From the NCBI GenBank assembly GCA_013822735.1, contig PNKZ01000026.1, positions 1-64,000 on the forward strand: a stretch of 64,000 bases of DNA. Direction: 5' to 3'. Position numbers and translations under genes: made by a program. The notes under the pieces are model-generated. The model saw only the letters and a list, made by a program, of their open reading frames with translations. It made no database searches and was not told the origin of the DNA. This DNA comes from Pirellula sp. (GTDB taxonomy: Bacteria; Planctomycetota; Planctomycetia; Pirellulales; PNKZ01). Positions 1 to 64,000 of the stretch are shown here, one piece after another; the first letter of the stretch is position 1; the number at the start of each line of letters is the position of its first letter.

Positions 1-108
1 CCGCGCGTTTGGCTCATTCGCTTCGATCGCGTTACAATCCAATTCCGACTCGTCTCACGTATGGCGGGCAACTGAACTTTTCCGTTCGACGGCGGAGGGC
101 TCGCGGGC

Positions 109-435
109 GTGACGGCCAACAAGTTCTACCAGGGCAAGTCGGTCGCCGCAGTCGAGTGGTGGCTGCACGACTGCGACCTACCGGCCCTCAACTGGGCGCG
201 GCTGCGGGTGTTTGCCGACGGCACGGCCGACGCCTGCTGGGCCGAGGGCACCAAGCTATTTGGCTTCGACAGCCGGGAGTATGCGGGGAACTTTTTGGCC
301 GAGGACGAGTACATCCGGTTCGCCAATTGGGACGGCGAGGACGAGCGGGACTACGGGGTTCGGGCGGCGGACGTGCGGGTGCCGGAGTGGACGGACCGCC
401 CCGGTCAGATATTTGAGTACCTGGGCACCTACTGA
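109..435 (+). CDS. Hypothetical protein, 108 aa
   Basis: A soluble, acidic, tryptophan- and tyrosine-rich protein with no signal peptide or membrane segment. The GTG start at 109 has a GGAGGG ribosome site at 94-99 with ideal spacing, which favours it over other starts. I do not recognise a domain. It is the first gene of the window and is followed by a small membrane protein on the same strand, with about 140 bases between them. Confidence 0.6.
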   Translation: MTANKFYQGKSVAAVEWWLHDCDLPALNWARLRVFADGTADACWAEGTKLFGFDSREYAGNFLAEDEYIRFANWDGEDERDYGVRAADVRVPEWTDRPGQIFEYLGTY

Positions 436-573
436 GCGATTGTCGTCCGCGCCACGAGCAACGCGCGCCGAACAAGCCGCTGCACCTGACCGCGACGGCG
501 AGTAACATAACCAAGAGATCAACATCTCATCCGCCGACGCGGCAGGTGAGCGAGAACGTTCGGCGTCAAACAA

Positions 574-837
574 ATGACCTTGATCATGTGGCTTACGTTG
601 GGCTTGTTGGCATTCGATACGATGCTTCTGATCGTGAGCTATTTCGCCCTTCGTAAGAGCACCCCCATGAGCCGCCAGGCTCTTATCGCAACGGGAGCAG
701 GCTTGTCGGGGTTTGTCTTCCACGCGTTCCTATTCTTCAGCGGTCCGTTTCTCGTTCTTCAGCTTGCGACCATCGCCGGCATCTTCTGCATCTGCATTTG
801 GGCGCCTTGCGAGGTCGTCGATGGAGAGAAACTATGA
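574..837 (+). CDS. Small membrane protein, 87 aa
   Basis: Three hydrophobic stretches (about residues 5-25, 37-57 and 59-77) indicate a small polytopic inner-membrane protein. No catalytic motif is seen and the family is not recognised. It starts with ATG and lies on the same strand as its neighbours but too far away to call an operon. Confidence 0.5.
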   Translation: MTLIMWLTLGLLAFDTMLLIVSYFALRKSTPMSRQALIATGAGLSGFVFHAFLFFSGPFLVLQLATIAGIFCICIWAPCEVVDGEKL

Positions 838-1023
838 GGCCCCTTCAGGCGTTGCGGTTGTCCCGCTCCGGCCCGTGCGCACTGATATCCGGCATTCCGG
901 ATGTGCGCCATGGAGATCGTCGCTGCTTCCGTTCCGGTGCGTGCGATTGAACCGCATCAGATGGGACGGTCGCTCGGTATCTATTGAGCTTAAAATGCCC
1001 TACGAACTGTTGGGGAGCAGGAA

Positions 1024-1257
1024 TTGAAACCGGCCACAGCGCAGCGGATGTATTGGATGCTCATGACGCTCTCCGTGGCGGTGACGGGAAGTTATCTCGT
1101 TTGGAATTCCCAGCGACCTAGCGACGAGGAAGTGCAACAAAGAATGCAAAAGGATCTCGACGCTCAGCAGCGGCTGGAAGAAGTGCGAAAAATGGAAGAG
1201 AAGTTCCAGGCCGATCAGGAACGAGCCTTGGGTACGCGCACCAAGGCGGATCGCTAG
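1024..1257 (+). CDS. Membrane-anchored short coiled-coil protein, 77 aa
   Basis: An N-terminal transmembrane helix (about residues 8-27) is followed by a highly charged, probably coiled-coil tail rich in Glu, Gln and Arg. The TTG start at 1024 is preceded by a purine-rich GGGGAGCAGG sequence. No function can be assigned; the shape is that of many small planctomycete proteins with one anchor and one helical tail. Confidence 0.45.
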   Translation: MKPATAQRMYWMLMTLSVAVTGSYLVWNSQRPSDEEVQQRMQKDLDAQQRLEEVRKMEEKFQADQERALGTRTKADR

Positions 1258-1343
1258 GAAGTTTGCCGGCATATATTGTCAGCATCGCGCCTGCCGCCGC
1301 GCGGGTGACGCTCCACATTTCCGCGGCAAGGCAAACTCTCAGC

Positions 1344-1715
1344 ATGACCACGATAAAACGAATCAGCCCGATGCTCGCGGTGGCCGATATGGCGGAGAGC
1401 ATCGCCTTTTACGGGGACGTGCTGGGATTTGCCGTACAGATGCAATCGGCCGAGTATTCGATTGTTGCTCGCGATGGGGCGACGATCCACCTGATGAAGG
1501 CCGCCGACGAGAAGGTGCTGGAGTGCGTGCGCGGCCATACGGAAATATACATCGAGGTGGATGACCTCTCGGCGCTTTGGAAGCATGTCGAACCGCTGAA
1601 AGACCGATACAAAATTCGCGGCTTGATCGATCAGCCGTACGGGATGACGGAGTTTCACATCTGCGATCCTAATGATTGCTTAGTGTTTGTCGGCCAAACG
1701 ACGAACAGCAAATAG
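1344..1715 (+). CDS. VOC-superfamily (glyoxalase/bleomycin-resistance-like) protein
   Basis: A 123-aa single-module protein with the vicinal-oxygen-chelate pattern: an N-terminal segment ending in VADMAESIAFYGDVLGF, a central strand with HLMKA, and a C-terminal FHICDPNDCLVFVGQ, which match the usual positions of the paired beta-alpha-beta-beta-beta modules. Members include glyoxalase I and bleomycin- or fosfomycin-resistance proteins; the substrate cannot be told from sequence. The reading frame is open upstream to 1263, but the ATG at 1344 gives the family-typical N terminus. Confidence 0.8.
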   Translation: MTTIKRISPMLAVADMAESIAFYGDVLGFAVQMQSAEYSIVARDGATIHLMKAADEKVLECVRGHTEIYIEVDDLSALWKHVEPLKDRYKIRGLIDQPYGMTEFHICDPNDCLVFVGQTTNSK

Positions 1716-1820
1716 GGCCGAACGGTAAATAGGGCCGAACAACGCGCCGCCTCGCCTACGGCCGCACGGGTAACTGAAGTTGTCGGATTACGGGTTCCTC
1801 TTGGATGGAAGGAGGAGAAG

Positions 1821-2264
1821 ATGCCGGGTACCGTTCGCTTTCACCGCGTGCTGCGGGCGCCGCCCGAGCGAGTTTATCGCGCGTTTCTCGATGCCGATGC
1901 CAAGGCGAAGTGGCTGCCGCCGAACGGCTTCACCGGCAAGGTGCATCACATCGACCCACGTGTCGGCGGCACATACAAGATGTCGTTCACCAACTTCACC
2001 ACCGGCGATAGCCATGCCTTCGGCGGCACCTACACCGAACTCGTGCCGCACTCGCGCATTTGCTACACCGATAAGTTTGACGATCCGAACTTGCCGGGCG
2101 AGATGCAGGTGACGGTCGAGCTGAAGCAGGTCTCCGTCGGCACGGAGGTGAACATCGTGCAAGCGGGCATCCCCGATATGATCCCGACCGAGGCGTGCTA
2201 CCTCGGCTGGCAAGAATCGCTGGCGCTCTTGGCGAAATTGGTCGAGGCGGATATTCCGGGGTAG
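1821..2264 (+). CDS. SRPBCC (AHSA1-like) domain protein
   Basis: A 147-aa protein covering a full START/Bet v1-like (SRPBCC, activator of Hsp90 ATPase homologue) domain: the opening FHRVLRAPPERVYRAFLD, the KWLPPNGF segment, and the terminal helix with GWQESLALLAKLVEA. Such proteins bind hydrophobic ligands in a helix-grip fold and are often of unknown substrate. A very strong purine-rich ribosome site (GGAAGGAGGAGAAG, 1807-1820) sits directly before the ATG. Confidence 0.85.
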   Translation: MPGTVRFHRVLRAPPERVYRAFLDADAKAKWLPPNGFTGKVHHIDPRVGGTYKMSFTNFTTGDSHAFGGTYTELVPHSRICYTDKFDDPNLPGEMQVTVELKQVSVGTEVNIVQAGIPDMIPTEACYLGWQESLALLAKLVEADIPG

Positions 2265-2368
2265 TCGTGAGGCGCGACGCGAGTCGTTTGTCTTGCGCTC
2301 TGCTGCGCTGCGCGGCTCACGAGTTGGAATTCCGACGCCGGCCTCGCTTTGCTCGACCCACCCTACCT

Positions 2369-3682
2369 TTACTTCGCGCCGATGCAGTACAGGTGCTCGA
2401 AGGTGCGGATGAAGATTTGGCCGTCGCTGAGGGCCGGCGTCGAGTTCGAGTTTTCGCCGAGATCGTTCTTGGCGACGAGGTCGAACTTTTCCGGGTTGGG
2501 GCGGAAGACGATCGTGGAGCCTTTTTGGTTCGTGACGTAGGCTTTCCCTTCGGCGACGATGATTGAGCCCCAGTGGTTGTCGCCCGACTCGCGCGAGCTC
2601 CATTTCTCTTTGCCGGTGGCCGCTTCGAGGCAGCGGATGGTGCCGGGGCCGGCGTCGGGAATATAAAGGTAGCCGTCGAGAATGACGCCGGTGCCGATGC
2701 TCTGCGGGTTGCGTGGCTTGTACCACAGGACGTTCGACTCCGTGAGGTCTCCTTCGCCGCCGAGCTTGAAGGCCGTGGCGCCGCCGCTGTAGCCGCCGGA
2801 CGCGACGCAAATGCCGTCGCCGATCACCGGGGAGGAATACGCGAGGTCCCCCTTCTCGTTCTTCACGCGACAGAACCAAACCGTTTGGCCGTTGTCCGGT
2901 CGGTAGGCGATGACCCGATTCGGTTGAAACACGACGACCTGCTCTTGACCGCCCAGCGTGATGATTTGCGGCGTGCTCCAGGTGCCCATCGGCGCGCCGT
3001 CGGTTCGCTTCTGGCCGTCGCCGTCGGCCGGCTCGTCGACCTGCCAGAGGACCTTGCCGTCTTCCAGGCTGAGGCAGGCCATGAACGCCTTCGCGCCGGG
3101 AGCGCAATTCAAGTAGATGCGACCCTTGTGGATGATGGGCGAGGAACCGTCGCCCCACATGTGGACGAAGTCGCCGAGCTTCGTATTCCAAAGCGGTTTG
3201 CCTTCGAGGTCGTAGCAATACAGGCCCGCCGACATGTGCCAAACGACGACGCGCTTGCCGTCGGTTGCCGGAGTCGACGCGCAATGCGGATTGGTGCCGT
3301 GCCGCGGGAGCTTCTTATCGAACGATACGATCTGCTTCCAGCGGAGCTTGCCGTCGGCGCGGTCGTAGCAATAGAGCCCGCGTTGCATTCCTTCGTCTTC
3401 GGAACAGGTGACGAGCACGTTGCGGCCGGTGACGATGGGGCTGCCGTTGCCCGGGGCGGGCAATGCGACCTTCCAGGCGATGTTCTTGGCGTCTTTGTCT
3501 GCTGCGCCGTCTTTGCCGCTCCCTGTGCCTCCCCACTCCGTCGGCACGCCGGTCTCGGCGGAGATGCCGTTGGATGCCGGACCGCGGAACGCAGGCCAAT
3601 CGCCGGCGACGGCAAGCGGCAGGTGTGTCAGCGAGACGACGGTGAACAGCGCGAGCGACGGAGCGAGGGTCGTGCGACGCAT
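2369..3682 (-). CDS. Secreted PQQ-like beta-propeller repeat protein
   Basis: The 437-aa protein begins with a Sec signal peptide (hydrophobic core up to about residue 26, ending AVAG) followed by DWPAFRGPASNG, the hallmark start of planctomycete PQQ-binding-like (BamB/quinoprotein-like) propellers. Blade repeats with A/G-x-DGK-x-x-W patterns recur through the chain (GKLRWKQ, GKPLWNTK, GKVLWQVD, GKEKWSS). It is probably periplasmic. Whether it binds PQQ or is a structural or enzymatic paralogue cannot be told. The sulfatase gene lies upstream on the same strand, about 100 bases away, so co-transcription is possible. Confidence 0.9.
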   Translation of the reverse strand: MRRTTLAPSLALFTVVSLTHLPLAVAGDWPAFRGPASNGISAETGVPTEWGGTGSGKDGAADKDAKNIAWKVALPAPGNGSPIVTGRNVLVTCSEDEGMQRGLYCYDRADGKLRWKQIVSFDKKLPRHGTNPHCASTPATDGKRVVVWHMSAGLYCYDLEGKPLWNTKLGDFVHMWGDGSSPIIHKGRIYLNCAPGAKAFMACLSLEDGKVLWQVDEPADGDGQKRTDGAPMGTWSTPQIITLGGQEQVVVFQPNRVIAYRPDNGQTVWFCRVKNEKGDLAYSSPVIGDGICVASGGYSGGATAFKLGGEGDLTESNVLWYKPRNPQSIGTGVILDGYLYIPDAGPGTIRCLEAATGKEKWSSRESGDNHWGSIIVAEGKAYVTNQKGSTIVFRPNPEKFDLVAKNDLGENSNSTPALSDGQIFIRTFEHLYCIGAK

Positions 3683-3785
3683 GGAGGATCTCCTGTTGCG
3701 GGAGAGAGAGTTCGGGGCAGGCGCGGCGATACGGATCGTTATACCGCGTCGGCAAGGCGAACTCCAACCCGCGCCGAGCCAGGCG

Positions 3786-5408
3786 TCATCGCACGTCGAC
3801 GCTGCGCGGAGTTTCCCGGATCTTTTTGAGCAACGATTGCAACTCGGCGAGGCGCTCGGGCTGCGCGGCGGCCAGGTCTTTCTCTTCCGCCGGATCGTCG
3901 GCGAGGTTGTAGAGTTGCGGCTTCGTGCCGAAGCGATCGCGCTCCGGCGATGCGCCCGATTTGGCGGCGGCAGGTTTCGCTCCTTTGCCGTAGCCTCCCT
4001 TGCCGGCTTCGATCAGTTTCCAAGTGCCGGAGCGCAACGCAAACGGGCCTTGCGTACCGCCGATGTGGGCGACGAAGTGCGGACGTACCGGCGCCAACAT
4101 GGTCTGGCCGAGCAACGTCGGTAACATGTCGAAGCTGTCCCCTGCTCCGTCGCCGGGCATCGGCTGATTGGTGAGCGATGCGAAGGCGGCGAAGAAGTCG
4201 AGGCCGGCGACGAGCGCATCGCTCACGGCTCCGGCAGGCACGTGCCCCGGCCAGCGCGCCAAGAGCGGTACGCGGTGCCCTCCTTCGTAGAGGGTGCCTT
4301 TCGTGCCGCGCAGAGGCGCGTTGGGGTGATAGTCGAAACGGCCGACGTCTTCATAGCCGTCGTCCATCACGCCGCCGTTGTCGCTGGTGAAGAGCACCAG
4401 CGTATCGTCGGCCAGCTTGAGGCGATCGAGGGCCGCGAGCACTTGGCCGACCGTGTCGTCGAGTTCTTCAATGGCGTCGCCGCGCGTGCCGCCGGCGCTC
4501 TTGCCGACGAACCGCGGGTGCGGGACGCGCGGCACGTGAATGCCGTGCGTGGCGAGGTACAGAAAGAACGGTTTGTCGCCGCTCCGCTCGATAAACGCAA
4601 CGCTTTTCTTGGCGAACGTGTCGGCCATCTCTTCGTCGGTCCAGCGCGCCGCGCGGCCGCCGGTCATCCAGCCGATGCGGCCCACGCCGTTGACGATCGT
4701 CATGTCGTGACCGTGCGTATGCTTCAGCTTGAGCAACTCGGGATTCTCGCGCCCCGTCGGCTCGCTGCCGACCTTCTGCTTGTAACTCACTTCGATCGGG
4801 TCGTTCGGATCGAGCCCGACGATGCGATGGTCTTCCAGGTACACGGTCGGCACGCGGTCGCCCGTGGCCGGCATGAGGAAGGCGTAGTCGAAGCCGATCT
4901 CCAGCGGGCCGGGCTTGATCTCGTCGTTCCATTGCGGACCTTCTTCACCGCCGAGACCGAGGTGCCATTTGCCGACGGCGCCGGTCGTGTAGCCTGCCTG
5001 CTTCAAGAGCGAGGCGATCGTGGGCGTGCCGGGCGGAATGGCGAGGGGCATGTTCCCCGGCGCGATGCTCGAGCCGGGCTGCTGCCGCCAAGAATAGGTG
5101 CCTGTGAGAATGGCCCGGCGCGTCGGCGTGCAGGTGGAAGCCGGCGAATGGGCATCGGTGTAGCGGAGCCCTTCCTTCGCAAGCCGATCCAGATGCGGCG
5201 TGCGAGCATGCTTCGCGCCGTAGCAGGAGAGATCGCCGTAACCGATGTCGTCGGCAAGTATGATCACGATATTGGGTCTACACGGCTTACCTGCTAAATT
5301 ATCGGCATAAACGCGACATAATACTTGATTTAGGCCACTGTTAGCCATGATGAGTGTAGCTAATATGTGTAGCAATCGACGGCAATTGGTCATCAGGTAC
5401 GAGGTCAT
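3786..5408 (-). CDS. Sulfatase (arylsulfatase A-like), formylglycine type
   Basis: A 540-aa sulfuric-ester hydrolase of the alkaline phosphatase superfamily. The metal-binding start PNIVIILADDIGYGD (D53, D54) and the formylglycine signature STCTPTRRAILTG (Cys93, Pro95, Arg97) are intact, as are GKWHLG and LFTSDNGG. A hydrophobic stretch at residues 11-35 is likely a secretion signal, so the enzyme probably acts outside the cytoplasm after Cys93 is converted by a formylglycine-generating enzyme. The polysaccharide substrate is unknown. The ATG at 5408 gives an unusually long, poorly conserved leader; internal ATGs at 5393 and 5348 are alternatives. Confidence 0.93.
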   Translation of the reverse strand: MTSYLMTNCRRLLHILATLIMANSGLNQVLCRVYADNLAGKPCRPNIVIILADDIGYGDLSCYGAKHARTPHLDRLAKEGLRYTDAHSPASTCTPTRRAILTGTYSWRQQPGSSIAPGNMPLAIPPGTPTIASLLKQAGYTTGAVGKWHLGLGGEEGPQWNDEIKPGPLEIGFDYAFLMPATGDRVPTVYLEDHRIVGLDPNDPIEVSYKQKVGSEPTGRENPELLKLKHTHGHDMTIVNGVGRIGWMTGGRAARWTDEEMADTFAKKSVAFIERSGDKPFFLYLATHGIHVPRVPHPRFVGKSAGGTRGDAIEELDDTVGQVLAALDRLKLADDTLVLFTSDNGGVMDDGYEDVGRFDYHPNAPLRGTKGTLYEGGHRVPLLARWPGHVPAGAVSDALVAGLDFFAAFASLTNQPMPGDGAGDSFDMLPTLLGQTMLAPVRPHFVAHIGGTQGPFALRSGTWKLIEAGKGGYGKGAKPAAAKSGASPERDRFGTKPQLYNLADDPAEEKDLAAAQPERLAELQSLLKKIRETPRSVDVR

Positions 5409-5531
5409 TTCTCACGATCCACGGTGGTGCTGTGGCAGTGCGAAGCAGCAAGCGCCCGACTATCGACGAGCGTGAACGACCCAATATCGGGCTCTAAGCG
5501 TTAGGCGTCAATTTTTCCCTGAAAGGACGGC

Positions 5532-6707
5532 ATGGCCAAAACCCGCAAAAAACGCCGCAGCGCCCACGGCTCCGCGTGGCATTGGAAACAGACCGATTGC
5601 TGGTACTACACCCTGCCGGGCACGAAGCGCCGCATGTCGCTCTTCGATGAGCAGGGCGAACGGGTCCGCGGCCGGGAGAACCGCGAGGCCGCGGAAGCGG
5701 CCTTGGCACGACTCCGCCTTTCCGGGGATCTCAACGGCCAAGGGACCGTCCCCGAGGAAAACTGGATCGTGGCCCGCGTCTGCTCGGATTATCTCCAGTA
5801 CTGCGAGCGGAGCGTGAAAGGCGGCTCGATGAGCGGCGGGCATTACAGTCAGTCGAAGTCGTTTCTGAACGACTTGTGCGGCTATTGCGGCGCCTTGGCC
5901 GTCGCCGAACTCAAGAAGTCGCATGTTCAAACCTGGCTGGACGGGCACGCGGGCTGGAAGTCGAAAGCCACGCATCGTAGCGCCATCGCCGTCGTGCTGG
6001 CCGCTTTTAATCGGGCCGAAGAGTTGCACGACGTTCCCAGTCCGCTCAAAGGCCTTAAGAAACCGCAGTCGCAACCGCGGCTACAGTCCTTTTCGCCGGA
6101 CGAGGAACAGATGATCTACGGCGCTACGGAGGAACGGTTTCGCAACTTTCTCTTTGCAGCCCTGCATACCGGTCTGCGCCCCTTTTGCGAGTTGGCGAAG
6201 ATCACCGCCGACCACGTCGAGATCGGTGAACGCGGCATGATGTGGCGGGTCTATTCGTCGAAGACTAAGAAGACCCGCAAGATTCCGATTCAAAAGCCGG
6301 TCGCCGAACTGGTCAAAAAACTACTGCCGTCCGCCCCGCGCGGTTCCGGCCTGCCGTTGTTTCGGAACACTAAGGGAGAGCCCTGGAAACGAATGACAGG
6401 CGTCGTGCGATTCCTATCGCTGAAGAGAAAGCTTGGCTGGGACCTCGATCCGATCCGCGGCAAGTATTCCTGTTACACCTGCCGCCACACGTTCGCCCAT
6501 CGGATGCTGTCCGGATATTGGAACGACGGCGTCGGCTGCTCCATCGAAACGCTAGCCGAATTGATCGGCGATACGCCGACGGTGGCGTATTTGCACTACG
6601 CCCGAGAATGGGCGCTGAGCTACCAAGAGCCGCTGTGGGCGGCGATCGGCGCCGGAAAGACGAAACCGCCGGCGAAGTCCCAAAAACGATCTACACCCGC
6701 CCGCTAA
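5532..6707 (+). CDS. Tyrosine recombinase/integrase 1, 391 aa
   Basis: A site-specific recombinase of the phage integrase family. After a basic N terminus and a SAM-like core-binding domain (about residues 75-180), the catalytic domain shows box I Arg in HTGLRPFCELAKI, a beta-hairpin Lys in SSKTKKTRKIPI, box II CRHTFAHRML, and the nucleophile Tyr in AYLHYAREW. The usual His of HxxR and the His or Trp of the LGH motif are replaced (Tyr and Asp), a variation shared with the next gene. Ribosome site GAAAGGA precedes the ATG. It lies 17 bases upstream of a close paralogue, so the two are probably one transcript. It probably mobilises the island that follows. Confidence 0.93.
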   Translation: MAKTRKKRRSAHGSAWHWKQTDCWYYTLPGTKRRMSLFDEQGERVRGRENREAAEAALARLRLSGDLNGQGTVPEENWIVARVCSDYLQYCERSVKGGSMSGGHYSQSKSFLNDLCGYCGALAVAELKKSHVQTWLDGHAGWKSKATHRSAIAVVLAAFNRAEELHDVPSPLKGLKKPQSQPRLQSFSPDEEQMIYGATEERFRNFLFAALHTGLRPFCELAKITADHVEIGERGMMWRVYSSKTKKTRKIPIQKPVAELVKKLLPSAPRGSGLPLFRNTKGEPWKRMTGVVRFLSLKRKLGWDLDPIRGKYSCYTCRHTFAHRMLSGYWNDGVGCSIETLAELIGDTPTVAYLHYAREWALSYQEPLWAAIGAGKTKPPAKSQKRSTPAR

Positions 6708-6724
6708 AACTTTCGGAGGCCCGT

Positions 6725-7870
6725 ATGGCTCGCGAGCAATCTGCTTCCGCTCGTCGGCGTCGCCGCGGGTCGGCTTGGCACTGGAAGCAGACCGACGCCT
6801 GGTACTATACGCCCCCCGGCAGCAAGCGTCGGGTTGCCCTACGCGATGAACGAGGGCGGACGATTCGCGGGTTGAACAACAAGGAAGCCGCGCGACTGGC
6901 TCTGGCGCGCGTGCGTTTGCAGCAGGGTTTAAAGCCGAACGTCGAACCGGAGACGGTCGTCTCGTCACCGACGCTGGTCGTCGCGCAAGTCTGTTCCGAG
7001 TATGTCACGCACTGTGAACGGGCCGCGGCGGCGGGGCGTATGCATCCGGAGCATGCTCGATCGGTCCGACGCGTGCTCAATGAGTTTTGTCGCTATTGCG
7101 GAGCAGTACCCGCCGACCAGCTGAAACGCCCGGACGTCGCCCAATGGGTGCAGAGTGTTCCGGGGTGGCGTTCTCCGGTCACGAAAAGAAACGTCATCAC
7201 GACGATTATCTCGGCCTTTCGCCATGCCGAGACGGAGCACGACGTACGCAACCCGCTTAAAGGCTTAAAGAAGCCGCCTCATCGTCCCCGCTTGCATTCG
7301 CTCTCGCCGGAGGATGAGAAGCGCATCTATGCCGAGGTCGATCGGCCGTTCCGCGACTTCCTGTTCGCGGCCTTGCATACCGGTCTGCGTCCGTTCTGTG
7401 AGCTGGCCAAGCTGCGCGCCGAGCATGTCGAAGTGACGCCGCGCGGCATGCTGTGGCGCATCCATTCGTCGAAGACCATGAAAGTTCGCAAGATCCCGGT
7501 GCGGCCCGAAGTGGCTCTCCTCGTACGGCGACTTTTAAAGTCGGCGCCGGTGGGTAGCGGACGCCCGTTGTTTCGCAACCCGCAGGGCGGAGTCTGGAAA
7601 AAGCCGACGGCTGTGACGCGATTCTTGAAGTTGAAACGCCAACTGGGTTGGGACGTCGACGAGGTGCGGAAGCACTATTCGTGTTACAGCTGCCGACACA
7701 CCTTTGCGCATCGGATGCTCTCCGGATATTGGAACGGCGGCGTCGGCTGCTCGATCGAAGTGTTGGCGGAACTTTTGGGCGACACGCCGAAGACGGCCTT
7801 TGACCACTACGGCCGAGAATGGGGAAGGCACTATCAGGATCCGCTCTGGGCCGCGATCGGCGAGAAGTGA
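6725..7870 (+). CDS. Tyrosine recombinase/integrase 2, 381 aa
   Basis: A tandem paralogue of the preceding integrase with the same architecture: basic N terminus containing GSAWHWKQTD, core-binding domain, then HTGLRPFCELAKL (box I Arg), SSKTMKVRKIPV (Lys), CRHTFAHRML (box II Arg/His) and DHYGREW (Tyr nucleophile). Large blocks are identical between the copies (for example SGYWN-GGVGCSIE), so they arose by duplication, yet they have diverged in the N-terminal and core-binding parts, which suggests different DNA half-sites. The frame is open upstream to 6518, but the ATG at 6725 matches the start of the first copy. An intrinsic terminator follows at 7915-7943. Confidence 0.93.
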   Translation: MAREQSASARRRRRGSAWHWKQTDAWYYTPPGSKRRVALRDERGRTIRGLNNKEAARLALARVRLQQGLKPNVEPETVVSSPTLVVAQVCSEYVTHCERAAAAGRMHPEHARSVRRVLNEFCRYCGAVPADQLKRPDVAQWVQSVPGWRSPVTKRNVITTIISAFRHAETEHDVRNPLKGLKKPPHRPRLHSLSPEDEKRIYAEVDRPFRDFLFAALHTGLRPFCELAKLRAEHVEVTPRGMLWRIHSSKTMKVRKIPVRPEVALLVRRLLKSAPVGSGRPLFRNPQGGVWKKPTAVTRFLKLKRQLGWDVDEVRKHYSCYSCRHTFAHRMLSGYWNGGVGCSIEVLAELLGDTPKTAFDHYGREWGRHYQDPLWAAIGEK

Positions 7871-7914
7871 ATTTGACCCGTCTCTGTGGTGAGAGATTGA
7901 GCCGTAACGCAGAC

Positions 7915-7953
7915 GACCGCCTCCGATGTAATCGAAGGCGGTCGCTGTTGTTT
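7915..7953 (+). terminator. Intrinsic terminator after the integrase pair
   Basis: GACCGCCT at 7915-7922 pairs with AGGCGGTC at 7936-7943; the interior CGAT-GTA-ATCG extends the stem beyond one mismatch. A T-rich tail follows. It separates the two integrases from the convergent gene downstream. Confidence 0.7.
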
Positions 7954-7975
7954 AAGAAATTTAGCAAATGCAGCG

Positions 7976-8632
7976 TTAGTCCTCGGAGGAGATCACGCAG
8001 ATTTGATCGGCGTCCAGCTTCAGCGTGCAACGCCCATCTTTGTTGGGCGACTCAATAAGGTCCCGAAGCCCCAACGGAAAGCCGTGTCGATTCGCCATCC
8101 GCGACAGCATCTTTGACAGATAATCTTTCGCCAACTCCTCGCCGCCGATCTCTTCCGGGGCGACGAGTCTCCGGGACGGGGCTTTTTTCGCCAGGAGTTC
8201 GATCAACTTCCACTCCTGGCTTCTCGCTGACAGATCGACGCGAATGCCATCGAAATAAAAGGCTCGTTGTTCCGGGATCAGCACGAGTGCGTGAGTCCGA
8301 ATGGCATAGCGCACTCGCGCCTCCAGCGGTGTGTCGTCCTCATAAAGGCCAATGGCCAAACGTGTGTGATCCCGCTTGCCGAGCAGGTCGATACGCAGGG
8401 CGACGTCGAGAATAGCCCGGCGTGGCGGCATCCCGGTAAGCTTGTGGTACAGGCCGACCGTGCCGCCGAAACGCCGAAAGGCGTTTACGAACTCTCCGCC
8501 CAGGCGCTCGCGTTGACCGAGAGACAACTGGTCCCAATACAGGCGTCCGCAAGTCAGGCTGCCCAGCGTTGTGGCCAATCGTTGCAGCTCTAGTTCGGGA
8601 GTGGGCCAGGGATTGATGCGCTTTGTTTGCAT
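7976..8632 (-). CDS. Hypothetical protein of the island, 218 aa
   Basis: A soluble protein without recognisable catalytic motifs. The C-terminal third (from about residue 130, with LIELLAKKAP and DYLSKMLSRMANR) has the helical pattern of a winged-helix DNA-binding or response-regulator output domain, but this is only a resemblance. The ATG at 8632 has AAGAAAGGA upstream; a longer start at 8665 lacks such a site. It is convergent with the integrase pair, a position where recombination regulators are often found, so a control role is possible but unproven. Confidence 0.6.
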   Translation of the reverse strand: MQTKRINPWPTPELELQRLATTLGSLTCGRLYWDQLSLGQRERLGGEFVNAFRRFGGTVGLYHKLTGMPPRRAILDVALRIDLLGKRDHTRLAIGLYEDDTPLEARVRYAIRTHALVLIPEQRAFYFDGIRVDLSARSQEWKLIELLAKKAPSRRLVAPEEIGGEELAKDYLSKMLSRMANRHGFPLGLRDLIESPNKDGRCTLKLDADQICVISSED

Positions 8633-8944
8633 ATGACTTGAGTCCTTTCTTAAAGTCTGGTGCAAAGATGATCATCTTCTTCGTGGTGTAATGCCTATTG
8701 AGGCTCTTTGCAATCATTCAAACCTGACAGTGGAAATCGATTGTTTTGTCCCCGTATTGCTTCCACAGCAGGTGGTGGTCGTAATAGCTGTGAGCCACAA
8801 GACGACGGTTCGTTAGGCGCTACTTTGTGCTAGATCTGCCCAGAAGTGGTCACATTCGTCGCTCTGTGCAATTAGATGGATTGAATTCTCCAGTCTTCGC
8901 ACGGTTGCGAATTGAATGTGAAGTGGCGCGTCTAGCCTTTGGGC
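8633..8944. other. Intergenic stretch without a gene
   Basis: This stretch lies between two divergent genes (7976-8632 on the minus strand and 8945-9334 on the plus strand) and presumably carries both promoters. I see no open frame, repeat or clear promoter hexamers that I would defend. Confidence 0.4.
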
Positions 8945-9334
8945 ATGAGCCAGACGACGAATCACCGGCCTAACGACGACATGCCGCCGCGCCGCACGCG
9001 ACGCCGCGAGAGTGCGATTTCCGAAGCGCCTGCACCGCGCCAACTTTTGACGCCTGCACAAGCCGCGTGCGTTTTAGGAATCGAACGAACGACGCTCTAC
9101 GGTTGGCTCGGTTTGGCGCGTCGCGGCCTCCTGGTGCTCGGCGGCCGGCCGTTCGATTTAACGTTTCGGCAGACCGGCGCCGCGGGCCAAGGTCGGATTT
9201 TGCTCGAAGCCGCGGAAGTCGAAAGGTTGCGCGAACACCTGCTGGTTCGACCGCGGACCTTCGTGGAGCGCCGGCCTCGGCTGCCGACGCGAAGCTTTCC
9301 GGGTATTCACGTTCCGTTGGGAAAGCCTGCGTAA
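8945..9334 (+). CDS. Helix-turn-helix (MerR/excisionase-like) protein, 129 aa
   Basis: After a basic, disordered N terminus, residues 32-55 read LLTPAQAACVLGIERTTLYGW, a clear MerR/excisionase-type helix-turn-helix, followed by a short winged segment. Small proteins of this kind act as recombination directionality factors or as repressors in integrative elements. Its location between a tyrosine recombinase pair and a serine recombinase fits an excisionase role. The ATG at 8945 is two codons inside a TTG alternative. Confidence 0.7.
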   Translation: MSQTTNHRPNDDMPPRRTRRRESAISEAPAPRQLLTPAQAACVLGIERTTLYGWLGLARRGLLVLGGRPFDLTFRQTGAAGQGRILLEAAEVERLREHLLVRPRTFVERRPRLPTRSFPGIHVPLGKPA

Positions 9335-9610
9335 CTCACAGCAACGTCTTACACGGGCGATGCGCTAAATATTCGATGAAATCGTGACAGAATAAGTGAG
9401 ACCTCCCCTTAGTTACGCCACGTGCAGGCAGCACGTTCTCGACTAGCATTCGGAAGAGCAGTTTGTTGCAGGTCACGTGTCCGGTCAGCCGCCCGCTGCC
9501 TCCGCGGTAGATTCGAACGATGACTAAGCGGGTGACGTCAGTTAGAATGACGCCCGTCCGGGTGCGTCGGATAGCGTACCGTTTTTAAGTTCGGAGATTT
9601 ATTAGTAACG
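9335..9610. other. Non-coding stretch upstream of the RNA candidate
   Basis: No plausible gene. An imperfect hairpin with CGGG/CCCG ends lies at about 9530-9557, and a T run follows at 9582-9586. It may hold the promoter of the downstream structured RNA or be part of it; I could not identify -35 and -10 hexamers with confidence. Confidence 0.35.
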
Positions 9611-9821
9611 GCGTGTCGCGTGCGACATGTCCACAATTTGAGACGCGCGAGCGTCAAGTATCTGCTTCCTGGAAACCGCCAACCTGAGCCTTCGGGCTCT
9701 TGAATTGACAGAAGCAGCGCTTGGACCGCGCTCCCGAAAGGGAGCGTCGGCCATGTGCTGTTCTGTCAGCCCTTGGCGGGGCTCCAGGAGCGGCCTTGGT
9801 TCGACGCTCCTTTTTCTTTTT
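9611..9821 (+). ncRNA. Candidate structured RNA ending in an intrinsic terminator
   Basis: Six consecutive hairpins are visible. The first is GCGTGTCG/CGACATGT around loop CGTG (9611-9630). The second is GACGC-GCGA-GCGTC (9642-9655). The third is GAGCC-TTCG-GGCTC (9686-9699). The fourth is a long arm with TGACAGAA (9706-9713) pairing to TTCTGTCA (9761-9768), capped by CGCTCCC-GAAA-GGGAGCG (9729-9746). The fifth is AGCCC/GGGCT (9768-9783). The sixth is a terminator GGAGCG/CGCTCC followed by eleven mostly T residues (9787-9821). Three loops are stable tetraloops (GNRA and UUCG types). It is either an independent small RNA or a 5' leader that attenuates the gene at 9859. I do not recognise an established RNA family. 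Confidence 0.5.
9787..9821 (+). terminator. Intrinsic terminator between RNA candidate and 382-aa gene
   Basis: GGAGCG (9787-9792) pairs with CGCTCC (9805-9810) around a 12-base loop and is followed by TTTTTCTTTTT (9811-9821). It lies 37 bases before the next start codon, so it could act as an attenuator. Confidence 0.75.
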
Positions 9822-9858
9822 GGCGATGGAAGTCGTCGCTCAATCGGGAGGCCCCGCG

Positions 9859-11007
9859 ATGTCCACAGGCAGTCATTGGTTACGGCGATTTGGTGAACTC
9901 TTACGCCGATGCGGTACCGTTTTTGGCCGAATTCTGTTGGAAACGGTCCGCTCGCTCGGCGAAGTTTTTCGATTCGGGCGGCGATTAGCAACCTACGGGC
10001 TGAACTACGTTCGTCTATTAAGGTTGGGCCTGGACTGTTCCCGTATTCAACTCTTGGCCGGACAAGCCGCTCTGAAGTCGGAGCAAGGCGATGAACGCCT
10101 GCGCTCTCAACTTTCGAACGATCACGTCGGCGGTGACAAGGCCATGAGTCGCCGCGAACGTAAACGGCTGCTACGACGATTGGCCGCCGACGTAAGACAA
10201 AACCGTCCCGTCGGCGAGACGGCAGAGCTTGTGAACCTGTGGGACGATCGGGAGATGGCGCTGGCCCAACTGGCAGCGCAGCTTGACGTCGCTCGGCGAA
10301 AGCTATTGCCTGCCGAGCCGATCGCGCGGCGCCAACTACTGGTCGGTACTTCCACTGTCGTCCTGACTTTTGTGCTGCTTGTACCAAGCTCGCCGGAATC
10401 AACAACGTCGGCTGAGGATGCCGCAAGCGTCGTAGCCATGTCGGACACACCGACTCCGCAAACGATTCAGACACCGCCCCCGAAGGTCGAGCCTCTAGCC
10501 GAACGGTCGTCCGCCCCGCCACAACTCAAGTTCGCGCAAACGAAGACCGGGCTTGTCGTCTCGCACCCGATGGTCGACCTTGATGCAAACTTGACGCTGG
10601 TGATCAGTTTTGTCGTCATGCATCCCGATCATCCCGACTCCCACGACGTACGCGGGCTGCTCGCGTTAGTCGATGTTTATGACTTCGAAGAATCGCCAAA
10701 TCGCAACAACGTGCCTTTCGCAAAACTGATCTTGCATGCGGGCTCAAAACAGTTTTCGCTCCTATTGCCCGATCTGGAGGGCGGCACGCAAAGCATGCGA
10801 TATTGTTATAGAAGCCTCGACGCCCGCGACCTTCATGACTTTCTCTACGAACAATGTCACATGGCCGGTTACCCGCTCGAAGTTGAGATATCGGGCCGTC
10901 GTTACCCGCTCAACAGCGAGGCCAATACGATCGTCAATACACTCGTCGGCAGTGTGGCGACGCAATTACGTTCCCACGGCTATATCGTCGCCCCCAACAT
11001 CAAATAG
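9859..11007 (+). CDS. Hypothetical membrane-anchored protein, 382 aa
   Basis: The N-terminal 150 residues are strongly basic and helical (many Arg and Leu, with MSRRERKRLLRRLAADV in the middle). One transmembrane segment lies at about residues 159-178, then comes a Pro/Thr/Ser linker and a 170-residue C-terminal domain with beta-rich pattern that would lie outside the cytoplasm. The ATG at 9859 has GGGAGG at 9846-9851; the open frame upstream to 9721 overlaps the structured RNA and is not used. No known family was recognised. It is flanked on both sides by hairpin-rich non-coding DNA. Confidence 0.65.
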   Translation: MSTGSHWLRRFGELLRRCGTVFGRILLETVRSLGEVFRFGRRLATYGLNYVRLLRLGLDCSRIQLLAGQAALKSEQGDERLRSQLSNDHVGGDKAMSRRERKRLLRRLAADVRQNRPVGETAELVNLWDDREMALAQLAAQLDVARRKLLPAEPIARRQLLVGTSTVVLTFVLLVPSSPESTTSAEDAASVVAMSDTPTPQTIQTPPPKVEPLAERSSAPPQLKFAQTKTGLVVSHPMVDLDANLTLVISFVVMHPDHPDSHDVRGLLALVDVYDFEESPNRNNVPFAKLILHAGSKQFSLLLPDLEGGTQSMRYCYRSLDARDLHDFLYEQCHMAGYPLEVEISGRRYPLNSEANTIVNTLVGSVATQLRSHGYIVAPNIK

Positions 11008-11411
11008 GCGGTCACGGCGTAACTGCTGGAGCCAAATTTCAACGAACGCCATTTCGGCGGCAATCACCGCGCGTAGCGGCGTCACTGCAGCACGCGTAGC
11101 CGGTCAGTCAATGCCGAAGATGTTCGTGGCGCATTGCTACGGCGTTTCCTCTCTGACTGACCGTAGCCGGTTCACTCACGGCGAGCGTCTCGCAGTGGCC
11201 CGCGTTTTTCTTCGCAGTACCTCCGTAGCGATCACTTGATTGTCACCCGTCGGGCACCGGGTCTCGCAAGAAGTATTCGCCAAACGGATTTCGCAATCAT
11301 GCGAAGGGGATGCGAAACATCTTTGCTTTCATGCTCCCGGATCGACGTTTCGATCAAGCGAGCGCCTTTCGGCGGTCCGACGAACGTCAGTCGATATAAG
11401 GAGCATATACC
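11008..11411 (+). other. Hairpin-rich intergenic region upstream of serine recombinase
   Basis: Contains a perfect 10-base inverted repeat, CGGTCAGTCA (11101-11110) and TGACTGACCG (11154-11163), a hairpin GCGAG-CGT-CTCGC (11181-11193), and three related direct repeats CGTAGC-GG/CGTAGCCGGT at 11072, 11095 and 11162. No protein gene is convincing. It may be a structured leader, a second small RNA, or binding sites for the recombinase encoded immediately downstream. Confidence 0.45.
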
Positions 11412-13481
11412 ATGGAAGATTTACCGTCGGAAGGCGCAGCGACCGCGGACGTTCGTCAGCAAGTCCACGCACGCTGGCTGGAACTCGCCGCGAAGTACGA
11501 AATCGATCTCAGCGATTTCCCCGGGGCGAAAGCCGAACTCGAGGAACGAATTCTCTGGGCTCGTCGTCGCGAGCTCGACGTCGCCGCGATTCTTTCGCGC
11601 TACTCGACGCAGATGCAGACGAGCACGCTCGCTCAGGTCATGGACTGCCTCGAATACGGCGTCGCACACGGCATGTACGTGCCGCCGGAGTTGATCTGCG
11701 TCGACGAAGGTATCTCGGGGCGTAAGGCCCGCCGTGCCGGTTTGGAACGCATGAAGAAGATTCTGAGCCAAAAGCGCTGCTCGGTGCTGTTGGTGTTCAA
11801 AGTCTCGCGGTTATATCGCGTCGGTTACCGCGGACTGCAGTTTTTTAACGAAGAAGTCGTCGAGAACGGTCTACGCGGCGTCTCGGTCACGCAGGGAATC
11901 GACACGGCCGACAAGAAGCAATGGCAAATGCTGTTGTACTTGCACGGTCTCATGGACGAAATGCTGCTGACGGCCATCAGCGATCACGTTCGTTCCGGCC
12001 TAAAGGACCTGTTTCGCCAAGGCTACGTCACGGGGGCGGTCGGCGTCGGCTTCACGCGTAAACCGATCGAAGGTGCGCCGACGACGAAGCGAGGATTGCC
12101 CCGCACAATGCCGGTGCGCGACGAACGGGCGCAACCCATCATCGTGCGGGCCTTCGAACGCGTCCGCGACGGCATGCCGTTGGCAAGAGCGCACCGGATG
12201 TATGTTGCCGAAGGAGGGCCGGCCGATCCGCGCTCGACGCTGGGGTATATGTCGTACCAAGCGTTTCGCCGCTTGCTCTCCAACCCGCGCTTGATGGGGA
12301 TTTGGGCGTTCGGCCGCAAGCGCAACGAATTCAGCACGAAGCGGGACTACACGCGGCAGATCGCGGGTCCGGAAATCGAAGTGCAGCTGATCCGCTCCGA
12401 CGAGCTGCGCGTCGTGGAGGACGAGCTGTTTTACGCGGTCCAGCAGGTCTTGGCCAAGCACAAGAGCGGGCCGCGCGGGCCCCGTAAGGCGCGAGCGATC
12501 GGGCATTTGGCCGATCTGGTGATCGATTGCTTCGTCTGCGACGCTTGTCCGCCCGAGTCGCCCGACGAGGAACCGGTCCGTTACTACAAGGCGGGAGCGT
12601 ACGGCAAGGCCATGAGCTGCAAACGCGGCCATCTTTGTCGTTGCCAGCTCCAAGTCGATCGCCGCAAAGCCGTCGAAGCGGTCCTGGCGACCCTTGAGAG
12701 TCTTGTCTTCAAGGACGCTCGGCTCGTGGAGACGATCGAGGCCGAAGCGGCGGCCTTTGACGCGCGAGAACCCATCGACGTTGAGCGTCAAGCGGAGGAT
12801 GTTCGTGGCCGACTCCGCTCGGCGGAACGCAAGGTCAAGATCTTGGTTTCCGCCGCGGGGCAGGACGACGAATCGAAGGACGACGACTTCGTCAAGCAAC
12901 TCACCGAAGCTCGCGCGAACGTTGCCCGGCTTCGGGGGCAGTTGGCACGCCTGGAACGTGACGCCGAGCGGCAAGCCGTGAAGATCACGCCCGAAGGCGT
13001 CCGCGCTTCATTGGCCGGGTTGTCGCGGTTACTGCACGACGCTGGCTGCGGCGTGTTGGGCGAGGAGGCGATGTTTAAGGCGGCGGCCGTGTTCCGGCGT
13101 TTAGTCGGCGGTCGTATCAGCGTACGTGGTGTGGCGCGAGCGGGGCGCGACCGGATGGTCGTCCAAGGCGTCTTCACGCCGCAGGTACTTCAGACCGTGC
13201 GGGAGGAACTGGGCTTGCCGGAGGCGACCCCGGCGGATGCCGAGCCGGTCGTCGTCTGGCTCCGCCCGCCGCCCCGTTGCGACCAGTTGGCCGAACGAGC
13301 CCATCAATTGATCGATTCGGACGGCCATAGTTTCCGCTCGGCGGCTAAGGAGATGACCACGCCGACGGAAAAGGTCACTTCGGCGCGCGTCTGGCAGCTC
13401 TATCAGCGTTACTACCAAATGATCGGCCAACCGGTTCCGAAGCGGCCTTACAACAACGGTCGCCCGCGCAGGGCGACCTGA
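11412..13481 (+). CDS. Large serine recombinase, 689 aa
   Basis: A resolvase/invertase-family recombinase. Order: extra N-terminal helical segment (1-55), catalytic domain with LSRYST (Ser65 as likely nucleophile) and DEGISGRKARRAGLERM, the recombinase domain (about 180-330), a zinc ribbon (CDAC near 378 and CKRGHLCRC near 407), a coiled coil (about 460-530), and a C-terminal helical segment. The motif normally DRLxR reads SRLYR (Ser132, Arg133, Arg136), so the conserved aspartate is replaced. Start ATG at 11412 has AAGGAG upstream. A very strong terminator follows. It probably provides a second mobility function for the island. Confidence 0.9.
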   Translation: MEDLPSEGAATADVRQQVHARWLELAAKYEIDLSDFPGAKAELEERILWARRRELDVAAILSRYSTQMQTSTLAQVMDCLEYGVAHGMYVPPELICVDEGISGRKARRAGLERMKKILSQKRCSVLLVFKVSRLYRVGYRGLQFFNEEVVENGLRGVSVTQGIDTADKKQWQMLLYLHGLMDEMLLTAISDHVRSGLKDLFRQGYVTGAVGVGFTRKPIEGAPTTKRGLPRTMPVRDERAQPIIVRAFERVRDGMPLARAHRMYVAEGGPADPRSTLGYMSYQAFRRLLSNPRLMGIWAFGRKRNEFSTKRDYTRQIAGPEIEVQLIRSDELRVVEDELFYAVQQVLAKHKSGPRGPRKARAIGHLADLVIDCFVCDACPPESPDEEPVRYYKAGAYGKAMSCKRGHLCRCQLQVDRRKAVEAVLATLESLVFKDARLVETIEAEAAAFDAREPIDVERQAEDVRGRLRSAERKVKILVSAAGQDDESKDDDFVKQLTEARANVARLRGQLARLERDAERQAVKITPEGVRASLAGLSRLLHDAGCGVLGEEAMFKAAAVFRRLVGGRISVRGVARAGRDRMVVQGVFTPQVLQTVREELGLPEATPADAEPVVVWLRPPPRCDQLAERAHQLIDSDGHSFRSAAKEMTTPTEKVTSARVWQLYQRYYQMIGQPVPKRPYNNGRPRRAT

Positions 13482-13518
13482 TTCTTTCACCGGTACCCAA
13501 AAGTCCTTGCGTCTCTAC

Positions 13519-13551
13519 GAGACCTCGCCTAGCGGCGAGGTCTCATTTTTT
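13519..13551 (+). terminator. Strong intrinsic terminator after serine recombinase
   Basis: A perfect 11-base-pair stem GAGACCTCGCC/GGCGAGGTCTC (13519-13529 and 13534-13544) with loop TAGC, followed by A and six T residues. Confidence 0.92.
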
Positions 13552-13563
13552 GGCGGAGTTCGA

Positions 13564-13791
13564 ATGCTCCCTTCAAACAGAAATGTCCATTCGTCGCCGC
13601 CTTCCGCGGCGGCCGTAGATGTCGAGCGACGTCAACTCGCGCGCGATCTGGCCGAACTCATCGTCCGACAACTGCGGCGACGGGCACAAGAAAGCGCTGA
13701 AGCAGGATCGGCACCCCCGCGGCCGACCACAGCTGCTTCTGTCCGCGGGAAGCCGTTGCCGACAACGGTTGTGAAGCGAGGCCCAGAGTAA
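13564..13791 (+). CDS. Small hypothetical protein, 75 aa
   Basis: A short, basic protein with a central helix (DVERRQLARDLAELIVRQL) and a disordered Pro/Thr-rich tail. The ATG at 13564 has GGCGGAG before it; a TTG at 13507 in the same frame lies inside the terminator stem region and is rejected. The helix resembles small DNA- or partner-binding proteins found in integrative elements, but no family was recognised. Confidence 0.45.
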   Translation: MLPSNRNVHSSPPSAAAVDVERRQLARDLAELIVRQLRRRAQESAEAGSAPPRPTTAASVRGKPLPTTVVKRGPE

Positions 13792-13826
13792 GTCGACCTA
13801 TTGAGCCTTTAGTGAGAGGAGTCCCT

Positions 13827-14480
13827 ATGCTCGACTCCTATCGGTCGTTGCTGCAGTACGGCAACTCCAAGCTCGGCCGGGCGATCCATGTCTGGTCGAT
13901 TCCGGCCATTGATACTTGCCCCGGCAGCACGGCCTTGTGTCGCAAGTTGTGCTACGCGACCCGTCATCGGTTTCGTTTCGAATCGGTCCGACGGCGCTTG
14001 GCTTGGAACCGCAGACAATGCGACCGCTCGGACTTCGTTGAGCGAATGATCGCCGAAATCCGCTCCAGCGGCGTCCTCGTGCTGCGAATCCACGTCGCCG
14101 GCGACTTTTATTCCGCCGCCTACGTGCGTAAGTGGATCGCCGTCATTAAGGCCTCTCCCCGCGTGCGCTTCTACGGCTACACCCGCAGCTGGCAGATCGC
14201 CTCGATCGCGCCGGCCTTAGCGGAACTCAGCCGCTTGGGAGCGCTGCGGTTGTGGTACTCGATCGACGCTGAAACCGGCGTCCCTCGCATTGTGCCGCCC
14301 CGTGTGCGGCTGGCCTATTTGCAGACGACTCCTGCGTCGCCGCCTGAGCAAGCGCACTTGGTCTTTCGACCGCAGCAGCTTCGGAATTTACCGGAACTAC
14401 CAACCGTCTGCGACCACGAAACCCCGGCCGGTAAACAACTCCGCGTGACCTGCGGTTCCTGCAGCCGCTGCTTTCGTTAA
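13827..14480 (+). CDS. GP88-family protein, 217 aa
   Basis: Resembles the phage 'gene product 88' family: NSKLGRAIHVWSIPAIDTCPGS followed by C-x4-CYA, then RIHVAGDFYSAAYVRKW and FYGYTRSW, ending in a cysteine cluster CGSCSRC. Such proteins have conserved cysteines that may bind a metal or cluster; their role is unknown but they are common in phage and plasmids. The ATG at 13827 has GAGAGGA upstream; a GTG at 13812 is a less likely start. Its presence supports a phage- or plasmid-derived origin for this island. Confidence 0.7.
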   Translation: MLDSYRSLLQYGNSKLGRAIHVWSIPAIDTCPGSTALCRKLCYATRHRFRFESVRRRLAWNRRQCDRSDFVERMIAEIRSSGVLVLRIHVAGDFYSAAYVRKWIAVIKASPRVRFYGYTRSWQIASIAPALAELSRLGALRLWYSIDAETGVPRIVPPRVRLAYLQTTPASPPEQAHLVFRPQQLRNLPELPTVCDHETPAGKQLRVTCGSCSRCFR

Positions 14481-14599
14481 GCGTTTCGACGGCCGTGGTA
14501 GCTGCTTCGGCGTCAACCTTCCCGTCCGGTCGTCAGCGACCGCGCTTACTCTGTTGATCGCCGCGGCTCCCGCAGCCTTCTCTTTTCTCGGAGGTTTAT

Positions 14600-15313
14600 A
14601 TGTCCGTCGTGTCCGTACCAGCGGCAGGTGTCGCTGATGCTTCGGCGGTGTCGCGCGTTCTGCAGCGTTGGCGGCGTCAGATCGCCGGCCGGCATGACTT
14701 GGCCGAACGTCGCGGCGTGCGGGAGTTCGCGCTCGTAGGCTACCGAACGCGCGTCGGCTTGGCCGAGCAATTGGTGCCACTCGAGCAATTATCGTTCGTC
14801 GCCCTGTTTGACGAGCGCGACGACGAAGATCGACTCGCGACGCGCTTGGTCGGCGCACGTGCTCGGCTGGCCGAAACGCAACTCGTCATCGGCGGCGCCG
14901 ACAACACGCTCTTCGATAAAGACGTGCGAGCCGCCCCGTGCTCGGGCAACGGCCGCCGTCTCGATCCGGGCGACGCGGAACTCTGTGAGCTGGCCCTGAG
15001 TTGGGAAAAGCATCTGGAACGCGTCAATCGCCATCCGCACTATCCGCGGCGCAACGTTTTGCGCTGGCCGACGTGGTGGTGCGAGGTCGCCGCCGCACCG
15101 GCCTACGTCCCGGCTCGCTGTCACGGCGGTCGCACACTGGTCGCGCTCGAAGCCGTGCTAGAGCTAACTCTGCCGATCCTTCGCGTGTTCGCGGACGTCG
15201 CAGGCTTGCCCAAACGTCAGGTCTTGGCAGGCAGTGACGCGCGACGGCTGCTCTGCGGTACGGCCGGCCCGGCCACGTTTGATCTCTTTCACACTCGCTT
15301 TCGCCGCGCTTAG
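14600..15313 (+). CDS. Hypothetical protein of the island, 237 aa
   Basis: A soluble protein of mixed helical pattern without recognised domain. Its central part (LVIGGADNTLFDKDVRAAP) and the aromatic segment RWPTWWCEVAAAP are notable but match no family I can name. GGAGG lies just before the ATG. It precedes the ubiquitin-like modifier gene by 44 bases on the same strand, so it may be part of the same transcript and could be a substrate or accessory protein of that system. Confidence 0.6.
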   Translation: MSVVSVPAAGVADASAVSRVLQRWRRQIAGRHDLAERRGVREFALVGYRTRVGLAEQLVPLEQLSFVALFDERDDEDRLATRLVGARARLAETQLVIGGADNTLFDKDVRAAPCSGNGRRLDPGDAELCELALSWEKHLERVNRHPHYPRRNVLRWPTWWCEVAAAPAYVPARCHGGRTLVALEAVLELTLPILRVFADVAGLPKRQVLAGSDARRLLCGTAGPATFDLFHTRFRRA

Positions 15314-15357
15314 GCGGTTGTTTCACTCTTTCGCGTTTTTTCCTGCAGGAGACACCC

Positions 15358-15579
15358 ATGAAGATTCTGTTCATCGACGCCACCGGCGCCGGCTTCGCCT
15401 CCCCGATCGAAGTAGCCGAAGGGACGACCGTCGGCACGCTGTTCTTGGAGCGCATCGGCGGCGATCCTAAGGCCTTTTTGATTCGCGTCAATCGTCAGAG
15501 CGCCACCGTCAATCAAGTGCTCCAGCCCGGCGACCGCGTCAGCATCACGCCGCTGAAGATCGAAGGTGCGGCGGCGTAA
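15358..15579 (+). CDS. ThiS/MoaD-like ubiquitin-like modifier, 73 aa
   Basis: A beta-grasp protein of the right size for ThiS, MoaD or prokaryotic ubiquitin-like proteins. The order is strand-strand (MKILFIDATG, PIEVAEGTTVGTLF), helix, then LIRVNRQSATVNQVLQPGDRV and a final strand SITPLKIEGAAA. The NQVLQPGDRVSITP block is the ThiS/MoaD signature. It ends in EGAAA rather than GlyGly, so either the tail is trimmed by the JAB peptidase encoded nearby or a single Gly is used. Linkage to E2, JAB and ThiF genes argues for protein conjugation, not thiamine or molybdopterin synthesis. GCAGGAG lies upstream of the ATG. Confidence 0.85.
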   Translation: MKILFIDATGAGFASPIEVAEGTTVGTLFLERIGGDPKAFLIRVNRQSATVNQVLQPGDRVSITPLKIEGAAA

Positions 15580-15591
15580 CCATTTTCTACC

Positions 15592-15634
15592 GGTCGGTAC
15601 GACGAGCTTGCCGCTTCGTTGTGCCGGCCTTTTT
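15592..15634 (+). terminator. Terminator/attenuator between modifier and E2 genes
   Basis: A 14-base-pair stem, 15592-15605 paired with 15616-15629 (including the core CGGTACGACGA with TCGTTGTGCCG, a few G-U pairs), followed by TTTTTC. It lies 12 bases after the modifier stop codon and before the E2 start, so it would reduce expression of the enzymes relative to the modifier. Confidence 0.8.
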
Positions 15635-15652
15635 CTGTTTGTGGAAACCACC

Positions 15653-16723
15653 ATGACTTGGAATCCTCAGCTTTGGCGGACGGCCCGGCGCTTGGAGGCG
15701 GCCTACCAAAGGCTCCGCGGTTCGCCGCCGACCTTGGACGCACCCTGGTACGCTTGGCAAAAACTCACCGAAACTTGCCGCTTGGCCGCACATGCCGACC
15801 GCCGCGGCTGGCGGTACGCCGGGCGGCGACAACGTGAGCAGCTCACCGGTAACCTCGATTACTTGCTCGGCGAACTCCGCACGCTGCGAGGTACGCTCGA
15901 ACGTCGCGGGCGCGACAAGCTTCCTCCGGCCGGCGAACTTTATGCCGAACTCGTGGCGGCCGAGGACGAATTCGGCGGCGTCGCCGTCCAGGACTTCGAA
16001 CTTTATGTCACGACGGATCCCATTCGCCTGGAAGGAATCTATCTCGGGCCGTTTGAGATTCGCTTGAACTTCGCGCGACTCGACGAACCGGAACCCTACC
16101 GGGTCGTGGCCTTAGAACCGCATCCGGCCCACGCTTCGCTCGGAACGACGCATCCGCACGTTCACGACGAGCGGATTTGTCTCGGGGAAGGCAAGGCCGC
16201 CGTGACGGCGGCGCTTGTCGAAGGACGCCTCGGCGACCTGTTTCAATTGATCAACCGCGTCCTACACACTTACGGCGAAGGCTCCGCCTACGTCGAACTC
16301 GACCGTTGGCATGGCACGCCCTGCCGTGAATGTGACGTGAGCGTCGACGAGGACGAGCTCTATACGTGCCGCGGTTGCGACGAGCCGCTCTGTGGTGAGT
16401 GCGTACAGACCTGCGACTGCGGCTCGGCCGCCTGCCATGACTGCGCCACGCACTGCACGGCCTGCGGCCAGACGACGTGCGGGCGGTGCTTGGCGACCTG
16501 TCCGGACTGTGAAGAGGAATTCTGCGCATCGTGTCTTGAAGGAGGACTTTGTCATGCTTGCCAAGAGGCGGAAGAAGAACGGGCGGCCGAACAAGAGGCC
16601 GACCGGGAAGAACTTGCCGAGTCCGACCCTGCGGTTCACGCCCCTGGCGTGGGCCAAGTTGTTGTTCTGGCGCGACCTCGGCACCACCGAAATCGGCGGC
16701 TTCGGAATCTCGGCCGCCGCTGA
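15653..16723 (+). CDS. E2-like conjugating enzyme with C-terminal Cys-rich RING-like domain, 356 aa
   Basis: Three parts are visible. Residues 1-110 are helical. Residues 113-215 show a ubiquitin-conjugating (UBC) fold pattern: beta strands leading to THPHV (167-170, in place of the E2 HPN motif) and ERICLGEG with candidate catalytic Cys176, then a terminal helix. Residues 224-303 contain 20 cysteines, mainly as CxxC pairs, plus His267, enough for four or more zinc ions; this resembles tandem RING or treble-clef fingers and suggests a built-in E3-like function. A charged tail follows. It would accept the modifier from the E1-like enzyme. The last 170 bases overlap the JAB gene in another frame. 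Confidence 0.82.
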   Translation: MTWNPQLWRTARRLEAAYQRLRGSPPTLDAPWYAWQKLTETCRLAAHADRRGWRYAGRRQREQLTGNLDYLLGELRTLRGTLERRGRDKLPPAGELYAELVAAEDEFGGVAVQDFELYVTTDPIRLEGIYLGPFEIRLNFARLDEPEPYRVVALEPHPAHASLGTTHPHVHDERICLGEGKAAVTAALVEGRLGDLFQLINRVLHTYGEGSAYVELDRWHGTPCRECDVSVDEDELYTCRGCDEPLCGECVQTCDCGSAACHDCATHCTACGQTTCGRCLATCPDCEEEFCASCLEGGLCHACQEAEEERAAEQEADREELAESDPAVHAPGVGQVVVLARPRHHRNRRLRNLGRR

Positions 16724-17369
16724 TCCGCTCTTGATCGAAGACGTCCGGCTCGTGAAACAAACCTGCTCGGCCGTGACCGTCAAATTCGACGACGCGGCGG
16801 TCGCGGACTTCTTTGACGAACACGTCGATCAAGGTCTGCCTCCGGAGCGTTTTTCCCGCGTCTGGATTCACACGCATCCGGGGAGTTGTCCGCGGCCGAG
16901 CGCCGTCGACGAGACGACGTTCGCCCGCGTCTTCGGTTCTTTCCACTGGAGCGTCATGTTCATCCTGGCTCGCGGCGGCGCGAGCTATGCCCGCCTGCAA
17001 TTTAAGGTCGGACCGGGCGGGGCTTGGGAGATCCCGGTCGGACTGGATTACGAGCAGGCCTTTCCGGCGACGGATCATGCGGCGTGGCGACGGGACTACG
17101 ACACGCTCGTCGCGACGGAGCCGCAGTGGAGTTTCGACGACGATTTTTACTCGCGTGGAGCGCCGGCCGATTGGCCGTTCGATCCCCGGGAATGGGAGGA
17201 TGTTTACGGTGGGACTTTTGATCTTCGATCGCTTCGACCGGCAGAGCGGCTTGGTGCCGACGGACCGCTTACGGAACTCCTGGGCGACGGTGATCGGCGT
17301 CGGCTCGATCGGCCGGCAAGTGGCCCTGCAGCTGACGGCGCTCGGGGTGCCGAAGCTGCAATTGATTGA
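16554..17369 (+). CDS. JAB/JAMM metallopeptidase (deubiquitinase-like), 271 aa
   Basis: A zinc-dependent peptidase of the Mov34/MPN/PAD-1 superfamily. The full JAMM set is present: Glu46 in TTEIGGFG, His106 and His108 in WIHTHPG, Ser116 and Asp119 with the exact HxH-x7-S-x2-D spacing. It should cleave isopeptide bonds to, or C-terminal tails from, the ubiquitin-like modifier. The start ATG has GGAGGA at 16541-16546. The C-terminal 150 residues have no recognised domain. The gene overlaps the E2 gene by 170 bases and the ThiF gene by about 161 bases, indicating tight translational linkage. Confidence 0.9.
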
Positions 17370-17880
17370 TCCCGATGAAGTCACGCGCACCAACATCACC
17401 AGCCAAGGTTATCTGACCGACGACATCGGCCGCCCGAAGGTGCAGGCGACCGGCGACGCTTGTCATCAGATCGAGCATCTCTTGGCCATCGAAGAGATCC
17501 ATGATCGGTTCCGCCGCTCGCTAGAAACCGGGCCGAACGTGTTCTGCTGCGTCGACAGTATCTCCGCGCGGGCCGCCATCTGGCGGGCCCTCGAAACCCG
17601 CTGCGCGTTTTGGGCCGACGGGCGGATGTTAGGCGAAACCATTCGCGTGCTCGCAGCCCATGCCGGCCAAGGACGCGAGCACTACCGGACGACGCTCTTC
17701 GCGCAAGGCGAAGCGCAGGCCGGCAGTTGCACCTCGCGGAGCACGATCTATGCCGCCAGTCTTGCCGCCGCGCTGATGGTCCATCAATTCGTACGTCACT
17801 TGCGCGGCGCGCCGCTCGATCCGGACGCGACGTTCAATTTTACAGCCGGCGAATACGTCGTGCTGCCGGTCGGCGTTTAG
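17209..17880 (+). CDS. ThiF/E1-like adenylating enzyme, 223 aa
   Basis: A ThiF/MoeB/E1-superfamily protein: nucleotide loop [10 protein letters not shown] (G30-x-G32-x2-G35), [12 protein letters not shown] (Asp54, Asp56), GRPKV (Lys77) and the CCVDS strand with Asp116. Cys174 in GSCTSRST is a candidate for the thioester. The usual NRQ after the Asp motif is changed to TSQ. It would activate the C terminus of the 73-aa modifier using ATP. GTG at 17209 has GGGAGG at 17194-17199 with good spacing; the ATG at 17200 touches that site and is less likely. It is short for an E1, like other minimal bacterial ThiF partners of E2/JAB systems. Confidence 0.88.
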
Positions 17881-17911
17881 CGCCGCCGCCGTCGGAATCT
17901 TGTGATCTCAG

Positions 17912-17950
17912 GCCGTCGCATCATGTGAGATGCGGCGGCTTTTTCTTTTT
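17912..17950 (+). terminator. Intrinsic terminator closing the conjugation cassette
   Basis: GCCGTCGCATC (17912-17922) pairs with GATGCGGCGGC (17929-17939), loop ATGTGA, followed by TTTTTCTTTTT. Confidence 0.9.
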
Positions 17951-17966
17951 AGGGAAAGGAATTTTG

Positions 17967-18140
17967 ATGAGCCCTTGTGAACTGGAACGGGCCGTTGCGG
18001 AAGCGACCGGCGAGACCCGGCGTGAAATCCGTCGTCGCGGCTTCCAACTCTTACCGGAAACGGAAGCGGCCGACGACGCGGAAGCGACCGTCGTCGACTG
18101 GGATGCGCTCGAGGCCGAGCGACCGGTGCTGTTTCCGTAG
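17967..18140 (+). CDS. Small hypothetical protein, 57 aa
   Basis: An acidic small protein beginning MSPCELERAVAEATGE and containing a short basic helix (TRREIRRRGFQLLP). Proteins of this look (ATGE...I-R-GF near the N terminus) seem familiar from planctomycete genomes, but no function is known to me. AGGGAAAGGA provides the ribosome site. It sits directly after the terminator of the conjugation cassette. Confidence 0.6.
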   Translation: MSPCELERAVAEATGETRREIRRRGFQLLPETEAADDAEATVVDWDALEAERPVLFP

Positions 18141-18225
18141 TCGCGAGTTCATCGCGTCGGATCCACCGAGCGGCGGCTGTGGCTGCCGTCTCCGGCCTCA
18201 CAAAAACTCGCCCGGGAGCGAACTC

Positions 18226-18399
18226 ATGGGGGCGCGCCACAAATTGAATCAGGCCTACGTCAATACCGCACTCTTGTGCGGCGGCATCGCGGGCCTCGTC
18301 ACCGAATCTTGGTTTTGGTTCTTCTTCGTCTGCTTAGTCTGTCTAGCCTGCAGTTACTACGACGGCGGGATCCGATCCGATCCGCGTCGCCGTCGCTAA
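18226..18399 (+). CDS. Small membrane protein, 57 aa
   Basis: A basic N terminus, then a hydrophobic region from about residue 14 to 43 rich in Phe, Leu and Cys that can form one long or two short membrane helices, and a charged C terminus ending in four Arg. Ribosome site CGGGAG lies upstream of the ATG. Function unknown. Confidence 0.5.
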   Translation: MGARHKLNQAYVNTALLCGGIAGLVTESWFWFFFVCLVCLACSYYDGGIRSDPRRRR

Positions 18400-18427
18400 A
18401 ACCTCGGCATGTGTCAACAAGTCTCCG

Positions 18428-18476
18428 CACGCCGGCGCCGCCCTGCGCGGGGCGGCGCGGCGTGTGGTTTTCTTTA
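18428..18476. terminator. GC-rich hairpin between convergent genes
   Basis: A 15-base-pair stem with one bulged G (18428-18443 with 18450-18464) followed by a T-rich tail. It lies between genes that converge at 18399 and 18490 and may serve the plus-strand gene. Confidence 0.65.
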
Positions 18477-18489
18477 TCTATTCGGAAGC

Positions 18490-18861
18490 TTAGCCGAGTA
18501 GATCGACGAGCGTTAAAAACGCTTGGCGGACGCGCGGCTTGGAAACGTCCTGTCCTTGGGCCGCCTTATACAGTAGCAGCACCGCATCCAAGCCGCCGGC
18601 GCGATCGGCATTGCCGGAGCCGACGTCCGAAGATTCCTTAACTTTGTGGCGGGCTGACTTGATCTTGGTCTTGGCCTTCACGATCGAGACCATGTTTGGC
18701 GAGACGTTGATTCCCTTGGCCGTTAAGGCGGCGACGATCTCTTTGGGCTTGGCTTCGGGACTGGCGGCAAGGTAGTCGCGAATCGCGGCTGACTTGTTGA
18801 CTTTGGAATCGGACGTCGACGCCGTCTTTGTGTTTTTAGGAACTCGCGACTTCTTATCCAT
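18490..18861 (-). CDS. Small basic helical protein, possibly DNA-binding, 123 aa
   Basis: A lysine-rich N-terminal tail is followed by a helix-turn-helix-like region (residues 24-62) with KSAAIRDYLAASPEAKPKE and GINVSPNMVSIVKAK, then a linker and a C-terminal helical part (LLLYKAAQGQDV). The pattern 'PKEIVAAL-KGI-VSP-MVS' is a form I associate with planctomycete proteins of unknown role; it suggests a winged-helix DNA binder. It points towards the conjugation cassette end but on the opposite strand. Confidence 0.6.
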   Translation of the reverse strand: MDKKSRVPKNTKTASTSDSKVNKSAAIRDYLAASPEAKPKEIVAALTAKGINVSPNMVSIVKAKTKIKSARHKVKESSDVGSGNADRAGGLDAVLLLYKAAQGQDVSKPRVRQAFLTLVDLLG

Positions 18862-18974
18862 AGTGAAAAACCTTTATTGCGAATAGGTAATATCCACTAC
18901 GCTAGTTTTGTAGGTCTACAGTGTAAAGCCCCGCGATTGGTGCTCAGGAGCGAGCTGTTAGCACACGTAAATGA

Positions 18975-19637
18975 CTATTCCGCGCAAGGCAAGATCGTTC
19001 GGCATTTCGGATAGCTCTTACAGCCATAGAACCTTTCGCCCGCCCGCGCTCCTTGACCGGCCGTTCGTAATACCATCACGTTGCCGCAGTTTGGGCAATG
19101 AACGGCACTTGAGAACATAGGAGCCGGCGGTTGTGGCTCAGCTGCTTTCTGATCCGTGCAATGCGGCAAGATGAGAGCCGCGATCTCGGCAGGTTGATAC
19201 TGGTGCCGTGCTGGAATCCGGACGACCGGTAGACCTGCCGCCTGAAAGGCCGCATCTACAAACTCATCCCTTTCCGCACGATCTGCTCGGGAGTGGCTGG
19301 AATCATCGAGTTCGATGATGACGCGAGGCGTGACCGTATCCGTCGTGCAAATGACAAAATCCACGTGCTTGCGATCAATTTTGTTGGCGTGCCCTTGGTT
19401 GGAACGCCGGTCCACGACAAATATCAAATCCGCGACGCGCACTTTCGGGCAGATAACCGCATTCGATCCCAAAACGTGACAAAGCACGCCAAACAGCGAT
19501 CGCTCTGCAGGGCTTAGAAAGTCGTCACGGCGCCGGAACGGCAGTTCCTTCGGCACCGCAAGTCTTGCGGATGTCGGCCGGATGCCGAGCAGGCCCAATA
19601 TCATTCCTAAACAGCCGCTAGGGCTTTCATCCGGCAT
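18975..19637 (-). CDS. DUF2726 protein with C-terminal topoisomerase-type zinc ribbon
   Basis: The 220-aa protein shows the DUF2726 pattern: LSPAERSLFGVL, KVRVADLI, KHVDFVICTTDT, VIIELDDSSHSRADRAERDEF and AAGLPVVRI. This family has the restriction-endonuclease-like fold and is linked to very-short-patch-type nucleases. The C terminus carries a four-cysteine zinc ribbon of the type found in topoisomerase I (CPNCGNVMVL and YGCKSYPKCR). A DNA-processing role is likely. It starts with ATG; no operon partner is evident. Confidence 0.85.
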   Translation of the reverse strand: MPDESPSGCLGMILGLLGIRPTSARLAVPKELPFRRRDDFLSPAERSLFGVLCHVLGSNAVICPKVRVADLIFVVDRRSNQGHANKIDRKHVDFVICTTDTVTPRVIIELDDSSHSRADRAERDEFVDAAFQAAGLPVVRIPARHQYQPAEIAALILPHCTDQKAAEPQPPAPMFSSAVHCPNCGNVMVLRTAGQGARAGERFYGCKSYPKCRTILPCAE

Positions 19638-19881
19638 TGTGTTTTCTATTCAATGGGCAATGGGTGCTAATGGGAAAAGCCCAACATCAATTGCCCGGCG
19701 TGTTAGGCAAATAAGGCCGGCAGCAGGAGCGCCCATGCATTGCACGCGGGCGTTGCAACTACGAATGCGTAGTCGTTTTACCCCTGCCCAGCAGCCGCGA
19801 CATTTTCCCTGAAAACTCTTTTAATTTCGGCGACGTATTACGTATGCTTGCGGAACAGCTGCCTTACTGGAGGGGTGCGAG

Positions 19882-20805
19882 ATGCCTCGTTTTCTGCGCT
19901 ACGTTGCTGCTTTACTTGGCCTGTTCTTCATCGCAGACGTTGCCGATGCGCAGGTCCGCGTGCGCGGCTACACACGTAAAGACGGCACGTATGTCCGTCC
20001 TCACTATCGGTCCAGCCCCGACGGCAATTTCTACAACAACTGGTCGACCGTCGGAAACGTCAATCCTTACACCGGCAAGCCTGGGACCAAGACCGCGCCG
20101 CCGCCCAAATACGGCGCACCTGTATATGTCCAGGGCTATGTCCGCTCCGACGGCGTGTACGTGGCCCCGCATTGGCGAACCGCCCCGGACGGAGACCTTA
20201 GTAACAACTACGGCTCAACGAGCGCGCGAGTATCTTCCGGCCATACCGCGACCCCTCTTGCACACACGTCCGATGCGTCGAGTGCGACTTCAATTTGGAC
20301 GTTGAAGTCAGGCCGGAACGCCGCGGCCCATCCAATAGCAGGGAATGAAAGCGGTAACCGCGACGGAAGTTTAGCGTCATCTTCGTCGGTGCGGGAACGC
20401 GAAGCTCGCGTCGACGACTATCGACGTGCCGGCCAAGCGAACGTCTTGGCTAGCTTAGGAGTTTCCGTTGATTGGCGCGGGTATACGACGAACGAGCTTT
20501 CCGATATGGATCGACGCGTGCGTGAAGCGCAAGCGCTTGCCGAATTGGGCCAAGCCGTCGATTGGCGAGATTACTCTTGGAGCCAACTGCAAAGCATGAA
20601 GATGCGCATCAAGGCTGCAGGGCAATTGTCTTACGTCGGCGCCGACGTCGATTGGAATAAGTACAGTTGGGGCGAGCTAAACGACATGAAGGGGCGCATG
20701 GAGTTGGCCGAGTCACTTCGCTTGAAAGGAGTCAACGTCAAGTGGAGCGATTATCATTGGTCCAAGCTCTACGAAATGAATCGCAAGCTTGCGAACGCAA
20801 AATAG
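19882..20805 (+). CDS. Secreted repeat protein, 307 aa
   Basis: A signal peptide (cleavage near VADAQ, residue 24) is followed by two copies of a motif VRGYTRKDGTYVRPHYRSSPDG and VQGYVRSDGVYVAPHWRTAPDG (split here only by description), a low-complexity linker, and four 30-residue repeats from about residue 186 to the end with consensus LG-x2-VDW-x2-YSW-x2-L-x2-M-x2-R. The gene is probably exported; the repeats may bind a polymer or partner. GGAGGGG precedes the ATG. A related N-terminal motif occurs in the SHD1 protein at 21965-22549. Confidence 0.7.
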   Translation: MPRFLRYVAALLGLFFIADVADAQVRVRGYTRKDGTYVRPHYRSSPDGNFYNNWSTVGNVNPYTGKPGTKTAPPPKYGAPVYVQGYVRSDGVYVAPHWRTAPDGDLSNNYGSTSARVSSGHTATPLAHTSDASSATSIWTLKSGRNAAAHPIAGNESGNRDGSLASSSSVREREARVDDYRRAGQANVLASLGVSVDWRGYTTNELSDMDRRVREAQALAELGQAVDWRDYSWSQLQSMKMRIKAAGQLSYVGADVDWNKYSWGELNDMKGRMELAESLRLKGVNVKWSDYHWSKLYEMNRKLANAK

Positions 20806-20887
20806 TCTAGTGGCACATTATCTTCCAACGGTTTCGTGGCCCTAGACAATAGACTTCGATGGACAATCGCCATTCAAGGCCAAGTTG

Positions 20888-21871
20888 ATGCAGCTCCAAC
20901 AGATCATCGGAAGTGTTTTACTCTGCTTTTTCATCGGTTGCGACGGCGCGACGCCCGTTCGTTCATCCGCTCCGCAAGACGCGGTCTTTCAAAGTTCCAG
21001 CGGTATAGGCAAGCCGGCGTCGCGGCCCACGTCGATCCCGGCGAGATCTTCCTCCGAGATTTCCAAAGTCGAGCTAACGGGTCAAGTTATCGGCGTCAGT
21101 GACGGTGACACGATCACAGTTCTCGATGCGACGAAGACTCAGCATAAGGTTCGCCTTGAGGGGATCGATGCTCCGGAATCGCACCAAGCCTGGGGGACGC
21201 GTTCCAAGCAGGAACTGTCAAAGCGTGTTTATCTGCAGCACGTGCGCGTTGCCGTTACTGGTCGCGACAAATACGGTCGGACGCTAGGACACGTCTATGT
21301 CGGACCGTTGTGGGTCAACTTAGACATGATCGCCGGGGGTTATGCTTGGCATTATGCCGAGCATAACAATGAAGCCGAACTGTCCTTGGCAGAGGTTCGT
21401 GCCCGAACCGGCAAAGTCGGTTTGTGGAGTGCTAAAGGGCCTGTTCCGCCCTGGGAATTTCGACATGATGCCGGTATCGCAGCCACGGCTCTCGAACAAC
21501 CTGCTCCAGCCAACGGTGGCTCGTTCGTTTATGTGACCACTTCGGGGACGAAATATCATCAGGCCAATTGTCGCCATCTGTCGAAAAGTGGACGGGCGAT
21601 ACCCCTTGATGAAGCGAAGGGCCGCTACTCACCATGTAGCGTCTGCAATTCCGGCGTCGCCGCAACCAATCCAATGACCCGGGCCGCACCGGTGGTCGCA
21701 CCAGCACCCTTGGCCGCTTTCGACGGCGCGTCGAACGCGACCATCTATGTGACTCGCACCGGCTCGAAATATCACTCAGCCGGCTGTCGACACCTTTCTA
21801 AGAGCGCGATTCCGATTTCGCTCGGCGACGCGCAGCGGCGATATGAGGCCTGTTCCGCGTGCGGTTCCTGA
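20888..21871 (+). CDS. Thermonuclease-family lipoprotein with duplicated C-terminal Cys motif
   Basis: A 327-aa protein with a lipoprotein signal (LLCFFIGC) and a staphylococcal-nuclease-like (SNase/TNase) domain at about residues 58-195: VIGVSDGDTITVLDA, VRLEGIDAPES, GRDKYGRTLGHVYV. Acidic and arginine positions of the family are present, so a secreted or membrane-anchored nuclease is likely. The C terminus holds two copies of a Cys/His motif, YVTTSGTKYHQANCRHLSKS and YVTRTGSKYHSAGCRHLSKS, each closed by CxxC, as in a number of secreted nucleases. TTG at 20885 is an alternative start. Confidence 0.87.
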   Translation: MQLQQIIGSVLLCFFIGCDGATPVRSSAPQDAVFQSSSGIGKPASRPTSIPARSSSEISKVELTGQVIGVSDGDTITVLDATKTQHKVRLEGIDAPESHQAWGTRSKQELSKRVYLQHVRVAVTGRDKYGRTLGHVYVGPLWVNLDMIAGGYAWHYAEHNNEAELSLAEVRARTGKVGLWSAKGPVPPWEFRHDAGIAATALEQPAPANGGSFVYVTTSGTKYHQANCRHLSKSGRAIPLDEAKGRYSPCSVCNSGVAATNPMTRAAPVVAPAPLAAFDGASNATIYVTRTGSKYHSAGCRHLSKSAIPISLGDAQRRYEACSACGS

Positions 21872-21964
21872 GTCGCACATCGAGCGACTTTTGAAATCCG
21901 GCCAACACGATAGCCTGCCGCGGAAGTTATCCCACGTAATCTGTCGTGGCGCCGCGATCGCGAA

Positions 21965-22549
21965 TCAATGTGAGACGTGCAAGAGGCCGTCTAGGTAGGC
22001 GATGTCCGCAGCGCTGAGCACACTGCGCGCAACATCGATCGTCGTCAAATCCTCGCGCGCCAATTTCACGTTGGAACCGGTTAGCGACACTAATCGAGCA
22101 TAGATGGAAAACCTACCGGAAATATCCGTCCAGTGTCGAAACGGAAAATGGTATGCAAGCCGGGGCGGCGGAAGCGGAGAAGGCTCAAGGTCGTTTAATG
22201 ACTTTTTTGGCGGCGGTTCCAGTTCCGGTTCACCTAGTGAGAGGAATGCGCCATGAGATTCGGTGGTCGGGCTCAAGGTGCCTGATGCATACCGCGGAAC
22301 TGTGCGTGCGGACGTTCTCGCCGTTGTGCGATAGTCTGTCCGCGGTTCGTCAGGTGGGGGAGTCGTGACACGCGACGTCCGCGGCGGCTCTGCGCTCGTA
22401 TAGCTTCCGCTTCCCGGAGAACTCCGGGTATGCGGCTGCACGTAGGTGCCGTCTTTGCGGTAGTAACCGCGCACGTGAACAGTTTTGGCTTCGGACAACG
22501 AAGCGGTCGCTATCGTGACCAAACATACGCAAAGACGCAGTGCGAACAT
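21965..22549 (-). CDS. Secreted SHD1-domain protein
   Basis: A 194-aa protein with signal peptide (residues 1-21), then VRGYYRKDGTYVQPHTRS, a Pro/Thr/Ser-rich linker, and a C-terminal SHD1 (SLA1 homology domain 1-like) module: RHWTDISGRFSIYARLVSL, VKLAREDLTTIDV, LSAADIAYLDGL. SHD1 is abundant in planctomycete secreted proteins and is thought to bind peptides or polymers. The ATG at 22549 begins the signal peptide; the frame is open further upstream but without coding character. Confidence 0.78.
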   Translation of the reverse strand: MFALRLCVCLVTIATASLSEAKTVHVRGYYRKDGTYVQPHTRSSPGSGSYTSAEPPRTSRVTTPPPDEPRTDYRTTARTSARTVPRYASGTLSPTTESHGAFLSLGEPELEPPPKKSLNDLEPSPLPPPRLAYHFPFRHWTDISGRFSIYARLVSLTGSNVKLAREDLTTIDVARSVLSAADIAYLDGLLHVSH

Positions 22550-22563
22550 GATGCTGTCTCGTG

Positions 22564-22788
22564 CTAAGGCCTGATCGCGGAAGCGACGACAAAACCCAAC
22601 GAACCAATCACGGAGGCCAACACAATCGCGATCGGAATATTTCCTTGCTTGATCAAAGCCCATTCATCAACGTCGCGTGTCGTCAATGTAAAGAGCTTGA
22701 GGGCGATCACGATGCCGATGCCCATCGCAACTGAGCCCACAATTGCCCAGCCGAAAGTGACAAGATACGCTTCCACGATCGCAGGCAT
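22564..22788 (-). CDS. DUF350-family membrane protein, 74 aa
   Basis: Two transmembrane helices flank the family motif FTLTTRDVDEWALIKQGNIPIA, which is diagnostic for DUF350 (UPF0719). DUF350 proteins often accompany genes for stress or membrane functions; the exact role is unknown. It lies upstream of the SHD1 gene on the same strand with only 14 bases between, so they may be co-transcribed. GGAGGCGGAC lies upstream of the ATG. Confidence 0.85.
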   Translation of the reverse strand: MPAIVEAYLVTFGWAIVGSVAMGIGIVIALKLFTLTTRDVDEWALIKQGNIPIAIVLASVIGSLGFVVASAIRP

Positions 22789-23007
22789 AGTCCGCCTCCT
22801 GTTAGTTGTGAACCGGCTGCGAACCTATCGTAAAATTCGAACGTCGTCAAAGAAAAAGTGTCATTAACTACCCGGTGGGAAATCTCGTCCGTTACATCCC
22901 AAGCTACGACGACACCGGGTTAGGGCCGGCAACTGTTTATGACAGTTGCAGTCAATCGAACCGTGCCGTAGCCTGTGCGTTACAAAAGACCAGAAACGGA
23001 GCCGCCC

Positions 23008-23682
23008 ATGACCTTTGAGCAAGTCCCCTTTGGAACAAACAGCTTCGCGGAAAACCCTGAACCGCGGGTGCCTTGCGTGTTGCTGCTCGATGTTTCGTCT
23101 TCGATGGCCGGCGAGCCGATCGCGGAACTCAATGCAGGGCTAGTCGGCTATAAGGATGAATTGGCGGCAGATAGCTTGGCCGCGAAGAGAGTCGAAGTTG
23201 CGATTGTCACGTTCGGCGAACGGGTTGAAACGGTCTGCGACTTCACCACGGCCGAACAGTTTTTTCCGCCGACCCTGCAGGCGAACGGGTACACGCCGAT
23301 GGGCGCGGCGATCAATCAGGCCATAGACATGGTGACCCAGCGCAAGCAGGTCTATCGTTCCAATGGCATACTCTTCTACCGACCGTGGATATTCTTGATC
23401 ACTGACGGCGCGCCGACCGACGCTTGGCAAACGGCCGCCGAACGAGTAAAGCAGGGTGAATCTGCGAAAGCCTTCTCATTTTTCTCCGTGGGGACCGCAG
23501 AGGCCAACTTCGACATTCTGAAACAACTGTCGGTCCGAGAGCCGCTCAAGCTAAAGGGCGTGCGGTTCCGCGATCTCTTCAACTGGCTGTCCAATTCGCA
23601 GCAGTCCGTCTCAAGGTCTACGCCGGGAGAAGAGGTTAAACTTGAGAACCCCGTCACACCGAGCGGTTGGGCCAGCGTGTAG
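23008..23682 (+). CDS. TerY-like vWA-domain protein (TerY-P triad)
   Basis: A 224-aa von Willebrand factor A protein with intact metal-ion-dependent adhesion site: [11 protein letters not shown] (Asp28, Ser30, Ser32), GYTPMG threonine and LITDGAPTD. It is the first of three linked genes vWA, PP2C phosphatase and Ser/Thr kinase, the arrangement known as the TerY-P triad in tellurium-resistance-associated stress systems. It probably acts in the cytoplasm as a phospho-regulated scaffold. ATG at 23008 gives the compact start; a GTG at 22975 is possible. Confidence 0.88.
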
Positions 23683-23690
23683 CCGACCGT

Positions 23691-24464
23691 ATGTGGAAGT
23701 TGCTTTATCAGAGCGTTCGCGGAACTTCGCATGAGCGAAGCGGCAAAGACTGCCAAGACAACTGCTTGGCAACGACGCTTCAACTGCCTTCCGAGACATT
23801 CGTGCTTCTGGCCTGTGCGGACGGGGCCGGGAGCGCCCTATATTCAGAACTGGCTTCAAAATGCGCCTGCGAGATGGCGATCACGGAGGCCGCGAGATGG
23901 CTCGAAGAAAAGCAATCGCTATCCGGATTGACGTCGACGGATGTCAAACAATGGATCGAACAAATCCGTAGCCGACTTGGTGATTTGGCGGCGGAACGCG
24001 ATGTGGCCGTACGCGAGTTAGCGACGACCCTGCTGTTCGCAATTGTGGGTGAAGGGCAAGCGTGCTTCTTTCAAATCGGTGACGGAGTGATCGTCGTCGA
24101 AACCGACGGCGCCTATCGCCATGTGTTCTGGCCGCAGAACGGCGATTATGCGAACACGACGTATTTCATCACGGATCCCACGGCGATCGAGCGATTGCAG
24201 TTCGCCCAAGAGCAAAACCAAATTGATGAAGTCGCTCTTTTAACCGACGGGTTGCAGATGCTTGCTCTCACGTACTCCGAACAACGAGTACACGGACCTT
24301 TTTTTGCACCGATGTTTCAAACGCTTGGCGGTAGCGAAGCGGCCGAGGAACTATTCGCACCTCTGGCGGGCTTTCTTGGTTCGGCCGCCGTGAACGATCG
24401 AACGGACGACGATAAGACGCTGGTACTCGCCAAGCGCTGCGGCAAGGGCAATGAGACTATTTGA
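23691..24464 (+). CDS. PP2C-family protein phosphatase (TerY-P triad)
   Basis: A 257-aa PP2C-type phosphatase. Metal ligands are visible in KDCQDNC (Asp near the N terminus) and ACADGAGSALYSE (DG pair), with further family positions FQIGDGVIVV, LLTDGL and RTDDDKTLV. It should dephosphorylate Ser/Thr residues, probably targets of the adjacent kinase. It starts 8 bases after the vWA stop and overlaps the kinase start by 14 bases, so the three are one operon. Confidence 0.88.
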   Translation: MWKLLYQSVRGTSHERSGKDCQDNCLATTLQLPSETFVLLACADGAGSALYSELASKCACEMAITEAARWLEEKQSLSGLTSTDVKQWIEQIRSRLGDLAAERDVAVRELATTLLFAIVGEGQACFFQIGDGVIVVETDGAYRHVFWPQNGDYANTTYFITDPTAIERLQFAQEQNQIDEVALLTDGLQMLALTYSEQRVHGPFFAPMFQTLGGSEAAEELFAPLAGFLGSAAVNDRTDDDKTLVLAKRCGKGNETI

Positions 24465-26433
24465 TCCTCAAGGCCGCCCCGTCGAGTTGGGCGATGAGAT
24501 TGGCGCCGGGGGTGAAGGGACCGTTTACGAGGTCCGCGGTAACGCCCACTTGGTTGCTAAAACCTACAAGTCCCAGCCTTCGCCGGAAAAGGCGGCTAAG
24601 TTGAGTGCGATGGTCGCCGCCCAAGCAAACGGCATCGCAACGATGGCGGCGTGGCCTTCCGATACGCTGTGCTCACGGCCGAACGGTCCGGTCTCCGGGA
24701 TACTCATGCCGCGCGTACGGGACCATGAGGAGATTCACAACCTCTACAGTCCCGCGCACCGCAAGCTCAAGTATGCGGACAAGGACTGGGTCTTTCTTGT
24801 CCATACGGCGATGAATTGCGCGACCGCTTTCGAGGCATTGCATTCCCTCGGGTGCGTGATTGGTGACGTCAACCAAGGCAATGTCCTCGTTTCAAAACAA
24901 GGGACCGTTTTTCTGATCGACTGTGACTCGTTTCAGTTTTCTGCCAATGGACGAGTTATGCCGTGCGAAGTCGGCGTCGTGCATTTCACCCCTCCGGAAC
25001 TGCAGGGTAAGTCATTCCGGTCGGTAACGCGCACGCCGAATCACGACAATTTCGGTCTGGCGGTCCTCGTCTTTCATCTGCTGTTCATGGGACGGCATCC
25101 GTTCGCCGGCCGGTTCCTAGGTAGCGGCGAAATGCCCGTCGAACGCGCCGTGAGCGAGTTTCGTTTCGCCTACGGAAGGTCCGCGGCGGCATTGCAAATG
25201 GAACGTCCTCCCTGGACGCTTGCCGTCGGAGATCTCGCGCCGACGGTCCAGAACTTATTTGAGCGGGCATTTGTGCGTGGCTCCGAAGCGGGCGGCCGGC
25301 CGACGGCCCGCGAGTGGCGCGAACACTTGTCAGCGCTCAAGGGACGTCTGAGTTCATGTCCCAATGACCGTGGGCACCGCTTCGAGTCGGTCCTATCGCA
25401 ATGCCCGTGGTGCCGGCTCGTGCAGGCCGGGGCACCAAACTTCTTCGCCTCCATCACCATCGCGGCCACCGGGACAGGAACTTTTCAGTTCACGCTCGAC
25501 GTCGGTCCGCTGTGGAACGCCATTGCCAATGTTCCGCGCCCAAGTACGTTTTTCGGCCGAATGCCGTATGCGATTCCGCGCCCGATCACTCCGACGCCGT
25601 TACCGCCGCTCGAACCGGCGCCCGGCATGCGCAAGTACGTCGGCTGGGTAGCAAGTACCACAACGGTCCTAGCGCTCGCCACCGCGCTGATTTTGCCGTT
25701 CGTCGCTTATCTGGCGACGACGGTGGCCGTGGTTTTCCTAGTTTGGTGGCTTGGCATGTACGTGATGTCGCCAATTTGGTCGGAAGCGCGTCGCAGAAGC
25801 GCGGCCGTTCGGCGCAATCGTGCTGAGTTAGCTAAGGTACAAGCGCAATGGACCTCGTCGGCCAAAGAGTTCGATCAGGAATTTCAGCAAGAGTTGGCGC
25901 GGCTGACGCAAGCTCGTGAGCAGGTCCGACAATTACGCGGTGACTACCAAGGTGAGTTGCAAAACCTGGAGCGGGACTCATATCAGAGGCAAAAGAATCA
26001 ATACTTACAGTCCGTTTTCATTTCCGATCACAAGATCGAAAAAATCGGCGAAGGTCGAAAGGCAACGCTAGAGTCGGCTGGGATCGAGACTGCCTTCGAC
26101 GTTACGGATGCTCGAGTCGCGCGCATTCCGGGCTTCGGACCGACGCTTACCGCGTCGCTACTGGCTTGGCGCCGGACCGTCGAAGCGAGGTTCCAATTCA
26201 ATTCGAATCTCGGAATACCGGCCGTTGAGCGGCAAACTTTGAATTTCAGATTTGCGCAGCGCCAATCACAGCTTGAAACCCTGCTGCGAAACGGCGAACA
26301 CAGGTTGAGAGCCGTTCATCACCGTGCACGAGAACGAATGCTGGCACTTACAGGGGAAATTATCGAAAAAGAGTTATCAGTGATGCAAGCGGAAGCAGAT
26401 GCCGAATTAGCGATTGATCGAAAATGGACTTGA
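24451..26433 (+). CDS. Membrane Ser/Thr kinase with zinc finger, coiled coil and HhH (TerY-P triad)
   Basis: A 660-aa kinase. The catalytic domain (1-310) shows GAGGEGTVYEV (18-28), Lys37, VIGDVNQGN (Asp139, Asn144) and LIDCDS (Asp157, replacing DFG by DCD). It lacks the Arg before the catalytic Asp, as many TerY-P kinases do. Next come a CPWC zinc element, two transmembrane helices (about 393-435), a long coiled coil (about 445-525) and a helix-hairpin-helix (RIPGFGPTL, near residue 555). The kinase domain is cytoplasmic and the HhH suggests nucleic-acid contact. It forms one operon with the vWA and PP2C genes. Confidence 0.9.
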   Translation: MRLFDPQGRPVELGDEIGAGGEGTVYEVRGNAHLVAKTYKSQPSPEKAAKLSAMVAAQANGIATMAAWPSDTLCSRPNGPVSGILMPRVRDHEEIHNLYSPAHRKLKYADKDWVFLVHTAMNCATAFEALHSLGCVIGDVNQGNVLVSKQGTVFLIDCDSFQFSANGRVMPCEVGVVHFTPPELQGKSFRSVTRTPNHDNFGLAVLVFHLLFMGRHPFAGRFLGSGEMPVERAVSEFRFAYGRSAAALQMERPPWTLAVGDLAPTVQNLFERAFVRGSEAGGRPTAREWREHLSALKGRLSSCPNDRGHRFESVLSQCPWCRLVQAGAPNFFASITIAATGTGTFQFTLDVGPLWNAIANVPRPSTFFGRMPYAIPRPITPTPLPPLEPAPGMRKYVGWVASTTTVLALATALILPFVAYLATTVAVVFLVWWLGMYVMSPIWSEARRRSAAVRRNRAELAKVQAQWTSSAKEFDQEFQQELARLTQAREQVRQLRGDYQGELQNLERDSYQRQKNQYLQSVFISDHKIEKIGEGRKATLESAGIETAFDVTDARVARIPGFGPTLTASLLAWRRTVEARFQFNSNLGIPAVERQTLNFRFAQRQSQLETLLRNGEHRLRAVHHRARERMLALTGEIIEKELSVMQAEADAELAIDRKWT

Positions 26434-26646
26434 ACTCCCCTCGGAAGCTTCGAAACGTACTCCAAGGACAAGTCGTGGTTCTGGTCAACCTCATTTAAGA
26501 CGCGACCGCAGTGCCCAGGCTGCGAAACAACAAGCTTCTAGGCGTTCAGTTGCTGATGTCGTGATAAATGGACAGATTCTCGGCAAAGTGAAAACAGAAC
26601 TCCGCCGCGGGCATTCCGGCGTTACGACTATCCGAAAGGAGGATTC

Positions 26647-26847
26647 ATGGACTCGAACGCCGCTTGGCTTCTTCTGAAGGACGAGATCGAGAAGGCCGAA
26701 TGGCAGGAGGCCGCCGAAACCGCGGAGAATCTGCTCGAATGGCTGAGCAAGAAAGGTTTTCCGCCCAAGGTCACCGGTTCCAAGGTCGTCGACCGCATCA
26801 TCTGCGAAAGCACGGCGCGTGCGGTTGCAGCCTGGGAACTCGTGTAG
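26647..26847 (+). CDS. Small hypothetical protein, 66 aa
   Basis: A short amphipathic helical protein with GAAAGGAGG directly upstream of the ATG, which argues for real translation. No domain was recognised. It follows the TerY-P operon by about 210 bases and ends just before a hairpin terminator. Confidence 0.55.
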   Translation: MDSNAAWLLLKDEIEKAEWQEAAETAENLLEWLSKKGFPPKVTGSKVVDRIICESTARAVAAWELV

Positions 26848-26855
26848 GACCACCC

Positions 26856-26886
26856 CCTCTCATCTTCGGATGGGAGGCACTTTTCA
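26856..26886 (+). terminator. UUCG-capped hairpin terminator
   Basis: CCTCTCATC (26856-26864) pairs with GATGGGAGG (26869-26877) around TTCG, followed by CACTTTTC. The T tail is short. Confidence 0.6.
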
Positions 26887-26954
26887 TGCGCACCGAACGG
26901 GCCTTCAGGGGTGGTTGCTCGTGTGATATATTCCGTCAGTTGTTTCGTTGTTAA

Positions 26955-27806
26955 ATGGAACATAACGGGGGCAGATCAGCGGGAATGTCTCGAAAGAAAC
27001 GCAAAAGACCGATTACGAAAACTTCGGTTGCGCAACAGGCCGTCCCCGCTCCCGCGTCGCAGGCCCCTGCACCGCCGGAGGTGCCATCAGCCCCGAAACC
27101 TGAAAAGAAAACTACTAATTGGGTGGCGTGGCTCGCGCTTTTCGTCAGCCTCGTGAGTGGTTCCGGGACCATCTGGAACGCAACGACATCCAATAGGAAC
27201 TACGACCGGCTTTCCGGCCGAACCCGCGCGCAGCTGGTAATGATCGATTCTGTGCCAGCCCAGGAGGATGTGCCGGAGGGGCTTCTCCAAAAAAGCCCGA
27301 TCTTCGATGAGCAGGTGCTTACGCTCAGCGATGTGGACGACTTTTTTCGTTTGAATCCACGGCTACTTTTCAAGAATGTCGGCGATGAGCCCATCGGCGA
27401 CATCAGGTTAGAAACACGCCTCGGCTTCAGTTTCATAGATATGATTGGCGAACCTGAAGAACGCCAGCGTAAGCCAACTCCGTGGGCGTATGAAGATGCG
27501 ACGCGCGACGACTATGTCCTCGGAGAAAAGCTGTTCCCGGAGCATATCGTGGAGGTGTCAATCGTCAGAGGACTACTTGATCAAATGACCCAGCTCCAGG
27601 CGACGGACCGAGCTGACCGCTGGCATTACGGACAATTTGACATTCGGTGTATGGGGAAACTTGTCAACGGAGGAGGGTTCGATAGCACGGATTATTCACA
27701 GGCTTCAGTGAATTTTCGTTGGAAGCCAGCGGGCTTTCCCCAAGACAAATGCAAGAAGGTGCTAGAGAAGTTGAGGCACGTTCCTGTCGTCCGACAAACG
27801 AAGTAA
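26955..27806 (+). CDS. Hypothetical single-pass membrane protein, 283 aa
   Basis: A basic N terminus and a Pro/Ala-rich linker lead to one transmembrane segment (about residues 56-75), followed by a 200-residue domain with alternating strands. The pattern NPRLLFKNVGDEPIGDIRLETRLG resembles immunoglobulin-like or 'DUF'-type sensory domains, but I cannot name a family. ATG start. The next gene starts 29 bases further on, suggesting an operon of unknowns. Confidence 0.6.
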   Translation: MEHNGGRSAGMSRKKRKRPITKTSVAQQAVPAPASQAPAPPEVPSAPKPEKKTTNWVAWLALFVSLVSGSGTIWNATTSNRNYDRLSGRTRAQLVMIDSVPAQEDVPEGLLQKSPIFDEQVLTLSDVDDFFRLNPRLLFKNVGDEPIGDIRLETRLGFSFIDMIGEPEERQRKPTPWAYEDATRDDYVLGEKLFPEHIVEVSIVRGLLDQMTQLQATDRADRWHYGQFDIRCMGKLVNGGGFDSTDYSQASVNFRWKPAGFPQDKCKKVLEKLRHVPVVRQTK

Positions 27807-27835
27807 CCGATCGATGTTGTGGATCAATAGAAGCG

Positions 27836-28450
27836 ATGACCGCCGGGCGCAAAAGTGTGGCCATGCACTCGCTGCGCTTCCCGGCCGAGACTGACGATCA
27901 GTTTCGTATTCGAGCGGAACGAACGGTGGGAATCGCCAAAGCACTTGTCGATGGCTGTCCTCGCAACAAGTTCATCCAGTGCCTGCTCGATAAAGGCAGG
28001 TACACGCTGGAGGACTGTAAGCGCTCGCCAACGGTTCGCGTCGAATTTGAGCAAGCCATCGCGTTCGGAGGGATCGGAGAAACCCTCGAAGCGACCAAAA
28101 ACAGGCACTGGGGCGAGGGACCGTGGATCATGACCCTCGAAGAAGAGGATGTCTTCGACCCGGATTTCATCAGCTACCTCTACCGCGAGAACAGCGTCTA
28201 CAACCGCAGGTTCGATCAACGGAAGCGGATGAAGGAGCTGCTAGGCAGAAAGCATCGGCATCTCGTCGAGGACGCCAAGCACTACACCGCCACGAAGCGG
28301 ATCTTTCTTCGGGATCTCATGCCGGAGAAAGCGGAAGCAATTCGGAAGCGACTCAATGTCTCGCCCGAAGTATTCTGGCGTGCGTGCAAGGGAAAGCAGT
28401 TCCTCGATCTGCCGAAACGGCTCGTTCATTTGGAGTTATTCGATGACTGA
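27836..28450 (+). CDS. Hypothetical protein, 204 aa
   Basis: A soluble charged helical protein with no recognised motif. The ATG at 27836 is preferred; an ATG at 27863 is an alternative, and the open frame to 27719 overlaps the preceding gene. Its last bases overlap the start of the next small gene (ATGACTGA arrangement), which indicates translational coupling. Confidence 0.55.
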   Translation: MTAGRKSVAMHSLRFPAETDDQFRIRAERTVGIAKALVDGCPRNKFIQCLLDKGRYTLEDCKRSPTVRVEFEQAIAFGGIGETLEATKNRHWGEGPWIMTLEEEDVFDPDFISYLYRENSVYNRRFDQRKRMKELLGRKHRHLVEDAKHYTATKRIFLRDLMPEKAEAIRKRLNVSPEVFWRACKGKQFLDLPKRLVHLELFDD

Positions 28451-28655
28451 AGGTTACCTAGTAGAGATTGATCTCGGGTGGGTTTCGACGCACCTCACCC
28501 AAGAGCATCCAGACGCCAAGGTCTGCGACTTGGAAGATGCTAAGGCGTATCTAAGGGAGCACGGCTTCGTCGAGGAAGACAACGGATGGGTATGCGATGA
28601 ACGTGCTCTCGCGACCCTTAGAGACAACGAAATGATTTCGTCGAAGCCGATCTAA
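28443..28655 (+). CDS. Small hypothetical protein, 70 aa
   Basis: An acidic 70-residue protein (TEGYLVEIDLGWVST...). It begins inside the end of the previous gene, overlapping by 8 bases, so the two are probably translated together and may interact. Small acidic partners of basic proteins can be antitoxins or immunity factors, but nothing specific supports this here. Confidence 0.5.
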   Translation: MTEGYLVEIDLGWVSTHLTQEHPDAKVCDLEDAKAYLREHGFVEEDNGWVCDERALATLRDNEMISSKPI

Positions 28656-28657
28656 TT

Positions 28658-28954
28658 TTGTATTCAAACGTAAGAGGCGCTACTCTTAAAACCGTGCCTC
28701 ACCCCGACACGTGCCGCTGCGCTGCCTGCATCCGTGAACGTCAATCCAAGGCCGGCGCACATTCCCGGGACGGAGCATGGGTCTACAAGCGGAACATCGC
28801 CCTCTTCTCTTGCGACGAGCACACGGAATACACCCAACTCCATTTCCCAGGTCAGAAGATTTCTCTCGCCCCGCGTTCGAAATGCCTCTTCTGCAACATG
28901 GCGTACGAGGAAGATGGTAACTTCTGCTGCAAGTCACAAACACAGTCGTCGTAA
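28658..28954 (+). CDS. Possible small cysteine-containing protein
   Basis: An open frame starting with TTG just after the previous stop. It has CRCAAC, a central CDEH and a later CLFC, which could bind zinc. There is no convincing ribosome site, and the start could be the GTG at 28694. The amino-acid composition looks protein-like, but the call is weak. Confidence 0.35.
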   Translation: MYSNVRGATLKTVPHPDTCRCAACIRERQSKAGAHSRDGAWVYKRNIALFSCDEHTEYTQLHFPGQKISLAPRSKCLFCNMAYEEDGNFCCKSQTQSS

Positions 28955-29055
28955 TTCTAGTCGGGGCAACTGGACGGCAATTGAACTTTTCCGCGCTGGG
29001 GCTACGTCGCTGGACCGAGCCGTTCAGCACCTAGTTCTCGCGGGATAGATGGGCA

Positions 29056-29769
29056 TTATTTGTACCCGAGCGCAGTTTTTATCATTCCCGTTGCATCGGG
29101 ATAACGCGCCCGAATGGTTCTTAGATCCGCTTCCGTTCCGCGCCGTCCGACCAACATTCGCTGCGAACGACCGCAAGCGACTTCAAACAGGTGCAGCGTG
29201 ATTTTGTTGAAGATGTCCAAACCGAACTGTTTCCCCCACCCGCCGGGATTTAGAAACGAGTACGGATCATCTAACAACTGTTGGTCAGTTAGAGCTACCA
29301 TTTGTTTCTCGCGGTAGGCAAGTACGGGGCGTTGCACTCTATTCACGGCGTAGCCATCAAAATGTTCCGCGACATAGTCGACTACGTCTGTTCTGCCTTC
29401 CCTTGCGCCAAAGACGAGAGCGATCGACGGAAAGCCGATAAAGTATTCAAAAGTCGCGGACAAATCTACTGGAACGACGTCTTCAATCTGGCACCACACG
29501 TGGTCAGAAGAACATCCGGCCGAATTTATACCGCCACCGCTCGGCAGCTTACCGATCAAATCACCACGTCGAATCGTCGCATGAAATCCAAAGAGCTTCG
29601 CAAGGAAATAGGTATGCAGCGCATGTTCGCGACAAAACCACCCCCAGTCGCCGTCATCCGTTAGCGTCGGAGGTTCCGTGTAGAGCTTGTTTAGTTCCGG
29701 CTTGATTTGGGTCCGAAAGATCGCCTTCAAGCCGTTCAGTTGTAATCGGGCCGTCGGTGAATTAGTCAT
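29056..29769 (-). CDS. Hypothetical protein with possible transglutaminase-like triad, 237 aa
   Basis: The middle of the protein has Cys in WGWFCREHALH, His in SSDHVWCQIED and Asp in PVDLSATF in the order and spacing of the transglutaminase-like (papain-like) Cys-His-Asp triad. The rest is unremarkable. If right, it would be a protease or amidase. It is the last gene of a minus-strand series (SRAP, HEPN, zinc-finger protein) and may share their transcript. Confidence 0.55.
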   Translation of the reverse strand: MTNSPTARLQLNGLKAIFRTQIKPELNKLYTEPPTLTDDGDWGWFCREHALHTYFLAKLFGFHATIRRGDLIGKLPSGGGINSAGCSSDHVWCQIEDVVPVDLSATFEYFIGFPSIALVFGAREGRTDVVDYVAEHFDGYAVNRVQRPVLAYREKQMVALTDQQLLDDPYSFLNPGGWGKQFGLDIFNKITLHLFEVACGRSQRMLVGRRGTEADLRTIRARYPDATGMIKTALGYK

Positions 29770-29838
29770 TACCGCGCCTACATCTTGTCCGGGTCCGGCT
29801 CATACTCATCTCGACTTGCTCAGAGGTGAGCTTGCCGT

Positions 29839-30228
29839 CTAGTTGCGCGGCGTCGCTTGTCCGCCGCGGGCTTTGCGGAATCGAACGAACTCAGGATCGA
29901 TCTCGACAACGACGTCGAGCGTGCAAGTCTCATACGCGAATAGCTGGAAGATACGCCGCACGTTTTCGGCCAGAATCGGGTCAGTTTCTAAGATTCCGCG
30001 TCCATCGACACGTGCATTTCGGTACAAAGCGGTCGCCAGATGCGGATTGTCTAGGCCACGAGTTCGGGCGTAATCCAAGCAGGAGTTGCGGCCGGAATTC
30101 GAGCTCCCGACCGGCGGGTTTTTCTCATGCGCCCGGTCGCGTTGGTCGGTCGAATGCACCGCTTGCGAACCACGGGCAATCGGTCTACCGCCACTCTCCG
30201 AACGCACCCTTTGCCCATTTGGCCGCAT
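29839..30228 (-). CDS. Uncertain open frame, 129 aa
   Basis: The C-terminal half (LDYARTRGLDNPHLATALYRN and onwards) has natural protein composition, but the N-terminal 45 residues are Arg/Ser-rich and overlap the preceding gene by 44 bases. The true start may be further in. No family was recognised. It could also be a decayed gene. Confidence 0.3.
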   Translation of the reverse strand: MRPNGQRVRSESGGRPIARGSQAVHSTDQRDRAHEKNPPVGSSNSGRNSCLDYARTRGLDNPHLATALYRNARVDGRGILETDPILAENVRRIFQLFAYETCTLDVVVEIDPEFVRFRKARGGQATPRN

Positions 30229-30823
30229 TCCCGACGATATCTGCGAAGTAATGCGTGGAGTGAGCGTGCTGGCGAATCGCGTCGATCAGATCCTTCCGCT
30301 GTTCCTCGCGTTTCCCATCGTCCTCCCGTTGATCACATACGTCGGCATTGCGCTGAAGCCACTCGTCGACGCCTTCGGTTTCGACAAATTCCAGCGGCGC
30401 GTACTCTCGCACGCATTCTCTGCATACTCCGTGATAAGCGTTCGGATGCATATCGAGACAATGAACCGCGACCGTCTCTTTGAAATGCTGATATGGACTC
30501 CGGCAAATCGAACACAGGCCGCTGTCGCCATCGCCGGCGGTGACCGATTCGAACCGCCAGCCATCCGTCGGCTTGATCGAATAGGCTCGAATGTTTTCGA
30601 GGATCGACGGAAGCACCTCCTTCACAATCTGCTCCGCCTCGAGCAGATTTGAATAGTCGTCGTCGCTGTATGTTCCGACGGAATCCATGTCGCTACATTC
30701 GGCCGATCGAATCGCTTCCGCGAATCTCAATATCTGCTGGCTCGGAATGGGTTTTGTGAGCTCATCGATGCGGCCATCGAGCAAGTCGATCAATTCCTGG
30801 TACTCTTTCGGTGTCATGCCCAT
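30185..30823 (-). CDS. Hypothetical protein with central Cys/His cluster, 212 aa
   Basis: Residues about 103-139 read CSICRSPYQHF...HCLDMHPNAYHGVCREC, a Cys/His array that could bind two zinc ions in a RING- or treble-clef-like way. The flanks are helical and charged. It is separated from the upstream HEPN-domain gene by 24 bases and is probably co-transcribed with it. No function can be assigned. Confidence 0.6.
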   Translation of the reverse strand: MGMTPKEYQELIDLLDGRIDELTKPIPSQQILRFAEAIRSAECSDMDSVGTYSDDDYSNLLEAEQIVKEVLPSILENIRAYSIKPTDGWRFESVTAGDGDSGLCSICRSPYQHFKETVAVHCLDMHPNAYHGVCRECVREYAPLEFVETEGVDEWLQRNADVCDQREDDGKREEQRKDLIDAIRQHAHSTHYFADIVGNAAKWAKGAFGEWR

Positions 30824-30847
30824 AGGTCGCCTTTTTGTGGAAGGGTA

Positions 30848-31543
30848 TCAATATTCAAAGGCTAGTTTCCGAAACTCCTGCCAAAGCTCCTCGGCCGATA
30901 TTTGCTTCATCCGCACTCGCTGCTTTAGCGCGCTCATCGCCAAGCCATCCTCAAGATGCATGACGATCGAAACTGCATCCGGCTCCATCACCGGGTCAAA
31001 TATGCTGTAATTATTGCCAAGCAGCTTGCCGATTTCGTTCATCACTTCGGAAATTGACGCGAGAGCCGTCTGAAACAATTCAGGCGGCAAAGCGGGAGCC
31101 AGCTTTTTATCCAGTCGACACTCAAGATCGTTGTGCGCGAGACGCTTGTCTCGATGGAACTTGAGCGATTCGAGTTCCACCTTTATGCGATCGAGGTCCG
31201 CTTTCAACTTGCAGACGGTTTCCTCGTCCTTGCCAATAATGGCTACATCGACAAGCCTCGCGAGAGACAAATTCTCGTTCTTGCCGTTACGAGCGGGGTC
31301 CATCACTCGGGTGAGCCGCAGAATAATCGAACTAACGAGGGAATCGTGGATTGCCCGCCATCCGAAGCCAGCCACCTTATTTAGGACGGCGATGGTTTCT
31401 TTCGACTTCCGGAAAAGCCCCTCGTAGAGCTTCCAATACGCGTGCGCGTAGATAACTTCTTCGCTCACTGCTTTCCACAGTTTTTCTTCGTCCGACGCAG
31501 TGCTCTCCAGAACCGCGCCACTGGTATTCTCTGCCACGATCAC
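30848..31543 (-). CDS. HEPN / AbiU2-like protein, 231 aa
   Basis: An all-helical protein with the HEPN signature Rx4-6H in RDKRLAHND (about residue 132-140), and overall pattern like AbiU2-type HEPN proteins. HEPN proteins are often RNA-cleaving toxins or effectors in abortive infection. A 31-aa reading frame upstream ends in the GTGA overlap with this start, which could couple expression. GTG at 31543 or the in-frame GTG at 31537 (better spaced from GGGAGG) can be the start. It is flanked by SRAP and a zinc-finger-like gene on the same strand. Confidence 0.7.
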   Translation of the reverse strand: MIVAENTSGAVLESTASDEEKLWKAVSEEVIYAHAYWKLYEGLFRKSKETIAVLNKVAGFGWRAIHDSLVSSIILRLTRVMDPARNGKNENLSLARLVDVAIIGKDEETVCKLKADLDRIKVELESLKFHRDKRLAHNDLECRLDKKLAPALPPELFQTALASISEVMNEIGKLLGNNYSIFDPVMEPDAVSIVMHLEDGLAMSALKQRVRMKQISAEELWQEFRKLAFEY

Positions 31544-31635
31544 GCCTCCCTGTAGGTCTGCCGATTTACGAGTTCAATGACATGCGCCGCATCGAACATG
31601 TTCGCAATCTCGATCAAAAAATGATCTCCAGCCAT
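31540..31635 (-). CDS. Possible 31-aa small protein upstream of HEPN gene
   Basis: A short frame from ATG at 31635 to a TGA overlapping the HEPN start codon. It has AAGGGA upstream. It may be a leader peptide or a coupled small partner; the evidence is only the overlap and spacing. Confidence 0.3.
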   Translation of the reverse strand: MAGDHFLIEIANMFDAAHVIELVNRQTYREA

Positions 31636-31648
31636 ATCGAACGATCCC

Positions 31649-32314
31649 TTAGTTTTTTCCTTTTCGAGGCGACCGGGTCGCCTTAGGCTCGCCGATCGCC
31701 GAACCGACCACGCTCTTAACGTCAAATTGCTCCAATAGGGCGCCCAGCGGCTTCCTCTCTTGAAGCTCGGGGGCGAGCCATGCCGCGTGGAGTTCCTGCG
31801 GAAGCACGATAGGCATTCGATCGTGGAACCCGGCGAGCGCCGGGGTCGGATCGCCGACGATTACCGTGCAGCTCTCTACGACTTCCCCGTTCCCTTCCCA
31901 CCGATCCCAAAGTCCCGCCAACGCGAACGGACGTTGATCCGACAGGTGCATCATGTACTTCTGCTTGACCGGGTTGCTCTTCGTGCCCCCGACCACCTTC
32001 CACTCGAACCAGCGGTCCGTCAGCACGAGGGATCGCCGCTTATTGAACGGTTCGCGATAGGTAGGTTTTTCCGCGACCGTTTCGGCCCTGGCATTGAACG
32101 AAGGGTATCGCGAGTCGGGCGTCCCCGTTTTCGACCAAAACGGAATGATCCACCACTTCGCATTGGTCAGCGTCCGTTTGCCGTCCATCATCCGAACGAT
32201 CGGAACGTCGTTTGTCGGCTGAAACTCGCTAGACTCGTATTCCAACGCGGCGTCCAGGGCGAATTGGGCGGCGAGATCGCCGAGCCAGGCGCGCAGGGTG
32301 AAACGTCCGCACAT
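31649..32314 (-). CDS. SRAP (SOS response-associated peptidase) family protein
   Basis: A 221-aa SRAP/YedK/HMCES-family protein, which crosslinks to abasic sites in single-stranded DNA through Cys2. The required residues are present: MCGRFTL (Cys2 after Met removal), SFNARAETV (Asn), RWFEWK (Glu) and FHDRMPIVL (His). The ATG at 32314 places Cys at position 2, so upstream starts are rejected. It is not the expected partner of HEPN genes, but SRAP genes are frequent in phage and islands. Confidence 0.93.
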   Translation of the reverse strand: MCGRFTLRAWLGDLAAQFALDAALEYESSEFQPTNDVPIVRMMDGKRTLTNAKWWIIPFWSKTGTPDSRYPSFNARAETVAEKPTYREPFNKRRSLVLTDRWFEWKVVGGTKSNPVKQKYMMHLSDQRPFALAGLWDRWEGNGEVVESCTVIVGDPTPALAGFHDRMPIVLPQELHAAWLAPELQERKPLGALLEQFDVKSVVGSAIGEPKATRSPRKGKN

Positions 32315-32360
32315 GGGCAAAAATCCTAAGGCATAGCGGTGCTGGCAACCGATAGTCGAC

Positions 32361-32733
32361 ATGCGTACAGTGGAATTGTACTGTGTCGAGCCGCTGGAGA
32401 GCAAGATGCTTGTCGCCCACCTCGATGCTGACTGTTTTTACGATTCCGCGGAGAGGCTGATCGCCGACAAAGGCTATGATTCGGACGTGCTGGTGGCCGT
32501 CATCCGCTGCCATGGGCCCGGGCCGTCATCCCGCCTCGCAGCAACCGACGGACGCCGCGGAACTACGACAAACGCAAGTACAAGCTTCGCAACCTTGCCG
32601 AACGTTTCATCAATCGCCTGAAGCACATCGCCGCGTCGCCACCCGATACGACAAATCAGCACGCAACTACCTCGCGTTCACGCATCTTGCCGCCGCATTG
32701 ACCCTACTCAACGTGACCGTCAACACGACCTAG
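32361..32733 (+). pseudogene. IS5-type transposase remnant
   Basis: Pieces of an IS5-family transposase C terminus appear in three different frames in the right order: LIADKGYDSDVL, then IPPRSNRRTPRNYDK...INRLKH, then RVATRYDKSARNYLAF. The frameshifts mean it is not functional. No terminal repeats are seen. Position between SRAP and protease genes marks a past insertion site. Confidence 0.75.
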
Positions 32734-33704
32734 TCCTTCGGAAACAGCGCACGGAGCAATTCGGGGTTCTCGTATGAGCTCTCCAAAGCGTCTGCGAAAC
32801 TCTCTCCAAAGAACTGTCGTGCTATTCTGACGCTACGAGTCCGAGGATTGGGATGCGAGGGCGATTCGTCTTCGGTTAGTAAGAAGAATAGATTGAACAA
32901 GAGGATGATCGCTTGGAGACCGTTCAGTGGACTGAAATTTCCTGGAATTGCCTGCAGCACCGTTTGCAGTAATTGAAACCCGGTTGCGTCAGCGGCGTAC
33001 TCGATTGCGTGGTCCTTATTCTCCTCGAACTTTCGCAGCCACGGTCTATCCTCGACAACGCAGAAGTCGGACTCGTTATCTAGATCGCCGTTCAGAAAGT
33101 GCCCTAACTCATGACAGACAATGAATAGCTCCATAAGGTGAAGCAGCGAGGACTGTCGACCGACAACGTACGGAGCTAGCTTAAGCATGGCCCCGTGCGG
33201 TGCGCCATATTGCTTGTACGTCTCCACCAGTTCCGGCAGGAACTCGCGAAGTTCTCCGACAGTCAATTCCTCTGCTGGCTTTCGGTTGCAATAAATCACC
33301 CGTCCTGGATCTTCCCAGGCGATCATAAGCTTGACGAACTTGTTGAGTAAAAGCAGGAGACCGTTGTTCAGCAAGATGGCGTACTTGCCGTCAGGGCTCT
33401 TGAAGATCGCAGCGTTCGCCTCGCCTGTGTCGAGAATGCCCACGGCGATGTTCGGGACGATGCGAGCCGCCATGTCTGCAGCGAGGGAGCCGTATACGTG
33501 CTCCTTAAGTTGCGCACCGACAACCGCCATGCTCCGTAACTGTTCGGCCGTGTACGTCACCGTGTTATCAAGCGCATTCAGGTCTGCTTGGGTTCTGGCC
33601 ATAAACTCCGAGTCGGGCGCGCCTTCAAGGGCCGATTCGGCATATTCTGTCTGTAGCTGTGACAGGAAGTCTTCGGGCGTGGAGAACGATTGACGCGTCT
33701 TCAT
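32730..33704 (-). CDS. HExxH zinc metalloprotease-like protein, 324 aa
   Basis: The centre contains IVCHELGHFLNGD, a canonical HExxH zinc site, and about 40 residues later HAIEYAADATG, an E-x3-D type third-ligand motif seen in gluzincins and M48-like proteases. It lacks a signal peptide; there is one hydrophobic segment near residues 260-280 (LQAIILLFNLFFLL). It lies directly downstream of the Shedu-like gene with 76 bases between them, on the same strand, so it may belong to a two-gene system. ATG at 33704 preferred over GTG or ATG at 33737. Confidence 0.75.
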   Translation of the reverse strand: MKTRQSFSTPEDFLSQLQTEYAESALEGAPDSEFMARTQADLNALDNTVTYTAEQLRSMAVVGAQLKEHVYGSLAADMAARIVPNIAVGILDTGEANAAIFKSPDGKYAILLNNGLLLLLNKFVKLMIAWEDPGRVIYCNRKPAEELTVGELREFLPELVETYKQYGAPHGAMLKLAPYVVGRQSSLLHLMELFIVCHELGHFLNGDLDNESDFCVVEDRPWLRKFEENKDHAIEYAADATGFQLLQTVLQAIPGNFSPLNGLQAIILLFNLFFLLTEDESPSHPNPRTRSVRIARQFFGESFADALESSYENPELLRALFPKD

Positions 33705-33780
33705 TTTTGCGCACTGCGCTCCTGGGTATCGAGACAAGCTGAGTCATGCGGGAAAGATTTTTAGTCCGCAAACCAACGTG

Positions 33781-35022
33781 CTATGTTCGCGCCGATCGGA
33801 TTATCGAAAGGCGCTGCTGAGCGCTCGCAACGATGTCGTCATACGTGACGATGTCTATACCTTGGAGACTGTCACTTAATTTCTGACGGTCGAATGCATC
33901 TCGAAATTCAGAAGACGACCCTATAATGACGCCCAATTGCGGGCGATAGATTTCGATTCCTAATCGTGCTTTAAGCTGTTCGCGATTGCTCCGTACCTCG
34001 AACCAGTCTCGATACTCGCGTAACTGCGCTTGGGCTTCTAAAACCGCGGCTGAAAACCGATCACGATTCTTTTGTCGACGTATGAGCTTCTCGCTTGGAA
34101 GCTTGAGATCGAGAATGGTCGCCCGTTGCGCTTCCGGATCTATTAGAAGGAAATCCGGCACCAACGGTCCGTCGTCCTCGCGACGGAGGTAGATGTGGGG
34201 GAAAACATCACGCTTGTCCCAGCGCCGAAAAAACTGCGGATGTTTCTCAAAGAAAAGCTGAAGATCCAGTTCTTTCGCTCGTGGATGATTGATGAGATCT
34301 TCCAATTCCATCAATTCGGACGGAGTTACGCTTCCGTACTGCTCCCTGAAATGGGACAGAACTGCAAGGTTGGGCCGCGCCTCCCCGTTTGCTCCTGCTA
34401 GTAAGTATGGGTCGAGGATGCTCATCGCGCGAAAGACGATACGATTTCCCTCCGTCGTCAGAAGGTAGGGAATGTCCTCGGCAGTTTCTTGCCCTTCGAT
34501 GGCAGCGAACAACTCTTGTACCTTTGGCGCCTTTGCGAGCGGAGTCCATGCGTGGTAGCCGAGCCCCCACATCAACGTCTCGATTGAGAAGGTGCTGTGG
34601 AGAACCTGATCCGTGAATCCAATCGCGGGCTCCTCGCCATTGGTCCGCGTGACATTGATAATTGCCCGCAAGTAATGGCCGACTCCAATTGTCTTGCCTG
34701 GGGTTGCAAGTGCAGTTGCAACGTCGAGTATCGAACATAACCGCGCGCTTGGCTTGACCTCCGCAGGCTCGCACTTCGGTGCCGAACTGTATTCATGGAA
34801 AAGATTCAAGCGACTCTCGTCTAAGTCGATCAGTCTAGTGAGCGTCGTATTCAATCGGTACAGCGCCAGCGTCAAATAAGAGTCGGGAAAACCTCGATCT
34901 TCCGGCTTTAAGTCCGGACAACTTGCGGAAACCTCAACCGCTCGCATGAGCTTTTGATCGAACTCAAGTCCGTGACGCCGGAGCTGAGACAACAATGGCG
35001 TTCGTTGATTGAAGCGAATCAT
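33781..35022 (-). CDS. Shedu-like (SduA, DUF4263) nuclease, 413 aa
   Basis: The C-terminal part matches the Shedu anti-phage nuclease: VPDFLLIDPE (Asp290), ATILDLKLPS (Asp305, Lys307), EAQAQLREYRDWF (Gln motif) and RPQLGVIIGSSSEF. This is the PD-(D/E)xK fold with the Shedu-type QxxxY helix. The N-terminal 230 residues carry a separate helical domain, somewhat like the Clp-N repeat (TIGVGHYLRAI), probably for sensing. Shedu proteins cleave DNA to stop phage. It is followed by a HExxH protease gene on the same strand. Confidence 0.85.
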   Translation of the reverse strand: MIRFNQRTPLLSQLRRHGLEFDQKLMRAVEVSASCPDLKPEDRGFPDSYLTLALYRLNTTLTRLIDLDESRLNLFHEYSSAPKCEPAEVKPSARLCSILDVATALATPGKTIGVGHYLRAIINVTRTNGEEPAIGFTDQVLHSTFSIETLMWGLGYHAWTPLAKAPKVQELFAAIEGQETAEDIPYLLTTEGNRIVFRAMSILDPYLLAGANGEARPNLAVLSHFREQYGSVTPSELMELEDLINHPRAKELDLQLFFEKHPQFFRRWDKRDVFPHIYLRREDDGPLVPDFLLIDPEAQRATILDLKLPSEKLIRRQKNRDRFSAAVLEAQAQLREYRDWFEVRSNREQLKARLGIEIYRPQLGVIIGSSSEFRDAFDRQKLSDSLQGIDIVTYDDIVASAQQRLSIIRSART

Positions 35023-35608
35023 AAAATGCTCATAAGCAAGCTAGCAATTGTTGCCGGTCATGATTCTATCGTGGTTTCGCCCACGTGTACGCGCTATGAT
35101 GGAGAGGTTCCTCCCCAACCATAGCCCGCGAACAATTCTCTCATCCGGCAGCCGAATTCCTCTTCAATAAGCTGGAGCATTTGAGCCAGCGTTCCGGCGT
35201 CAGTAGGGGAGTCGCATTCGAGCACTGGCTCTCCAAACGCCCTTCGACGGCAGCATGATCCACTTTGCGGCGCTTCGTTCGGCGACACGAAGGATGGCAC
35301 GTCGGCGGCGGCGAAACAGTCTACGGATCACCGCGAGCAGGTGGAATCAACCTACTGTTGCGACCGGCCGAAGTTGCGGTGGAACGGCGATCCGGATGCA
35401 CCGGGGGGCGCTTGCGAAAATTGCGGCTACGTCATCGCCGAGCAGGGGAACGTCTTGATATGGCGGCAGGCCGATTCAAGCGACTCAGTCGGCACCCCGG
35501 AGCAAGAACAAAAGAGTCCGACGCGACGCATGCGGGTCTCGACGTATTGCCGTTTTACTCCTAGGAGTCTAGCTGAGGGACGTAGCGCGATCGACGCGTT
35601 GAGTGTCG
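35023..35608. other. Intergenic stretch with weak open frames
   Basis: Two overlapping candidates exist, neither convincing. One is a plus-strand frame 35341-35640 with a possible zinc-ribbon (CCDRPKLRW...CENCGYVI). The other is a minus-strand frame 35094-35300 with protein-like composition but no ribosome site. Both may be decayed remains. Confidence 0.3.
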
Positions 35609-38600
35609 CTAATCGCCAGCAGGGCGTCGAAAGTCGATAGAGACGACAACCAATCCCTCGACGCCATCATTCGCCAGCAATTCGTGAGCGCGTTCTTCAA
35701 GAAGCCGAATAACCCCTTCGTAATCTACGGACTCGGTGCCAACGCCAGTTTCCCACTTTTGTTTATTCCCAGTCATGCCCACGACGTAAATCCCAAACCG
35801 AGACTTGTGCGCTCGTAGGTACTGGCCGACTAGTTGATTCTCTAATCTCTCTAAAAGTTGCGGGAGCGTCCATGCGAAGGCCCACTTTATTTCGATCGAC
35901 ACAGGCGCCGTCGCAGGATTCTCAATCCGGATATCAGGTCGCTGATCCTGATCAATCTCAGCCTCTTGCGGGCAGGTATATCGACTACGTGCTCGCTCCT
36001 CAAGTTTTCTCTTGAGCCAACGTCGAAGTCCCGATTCGTTATCGTTACGATGCACTTCTTCGCGAAGGCTATTGTCAGACGCTTCAACATCGTATTTGAT
36101 TTCCTCAAGGCGCTTGCGCACAATTTTGAAGAGTTCGTGGTCAGATTTAGGGCTCGCTTCGTGTTCAGTGGCAAACGCACGAACATCGTTAAGAGTCCAA
36201 GGGAGACCATCGGCGTCAATATCGATGCGCTCATCGAGCAAGTGGCGCATCCAATCGCGTTCGGGAAGCAACGACGCGTCTTCAATCAGTTCTCGCAATA
36301 CATTCCCGGCACCAGGATCATCAATGCGGCTCAGCTGCGTCAGCAGTTTGTTGCGAAACGACTCCGCACCGTCGCGTGCCGTGGGTGAGTACGCGCCTCC
36401 GCTACGATCGAGATCGTCGCACGAGCGAACGTGACGGTATACCAATGGAATCAGTTTCCGCAGCGCTTTCGAGGTGAGGAAACTCGGCTCCGCTACGATT
36501 GGCAATCGCTCGCGACGTTCGCCGTCGAGCATATTGCAAATAGAAATCATGACGTCATCCGCCATTGATTGACCATGAAGTCGCGATTCCAATATCGAGA
36601 CAACAGAGTCTGCGTCACCTTGCAGGCCGACGGCGCACCACAATGTGAACGCTGAATGGTCGATTGAAAGCGTTCCACACCGATCAATAGCGATCCTGAG
36701 AAGAGATGGGGCGACTGAACTACCCGACTTGAGCAATAGCGAGAGAGCCTGCTCGAGAATTGAATGATTATATGGATCGCCGATTGTCAATTGATCAAGT
36801 ACTGTATCACGAACAAGACTCGCCAGTGTTCCTGATACCCACGCAAGATCAGCAAGCACGTCGTTCGCAAGGTATCTGTCAGCAGGGTATTTCCATTCCC
36901 CCTCAACACATGCCCGAAGTACTTTGCCGACAGGCTCGGGATGCCGCTGAGCGAGAGCATTGAACCAGACGGGAAATCCATTGAGTTCGTTCACTGCATA
37001 GCGTGCCGCGAGTTCGGCGTGTTGGGCCGTTAAGTCGTCGAAATTCAGTTCATTATCGACGATAGACGCTTGTAGGCCTCCAAGTCCCACGACGACGCGG
37101 TGGTCTGTTTCATTTGGCACGGGCTTTTCGTGCGGCAACTCCGGCTCGAAGTGCGTCCATGCCCTTTTGCATCCTGTACGAGCAGCCCATGTAATCAACC
37201 GGCCTCTCTTTTTTTTCAAAGCATCCCAATTGCTCGGTGCCCAATGGCGACGGTCCTTATCCGTCTCTTGGCAGAGAAACGACAGCCAGCCCGTCTTTCG
37301 TCCGGAACTAAGAACTCTCAAATGCCGGTAGAACATCCATTGGTCTCGCAGGCGCCGCAAAGAGCGCCTCGGGCGGTCGATCAGACGAGTCTTCCACGTC
37401 TCCCACCAATATGAATCACTAAGATTGAACCTAAGTTGTCGCAGGCGGGCAAACCGAGCGGATCGGAATGCCGTCTCCGCGATTGTGCGTAGCGTCTGGT
37501 TTGCACTTACCGCTTGCCTGATCTGGCGCCGTTCGCTCGCTTTTCGTCCGAAAAACGACCAGGCATACAAGGCGATATTGAGAGCAAGCTCTCTATCGGC
37601 CGCATCAGCACACGTCCGAACGTCCTCCAACAGCCATGCAAGGTCCGTCCGATCCCAATGGACGAGGGATCGGTGCCGAGACAGACTATGAAAGTGAACA
37701 GTCTCTGGAGGATTCGCGGTGCGACACTCCCAAACAGCATTCCAAAAACAAGTACGCCGCACACTTGGATGGTAGGCAGTCAATCTTTCGATGTTTTTCG
37801 TTTCGGTATGAGGTCGTTGCAGAAAGAAGACGGATCGTCCGAGCATCATTAGTGCCTTCGCCGCATCCGTACATTCCTGGGATGTGAGTGACGGCTGGCA
37901 GAGTACCGAATTTAGAACGACGGGAAGAATATCGACGATCCACACGAACTGTTCTGATATTCCCGTTGATGTGTTGCCAACCGAAACATGCGGCGCCGTT
38001 TGGGCCAATTCAAGCAGCTCAGCCAACAATAGGCCGCCGTTTTTCAACGGATGGCATTCTTTGAGATGCGATACGATCCGCCATGAATCAACTTGCCGTT
38101 CCGAACTGACGATTCCTTTGCGAAGAATCGACACGAATGTCGATTCATCCAGGGCTTCAGGATAGAGCGCTTCGCAGATCAACGAAGAAAGGGCGCTCGA
38201 CATGTGAGGCGTCGTCGAAGCGTACTCTCGAAGTCGCTGCTTGATGCTGGTCGTTCCAATATCGCGAACCGCAGCCACGGCGCTTTGCTTCAGATCATCG
38301 GGCTCTTCATCCGATGTAATGATGCCAATGACGGTATCAAGGCACGTCGGAAGCGGCCCAAAGCGCACAATCGAGAGAAATTCATTACGCACGTCCGTGG
38401 AGAGCGTTCGATCGGAGACATACCGCGAAATGTCATCGCTAAGATCCGGGGTAGCGAATCGCCGGATCATATCTCTGGATGTTTGAAGCCATACGCGACG
38501 TCTATCTCGATACCGCGTCGCAATAGCTGCAAGAAGTGATTGTTTGTAAGCGACGGACAACGCCGCAGGATCGCCAAGCTCTAGAAAGATCTCAGGGCTT

Positions 38601-39913
38601 GCTTTGAGCACCCACGAGCGCACTTCTTGATTCCATCGCATTTCGCCTGACGAAAGCCATGCAGTGATCGGCGCGAGGCTGCGTCGCATCACTAGCTCGC
38701 CATCCACAACGGCGAACAGAACATCCTTCAGAGTCGTAACAGGGCAGCCATCGTGAATTCGCGAAATCATCCATCGAGCTGCCAGGTACTCGGCAATTCG
38801 CCTGTGATGAAATCGAATTTGACCGTAACTCTCGCTATCGAAAAGCGGTCGAGCTAAAAGCGCACCCGTTTCCGCGGGCATCCAGTCCGGAGGAAGGCAT
38901 TGAATCGCGTCCAGCGTGTCCTGGGCGACGAAAGTGTCATCCGGCACCTTAAAAGAGATGCGTCTACATAGGAGGGACGCCGCCCCTAATGCTCGCGCTC
39001 CCTCGGCGGCTTTTGCTTCGGAAAGGGGATCAGCCTTTTGCCGTTCGATCCTTTCCCGCAATTTGATTGTTACGTCATGTGAAACGATCTCTGTCAGGCT
39101 TCCCAGTCGGCCGTGGTCACTCCAATACTCCGCCAGATCGATGACGTCCAACGGTCTACGAGCAAAATCCCACGCAGATCGTTCGTCGAGAGCGGCAACG
39201 AACTTTTCGGGGTGTGGTAACTTCCTCGCCGTTGCAAATCTGAGTACGCGTTCTCGATCGAGTGGTTCGATTTGCACCACGAGAAGTGCTGGTTTGTCGG
39301 ATCGGTCACGATCGTCCTCAACCTCTCCATGCGTTTCGCCATCATCTAGTGAACTCGAAAGCGGTTCCGCAGTGGAGCGTATGCCGAAGCGACCAAGAAC
39401 CTCTTGCTGGTCGACTCCAGGCAACCATTCGCTGATTCGAGATGTGATGACAAAACGCGCGCGTTCAAGCTGCGGATATCCGATTGCACGACTCAACCTG
39501 TCGATTGCCGTATGAAAGTCGCTATGCTTCCGTAACTTTGCTTCGTCGACCGAATCCAAATAAAACGTCGCGCTCGCTCGCGAACGTCGCCAGGAATCAA
39601 AACGCTTCGCCGCGCCCGTGTCCAAAAGGGAATTCACGGACTCATTTACTAGTCGTTCTAGTTGAATGAGAAATGCGTTCTGTTTCCGTTCGACGGCGAG
39701 CCTGTGTTGGTCACGTAGTTCCCAACTTTTTCCGCTTCCCGGTTCTCCAAGGATCACGACAAGGCGGTGTGCGAGTAAATCCGTCCAGCCATAGTCCGAT
39801 CCAGCCGAATACGCGGTGACGTAACTTTTCAGCGCGCGGCGCTCTATCCGCTCGTTTAAATCTAATTTGCGAAAACGGCGGTCGAGGTCAATATGCTCCA
39901 GTGCCTGTGTCAT
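35609..39913 (-). CDS. NACHT/STAND-type NTPase with C-terminal PD-(D/E)xK nuclease, 1434 aa
   Basis: A very large protein. Near the N terminus is a P-loop GEPGSGKS (56-63) and Walker B ATFYLDSVDEA (115-125), typical of NACHT or related STAND NTPases. A long helical-repeat middle (about 400-1250) would act as sensor. The end carries a restriction-like nuclease: RPDIRIENP (Asp1327) and SIEIKWA (Glu1341, Lys1343). This plan, NTPase plus sensor plus nuclease, recalls Avs-type anti-phage proteins, although here the nuclease is at the C terminus rather than the N terminus. No partner gene is evident on the same strand. Confidence 0.82.
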   Translation of the reverse strand: MTQALEHIDLDRRFRKLDLNERIERRALKSYVTAYSAGSDYGWTDLLAHRLVVILGEPGSGKSWELRDQHRLAVERKQNAFLIQLERLVNESVNSLLDTGAAKRFDSWRRSRASATFYLDSVDEAKLRKHSDFHTAIDRLSRAIGYPQLERARFVITSRISEWLPGVDQQEVLGRFGIRSTAEPLSSSLDDGETHGEVEDDRDRSDKPALLVVQIEPLDRERVLRFATARKLPHPEKFVAALDERSAWDFARRPLDVIDLAEYWSDHGRLGSLTEIVSHDVTIKLRERIERQKADPLSEAKAAEGARALGAASLLCRRISFKVPDDTFVAQDTLDAIQCLPPDWMPAETGALLARPLFDSESYGQIRFHHRRIAEYLAARWMISRIHDGCPVTTLKDVLFAVVDGELVMRRSLAPITAWLSSGEMRWNQEVRSWVLKASPEIFLELGDPAALSVAYKQSLLAAIATRYRDRRRVWLQTSRDMIRRFATPDLSDDISRYVSDRTLSTDVRNEFLSIVRFGPLPTCLDTVIGIITSDEEPDDLKQSAVAAVRDIGTTSIKQRLREYASTTPHMSSALSSLICEALYPEALDESTFVSILRKGIVSSERQVDSWRIVSHLKECHPLKNGGLLLAELLELAQTAPHVSVGNTSTGISEQFVWIVDILPVVLNSVLCQPSLTSQECTDAAKALMMLGRSVFFLQRPHTETKNIERLTAYHPSVRRTCFWNAVWECRTANPPETVHFHSLSRHRSLVHWDRTDLAWLLEDVRTCADAADRELALNIALYAWSFFGRKASERRQIRQAVSANQTLRTIAETAFRSARFARLRQLRFNLSDSYWWETWKTRLIDRPRRSLRRLRDQWMFYRHLRVLSSGRKTGWLSFLCQETDKDRRHWAPSNWDALKKKRGRLITWAARTGCKRAWTHFEPELPHEKPVPNETDHRVVVGLGGLQASIVDNELNFDDLTAQHAELAARYAVNELNGFPVWFNALAQRHPEPVGKVLRACVEGEWKYPADRYLANDVLADLAWVSGTLASLVRDTVLDQLTIGDPYNHSILEQALSLLLKSGSSVAPSLLRIAIDRCGTLSIDHSAFTLWCAVGLQGDADSVVSILESRLHGQSMADDVMISICNMLDGERRERLPIVAEPSFLTSKALRKLIPLVYRHVRSCDDLDRSGGAYSPTARDGAESFRNKLLTQLSRIDDPGAGNVLRELIEDASLLPERDWMRHLLDERIDIDADGLPWTLNDVRAFATEHEASPKSDHELFKIVRKRLEEIKYDVEASDNSLREEVHRNDNESGLRRWLKRKLEERARSRYTCPQEAEIDQDQRPDIRIENPATAPVSIEIKWAFAWTLPQLLERLENQLVGQYLRAHKSRFGIYVVGMTGNKQKWETGVGTESVDYEGVIRLLEERAHELLANDGVEGLVVVSIDFRRPAGD

Positions 39914-39964
39914 TGACGAATTGCCAGAGGCTCAAGAAATCGAATTGAAACTGAGACAGGCGTA

Positions 39965-40680
39965 ATGTTGAGATCAGCCCAATTGACAAGCAGACGGACG
40001 AGCCCACAACATACGACTTTGATCCGAACGCGGCAACGACTTGTTCGATGTGAGCGTTCTGTCGTTGTCGACAACTTCACTGCGTCGGCGAATAGCCGCA
40101 GGAATTCGTCTTGCTTGTATGATCTTTTTGTCGCATCGAAGACTCGACGACGAGTTGTTTCGTCAGTAGAGTCGCGAGTGACCCATAACGTCCTTTTGGC
40201 ACTGTCGATATCTCGGAGCTACCGACCCCGTCACGTATGTTGCGTGATGTCATCGTCACCGGCAATCGTCAACTCGGACGAGCCATCGCTGGCGCAGTGC
40301 CGTCGCTGATCCTTGACACGGGCGACGATGCGTGTCGTCGCTACGTCGACTGGCTCGCGGCGACCATTCGGAACCGCAAAACGCGAGAAGCGTACGCCCG
40401 GGCGATCCGCCGGTTTCCGGACTGGTGCGAACTGCATCAGGTCACGCACGAGTCTCACCTCTTTTCTTGTCGCCGCGTATACCGAGCAACTCGGCGGAGA
40501 GCGGTCGGCCCCATCGGCGCGGACGCCGTGACGTTCGCCCGTTGACGTCAAACCGGAGGTTACCGCACTCCTCGCAGAGGGCACGGAGGCGTTGGCTGTG
40601 ACGACTGGTGTGTTTCGCAGTGCCCTTTGTCGTACCCTCGCAGGCTGCGGGGGGACGGCCAGAGGAGGCTACTTTTAAGG
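39965..40680 (+). pseudogene. Integrase fragment and degraded DNA
   Basis: From about 40290 the sequence encodes the N-terminal (core-binding) part of a tyrosine integrase, SLILDTGDDACRRYVDW and RKTREAYARAIRRFPDW, then continues after a frameshift as FLVAAYTEQLGGERSAPSA. The catalytic half is missing, so it is not functional. The flanking bases hold nothing convincing. Confidence 0.65.
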
Positions 40681-40925
40681 GGCGACCTTCAGTGTCGTGT
40701 CGTCGAACGTCGAGTGCAGTTCATGGAGCATTCGGAAGGGGATTTCCTCAGATTGGGTAGACGAGGGGCTCTCTTGCACCCCATGTAAGCGCGGTAGAGT
40801 TTCTCAACTCATGTTGAGACAGGCACTTGCGAAACTTGATGCAAATGATGCAATTGCGATTGGTCGTGTCCACAACTATACGGGATTCAATCTTTTGCAA
40901 AACTTGACGGCCACAATCTGTTGGC

Positions 40926-41300
40926 GTGGGCAGTAGGTCCGGACTGCACTGCGACACGGTGCAGCAGCTGAGCGAAGCGCTTCAGTTCGACTCAGATCCG
41001 CGATATCTCGTTTGCGACAATGACCAAATCCACGGCGACGAATTCTCCCGACGAGTTGCCGGGATGGGCATTCGGGGGGGGGCGAATTACTACGCGCAAT
41101 TCGTGGCAAAACGCGTACGTCGAACCTTTGGTCGGCACGATCCGGCGTGAATGTCTCGATCACGTCATCTATTCTCGGCCGACTGCACCTGATGTGACTC
41201 TTGCGTCGCTACGTCGCCTACTACCACGAAGCCCGAACGCATCAGTCGCTCGACGATTATCGGTACGCAATCGGTGATCACGGTTACAGTGTCCGACTAA
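40926..41300 (+). pseudogene. Transposase integrase-core (rve) remnant
   Basis: Three frames carry consecutive parts of an rve-type (IS3/IS481-like) transposase: DPRYLVCDNDQIHGDEFSRR, then NAYVEPLVGTIRRECLDHVIY, then YHEARTHQSLDDY. The order is that of the DDE core and C terminus. Frameshifts make it inactive. Confidence 0.72.
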
Positions 41301-41343
41301 GGCAGCCGAGTTTGCCGGAAGCGAGCCAACGATGGCGAACTGG

Positions 41344-42852
41344 CTAATTCGTTGCCGATCGCGGCGGCGGCAGGTGTTCAATCATTCCTGACTCCGTGCG
41401 TCGCAACTCCGCGAGCAATAACTCGCGAAACTCAACCAGTCGTGCTTGGTGTTCGTCGCGCATCGCCAAATTGACCTGCTCAGCCGGGTCTTGCTCCAAA
41501 TCGTACAGCTCTTCGATCTCGTCTTCGACCAACGTGCGGATGTATTTGTAGCGACCCTGTCGCACGAACAACCACCACGGGACGCCCCGCAGTTCCGGCC
41601 GTCCTTGAGCGCCGTCGGTCTGCTCGCCGAACTCCCAGCGAGTGAACTCCATGAAAGCGGTTTCCGACCACCCGCGATTCGGTTGTTCGAGCAACGGTCT
41701 CAAATCGTGACCGTGCATCTTCCACGGTGCTTCTATTCCGGCGGCCGCAACCACGGTCGATGCGACGTCGACGATTGTGACCGGATGCGGGCAGACGCCG
41801 CCCGCCATCGCCACTCCCGGCCAACGCACGAGTAGCGGCGCCCGCAAGCAGGCGTCGTAAGGTCCGACCTTCCAAGCAAAGCCGTGTTCTCCCCATGCGA
41901 AGCCTTGGTCCGAAGTGAAGATAATGAGCGTGTCGTCAAGTTGCTTTGTCTCGGTGAGTGCTGCCAGAAGCTGGTCGACCCCCTCGTCGACGGCCGACAC
42001 CAGCCGGTTGTACCCGCGGACCATTTCAGGGAGCGGATTGTTGCGGTACTGCGGTACGCCGCTCTCGCCGGGCTTCCACTGGGTGTACGTGCGTTGCCAA
42101 GCGGGGCGGTTATCACGAGGGCCAAAAACCTCGGCGGGGATCGGCACCTCGGCTTGGGAGTATTGCTCACGGTGGCGCGGATGCACCGTGTTCGGCAGAT
42201 GCGGCGCGTTGTAGCAGAGCCAGAGGCACCACGGCTTCTCATGCTCGCGACGAACGTAGTCCACTGCGTGTTGCGTGTAGACGTCGGTCGAGTAGCCCGG
42301 CACTTTGCGTTTGGGTGCGCCGTCGATACTGAGGAGTTGGTCGTTGTACCAGTCGCCGACGATGTCGGCCTGATCCCAAACCACGGAGTGATCCCAATCG
42401 CGCCCATGACCCGCGTCGTGCCCGAGATGCCACTTACCGATCATTGCCGTGGAGTAACCGCTGCGGCGAAGTTCGGCGGGCCAGAATCGACAAACCTGCG
42501 GATCGTAATGACCCTCCAGCACCGCGGTCAGTTGGACGCCCTGGATGCCGTGTTGAAAGCGGCCGGTCAACAGACTAGCTCGGCTCGGCGTGCACCATGC
42601 CGCTCCGTAGCAAGTTGTGAACCGCACGCCTTCCGAGGCCAGTCGATCAATGGCCGGTGTCTTGACCCACGGCCAAGCGCCGACGTCCCGATAACAACTG
42701 AGCGTGCGGAAGCTCTGATCGTCGGTGTAAATGAGCAGGATGTTCGGCCTGTCGGCGGCAACGACTTCGACGGTCGAGAACAGCCCCCAGACCGCGATCA
42801 ACGCGATCCATGCCGACGGCGGAAGTCGCCGGATTCTGTGGCGGGATCTCAT
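41344..42852 (-). CDS. Sulfatase, formylglycine type
   Basis: A 502-aa sulfatase with a signal peptide (hydrophobic core residues 14-32), PNILLIYTDDQS metal ligands (Asp44, Asp45), the formylglycine motif CTPSRASLLTG (Cys87), GKWHLGHD and FTSDQG. It probably acts on sulfated polysaccharide outside the cytoplasm, like the sulfatase at 3786-5408, with which it shares only family motifs. Starts with ATG. Confidence 0.94.
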   Translation of the reverse strand: MRSRHRIRRLPPSAWIALIAVWGLFSTVEVVAADRPNILLIYTDDQSFRTLSCYRDVGAWPWVKTPAIDRLASEGVRFTTCYGAAWCTPSRASLLTGRFQHGIQGVQLTAVLEGHYDPQVCRFWPAELRRSGYSTAMIGKWHLGHDAGHGRDWDHSVVWDQADIVGDWYNDQLLSIDGAPKRKVPGYSTDVYTQHAVDYVRREHEKPWCLWLCYNAPHLPNTVHPRHREQYSQAEVPIPAEVFGPRDNRPAWQRTYTQWKPGESGVPQYRNNPLPEMVRGYNRLVSAVDEGVDQLLAALTETKQLDDTLIIFTSDQGFAWGEHGFAWKVGPYDACLRAPLLVRWPGVAMAGGVCPHPVTIVDVASTVVAAAGIEAPWKMHGHDLRPLLEQPNRGWSETAFMEFTRWEFGEQTDGAQGRPELRGVPWWLFVRQGRYKYIRTLVEDEIEELYDLEQDPAEQVNLAMRDEHQARLVEFRELLLAELRRTESGMIEHLPPPRSATN

Positions 42853-42947
42853 GGGATGCTCCTATTCGTAGCCGTCGTGAACAACTTGCTCGTCCATTAC
42901 ACGACCTCGTGGGGACCATGTCAAATTGCGGCTGCTCGCGGCGCAGC

Positions 42948-43343
42948 TTACCGGCAACCGACATTGTCCTCCATTGCGCTCATCCAGTTATCAGGGTTGA
43001 TTGGACAATCCGCATCGGCAACGTGCCTGCCCGCAATCTGCAGAGAGCCAAGAGTCGCCATCGACTGTAAACAGGGCTTGAGTTCGTTCCACTGGGCGTC
43101 TGACAAGGCAGGAAGCCAGATGTGAATCCTCGTGCCCGGATCGAACATCTGCCCGCCGTTAAGACCAGGGATGACCGGCAGGATGCGCCCGTCAGCCGGA
43201 TAGGAGACGGCGATGCGACCTCCGCACGAGGTGACGCGCGCCAGTGCTTTGGCGCTTAACGCTCGCCGATTCAACCGCGCAACCAGTCTCCCTGCGAACA
43301 CAAGCGGTGATCGCAAAGCGGCATATAATTCAACACGACTCAT
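42948..43343 (-). CDS. Hypothetical protein, 131 aa
   Basis: A small basic protein without recognised domain. AGGAGGCC lies just upstream of the ATG at 43343, supporting this start over a longer one at 43379. It lies upstream of the sulfatase on the same strand, separated by about 95 bases. Confidence 0.55.
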   Translation of the reverse strand: MSRVELYAALRSPLVFAGRLVARLNRRALSAKALARVTSCGGRIAVSYPADGRILPVIPGLNGGQMFDPGTRIHIWLPALSDAQWNELKPCLQSMATLGSLQIAGRHVADADCPINPDNWMSAMEDNVGCR

Positions 43344-43449
43344 CCGAAGGGCCTCCTTTCCGGATCGATCAATGCACAAAATCCTCGTCGCCTTGAATTT
43401 CCAATGTTCTTGCGGGCCGGTCGCTCCATGTGAAGAATGCGCTTCGCGA

Positions 43450-43701
43450 TCATGCTTCGGGTTCGCCGCTATTTCCGCGTCGCTTTACGAAGACTTCGAT
43501 TCTGACATCGATTTCCTCGGCGAAAGCGCTATGTGTGAACCGGACGCCGAACGGGACCAGCACATAGTTCCAGCCCCTCAAATCCCATCCTCGGAGACTT
43601 TGGAGGGCTGGGGCATCGATGGCTTCGACGACCTCGGCCGCCGCTGCCAACGAGGTCAAGAGGGTTTTGATTTCATCAGGGGTCAATGGTCCGTCACTCA
43701 C
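43450..43701 (-). CDS. Small hypothetical protein, 83 aa
   Basis: GTG start at 43701 with GGAG at good spacing. A soluble, acidic protein with no recognised family. It lies 29 bases downstream of the RND permease gene on the same strand and is probably the last gene of that operon. Confidence 0.55.
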   Translation of the reverse strand: MSDGPLTPDEIKTLLTSLAAAAEVVEAIDAPALQSLRGWDLRGWNYVLVPFGVRFTHSAFAEEIDVRIEVFVKRRGNSGEPEA

Positions 43702-43730
43702 GCTGCATCTCCAGTGCGGTCGATGGCTTC

Positions 43731-46700
43731 TCAGCCTCTGACCGGGGTGTTCTCAGTGACCGGGCCAGGAGACGACGGGGCGGACGCGACCGCCCCGGCA
43801 CCCGCGAGATACTCGCCTTGCTGGCTAGGAAAAGCAGTCTCGTGCGGTGCTTTCCGTGGCCGCAGCCGGCCGACCCAGGACCAGAAGCGTGACCAGTATC
43901 GGGAAAAATCTTCCCACAGCGAGTAGGCCACGGGCGTCACGAGAAGCGTCAAGAGCAGTGAAAGCCCCTGGCCGCCGATGATGACTTTGGCCATGCTCGC
44001 GCGAGCGCCGGCACCAGGTCCTTGCCCAAGCGCGATGGGGACCATCGCGGCAATCAGCATCAAGGTCGTCATGAGGATCGGGCGTAAGCGGGTCTTGTTC
44101 GCTTCCAGAATCGCCGCATTGATCTCCATGCCCCGTGCTCGCAACACGTTGGTGTAGTCGATCTGCAAGATGCCGTTCTTTTTCACAATGCCGAACAGCA
44201 TGAACAGGCCGAAGACCGCGTAGATATCGAAGTTCGTCCGCAGGAGAAACAACGACAAGAATGCGAAGGGCAGCGTCAGGGGTAGAGCGAGCAAGATCGT
44301 GATCGGGTGGACCAGACTCTCGAATTGAGCCGCGAGCACCATGTACATGAACAGGAAACTCAGCAGAAACGCGATCACGAAATTCGTGTTCGATTCGGAA
44401 AGCAACTTCGCGCGGCCGATGAATTCGTGACGATACCCCGGAGGCAAATCCAATGTCCGCACGTAATCGCCGACATCCTTGATTGCCTCGCCCAAAGCGA
44501 TACCTTTCAGATTCGCGAGCACGACGATCTGCCGCTGCCGGCCGTAACGATCGATCGCCGTAGGGCCGATCGCCGATTCCAAACGGGCCACATTCGAAAG
44601 CCGAACCAGTCCCGCTTTCGTTGTCGGGATCGTCAGCGAATCGACGGCCGCGGGGTTGTCGCGGAACGATTGTTCGGCCCGCAGCCAGACATCGTATTGC
44701 TCGTCGCCTTCTTTGTACTTGCCGACCGGTTCGCCGCCGACGAGGATCCCGAGTGTCGAAGCGACGGTCTGCACCGACACACCCAGATCCGATGCCCGCT
44801 CACGATCAATCCGCACGCGCAGTTCCGGCTTGCTCAGTGACAGACTCGTGTCGACATCCACGTAGTGACCGCGAGTCTCCATCCATGCCACGATCTTGTC
44901 AGCGTATTCCTGAAGCTTAATCAGGTCGGGACCGACAAGATTCAAGTCCACGTCGACTTGCCGAAAACCCGTTGCCTGAAACGCCGCGACTTCCTGCACC
45001 GCCACGCGTAGATCGACGTATTCGCTCATGACTTTACGGGCATCGAGCATCACGTCGAACTGTGAATAATCGCGCTCGGCGAGGTCGACGAGCCGACAAT
45101 AGACGCGAGCTTCCGTGACATCGCCTTGTCCTTTTGCGACGCGTCCCGTCGTATCGCCGATGATTGTGAAAACATGCGTCACTCCCCGCAGTTGCTTGAG
45201 CCGGTCCTCAATTTCCAGGAGTAGCTTGTTTCCGCGATCAAGTGTGTAGCCTTCAGGAAGCGTCATCACGACTTCAAAATCACTCTGGTCATCCTTGGGT
45301 ACGAAGTCCTTGCCGATCCAGGAGAAGATTACGGGTGTCGAGAAGAGCGTGACCACCGACAGGAGAACGATGGCCCACCGGTGCCGCAGCGATAGGCGCA
45401 GTATCCACAAATACGAATTGTCCAGCAGCCGCGAGAAGAATCCCGCCTTGCTGGTCTTGTGGCCCGTCTCCAGCTTGAGGAATCGCGAACAGAGCATGGG
45501 CGTCATCGTGAACGAGACGAACATGCTCATCAGAATTGCAAAACCGACGGTGAAGCCGAAGGAGTTGAAGAACCGGCCAATGCGTCCCTGCATGAAGGCG
45601 ACCGGGATAAAGATCACCAGCAGCGACACCGTCGTCGCGACGACTGCGGAAGCGATCTCCGCGGTCGCGGAGCGGGCCGCTTCCATCGCCGAGCGGCCGT
45701 ACTCTTCCATGTGTCGGAAGATATTTTCATGCACGACCACGGCATCGTCGATTACGATGCCGATGGCCAGAATCAAGCCCAGCATCGTGATGTTGTTCAG
45801 CGAGAAGCCCATGTAGGACATGAAGGCAAAGGTCGGGATCATCGACATGGGAATCGCCAATGTCGCAATAATCGTCGTTCGCCAGTCACGGATGAAGACC
45901 AGGATCGTCAGGCTCACGAGGATCGCGGCCAGAACCAGATGGAATTTCACCTCTTCAATCGAGGCTTCGATGAAGCGCGACTGGTCGCGAATAATGACGG
46001 TCTTGAGATCGCTCGGCAGCAGCGGTGCAATCTTGCTTAGTCGTTCCTTGACCGCATGCACCACTTCCACCGTATTGGTTCCGGATTGTTTCTGCACAAT
46101 GAGGCTCACGGCGTTTTCGCCGTCGAGTCGGCTCAGGCCGCGCGGCTCCTCCACACCATCTTCCACGCGACCAATGTCGCGAATGCGAATCGGTTGATCC
46201 TTGCGGTTCGCGACAATGAGGTCGAGGAAATCGGACGACTTCTCCAGTCGCCCCATCGTGCGGAGCACGAGTTCCTGCGACCCTTGATCGACTCGTCCTC
46301 CCGGAAGTTCCAGGTTTTGCCGGATCAGCGCTTGCCTGACATCTTCCGCGGAAAGCATGTAGGCAACCAGCTTATCCGTATCGATGTAGACGTTGACCGC
46401 TCTTCGCTGACCGCCCACCAGGGTCACCGCGCCGACACCCTGGACGGTTTCGAGATCCTCTTTGATCGACTTGCGGGCGATCTCAGTGACTTCGCGAAAG
46501 TTGCGACCACCCGAAACGGCGATCGTCGCGACGGGGGCTGCGTCGATGTCGAATTTGTCGACGAGCGGAGGATCGGTGCCGACGGGCAAGCGACTGAGAA
46601 TCGTTGAGATTTTGTCGCGCACCTCTTGCGCGGCCGTATCCCCGTCTTTGTACAGGTGGAACTGGATCACGACCTGTGAGAAGCCTTCTTTAGTCGTCGA

Positions 46701-46943
46701 ACGCAATTCGTCGATGCCGGAAATCGTGTTGACGACCTCTTCCACTTCTTTCGTGATCGAGGTTTCCATCTCCTCAACGCTGGCCCCTTTGAGGGTCATC
46801 GTGACCACGACCACGGGCAAATCGACGTTAGGAAACAGGTCGACGCCCAACTGCGGATAAGCAGCCATTCCCAGCACGACCGGCGCGGCGACCAGCATGA
46901 GCGTGAAGATCGGCCGCCGAATGCAAATTTCCCAGATATTCAT
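43731..46943 (-). CDS. RND efflux permease (AcrB/MexF, HAE1-like) 1
   Basis: A 1070-aa inner-membrane proton-driven exporter. It shows the standard plan: first transmembrane helix (MNIWEICIRRPIFTLMLVAA), a large periplasmic loop, helices 2-6 with the proton-relay pair in GIVIDDAVVVHENI, a second periplasmic loop, and helices 8-12 with FGIVKKNGILQIDYTN and MVPIALGQGPGAGARA. It pumps small molecules through the adaptor at 46981-48312 to an outer-membrane channel. No outer-membrane gene lies in this operon; the channel at 50181-51797 may be shared. Confidence 0.95.
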   Translation of the reverse strand: MNIWEICIRRPIFTLMLVAAPVVLGMAAYPQLGVDLFPNVDLPVVVVTMTLKGASVEEMETSITKEVEEVVNTISGIDELRSTTKEGFSQVVIQFHLYKDGDTAAQEVRDKISTILSRLPVGTDPPLVDKFDIDAAPVATIAVSGGRNFREVTEIARKSIKEDLETVQGVGAVTLVGGQRRAVNVYIDTDKLVAYMLSAEDVRQALIRQNLELPGGRVDQGSQELVLRTMGRLEKSSDFLDLIVANRKDQPIRIRDIGRVEDGVEEPRGLSRLDGENAVSLIVQKQSGTNTVEVVHAVKERLSKIAPLLPSDLKTVIIRDQSRFIEASIEEVKFHLVLAAILVSLTILVFIRDWRTTIIATLAIPMSMIPTFAFMSYMGFSLNNITMLGLILAIGIVIDDAVVVHENIFRHMEEYGRSAMEAARSATAEIASAVVATTVSLLVIFIPVAFMQGRIGRFFNSFGFTVGFAILMSMFVSFTMTPMLCSRFLKLETGHKTSKAGFFSRLLDNSYLWILRLSLRHRWAIVLLSVVTLFSTPVIFSWIGKDFVPKDDQSDFEVVMTLPEGYTLDRGNKLLLEIEDRLKQLRGVTHVFTIIGDTTGRVAKGQGDVTEARVYCRLVDLAERDYSQFDVMLDARKVMSEYVDLRVAVQEVAAFQATGFRQVDVDLNLVGPDLIKLQEYADKIVAWMETRGHYVDVDTSLSLSKPELRVRIDRERASDLGVSVQTVASTLGILVGGEPVGKYKEGDEQYDVWLRAEQSFRDNPAAVDSLTIPTTKAGLVRLSNVARLESAIGPTAIDRYGRQRQIVVLANLKGIALGEAIKDVGDYVRTLDLPPGYRHEFIGRAKLLSESNTNFVIAFLLSFLFMYMVLAAQFESLVHPITILLALPLTLPFAFLSLFLLRTNFDIYAVFGLFMLFGIVKKNGILQIDYTNVLRARGMEINAAILEANKTRLRPILMTTLMLIAAMVPIALGQGPGAGARASMAKVIIGGQGLSLLLTLLVTPVAYSLWEDFSRYWSRFWSWVGRLRPRKAPHETAFPSQQGEYLAGAGAVASAPSSPGPVTENTPVRG

Positions 46944-46980
46944 ACTTTGACTCCGGAAGGAGCTTGTCGCCTGCGAACGG

Positions 46981-48312
46981 CTATTTGAGACGCGCCGTCT
47001 TGGCGATGTCTTCGCGCACCGAAACGCGCGTCCCTTTCGCCAGTTTGGACTGCCCGCTGATAACGACTACATCACCTGCCTGCAGTCCCCCGATCGCTTC
47101 CACCCAGCCGGGTCCTTGAGTACCGATGACGATTTCCACCTCCTGAGCCGTTTCTTCGCTCACCTTAAATACTTTGGATACTCCGGCAAAGCGCGTCACC
47201 GCTTCGAGCGGCACCGTCACGGCTTCATCCGCAGTCCCGACGATCACCTCGGCCTTGGCAAATCCACCATGTCTAAGCCGATGATCTGGATTGGGGATGT
47301 GAGCTTCGACGTCGAACGAGCGGCTTTGCGTGTCGACCGTGGGATTGATCCGGGCCACTTTGCCTGGAAACATTTCCTGCGGATACGCATCGACGCTGAC
47401 TTCAACATCCAAGCCCATTTTCACTTGCGACATGTAGCGTTCGGGAACCATCACATGCAGCTTGAGCACATCGTCCATCACCAGTTCAAACACAGGCGTG
47501 GAGGGAAAAGCCCGCACCATTTCACCGACCGATGCCAGTCGTTTTGCTACCACGAATTCCCCGGCGGCGGCCGATCGTGACTTGTCCGAAACTAAAGTTG
47601 GCGCCTTCACCTGCGTATCGCTCAGTTTCTGCCGAGCCACCGCGAGGAGCGATTCGCGATGCTTGATGGCTGCGAGTGTCGTCCGGGCATTGACCCGCGC
47701 CAGACGTAAAGCGACCGAGGCAACTTTCATGTCTGTTTCGGCCTGTTCATAGGCTTGCCCGGAACTCGCGTTCTGAGTCAACAGCGTTTTCTGACGCTCG
47801 AACTTCTGGCGTGCGTTCATGAACAGCAAGTTTGCACTTTCGACCCCCGGAAGCTGTTCGATATCGAAGTCGTTGGGAGGCGGTTGCTTCAGATCGAGCC
47901 GCGACAACTCTTGGTTGAGCGCTTGCTGCGCTTCATCGATTGCTAACTGGTAATCGGTCGGATCAAGTTCGAGCAAAGCCTTGCCTGGCGCAACGCGGTC
48001 ACCGACATCGAAGTGAACGGTTTGAACGCGCCCTTCCACTTTCGGCGTGATGGTGATTCGTTCAAATCCATGCAAGGTGCCGACAACAGAGACGCGGCGT
48101 TGGACCGGGCGTACCTCCACCGATGCCACGCTGACGGGCACCACGGCCGGAGCGCTTTTATCGCCGTCCGAATCCGCACTAGCGGCTTCAGGTTTCTTCC
48201 CATGACACCCCGCCAGGCTGGTCATGGTCATGACCATCGCGGCGGAAATGAAGAAGACTGCCGGGACCTGGAAAGCTCTTGGGCTTTTTTCGGCTGAGTG
48301 AACACTATTCAT
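46981..48312 (-). CDS. RND periplasmic adaptor lipoprotein (MFP) 1
   Basis: A 443-aa membrane-fusion protein. A lipoprotein signal ends in SLAGC (Cys36), followed by barrel-sandwich (lipoyl-like) parts ITPKVEGRVQTVHFDVGDRV, a long alpha-hairpin (about 120-260) and beta-barrel parts (DPTDYQLAID near the start of the hairpin and later RINPTVDTQSRSFDV). It bridges the permease to the outer-membrane channel. Start ATG at 48312 overlaps the end of the TetR gene by 8 bases, so the two are translationally coupled. Confidence 0.92.
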   Translation of the reverse strand: MNSVHSAEKSPRAFQVPAVFFISAAMVMTMTSLAGCHGKKPEAASADSDGDKSAPAVVPVSVASVEVRPVQRRVSVVGTLHGFERITITPKVEGRVQTVHFDVGDRVAPGKALLELDPTDYQLAIDEAQQALNQELSRLDLKQPPPNDFDIEQLPGVESANLLFMNARQKFERQKTLLTQNASSGQAYEQAETDMKVASVALRLARVNARTTLAAIKHRESLLAVARQKLSDTQVKAPTLVSDKSRSAAAGEFVVAKRLASVGEMVRAFPSTPVFELVMDDVLKLHVMVPERYMSQVKMGLDVEVSVDAYPQEMFPGKVARINPTVDTQSRSFDVEAHIPNPDHRLRHGGFAKAEVIVGTADEAVTVPLEAVTRFAGVSKVFKVSEETAQEVEIVIGTQGPGWVEAIGGLQAGDVVVISGQSKLAKGTRVSVREDIAKTARLK

Positions 48313-48955
48313 GGGAACCTCGCTTGGAGTCCGCCAACAAGCCGTGGAAGAGGATGTCCAAGGCATCTTTGCATTGGCTGGCCGGCGATGCTTTTCGGCC
48401 GGCGAAATAGTTGGTGAACATCATTCCGTAGAGCAGGTCCGAAATAACATCCGCAATCCGATCCACTGGCACTTCGCGAAACGTTCCGCTGCGGATCAAC
48501 TCCCCATACAGATCTTGCCAGGGACGCATGTTCGCTTCGCGATGTACGAAATAGGTGGGCCTCTGGCGATCGCGGAAATTGGCTCGTTCCTGGACCAACA
48601 GCTCGACGATCTCTGGGCGCTCGTCGAAGAATGTCAGGTAAGCCAAGACGCCTTCTGCGATTCGATCCAGTGGCTGTTTTGCGGAAGCGGCGGCGGCATC
48701 GACGGCCAGCTTCAAATTCCGCATCCCGTGATCGACGGCTGCCAGAAATAGCTCTTCCTTGCTGGGGAAATAGCGGTAGATGGTACCTTTTCCGACGCCC
48801 GTTTTGTCGGCAATTTCCTGAACGTCCGCAGCCGCAAATCCGCATTTGGAGAAGATTGCTGTGGCAGCGTCGAGGATTTCCGCACGACGACGTTCCTGAC
48901 GATCGGCATCCGGCGGACGCCCCACCGGACGGTTACTTTTTGAGGCGATCCGCAT
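48305..48955 (-). CDS. TetR-family regulator 1
   Basis: A 216-aa repressor. Basic N terminus, then the TetR helix-turn-helix (EILDAATAIFSKCGF, VQEIADKTGVGKGTIYRYFPSKEELF) and an all-helical ligand domain that resembles the second TetR here (QERANFRDRQRPTYFVHRE). It is first gene of the operon TetR-adaptor-permease and likely represses it. A palindromic operator, ACGGAC-TC-GTCCGT, lies at 48987-49000 just upstream. ATG at 48955; upstream ATG at 49012 would cover the operator and is rejected. Confidence 0.93.
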   Translation of the reverse strand: MRIASKSNRPVGRPPDADRQERRRAEILDAATAIFSKCGFAAADVQEIADKTGVGKGTIYRYFPSKEELFLAAVDHGMRNLKLAVDAAAASAKQPLDRIAEGVLAYLTFFDERPEIVELLVQERANFRDRQRPTYFVHREANMRPWQDLYGELIRSGTFREVPVDRIADVISDLLYGMMFTNYFAGRKASPASQCKDALDILFHGLLADSKRGSHE

Positions 48956-48986
48956 GGACAGGAATCTCCCAAGCCACTGTTTATTA

Positions 48987-49000
48987 ACGGACTCGTCCGT
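48987..49000. promoter_or_regulatory. Operator palindrome upstream of TetR 1 operon
   Basis: ACGGAC-TC-GTCCGT is a perfect palindrome, 32 bases before the tetR-1 start codon. The half-site matches those found near TetR 2 (GAC-N-GAC-N2-GTC-N-GTC). Confidence 0.7.
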
Positions 49001-49117
49001 CCGATAACACAAGAATAGTGGGGTGCCGAAGTTGCGTCAATCCCAGCTTTTGAAGCCGGCGGCGCGGCTGGCCGGCACATATAGCAGCCCCGCAGTCCAT
49101 ACCACCACGTTACAACC

Positions 49118-49519
49118 ATGCAAATTCTAGTTGCTGACGATGATGCGCATGCCGTCGAAACCCAAACTCTCATTCTTCGACGCCGTGGCTTTTCCGTTGT
49201 CGGCTGCACTGAGGGGAAAGACGTGATGCCGTTAGTCAAGCAACATCGGCCGGAAGTTCTGTTGCTTGACTTAGCAATGCCCGGCATGAATGGGTTCGAC
49301 ATTGCTCTGGAGCTTAAAGCAAATCCCGACCTGCGACCGAAACTGCTCATCGCAATCACCGGCCTTTGCGACGACGGCGCAAAAGAAATGACGGATCGAG
49401 TCGGGTTCGACTTTCATCTTGTCAAGCCGCTGAAGCTCTTGGACTTGCTGACGATTCTCGCAACGGTGTTTCCAGACGGCGACGCCACCGACCAAAGTGA
49501 AGAACGCTTTCGAACATAA
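49118..49519 (+). CDS. Single-domain response regulator (CheY-like)
   Basis: A 133-aa receiver domain: acidic pair Asp7-Asp8 in VADDDA, phospho-acceptor Asp51 in LLLDLAMPG, Thr81 in AITGL and Lys103 in LVKPL. No output domain, so it acts through protein contacts. It is divergent from the TetR-1 operon. No histidine kinase gene lies nearby, so it is an orphan. Confidence 0.88.
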   Translation: MQILVADDDAHAVETQTLILRRRGFSVVGCTEGKDVMPLVKQHRPEVLLLDLAMPGMNGFDIALELKANPDLRPKLLIAITGLCDDGAKEMTDRVGFDFHLVKPLKLLDLLTILATVFPDGDATDQSEERFRT

Positions 49520-49755
49520 CGTCTTTTTTGAACCGCTCCGCTTGGGGCCGAAATGAGTCGGCGGTGGGCGAGTCCGTATTGTTTTTGAGCCGGTTTCTCG
49601 GCGAGTTTTTTGGTAAGAAACGACCCTGCCTAATTCGACCCGATCCTCGGGCAGATTAGGCCCCGCACGGGGCACCGATAACGGCTGCTGACAATTCGCC
49701 TGCGGAACTTCACCACACGGCCGAGCATTGGCGAGCGCGGGAAACGCCGGAACGC

Positions 49756-50184
49756 TTACTGGTCGATCTTGCCAGAGCACGTCGGTGGTCGCAGCCAATG
49801 ACAGGGCGCAAGCGGAACGCACTTGTACCACGCATTTGTCATTGGACGACACGGCGATGGCGGCGGCTTGGGGCAGTAGTTATCCGGGCAGCAGGACATT
49901 TCCGGGCACGGCAAAACCAGACACGGTTTGGGGCAGTACGTGTCAGGACAGCAACTAGAAACCCGAGAGACGCAGGGCGATGGTTTACGTCCATAATCGT
50001 CGGGGCAACACAATGGGCACTGGCCTACGCCACCCGGGCCCTTGCTTGGCGGAGCCTTTGCAACGCAAGACTCATTGGCAGACGTGATCGCCCGCCCCGC
50101 GGTCAATAGGCCGACCACAATCAATCCGGTAATGCGTGCCGCCAGAATAGTTCGCCGGCCCTTCGTTTTCGGTTCGAGTTTCAT
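49756..50184 (-). CDS. Secreted Cys-Pro-rich repeat protein, 142 aa
   Basis: A signal peptide/anchor (about residues 14-33) precedes three repeats of CCPDDYGRKP, CCPDTYCPKP and CCPDNYCPKP with 17 cysteines in all. Disulfide-rich or metal-binding character is likely. It starts inside the stop codon of the outer-membrane channel gene (overlap of 4 bases, ATGA), so the two are translated together; it is probably exported and may be an accessory part of that pump. Confidence 0.7.
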   Translation of the reverse strand: MKLEPKTKGRRTILAARITGLIVVGLLTAGRAITSANESCVAKAPPSKGPGGVGQCPLCCPDDYGRKPSPCVSRVSSCCPDTYCPKPCLVLPCPEMSCCPDNYCPKPPPSPCRPMTNAWYKCVPLAPCHWLRPPTCSGKIDQ

Positions 50185-51797
50185 TCGTCCGTCCTTTCAA
50201 ATTCGGGCACCGGTTGTGGCTCGGGCAGCACATCGGGAGCGGGTGGCAGCGGCGGGCCGCCGGGCAACTCAGCCGAAGATATTCCACCCTTCGAGGGATC
50301 AAGCCGGATTTCCCAGCCGCCGCCCAATGCCCGGTAGAGATCGACGAGGCTCGTAGCGGCGTTGCCGCGGGCGACCGCCAGTAACTCTTGCTGGTTGAGG
50401 AGCAACTGCTGAACGGTGAACAGGCGGTTGAAGTCGATCTCGCCCTCCCGGTACTTGACCTGCGCCACACGTTCGGCTTCAAGCGCCTGGTGGGCGCTCT
50501 CTTCCCTTAATTTGATCTGATCGGTGAAGTGCAAGTAAGCAACGATGGCGTTCTCCGCTTCTTCGTTGGCTTGCAACACGGTCTGCTGGTAACTGGCGAC
50601 CAGTTGCTGGAATCGAGCATCCTGAACGCGAATGTTGTTCAAGAGTCGTCCGTAGTTGAGCACGTTCCAGCGCAGCGACGGTCCTATGGTCCCCCCGAAA
50701 GCGCCACTCTTGAAGACATCACTAAAGTGTTCGGCCTCCCACGCCATCATGCCGTTAATCGAAATGTGGGGATAGAGTTCAGACTGGGCGATTCCGATTT
50801 CCGCACTCTGGGCGGCAACCAATCGTTCGGCGCGTCGCACATCGGGCCGTCGCCATATCAATTCGGCAGGTACGCCCACGGTGACGACATCGGAAGCGTG
50901 AGGAATCGAAGCCGGGCCGTCCAGCATGTACGAGAGGTCGTGAGGGGGCATGCCCATCAGCACTGCCAACCGGTTTTGAGCCTGTCGACGCTGAATTTCA
51001 AAGGCTTCAATGGCCGCCAAGGTATTGCCCAGATTTGCCTTCGCTTGCGGCGTATCCAGTTCGCTGTCGACGGCTTTCGCGTCCAGCCGAGCCTGAGCTA
51101 CGCGAACGCTTTCATTCTGTAGGGTGGCATTTTCGCGAGCAACGTCGAGACGTTGCTCCACCGCTCGCAGTTCCACGTAGGTCGCCGCCACTTCGCCGAT
51201 CAGCAAGACGAGGGCCTCGTCGAATCCTTCCACCGAGGCGTCCAGCCGCGCATCGGCGCCCTCGATGGCGCGCCGATACCGGCCCCAGAAGTCCAACTCC
51301 CAGGCGAGAGTGCCGCCCACTCTCCAATTGCTGAATTGCGGTGCCGCCAGATTTGAGAACGGTGAACCGGCAGGAATTGCTGGGAACAGGGCCGTCTGCT
51401 GACTGCGCTGCGTGCGTGTGTAATCGGCATTGATCTGCTGGAGCTGCGGAAAGAGATTGCCTGCCACCACTCCGCGCTGGGCCTGGGCTTCTGCGACACG
51501 GAAACCCGCTTCGCGCAGCGTGATATTCTGCGAGTACGCCGTCTGCACGAGGCGGTTGAGTACCGGATCGTTGAAGACGTTCCACCAAGCGCGATAGTCC
51601 CCACGCTCGCTGGAAATCCGCGAGCTTCGGGAGTCAATCCATTCGTCGGCCACCGGCGCAGCGGGCCGCTTGTAGTTGGGGCCAACTTTCAATCCGTTGT
51701 GAATGTATTCCCGCACTCCGGTGCAGCCCGACCCGCAAATGAGCACCAGTAAGAATACCGGCGCGAAGGCGGCGAGTCGCCGAGAACGTACAGCCAT
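50181..51797 (-). CDS. TolC/OprM-like outer-membrane efflux lipoprotein
   Basis: A 538-aa outer-membrane factor (NodT/OprM type). It has a lipobox CGSGC (Cys25), the NodT-type start VGPNYKRPAAPV, and two repeated alpha-hairpin segments (FRVAEAQAQRG and a second near residue 395 with VAAQSAEIGIAQSELYPH) that build the trimeric channel. GGAGG lies 8 bases before the ATG. It is divergent from the TetR-2/adaptor/permease operon and shares an operator motif with it. It likely completes one or both RND pumps. Confidence 0.93.
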   Translation of the reverse strand: MAVRSRRLAAFAPVFLLVLICGSGCTGVREYIHNGLKVGPNYKRPAAPVADEWIDSRSSRISSERGDYRAWWNVFNDPVLNRLVQTAYSQNITLREAGFRVAEAQAQRGVVAGNLFPQLQQINADYTRTQRSQQTALFPAIPAGSPFSNLAAPQFSNWRVGGTLAWELDFWGRYRRAIEGADARLDASVEGFDEALVLLIGEVAATYVELRAVEQRLDVARENATLQNESVRVAQARLDAKAVDSELDTPQAKANLGNTLAAIEAFEIQRRQAQNRLAVLMGMPPHDLSYMLDGPASIPHASDVVTVGVPAELIWRRPDVRRAERLVAAQSAEIGIAQSELYPHISINGMMAWEAEHFSDVFKSGAFGGTIGPSLRWNVLNYGRLLNNIRVQDARFQQLVASYQQTVLQANEEAENAIVAYLHFTDQIKLREESAHQALEAERVAQVKYREGEIDFNRLFTVQQLLLNQQELLAVARGNAATSLVDLYRALGGGWEIRLDPSKGGISSAELPGGPPLPPAPDVLPEPQPVPEFERTDE

Positions 51798-51864
51798 CTT
51801 TCGGTCCTCCGTGACCAATTACTCCGCTCATAGCCCTGCCGAATTGAAATGGCTAGTGCGCCAT

Positions 51865-51894
51865 GATATAATTTTCGGACCGACTAGTCCGCAA
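51865..51894 (-). promoter_or_regulatory. Putative promoter for outer-membrane channel gene with overlapping operator
   Basis: On the minus strand a TTGCGG-like -35 (51889-51894) and TATATC-like -10 (51865-51870) are separated by 18 bases. The operator GACCGAC-TA-GTCCGCA (51878-51893) covers the -35 and spacer, which would allow direct TetR repression. Confidence 0.5.
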
Positions 51895-52023
51895 ATTAGT
51901 CATCGGCGGAATCCTGGTTTCACTTGATGCACAACCCGTGCTATCGGAATTATCCAAAACTCTGCCAGGACGGTCGCAACAGTTTTTCCGATCTTGACGA
52001 GGTGTCGCGTCGAATATCTTGCA

Positions 52024-52039
52024 GACTGACTAGTCAGTC
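52024..52039. promoter_or_regulatory. TetR-type operator
   Basis: Perfect palindrome GACTGAC-TA-GTCAGTC. It matches the half-site pattern GAC-N-GAC found at four other places near the two tetR genes. Confidence 0.65.
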
Positions 52040-52523
52040 ATGTAATGGTAGTGGACCAATTGGACCGTGCGAGAAGCATGGCGAATCTGGCAATCGGAAC
52101 GCATATTTCTTTTCGATTTTAGATATCGCTAGTTGTGCTGGCTTTCGGTTTGGCGAGCGAGCTCGCGAGGCAGCCCCGCCGGGGCACGTTCCTCCAATGT
52201 GGCACCACCTGCGGACTCGTCCATGTTTGCTGCCAATAGGACCAAGCATCCTTGCCCCATCGGCGCCTGGTTCACAGACACGTAGTTTGGCAGTCCCTGC
52301 CGCGGGGCTTCAACTGAGTGGCGGAGCATTCAATCCTCGTACGTTCGCCGCCACTATTGTTTTTGGCGACAGCTTGACTGTCGAAACAGGTTGGGCCTGG
52401 CAGGGGCCGACCCAGGTTATCTGTTGCGGGTTGGGGTGCAGTACTTCACTAGTCACACACGGCAGTTTGAATTCCTCGGGTGTTCCGAGGATTTCGTGAG
52501 CATCGGAATTTCGCTCGACGATC

Positions 52524-52539
52524 GACGGACCAGTCCGTC
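52524..52539. promoter_or_regulatory. TetR-type operator abutting -35
   Basis: Perfect palindrome GACGGAC-CA-GTCCGTC that ends one base before the -35 hexamer of the tetR-2 promoter. Confidence 0.75.
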
Positions 52540-52568
52540 TTGAAATCTCTCCCACGCCGTGTTATTAG
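52540..52568 (+). promoter_or_regulatory. Sigma-70-type promoter of the TetR 2 operon
   Basis: TTGAAA (52540-52545) and TATTAG (52563-52568) with the ideal 17-base spacer. It lies between two operators. The transcription start would fall near 52575, after the ATG at 52570, so the GTG at 52603 is the better start of the regulator. Confidence 0.7.
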
Positions 52569-52572
52569 TATG

Positions 52573-52588
52573 GACGGACCAGTCAGTC
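52573..52588. promoter_or_regulatory. TetR-type operator over transcription start
   Basis: Near-palindrome GACGGAC-CA-GTCAGTC, over the expected transcription start of the tetR-2 operon. Binding here would block transcription. Confidence 0.7.
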
Positions 52589-52602
52589 AGTGGATTATTT
52601 TC

Positions 52603-53253
52603 GTGAACACCATCAAAAACACCCGCGGGCGACCCGTTGACGAAGAACTGTGGGGGCGCCGCACTGATGAGATTCTTGACGTAGCCGCCACGCTCTTTGC
52701 TGAGCGTGGCTACGCCGGAGCCGACACCCAAGAGCTGGCCGATCGCGTCAGCGTCGGAAAAGGAACGCTGTACCGGTATTTTCCCAGCAAAAGGGATCTG
52801 TTCCTGGCGGCGGCCGACCGCGCCATGCGGCGACTTCGCGAGTACCTTGATGCCGCTATAGCCACTCGCGACGATCCGCTGGAGCAGATTGCCGCAGCGA
52901 TAGAAGCCTTCCTTGGGTTTTTCGACGAACACCCGGAATTCGCCGAACTCCTGATCCAGGAACGCGCTTTATTCCGCGATCGCAGCAAGCCCACCTATAT
53001 CGAACACCGCGAAAAAAACCTTGGACGATGGCAGCAGTTGTACCAAGGTCTCATCGACGCGGGGCGAGTTCGCGCCATGCCAGTTGATCGGATCACATCG
53101 GTTATCAGCGACCTCGTTTACGGAACCATGTTCACAAACCACGTCGCCGGCCGGCAGAAAGCCTTGCGTGAGCAGGCCGACGGCATCGTGGAAATCGTTT
53201 TCTGCGGCATCCTTTCTGATTCCGAGCGAAGACTCCGGGAGGAGAACCGATGA
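52603..53253 (+). CDS. TetR-family regulator 2
   Basis: A 216-aa TetR-type repressor: NTRGRPVDEELWGRR, helix-turn-helix VSVGKGTLYRYFPSKRDLF, and a ligand domain (QERALFRDRSKPTYIEHRE) closely similar to TetR 1. It should bind the GAC-N-GAC palindromes around its own promoter. The GTG at 52603 is chosen since the predicted promoter lies over the ATG at 52570. It overlaps the adaptor gene by 4 bases (ATGA), first gene of a three-gene operon. Confidence 0.9.
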   Translation: MNTIKNTRGRPVDEELWGRRTDEILDVAATLFAERGYAGADTQELADRVSVGKGTLYRYFPSKRDLFLAAADRAMRRLREYLDAAIATRDDPLEQIAAAIEAFLGFFDEHPEFAELLIQERALFRDRSKPTYIEHREKNLGRWQQLYQGLIDAGRVRAMPVDRITSVISDLVYGTMFTNHVAGRQKALREQADGIVEIVFCGILSDSERRLREENR

Positions 53254-54533
53254 GCCGAATTGCCAGGACAATTTCGCCGATCATTCGCCGAACCGACGGC
53301 GTCAGGCGCGACGCCCTCACTACGGCCGGTCGGGTCTGGCCCGGTGGCCTTCGATCGGCCGGCCTGTTGGCAGGAGCCCTGGTCATCTTCGCCGGCTGCC
53401 AGCGTGGCGAGCGACCGGGGCCTGCGGCAGCCGCGCCACCGCCGCCCAAGGTGCTCGTGAGCCATCCGGTCGAGCGCCCGCTGGCCGAGACACGCGAATA
53501 TACAGGGCATCTCGAAGCTGTCGAGACGGTCTCGATCCGGGCGCGGGTACGCGGCGTCTTGCAGAAGATCCACTTCGAAGAAGGAGCCGAAGTCGAACAG
53601 GGAGCATTGCTCTACGAACTTGATCCCAACGAGTATCAGGCGGCGGCCGACGAAAAGGCAGCCGACATTGCGCGCCTCGAACACGAGTTACGGCTTGCTG
53701 AGTCCGAAGCGAAGCGCTCATCGGAGCTATACGAACAGAAAGCGACTTCCAGAGAAACATGGGAGTCGAAGCAGAATAAACTGGCGGTGGCGACGGCGGA
53801 ACGGGAAAAAGCCCGTGCAGCACTCAGGCCCGCGGAATTAAATTTGAGTTACACAAAAATCTATGCGCCGATTTCAGGCCGCGTCGGACGGACGCTCGTG
53901 ACTGTGGGTAATCTGGTCGGGTACAACGAGCCAACCCTGTTGACGACCATCGTGAAGATGGACCCTGTTTACGTAGATTTCGAGATTCCCGAGCGGGATC
54001 TCCTGCGTTTCGAGCAGACCGACCAGGCGCAGTCCTCGTCCTGGTCGCTGATGCAAGCGCCGCTGGGCATCGGCCTGGAAACGGAAACGGGCTTTCCGCA
54101 CGCCGGCATCATCAACTTCCGCGACAACCGCGTCGAGTCAGCGACCGGAACCGTTTTCGTTCGCGGGACGCTCCCTAATCCGGACAGGAAGCTGGTTCCC
54201 GGCTTGTTCGCCCGCATCCAGGTTCCAGTCGGCCGGCCCCAGTCGCGACTGCTCGTTCCCGAAACCTCACTCGCCGCGGACCAACGTGGCCGCTACGTGC
54301 TCGTCGTCGATACCGACGACACGGTGAAGCAACGCCCCGTGCAGATTGAAATGAATCTGGAACACAGGGGTTTCCTGACGATTCGCGAGGGATTGACCGT
54401 CAACGATCGGGTCATCGTGAGTGGCCTGCAAAGGGCACGGCCCGGGTCCAAAGTGACCCCGGAGTTTGTGCAGCCGGAAGAGGTTGTGCAGGTTGCGGCA
54501 CCCACCGTCGCGGCTCGGCGGAAAGTTCAGTGA
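53250..54533 (+). CDS. RND periplasmic adaptor lipoprotein (MFP) 2
   Basis: A 427-aa adaptor: long N terminus, lipobox FAGC (Cys50), lipoyl-like half-motifs VSIRARVRGVLQKIHFEEGA, coiled-coil hairpin (about 105-190), then beta-barrel (IVKMDPVYVDFEIPERDL) and membrane-proximal domain. It couples permease 2 to the outer-membrane channel. It begins in the stop codon of TetR 2 and is followed by the permease after 87 bases. Confidence 0.92.
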   Translation: MSRIARTISPIIRRTDGVRRDALTTAGRVWPGGLRSAGLLAGALVIFAGCQRGERPGPAAAAPPPPKVLVSHPVERPLAETREYTGHLEAVETVSIRARVRGVLQKIHFEEGAEVEQGALLYELDPNEYQAAADEKAADIARLEHELRLAESEAKRSSELYEQKATSRETWESKQNKLAVATAEREKARAALRPAELNLSYTKIYAPISGRVGRTLVTVGNLVGYNEPTLLTTIVKMDPVYVDFEIPERDLLRFEQTDQAQSSSWSLMQAPLGIGLETETGFPHAGIINFRDNRVESATGTVFVRGTLPNPDRKLVPGLFARIQVPVGRPQSRLLVPETSLAADQRGRYVLVVDTDDTVKQRPVQIEMNLEHRGFLTIREGLTVNDRVIVSGLQRARPGSKVTPEFVQPEEVVQVAAPTVAARRKVQ

Positions 54534-54620
54534 CAAGGGTTTCGTCTGGTGGTTTGCGCCTTCGCCCGCGGCTTATAGCTTGCTGCTCGGGGATTGCAAT
54601 GGAATTGTTAAGGTAATCCT

Positions 54621-57600
54621 GTGCTGTCCAAATTCTTCATCGACCGTCCCGTCTTCGCCAATGTCATTGCGATCATCACGGTGATCCTTGGCGTCGTGGC
54701 GATTTACAACCTGCCGGTCGAACAGTATCCCAAGATCACGCCACCGACCGTGCAGGTCACCACTGTGTATCCCGGGGCGAACGCCCGCGTCGTGGCGGAA
54801 ACCGTGGCCGCACCCATCGAGCAGCAGGTCAACGGTGTGGAAGGTATGCTGTATATGTCGTCCAACTGTTCGGCGGACGGCTCCTATGCGCTGACTGTCA
54901 CATTCGACATCGGCGTCGACCTGGACACGGCCCAAGTTCTGGTTCAAAACCGCGTCGCGATTGCCGAGCCTCTTCTTCCCGAGGAGGTACGCCGCCAGGG
55001 AATCTCTGTCAAAAAGCAATCGACGGACATCATCCTGGTGATCTCGCTGGTTTCTCCAGACGAGACATTCGACAGCCTGTTCATGGCGAACTATGCGACC
55101 CTGCGGTTACGCGACGAATTGAGCCGCGTTTCAGGCGTCGGTGGCGTGGAAATTCGCGGGGGAACGGACTATAGCATGCGGATCTGGCTCGATCCCGAGC
55201 GACTGAGCGCTCGCAATTTGACGACTCAGGACGTGATCGCCGCTCTGCGAGACCAAAACGTCCAGGTGGCCGCCGGCCAGATTGGCCAGGCGCCCGCGCC
55301 GGAAAACCAATTGCTGCAGCTTCCCGTGACAGCACTCGGCCGGCTCAGCGAGGCCGAACAATTTGAAGAGATTATCGTCAAGAAACAGCAGGGACGGGTT
55401 ACATACCTCCGCGACGTGGCCCGCGTCGAATTGGGAAGCCAATCTTACGATTCCTTTAGCGTCCGATCGGGCACGCCGGCCGTGAGTATTCTGGTTTACC
55501 AGTTGCCCGGCGCGAATGCGCTGGAAGTGGCGGAGAATGTTCGCGAGTCCATTGAGCGCCTCAAGCAGGATTTTCCGACCGGTTTGGATTACACCATTCC
55601 CTTCGATACGACCAAGTTTGTTGCGGCGAGCGTCGAAGGCGTGTACCGTACGTTGATCGAGGCCGGCGTCCTCGTCCTGCTGGTGATTCTCGTCTTCTTG
55701 CACGACTGGCGGGCGGTGCTGGTGCCCGCCACGACCGTTCCTGTGACGATCATCGGCGCGTTCGCCGTCATGCCGCTTCTGGGCTTCACGGTCAACTTTC
55801 TCACCTTGTTCGGTTTGGTGCTGGCGATCGGGATCGTCGTCGATGACGCCATCGTCATCGTGGAGAACGCGGCGCACCACGTCGAGCGAGGGCTCCAGCC
55901 ACGCGACGCCGCCGTCAAGGCGATGGAGGAAATGACGGGACCGGTCATTAGCATCACGCTAGTGCTTACGGCCGTATTTCTTCCCGCGGCCTTTCTCGGC
56001 GGCATCACGGGGCAACTCTACCGGCAATTCGCCCTGACCATCACGGCCACAGCCATCCTCAGCGCGATCAACGCCCTGACCCTGAAGCCGGTGCAATGCG
56101 CGACCTATCTTCGTCCGCTGCCCGAAAAGCGTAACCTTTTCGTCCGGGCGTTCAACCGGGTTTATGGCTGGGTCGAGCGCCTCTATGTGAGGCTCCTCGG
56201 TCAGTTCCTGCGCGTGGCCGTCGTCGGGATGCTGCTCTTTTTCGGACTGATCGCCGGCACCGCTTGGTGGTATTTCTCTCTGCCAACCGGATTCCTGCCG
56301 ACAGAGGACCAGGGATACGTGTTAGTGAGCATTCAGTTGCCTGACGGGGCATCGCAGGAGCGGACCCGGGCGGTCATCGACAAGCTAGACAAGGTGTTTG
56401 CGGATGAGCCGGCGATTGACAATTGGTTGGTTCTCGGCGGCCTTTCGATTCTGGATGGAACGACCGCCCCCAATGCCGCCACGGCTTTTGCCGTCTTCAA
56501 GGACTGGGACGAGCGCCATGACTCGCAACTTAAGCAGGAGGCGATTGTCGCCAGGTTGCGACGGGAAATGGGACAATTTCACGAGGCAGTGATTTTTCCC
56601 ATCGTCCCGCCGGCAATCCGAGGGTTGGGGAGCTCGGGCGGCTTTCAGATCCAGATCGAAGACCGTGCGGGCGTAGGCCGAGAAGAATTGTTCCAACGCC
56701 TCCAGGAGATTATCCAGTCCGCACAGAGCCGTCCGGCGCTCGGGCCGATGCAGACGACGTTTCGCGCGGGAGTTCCCCAGTTGTTCGCTAATGTGGATCG
56801 GATAAAAGCTCAAAAGCTGGACCTGGACCTGGACGACGTTTTCAGCACCTTGCAGGCGAATCTCGGATCGTTTTACGCCAACGATTTCAACAAGTTTGGT
56901 CGCACCTATCAGGTCCGCCTTCAAGCCGAGCCGCAGTTTCGCAATTCGGCTGACGACGTGTATCGCCTGCGCGTGCGTAACGCCAACGGGCAAATGATTC
57001 CGATCGGATCGGTGCTTACCGTTGACGAAGCCTTCGGACCGCAAGTGATTAACCGGTACAACCTGTATCCGACCGCATCGATCATTGGTTCGTCGGCTCC
57101 GGGACGAAGCTCCGGTGAAGCGCTTGAGGCGATGGAGAAGGTTGCCCGCGAAGTGCTTCCAAACACGATGGGATTCGACTGGACGGGCATGGCCTACCAA
57201 GAAAAACTGGTAGGCGGCCAGGCGCTCGTGGTGTTCGCCCTGGCCGTATTGCTCGTGTACCTCGTCCTCGCCGCCCAATACGAGAGCTGGGTTCTCCCCT
57301 TGGCCGTGATTCTCGTTGTTCCGATCGGTATGCTGGGCATCGTGGCCGCAGTTTCGTTCCGTGGAATGGACAACAATGTCTACACGCAGATCGGAACAGT
57401 CTTGATCATTGCGTTGGCCAGCAAGAATGCGATTCTCATCGTCGAGTTCGCACGAGAATTGCGCCTGCACGGGCGAAGTATTCGCGAAGCGGCAATCGAG
57501 GCCTCGCGACTGCGTTTTCGCCCGATTTTAATGACCTCCTTCGCCTTTATCCTGGGCGTGGTGCCTCTGGTCAGAGCCCAAGGCGCGGGGGCCGCCAGCC

Positions 57601-57824
57601 AACAGTCCTTGGGAACGGCCGTGGTCGGTGGAATGATCACTTCCACCATCTTGGCCGTCTTTTTCGTGCCGCTGTTCTATGTCGTCATGCAGCATTTGAG
57701 CGAATGGCGAAAGCCGATGGCGAGGCATACTGAATCGAATGACGCGACACTTGACAGTCGCATGCCCTCAGACGCCGGCAATCCTGACACGCCGGTGCCG
57801 TCAATTGCGGGAAACTCGCAGTGA
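54621..57824 (+). CDS. RND efflux permease (AcrB/HAE1) 2
   Basis: A 1067-aa proton-driven multidrug exporter with the full RND plan. First helix begins MLSKFFIDRPVFANVIAII; proton-relay Asp pair in GIVVDDAIVIVENA; second half has SKNAILIVEFARE and GAASQQSLGTAVVGG. This type closely resembles AcrB/MexB in order and length. GTG start. A short variable C-terminal tail follows the last helix. It forms an operon with TetR 2 and adaptor 2. Confidence 0.95.
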   Translation: MLSKFFIDRPVFANVIAIITVILGVVAIYNLPVEQYPKITPPTVQVTTVYPGANARVVAETVAAPIEQQVNGVEGMLYMSSNCSADGSYALTVTFDIGVDLDTAQVLVQNRVAIAEPLLPEEVRRQGISVKKQSTDIILVISLVSPDETFDSLFMANYATLRLRDELSRVSGVGGVEIRGGTDYSMRIWLDPERLSARNLTTQDVIAALRDQNVQVAAGQIGQAPAPENQLLQLPVTALGRLSEAEQFEEIIVKKQQGRVTYLRDVARVELGSQSYDSFSVRSGTPAVSILVYQLPGANALEVAENVRESIERLKQDFPTGLDYTIPFDTTKFVAASVEGVYRTLIEAGVLVLLVILVFLHDWRAVLVPATTVPVTIIGAFAVMPLLGFTVNFLTLFGLVLAIGIVVDDAIVIVENAAHHVERGLQPRDAAVKAMEEMTGPVISITLVLTAVFLPAAFLGGITGQLYRQFALTITATAILSAINALTLKPVQCATYLRPLPEKRNLFVRAFNRVYGWVERLYVRLLGQFLRVAVVGMLLFFGLIAGTAWWYFSLPTGFLPTEDQGYVLVSIQLPDGASQERTRAVIDKLDKVFADEPAIDNWLVLGGLSILDGTTAPNAATAFAVFKDWDERHDSQLKQEAIVARLRREMGQFHEAVIFPIVPPAIRGLGSSGGFQIQIEDRAGVGREELFQRLQEIIQSAQSRPALGPMQTTFRAGVPQLFANVDRIKAQKLDLDLDDVFSTLQANLGSFYANDFNKFGRTYQVRLQAEPQFRNSADDVYRLRVRNANGQMIPIGSVLTVDEAFGPQVINRYNLYPTASIIGSSAPGRSSGEALEAMEKVAREVLPNTMGFDWTGMAYQEKLVGGQALVVFALAVLLVYLVLAAQYESWVLPLAVILVVPIGMLGIVAAVSFRGMDNNVYTQIGTVLIIALASKNAILIVEFARELRLHGRSIREAAIEASRLRFRPILMTSFAFILGVVPLVRAQGAGAASQQSLGTAVVGGMITSTILAVFFVPLFYVVMQHLSEWRKPMARHTESNDATLDSRMPSDAGNPDTPVPSIAGNSQ

Positions 57825-58094
57825 GATGCGGCAAACCCGTCCCGGTGGTTCCAATTCCGCAGACGCGAAGCATTGCAATTTGCCGAGTCGCGACGATCAC
57901 GAACAGAATTAGCACGAGTTGCCCGCTATAATCGCCAGCGTCCGAACCCTTCGAACGCCTACAGAGTTTTGCCTGGAAGTTGCAGGAAGTAGCCCAAAAG
58001 AGGGCGAATATGACCGCCCTGCTAGATACGCGGCCGATAGTTGTTCCACGTCCAAGTATCTGGTCGCAAGTTCCTAGGCTTGTAGGCTGGCACT
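57825..58094. other. Intergenic, no gene
   Basis: No convincing open frame, hairpin or repeat; it separates the efflux operon from the IS630 remnant. Confidence 0.4.
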
Positions 58095-58489
58095 AAGGAG
58101 TGGATCAAGTTTCTAAAACACATCGACGCCGCAACCGATCCGGAAGCTCCGTTGCACTTGGTCGCCGACAACTACGCGACCCACAAGCATTTCAAGGGCC
58201 GGCGTTGTCACTCGAGATTCCATATGCACTTCACGCCGATCAGCAGCCCCTATCTGAACTTGGTCGACGCTGGTTTCGGGATCTGAGGCAGAAGCGCCTG
58301 CGACGCGGCACGTTTAAAAGCGTGCGACAACTGCAGCATGCGATCTTCCACTACGTCGAGCAACATAATGATCGAGCGCAAGGCTATCTCTGGAAAGCGT
58401 TGCCCGAAGTCATCCTCGCCAAAGTCCGTGGAGCAAGACCGTTCTCGATAACTCCTCGACAACATGAAGCACTAGACTACGTGCCGTAA
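58095..58489 (+). pseudogene. IS630-type transposase remnant
   Basis: The end of an IS630-family DDE transposase is recognisable: EWIKFLKHIDAATDP and HLVADNYATHKH in one frame, then WFRDLRQKRLRRGTFKS and YVEQHND in another. A frameshift near 58270 inactivates it. The N-terminal part is missing. Confidence 0.78.
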
Positions 58490-59451
58490 TTCAGATAGTC
58501 TTCGGCGGTGACCTCGCGCTGACCTGAAGCGGCAGGCTCGCGCGTCGCCGAGTTTGCTTTCGGTGCGGAATCTTCGGCAAACTTTCGGCCTGCATAGATG
58601 ACCGCGATCAGCACCAGGCACGAAACTAATCCCAATCGCGCAGTACCGATGAACCGCGGGGGAACTTCCAGCAGCCAGCACAAGACGGGACCGAAGAACA
58701 ACAGCGCCGCGTTGAGAGTCGTGAGCGATCCATAAAACCGGCCGATGACGAGGATCGCGAACAATCCGACGGTCCCGATTCCGATTACCCCGGTCGGCGC
58801 GACGGGGTTCTTCAAAACGAGCGACGCAATCGACGCCCCGACGAGCGCCCCGGCGAGCGGGATGCCGACCTGTCCGCCGCGCACGTATCCCGACAACATG
58901 ACACAGAGCGCCGCTCCGGCACATGCCGCCACCAAAACCAAAGGCAGCGAGCGGCCTTGAGAGCGCAGCGATAGCCTGCTGAGGGCCCCCCATACCGCGG
59001 CCAGCGCCGCAGCCGTTCCGACGAAGACACACAACGCGTCACCGGCCGTCCACTCGCGAGTCCCCGGTCCGGCGACATCGGTGATGTAAATCGAGCTGTC
59101 GAGCAACACACGAACCGTTCCGAACATGACGAAGAGTCGAACGGCCAATGCGACGAAGCGAAACTTACCCGGCGCCGCTGCCAAGAGTTCGCTTAGCATG
59201 ACGGCCGGTGTCACGACGAGCAGCAGGCGGTCTAAATCTTGCGCACGATCGCGCGACGGAAGCGGCCAGCCGACCGTGATTCCCAAGACCCAACAACCGA
59301 CGTAGAACCCGAGACCGACCCCGAGCACGGAGCCGATTTCAGTTCGGACCGAACGGGGCGCGGACCATGGTCGCCCGAGCAGCAGCATCAGTGCCGCGGA
59401 GACCACCGCGGAGGCCGCGCCGGCCGTCAAAAACAATACGGGATCGGGCAT
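58477..59451 (-). CDS. Polytopic membrane protein, 324 aa
   Basis: About nine or ten hydrophobic segments over the first 290 residues, then a hydrophilic C terminus. No transport or enzyme motif could be recognised. Its end overlaps the end of the IS630 remnant by 13 bases, so the insertion event may have trimmed the gene. Confidence 0.65.
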   Translation of the reverse strand: MPDPVLFLTAGAASAVVSAALMLLLGRPWSAPRSVRTEIGSVLGVGLGFYVGCWVLGITVGWPLPSRDRAQDLDRLLLVVTPAVMLSELLAAAPGKFRFVALAVRLFVMFGTVRVLLDSSIYITDVAGPGTREWTAGDALCVFVGTAAALAAVWGALSRLSLRSQGRSLPLVLVAACAGAALCVMLSGYVRGGQVGIPLAGALVGASIASLVLKNPVAPTGVIGIGTVGLFAILVIGRFYGSLTTLNAALLFFGPVLCWLLEVPPRFIGTARLGLVSCLVLIAVIYAGRKFAEDSAPKANSATREPAASGQREVTAEDYLNYGT

Positions 59452-59589
59452 CGACCGTTGCTCGCTAAGAGTTGGTTAAGCAGCGAGGGAAATTAAGCGG
59501 CGCCGTCGGATCGTGGGCCGACGGCGCCCGCGTTTCTCGTTCGCCCGTGATAGTTCGGTGGACCAAACTTTGTCACGAAGACGAGCGGA

Positions 59590-60162
59590 TTAGTTTTTCG
59601 TTCCCTCGAAGCTCAGCGAAACGAAGACGTCGTCTCCCAATGCAGGATTCGCCGCGCCGACGCCGAAGTCGGATCGCTTGATCGGAAGCTCGGCCGTGAA
59701 ACCGGTACGGTGGACGCCCGGCGGAAACTCAGCCGTTCGACCACCCATGAGATCGAACGTCACCAGCTTCGCCGCACCCTTGATCGTCAATTCCCCGGTG
59801 ACGCGATACCCACCCTCGATCGGACTCGCGCCGGTACTTTGAAACGTGATCACGGGAAATTGCTTCGCGCCGAAGAAATCGGGACTCTTGAGATGTTCGT
59901 CGCGCTTCGTATTGTTCGTGTCGATGCTCTCGGCCTTGGCAACCAGTGAGAAGGACGTACGGCTCCGATCGGAGTCAAGCGCGAAGCTACCCGAGATATC
60001 GTCGAAGCGACCGTTGACCCAGGCCAAACCGAGATGCGAGATCTTAAACACCACGCTGGAGTGCGCGGGATCCACCGCGAATTCGTCTGCGTGCGCGCTC
60101 GACGCGGCTCCTAAGACGAGCGCCAAAACCACGGACGCCGAGACGAGACGATGCTTCTTCAT
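59590..60162 (-). CDS. YceI-family periplasmic protein
   Basis: A 190-aa protein with signal peptide ending SAHA and the YceI lipocalin-like pattern: FAVDPAHSSVVFKISHLGLAWVNGRF, FFGAKQFPVITFQST, GELTIKGAAKLVTFD and RSDFGVG. YceI proteins bind polyisoprenoid or similar lipids and are often stress-induced. It lies 25 bases after the MarR gene on the same strand, so the regulator likely controls it. Confidence 0.93.
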   Translation of the reverse strand: MKKHRLVSASVVLALVLGAASSAHADEFAVDPAHSSVVFKISHLGLAWVNGRFDDISGSFALDSDRSRTSFSLVAKAESIDTNNTKRDEHLKSPDFFGAKQFPVITFQSTGASPIEGGYRVTGELTIKGAAKLVTFDLMGGRTAEFPPGVHRTGFTAELPIKRSDFGVGAANPALGDDVFVSLSFEGTKN

Positions 60163-60187
60163 GCGACTTACTCCTTTTAATTGCGAA

Positions 60188-60769
60188 TCAATCGTTAATG
60201 CTACTGCGAACGAAGGATGCTCTCGTTTTTCGAACTATTGCGCGACTTCGTTTCGTCGGCGCTTCGACCCTCCGGACATCCTCACCGCCGTCGAGACTCT
60301 CTAAACGACCACGAATCTTTTCCAGCAGTCGAATCATCTCGCGTTGCTCGTCTCGCGAAAGTACGTCGAGCAACTTTTTCTCTAAGGCCGGCAACGGAAT
60401 ATCTAGATCGGCGAGCACGGCCAAGGCTCGTTCGGTGATCGAAAGGAAAATGACGCGCCGATCTTCGGCCGATTGCTCGCGCTTCACCAATCCGGCGACT
60501 TCCAGCCGATCGACCAGCCCGGTAATTCCGGGAAGCACCTGCACCGTTCGTCTGGCGATTTCGTTCATCGGGAGCGGCGTTCCCTCGCCTCGCAAGATTC
60601 TCAACACGTTGTATTGCGAGCCGGTGAGGCCGTGCGATTGGATGAGCCGTTCCAGACGAATGCTGAGCTGATCGAATGTGCGCGCGAGATTGAGGAGGAC
60701 CTCCTGTTCGCGCGAAACGAACGCGCCCTTCTTCTTCAGCTCGGTCTGTAGACGACTTTTATTTGACAT
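60188..60769 (-). CDS. MarR-family regulator
   Basis: A 193-aa winged-helix protein: HGLTGSQYNVLRILRGEG, EIARRTVQVLPGITGLVDRLEVAGLV and KREQSAEDRRVIFLSIT are the MarR helix-turn-helix and wing. The Arg-rich C-terminal tail is unusual and disordered. It is first gene of a two-gene operon with yceI-type gene and probably represses it. Confidence 0.92.
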   Translation of the reverse strand: MSNKSRLQTELKKKGAFVSREQEVLLNLARTFDQLSIRLERLIQSHGLTGSQYNVLRILRGEGTPLPMNEIARRTVQVLPGITGLVDRLEVAGLVKREQSAEDRRVIFLSITERALAVLADLDIPLPALEKKLLDVLSRDEQREMIRLLEKIRGRLESLDGGEDVRRVEAPTKRSRAIVRKTRASFVRSSIND

Positions 60770-61114
60770 CGGCGTTCGTTGAAGTCTTGAGTTTCGATTG
60801 CACGGAAATAGATTACATGGAATCTATTTTACAGTCAACGCCAAGAATGAGCTCTTCAGCGGCGCTTCCAGCCGTATTCAATTAAGATGCGCTCAGGTTA
60901 GGCGTTTAGGTTTACAGCGTTCCTTCTCGTCCCTACCCTCGATCTGACGCCGCAGAGCATCGCTAGTGAGCCCCTCTATCGGCTCGACGACTTCATGTGC
61001 CGCAGTTTCAAGCTGTTTCAAGATGTTCGAGGTGAGCTCCGGCTGCCAACTTATCGAGGCTGCCCGCGAGATCACCGGCGCGTGACGAAGATTCCGAGAG
61101 CATGCCGCAGCTTT

Positions 61115-61860
61115 TGTAGACCGCTTCTCACAGTCGCGGCGCGGCGACGTCACGTTCTGGTTCGACGAAGCGGTGCTCAAGGCTCCGCGTCATAACGACC
61201 TCGGGCGTAAGGCGGGCCGGCCGTTCGTATACGCCGATCTGGCGATCGAGTCGCTGCTGATGCTGTCGGAGTTGTTCCGGCTGCCGTATTGTCAGACCTA
61301 AGGCCTCGGCCGCGCGTTGATGAAGTTGCTCGAGGCCGACGTCGCCGTGCCCGACTTCACGTCGTTGGCCAAACGTGCCGGCAAGACGAACGTTTAGCCG
61401 TCGCGCGACAAGACCGCCGTCGACAAGGCGTCGCCGCCGAGCCGATCAACGTCGTGGTACCGGCCTGAAGGTCTACGGCGAAGGAGAGTGGACGGTCCGG
61501 CATCACGGGGTAAGCACCGCGATTGGCGGAAGTTGCACTTGGCGGTAAATCCCGCGACGCACGAGATCGTAACCCAAACGCTCACGGAAAACGACGTACA
61601 CGATGCGGACCAAGTCGAACCCTGCTGGAGCAAGTCGACTACCGAGTGCAGACCTTTTACGGCGACAGCGCCTACGACCAGTGGAAGGTGTATCATGGTC
61701 TGGAGCAACGCGGCGTCGATGCGATCATCCCGCCGCGGAAAAACGCGAAGATCAAGCAGCACGCCAACTCGGCCGCCGATCCGTTGCCTCTCGACGAGTA
61801 CCCCGATAGATTCGCCGCGCGAGAGTCGCCGTGAAAACGATGCCGATCCGTATTCGGTGG
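61115..61860 (+). pseudogene. IS5-type transposase, broken
   Basis: A nearly full-length IS5-family transposase can be followed in several frames: RRGDVTFWFDEAVL, LAIESLLMLSELFRLPYCQT (stop follows), VPDFTSLAKRAGKTNV (stop), GKHRDWRKLHLAVNP and VDYRVQTFYGDSAYDQW. At least two stop codons and several frameshifts are present. No terminal inverted repeats were identified. Confidence 0.8.
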
Positions 61861-61888
61861 ATGTGATTCATGGGTTGCAAGGCGACCC

Positions 61889-62290
61889 TTAAGGATTGCG
61901 CGCGGGCTTCTTTTGTTCCGGCCGAAAGTCGAGGCTCATGCCGTCGTACAGGGCTTTGAGCCGCGCCACTTCCTGCGGATGTTCCGCAGCGACGTCGTGC
62001 TGCTCCGCCGGGTCGTTCTTGAGATCGAAGAGTTGCATCGGCTTGGCGGCGTCGGCTCGCATCCCTTTGCGGTTGTAGTGCACATACTCTTCGCGGTTAT
62101 AGTTCGGCGGCTTCTTGGGCAGTCGCCGATTATCAGGATCGTCGCTCAGGCAAAAGCGATAGTTGAAAGCCTGGATCGCTCCGTCGGCGGAGAACGGGCT
62201 CGTCGGATCGACGCTCGTAAGGATGTAGATTCAATAGCCCTTCGACGGCGTCGAGCGGACCGGCCTTGGACTGAATATTGCAAAAGACTT
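61889..62290 (-). pseudogene. Broken oxidoreductase/sulfatase chimera
   Basis: The upstream part reads IYILTSVDPTSPFSADG, then AIQAFNYRFCLSDDPDNR and KPPNYNREEY, as in planctomycete FAD-dependent oxidoreductases, but a stop codon and a frameshift cut it off from YGEPHAGKVFCNIQ. The downstream end, QLFDLKNDPAEQHDVAA, is the C terminus typical of sulfatases. Two unrelated gene ends are thus joined. Confidence 0.55.
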
Positions 62291-62329
62291 TACCGGCGTG
62301 CGGTTCGCCGTATTCATCGCGACCCTCGC

Positions 62330-62860
62330 GGCCGATGCGATAGCAATTGCGCGCTACCACGGCCATCATCGGCGACGGCCCGAGCGACGCGGTGAGCGTC
62401 TTGATCGGATTGCGCAACAGATTCGTCGTCGAGCGCTGCCCGAAAGTGCGGAACGTCGGGCGCGATTGAGAGAATCAAATGGCTCCGGCAATCGCACAGC
62501 ACGCCCGCCTTCGGAAAGCGGCGACAAGTCGTGTCGTGCCGCGTTTTTCCGTTGTTGGCGCGGCGCCGTACGAAGTAGCGACTTACATGGTGCGCCTCGA
62601 AGCCGGTCCCGTCCAACACGGCCAAACTCGCAGCGAGACTTCAAGCGACCCTGCGCGCGAGCCACGTCTAAGTTCACTTCCATCAGTTTGCGAACGCCGC
62701 GACCAACAGCAGCCGGTCGCGCTCCGACCTTGTGAACCGTCCGTTCCACGAGGTATTGAACCATAGCCGACGTCGGTGCTCGGGGAAGCAAGGCGAGCGG
62801 CAACCCGGTACCCAGAAGCCTCGGACGTGGCATACGGATCCGCGACCAACTGTAGCAATG
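62330..62860 (-). pseudogene. Possible DDE transposase remnant
   Basis: A minus-strand segment has MAVLDGTGFEAHHVSRYFVRRR (first Asp region of some DDE transposases; shown in two parts of the frame) followed by RFPKAGVLCDCRSHLIL, but frames are broken. Family assignment is tentative. Confidence 0.35.
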
Positions 62861-62982
62861 TGTAGTTAATTTCACGGAATCGCCCTTAATCGCCACCAAT
62901 CGGCCGCACTTCGGATTCGCCACTATTGTCGCAAAAAACGCAGGAATTCTCACAGAATAAACGAATCGGTTTGCAGCTGCTC

Positions 62983-63183
62983 TTACTTATCGTCGGCGAG
63001 GATGAGCACGATGTTTGGTTTACGCGGCGTCTGAGCTAATTCAGCGGCATATATCGGACAGATCGTGTGTGAAAGGCAGGCGGCGACGATGACGAGTGAC
63101 GTAGTTCTTGTGAGCCATTGTAGGATAAACTTCGGCCGGGATGGCACTGCGGTGGTCGGCGTCGTCGACATAGATGTTCTCAA
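62983..63183 (-). pseudogene. Sulfatase N-terminal fragment
   Basis: A 66-codon frame with a hydrophobic signal-like segment ending in RKPNIVLILADDK, which is the canonical metal-binding start of sulfatases, cut off directly afterwards. With the sulfatase C-terminal piece at 61889-62083 it suggests one gene split by insertion. Confidence 0.6.
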
Positions 63184-63584
63184 TAGGTCTCGGAATCTCA
63201 GGGCAACGAAGAACAGACGAGATTGGAGCCCACAATATCGGACGAAATCTCTAACGGGTCAAATCTCGCAACGGACGTGCGAGATGTCTCGACCGATTGA
63301 GCGAATGTCGCTGTAAAAAGAGCAGAGCGAACGGATACGCGACGACTAAACAGAACCCAGTGGCCGAAAATCCCCTCTCCACCCCGCGGCAGCCCCAGAC
63401 TAAGGCCGCCTAAAAAGTAGAATGCCCGTTTTCTCCGATGGGCCAAAGAACCGGCTGCCGCTTTAGCAATTGCCACTCTGCGGCGGCCCGTGGCCTTCGA
63501 CCGGTCCGCAGGGAATGCTCCCCGCTTCGGTCGCGTTGCCTTTGCTTACCTTCCCGCGTGCCGATTCAAGCGCCTGGCGAAGTG
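63184..63584. other. Intergenic, degraded
   Basis: No convincing gene. It separates the sulfatase fragment from the IS66 fragment. Confidence 0.35.
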
Positions 63585-64000
63585 AAGTGCAGGCAGGGCC
63601 GAATCTGGACCTACATCGGCGATCGCGACCATCCCTACATCGTCTTCGACTACACGCCGGACCGGACCCGGGCCGGACCGACCAACTGGCTTCGTTACTA
63701 CAACGGATTCTTGCAGGCCGACGCTTACGGCGGATACGACGGGATCTTTCACGGCGAAGGGGCGATCGAAGTCGCCTGCTGGGCCCATGCGCGCCGCAAG
63801 TTCTTCGAGGCCAAGGAGACCGACGGCAAGCGGGCCGCCGCGATGCTGACGTTCGTTCGCGACCTGTACGCGATTGAAGACGACGCCAAGTCGCTCACCG
63901 ACGAGGAACTGCGTGCCATGCGCCAAGCGCGGTGCGTACCGATTCTGGCCGAGATCAAGACCTGGCTCGACCGCGAGCGCGACGTCGTGCTACCCCGCAG
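63585..64000 (+). mobile_element. IS66-type transposase fragment (runs off window)
   Basis: An open frame to the window end encodes the IS66 transposase core: GRIWTYIGDRDHPYIVFDY, GFLQADAYGGYDGI and VACWAHARRKFFEA. The N-terminal part is absent or frameshifted upstream, so this copy may be incomplete; its C terminus lies beyond the window. Confidence 0.85.

Follow-up and report, generated by a model that had tools for sequence, protein, structure and literature searches.

A putative ubiquitin-like conjugation cassette shared by planctomycete mobile elements and viral contigs

The window analysed here, that is, the whole 64,000-nt stretch of DNA under study (Pirellula sp., GCA_013822735.1, contig PNKZ01000026.1, positions 1-64,000, forward strand), carries four genes that probably form a self-contained, mobile and reversible ubiquitin-like conjugation cassette. 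Read along the plus strand from 15358 to 17880, they encode a 73-aa ubiquitin-like modifier (Ubl), an E2-like protein fused to a Cys-rich array, then a JAMM protease and, last, a minimal E1 (Table 1). The same compact four-gene cascade occurs in bacteria and on viral contigs, with an E2 that appears to bring its own E3-like module and an E1 reduced to a minimum, and it is often tied to a Cdc48/p97-like ATPase. The origin of ubiquitin-type tagging, and the reason why mobile elements carry tagging genes, thereby become open to direct test.

The original prediction had called the four genes and their coordinates correctly, and the motifs that it listed are all present: HPHV at residues 167-170 and Cys176 in the E2-like protein, E46, H106-T-H108, S116 and D119 in the JAMM protease, and GxGxxG and DPDEV in the E1. 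Its description of a complete-looking Ubl/E2/JAB/E1 cassette is borne out by the relatives. All four core genes are found in 37 of the 41 distinct planctomycete neighbourhoods that hold the E2 gene; three of the remaining four stop at a contig end (L068, L070 and L076) and one is decayed (L080). No E2 was recognised at two other loci, L121 and L122. What had been taken for an unusual composition is better described as a recurrent family that has no model of its own in the scanned libraries and comes in two neighbourhood subtypes. The E2 and JAB genes overlap by 170 bases, as do the JAB and E1 genes, and gene overlaps are also found in near relatives such as L002. Among the four core proteins, single-sequence Pfam evidence is strong for the E1 alone. 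Since the block is conserved at 37 of 41 planctomycete loci and on 42 of 48 viral contigs, with near-invariant catalytic residues, we argue that the cassette is more than a chance assembly.

Table 1. Position and supporting evidence of features in and around the cassette
Feature	Position	Strand	Evidence
Two tyrosine-recombinase-like genes, left part of island	5532-6707, 6518-7870	+	PF00589 3.8e-07 for 6518-7870
Large serine recombinase, 689 aa	11412-13481	+	PF00239 1.2e-16, PF07508 7e-07
Gp88-like gene, 222 aa	13812-14480	+	PF17338 1.5e-33
Conserved gene P0006, 237 aa	14600-15313	+	8/41 distinct E2-bearing loci
Ubiquitin-like modifier, 73 aa	15358-15579	+	C-terminus KIEG-AAA; ThiS 0.0042; G70/A71 conserved
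E2-like enzyme fused to Cys array, 356 aa	15653-16723	+	H167-P168-H169, Cys176; conservation; AF2 model
UBC-like core, residues 93-205	15929-16267	+	AF2 element order; E2s top Foldseek, not significant
Cys array, residues 224-303	16322-16561	+	20 cysteines in 10 pairs; conservation 0.95-1.0, 42 rows
JAMM/JAB protease (P0002), 271 aa	16554-17369	+	E46, H106, H108, S116, D119
Minimal E1, 226 aa	17200-17880	+	PF00899 1.7e-18; near-invariant C177
Small conserved protein p57, 57 aa	17967-18140	+	Cleaned profile: 35/41 distinct E2-bearing loci
Small frame, 57 aa, right edge of conserved stretch	18226-18399	+	Cluster c29, 6 distinct loci

The Ubl has a feature of ubiquitin-like modifiers, namely a C-terminal glycine with a short tail behind it. 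G70 is kept in 78 and A71 in 73 of 81 unique planctomycete and viral rows, and the glycine-tail pattern is absent from 6 of 46 viral Ubl frames. The ThiS match lies under the Pfam cut-off, and the Ubl profile found no match in PDB. Exposure of the C-terminal glycine would fall to the JAB protease.

The assignment of the second protein as an E2 comes from its catalytic motif and its predicted fold. A His-Pro-x just upstream of the catalytic cysteine is a hallmark of the UBC superfamily, and H167 and P168 are each kept in 83 of 84 unique rows, H169 in 77 and C176 in all 84. The start is taken as the ATG common to near relatives, and a longer GTG frame opens at 15566. A UBC fold had been proposed for residues 113-215, and the AF2 model (pLDDT 88.6) is compatible with it, showing the expected order of elements: α1 (93-107), strands (111-153), Cys176 and α2 (178-189). 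In a Foldseek search of this model against PDB, about 37 of 50 rows were E2 entries by title (manual count), headed by E2s, with a best E of 0.25 and no match at E≤0.001. VIA placed E2s in 4 of 50 rows at Z 6.3-6.8, a range that the tool terms possibly common. When the search was run against viral models, three proteins passed E≤0.001, none of them with a named function or a TM-score above 0.27, and we conclude nothing from them; nor do we build on an AF2 run with five sequences (pLDDT 45.7). By sequence, UBC was matched neither by the E2 protein (P0003) in Pfam nor by its profile in PDB. The window E2 has no Pfam match and no useful match in NCBIfam or PADLOC, and among 38 E2-family members any one Pfam family matched at most one, so cassette loci may escape present annotation. 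The E2 found no match by tblastn in phage and plasmid collections. Of the degenerate-pattern searches of viral contigs derived from E2 alignments, one was without a conserved stretch and another gave 10 candidates, none of them confirmed.

The array that follows the UBC-like core is made of cysteines only, 20 of them conserved after residue 224, with the spacing C-x2-C-x11-C-x2-C-x4-C-x2-C-x3-C-x(1,2)-C and on; it could bind up to five zinc ions. It had been called RING-like. That holds loosely, in that there are weak profile matches to RING, B-box and FYVE domains (best E 0.0012), but the canonical RING pattern, with its His ligand and RING spacing, is not matched by the all-Cys array.

The other two enzymes are recognised more directly. 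The JAB protein has the JAMM signature E...HxH-x7-S-x2-D, with E46 kept in 86 of 86 unique rows, H106 and H108 in 85 of 86, and S116 and D119 in 85 of 85; its Prok-JAB match (0.0075) is under the Pfam cut-off, and in PDB it comes closest to Rpn11-like sequences (E 0.014). The E1 combines a ThiF domain, GxGxxG and conserved D, N and K, in columns kept in 83-86 of 86 unique rows, with C177, which is kept in 84 of 85. Its PDB relatives include PaaA, MoeB, MccB, ThiF, UBA5 and BubCD.

From these conserved residues we infer how the cassette may work. The JAB would trim the short Ubl tail past the conserved glycine (KIEG|A...), and the minimal E1 would adenylate this glycine and, much as UBA5 does, accept the Ubl at Cys177. 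From there it could be handed on to Cys176 of the E2, whose C-terminal zinc array may act as a built-in E3-like docking module, and be attached to target lysines. The JAB would additionally take the Ubl off its targets and, where present, the Cdc48/p97-like AAA+ ATPase could act on the tagged proteins.

This ATPase separates the two neighbourhood subtypes. It is found at 25 of 41 planctomycete loci and in 16 of 46 viral records (E≤1e-10), and the solved sequences nearest to it are AFG2, Cdc48 and p97 (8e-53 to about 1e-49). In the window subtype the AAA gene is absent, and the conserved P0006 and the Gp88-like gene stand in its stead. Since an AAA gene is missing from the window copy, and another locus of the same genome (L162) holds an AAA/DUF1257/DUF2997/c1/c1b cluster without Ubl genes, the AAA link may be loose. 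A stretch common to the window and L002/L069 (13827-18308, 75% DNA identity) includes the Gp88-like gene, and position 18308 is also the right end of the DNA homology between the window and L002. The conserved flanking genes for P0006 and p57 had been overlooked in the original prediction. Relatives of P0006 share 28-73% identity with the window copy (A8); the Pfam scan of P0006 found no family, and none was found for p57 in Pfam, NCBIfam or PADLOC.

The cassette had also been proposed to be mobile, and its distribution agrees. It is patchy, with copies in 31 of 396 genomes from the order, it is multicopy, and a serine-recombinase cluster gene lies at 16 of the 41 distinct E2-bearing neighbourhoods, upstream in 15 of them and downstream in the other (17 by cluster membership). 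The E1 tree assigns the window copy and L011, which share a genome, to different groups, and does likewise with L064/L065 and with L049/L050-L052; the L077 row is aberrant and bootstrap support unsettled, and the tree is used solely for these placements. DNA homologous to the tyrosine-recombinase region of the island adjoins the cassette in L069 and L070; the gene at 5532-6707 is called tyrosine-recombinase-like from its clustering (c41) with the gene at 6518-7870, the one matched by PF00589. As for the window element being an intact prophage, we rejected this on the PF03237 terminase test alone: among 20 planctomycete genomes, three had a match and none lay at a cassette.

The cassette is not confined to planctomycetes. 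Among the distinct IMG/VR contigs fetched by E1 or JAB, some of them near-identical, 42 of 48 carry all four genes in order (30 of 33 loci when fetched by E1 alone, 21 of 24 by JAB alone). Terminase models (PF03237 or PF17289) match 13 of 46 viral records, 10 of them over the curated cut-off, and PHROGs identify terminase, portal and head-tail adaptor genes on cassette-bearing contigs. These matches reject the idea that all IMG/VR contigs are mis-called bacterial DNA. Some may still be mis-called or fragments, since 33 of 46 have no terminase match and none is rated at least 90% complete.

The company of the cassette on these contigs may hint at what it does for its carrier. Our leading guess is that it modifies replication or recombination proteins, or host proteins, to the advantage of the element. 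It is possible that phages and mobile elements use it as a tool to tag host or element proteins in replication and recombination, or to counter host defences, the planctomycete copies being relatives moved by serine recombinases. RecE-like or exonuclease VIII-like genes lie shortly 3' of the E1 in L142 and L097, a DnaB-like gene lies 5.7 kb past the E1 in L092, and L091 joins the full planctomycete-type set with a serine recombinase and a terminase. crAss001 has an E1 homologue within its replication region; in crAss001 and four other phage regions, profiles at E≤10 found the E1 only, and we do not claim a whole cassette there. Against a use as such a tool stands the lack of a cassette-linked PF03237 match in the 20 planctomycete genomes, where no link to an intact prophage was seen. 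The joint reading, in which one complete Ubl cascade is common to tailed phages and to the mobile elements of planctomycetes and marks proteins around replication and recombination, we put forward as tentative and somewhat doubtful; modifier, E1, JAMM protease, an E2 that brings its E3 module as a zinc array and, in many cases, a p97-like ATPase would then amount to a virus-borne counterpart of the ubiquitin/p97 pathway.

In a rival reading, the cassette, which the original prediction had thought plausibly defensive, would be an anti-phage system of the BIL/Bub type. The patchy, multicopy distribution and the BIL-like composition, a compact operon coding for Ubl, E2, JAB and E1, speak for such a role. 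However, no defence link was found, the cassette sits on contigs with phage head genes, where in two cases a recombination exonuclease comes after it, and the hallmarks of BIL, Bub and CBASS that we looked for are absent. Both of the latter findings are compatible with defence against rival elements. In the account of PMC11354881, BilA has two Ubl domains, BilB a CEHH motif, and the E1 BilD comprises a Cys domain and two adenylation domains. The cassette Ubl, in contrast, has one domain; the E2 has HPH before its cysteine and no His within 28 residues after Cys176, the next being His205; and the 226-aa E1 matches a 453-position model with 24.6 bits over residues 30-128. In type II CBASS, E2 and E1 are fused in Cap2, whereas they are separate here, and PADLOC E1-E2 models match the E1 alone; no CD-NTase was matched by PADLOC among the seven block proteins. 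We consider a BIL/Bub-type defence role unlikely.

A sulfur-carrier or small-molecule pathway with ThiS/ThiF-like chemistry, and no protein conjugation, would account for the Ubl touching ThiS and for PaaA, MoeB, MccB and ThiF being the best PDB matches of the E1, but it is very improbable given that 37 of 41 loci also encode a JAMM protease and an E2-like protein whose HPx...C site is near-invariant, and seven block proteins that match no other thiamine or molybdopterin partner family.

Among known systems, the multiubiquitin/DUF6527 operons (type 6e-like), which we take to be Bub, likewise lie on mobile DNA and encode a Ubl, an E2 and a ThiF, and their E1s are 29% and 34% identical to ours at two places. 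Multiubiquitin and DUF6527 genes are present at the two plasmid loci examined and unmatched among the seven block proteins of the window. Prokaryotic RING-E3/E2/E1/JAB/Ubl operons, reportedly described by Burroughs in 2011, combine these enzymes with a zinc domain of E3-like type. Of the PRTRC system, one model is listed for the seven block proteins, PRTRC_ThiF, and its 32.5 bits lie under the cut-off of 144.75. The AAA partner differs from Cdc48, p97 and AFG2 in having one AAA match (PF00004) and a different N-terminal part, and the window subtype does without it. A literature search over titles and abstract openings, with subscription journals mostly outside its range, found no description of the planctomycete/phage family. 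Like UBA5, a minimal noncanonical E1 with Cys250 in its crossover loop (PMC12355090), the cassette E1 is short and has no Cys domain, and its C177 may correspond to Cys250. In operons of type 6d, as the relevant section describes them (PMC1779556, Iyer 2006), small Ubl, JAB, E1 and E2 genes are likewise separate; their E2s are without the classical His, whereas His167 is near-invariant here, and that section mentions no Cys array. We place the cassette among these prokaryotic Ubl/E1/E2/JAB systems, as a further variant.

The cassette is real and conserved, shows signs of mobility and has the composition of a ubiquitin-like (Ubl) conjugation system. The original prediction of four consecutive plus-strand genes is borne out by the coordinates of the Ubl, E2-like, JAB and E1 genes. 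The E1 is the only core protein with a strong single-sequence family match (PF00899, 1.7e-18); matches to ThiS (0.0042) and Prok-JAB (0.0075) lay below the Pfam cut-offs, and the E2 protein as a single sequence had no Pfam match. Seven proteins of the cassette region were scanned against NCBIfam, and no model reached its own cut-off. In PADLOC, the window E1 matched E1-E2 models over their E1 portion (best 1.5e-15), the window JAB gave weak JAB matches (best 0.00083), and no match was found for Ubl or E2. Elsewhere in the window, consecutive vWA-like, PP2C-like and kinase-like genes (22975-26433, plus strand) resemble a TerY-P triad by eye, and a 1434-aa protein (35609-39913, minus strand) has a P-loop-like stretch, also by eye, close to its start.

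Coordinates of the cassette genes and the serine recombinase in the window
Feature	Position	Strand	Remark
Serine recombinase, window copy	11412-13481		one of the 16/41 mapped
Ubl gene	15358-15579	+	first of four consecutive genes
E2-like gene	15653-16723	+	second of four consecutive genes
JAB gene	16554-17369	+	third of four consecutive genes
E1 gene	17200-17880	+	fourth of four consecutive genes

In the window's own genome, contig C26 bears one copy of the E1 and E2 genes and contig C5 two more, making three in all. Searches recovered the E2 gene from 31 of 396 genomes across the order and from 16 of 392 drawn from the phylum (the window's genome included in both), with at most five E2 matches in a single genome. 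For clustering, 45 neighbourhoods including the window were used, which represent 44 distinct loci as L003 and L083 are the same contig; 41 of these have an E2 profile match (L004, L005 and L081 do not) and form the denominator. All four core genes are present in 37/41; L068, L070 and L076 are cut off where their contigs end, and the copy in L080 is decayed. L080 and L081, from two genomes of one genus, have flanking gene clusters in common, the latter retaining only a short E2 remnant. A rearranged gene order flagged by script in L056 and L058 was rejected, because the E2 frame start was called too long and overlaps the Ubl gene.

Residues were counted over unique planctomycete and viral rows. 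In the E2, H167 and P168 are conserved in 83/84, H169 in 77/84 and C176 in 84/84; in the JAB, E46 in 86/86, H106 and H108 in 85/86, and S116 and D119 in 85/85; in the Ubl, G70 in 78/81 and A71 in 73/81. The solved sequences nearest to the JAB are Rpn11-like (E 0.014). The E1 site columns (glycine, aspartate, asparagine, glutamine, lysine) are conserved in 83-86 of 86 and C177 in 84/85. According to a review (PMC12355090), Cys250 of UBA5, the minimal E1, sits in the crossover loop, and C177 would be its equivalent.

In the AF2 model of the E2 protein (38 sequences; pLDDT 88.6, pTM 0.64), residues 5-86 form a helical N-terminal part, residues 93-205 follow a UBC-like order of elements in which Cys176 immediately precedes alpha2, and the cysteine array comes last. 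That this second protein has a UBC fold, as had been predicted, is likely but not proven: E2 enzymes top the Foldseek PDB list (about 37/50 rows by title), but the best E is 0.25, with no match at 0.001. By VIA, E2-25K (Z 6.8, 117 residues, 3.3 A) and UBE2S (Z 6.6, 125 residues, 4.2 A) fall below the tool's safe level, and E2s make up 4/50 rows, the others mostly aligning to the N-terminal helices. UQ_con matched 1/38 family members, at 0.14. The array has 20 conserved cysteines. Its proposed RING-like character is consistent with weak profile matches to Midline-1, RNF31, TFIIH p44, FYVE and TRIM21 domains (best E 0.0012), but the array lacks canonical RING spacing, and the matches could be an effect of cysteine content.

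Among the 41 neighbourhoods, two subtypes stand out. An AAA+ ATPase (PF00004, 3.6e-32 in L061) is found in 25/41 loci, DUF1257 (PF06868, 6e-05 in L061; 0.0013, below cut-off, in L062) and DUF2997 (PF11211, 7.7e-16 in L062) each in 24/41, the helical protein c1 (~314 aa) in 29/41, c13 in 26/41, a gene Toprim-like by eye in 10/41 and the 57-aa gene p57 in 35/41. The solved sequences nearest to the ATPase are AFG2, Cdc48 and p97; presumably it also resembles Ycf46. In the window and its close relatives, the 237-aa gene P0006 upstream of Ubl (8/41) and p57 downstream of E1 stand in place of the AAA-type set; L001, L002 and L069 additionally have a Gp88-like gene. On contig C14 of the window's own genome (L162, 4388-8895), an AAA/DUF1257/DUF2997/c1/c1b cluster occurs without Ubl genes, and the ATPase module can therefore stand alone.

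The predicted mobile nature of the cassette agrees with two signs. Serine recombinases of a single cluster are drawn in 16/41 neighbourhood maps, 15 upstream and 1 downstream (17 by cluster membership). Moreover, copies within one genome split between groups of the E1 tree (window and L011; L064 and L065; L049 and L050-L052), a pattern suggesting that the cassette was acquired repeatedly. DNA homology between the window and the same-genus copy L069 spans 13827-18308.

The cassette is also carried on viral contigs. IMG/VR loci were retrieved via E1 (33) and JAB (24) alignments, giving 48 distinct contigs, some near-identical; 42 of them carry the complete four-gene set with its order intact. 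Among 46 records tested for terminases (L102 and L109 excluded), PF03237 matched 10 (8 over cut-off) and PF17289 matched 8 (4 over cut-off), together 13 (10 passing a cut-off); the AAA profile matched 16/46 at E<=1e-10. PF03237 was found in 3/20 planctomycete genomes, none at a cassette. On a single 44.6-kb contig (L155/L142), the cassette lies ~8-9 kb away from a terminase (phrog_2, 5.9e-34) and a head-tail adaptor, and its E1 is followed by a RecE-like exonuclease; another contig has an exonuclease VIII-like gene after E1 (L097) together with terminase and portal (L154). In L120 (13378-16425), an intein with a LAGLIDADG-like domain interrupts the terminase gene 4.7 kb downstream of E1. L100, L115 and L140 have two or three E2-like genes close together, and the JAB frame of L115 is 1333 aa. 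Named phages, including crAss-like and Flavobacterium phages, gave 75 records via E1 (25-30% identity among matches listed) and no match in the E2 search; in five phage regions examined with the cassette profiles, the E1 profile alone matched. In Bacteroides phage crAss001, gp76 (L148, 6560-7717) is an E1 homologue in the replication region and adjoins a gene annotated as metalloprotease.

A plausibly defensive role had been claimed; that the cassette serves defence is possible but unsupported. Its carriage by viral contigs, two of which have recombination genes beside it, points instead to a function in the biology of mobile elements.

The hallmarks tested set the cassette apart from BIL and operon type 6d, as described in PMC11354881 and PMC1779556, respectively, and likewise from the multiubiquitin/DUF6527 and PRTRC systems. 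It appears to be a new variant beside these four, one whose E2 carries a cysteine array.
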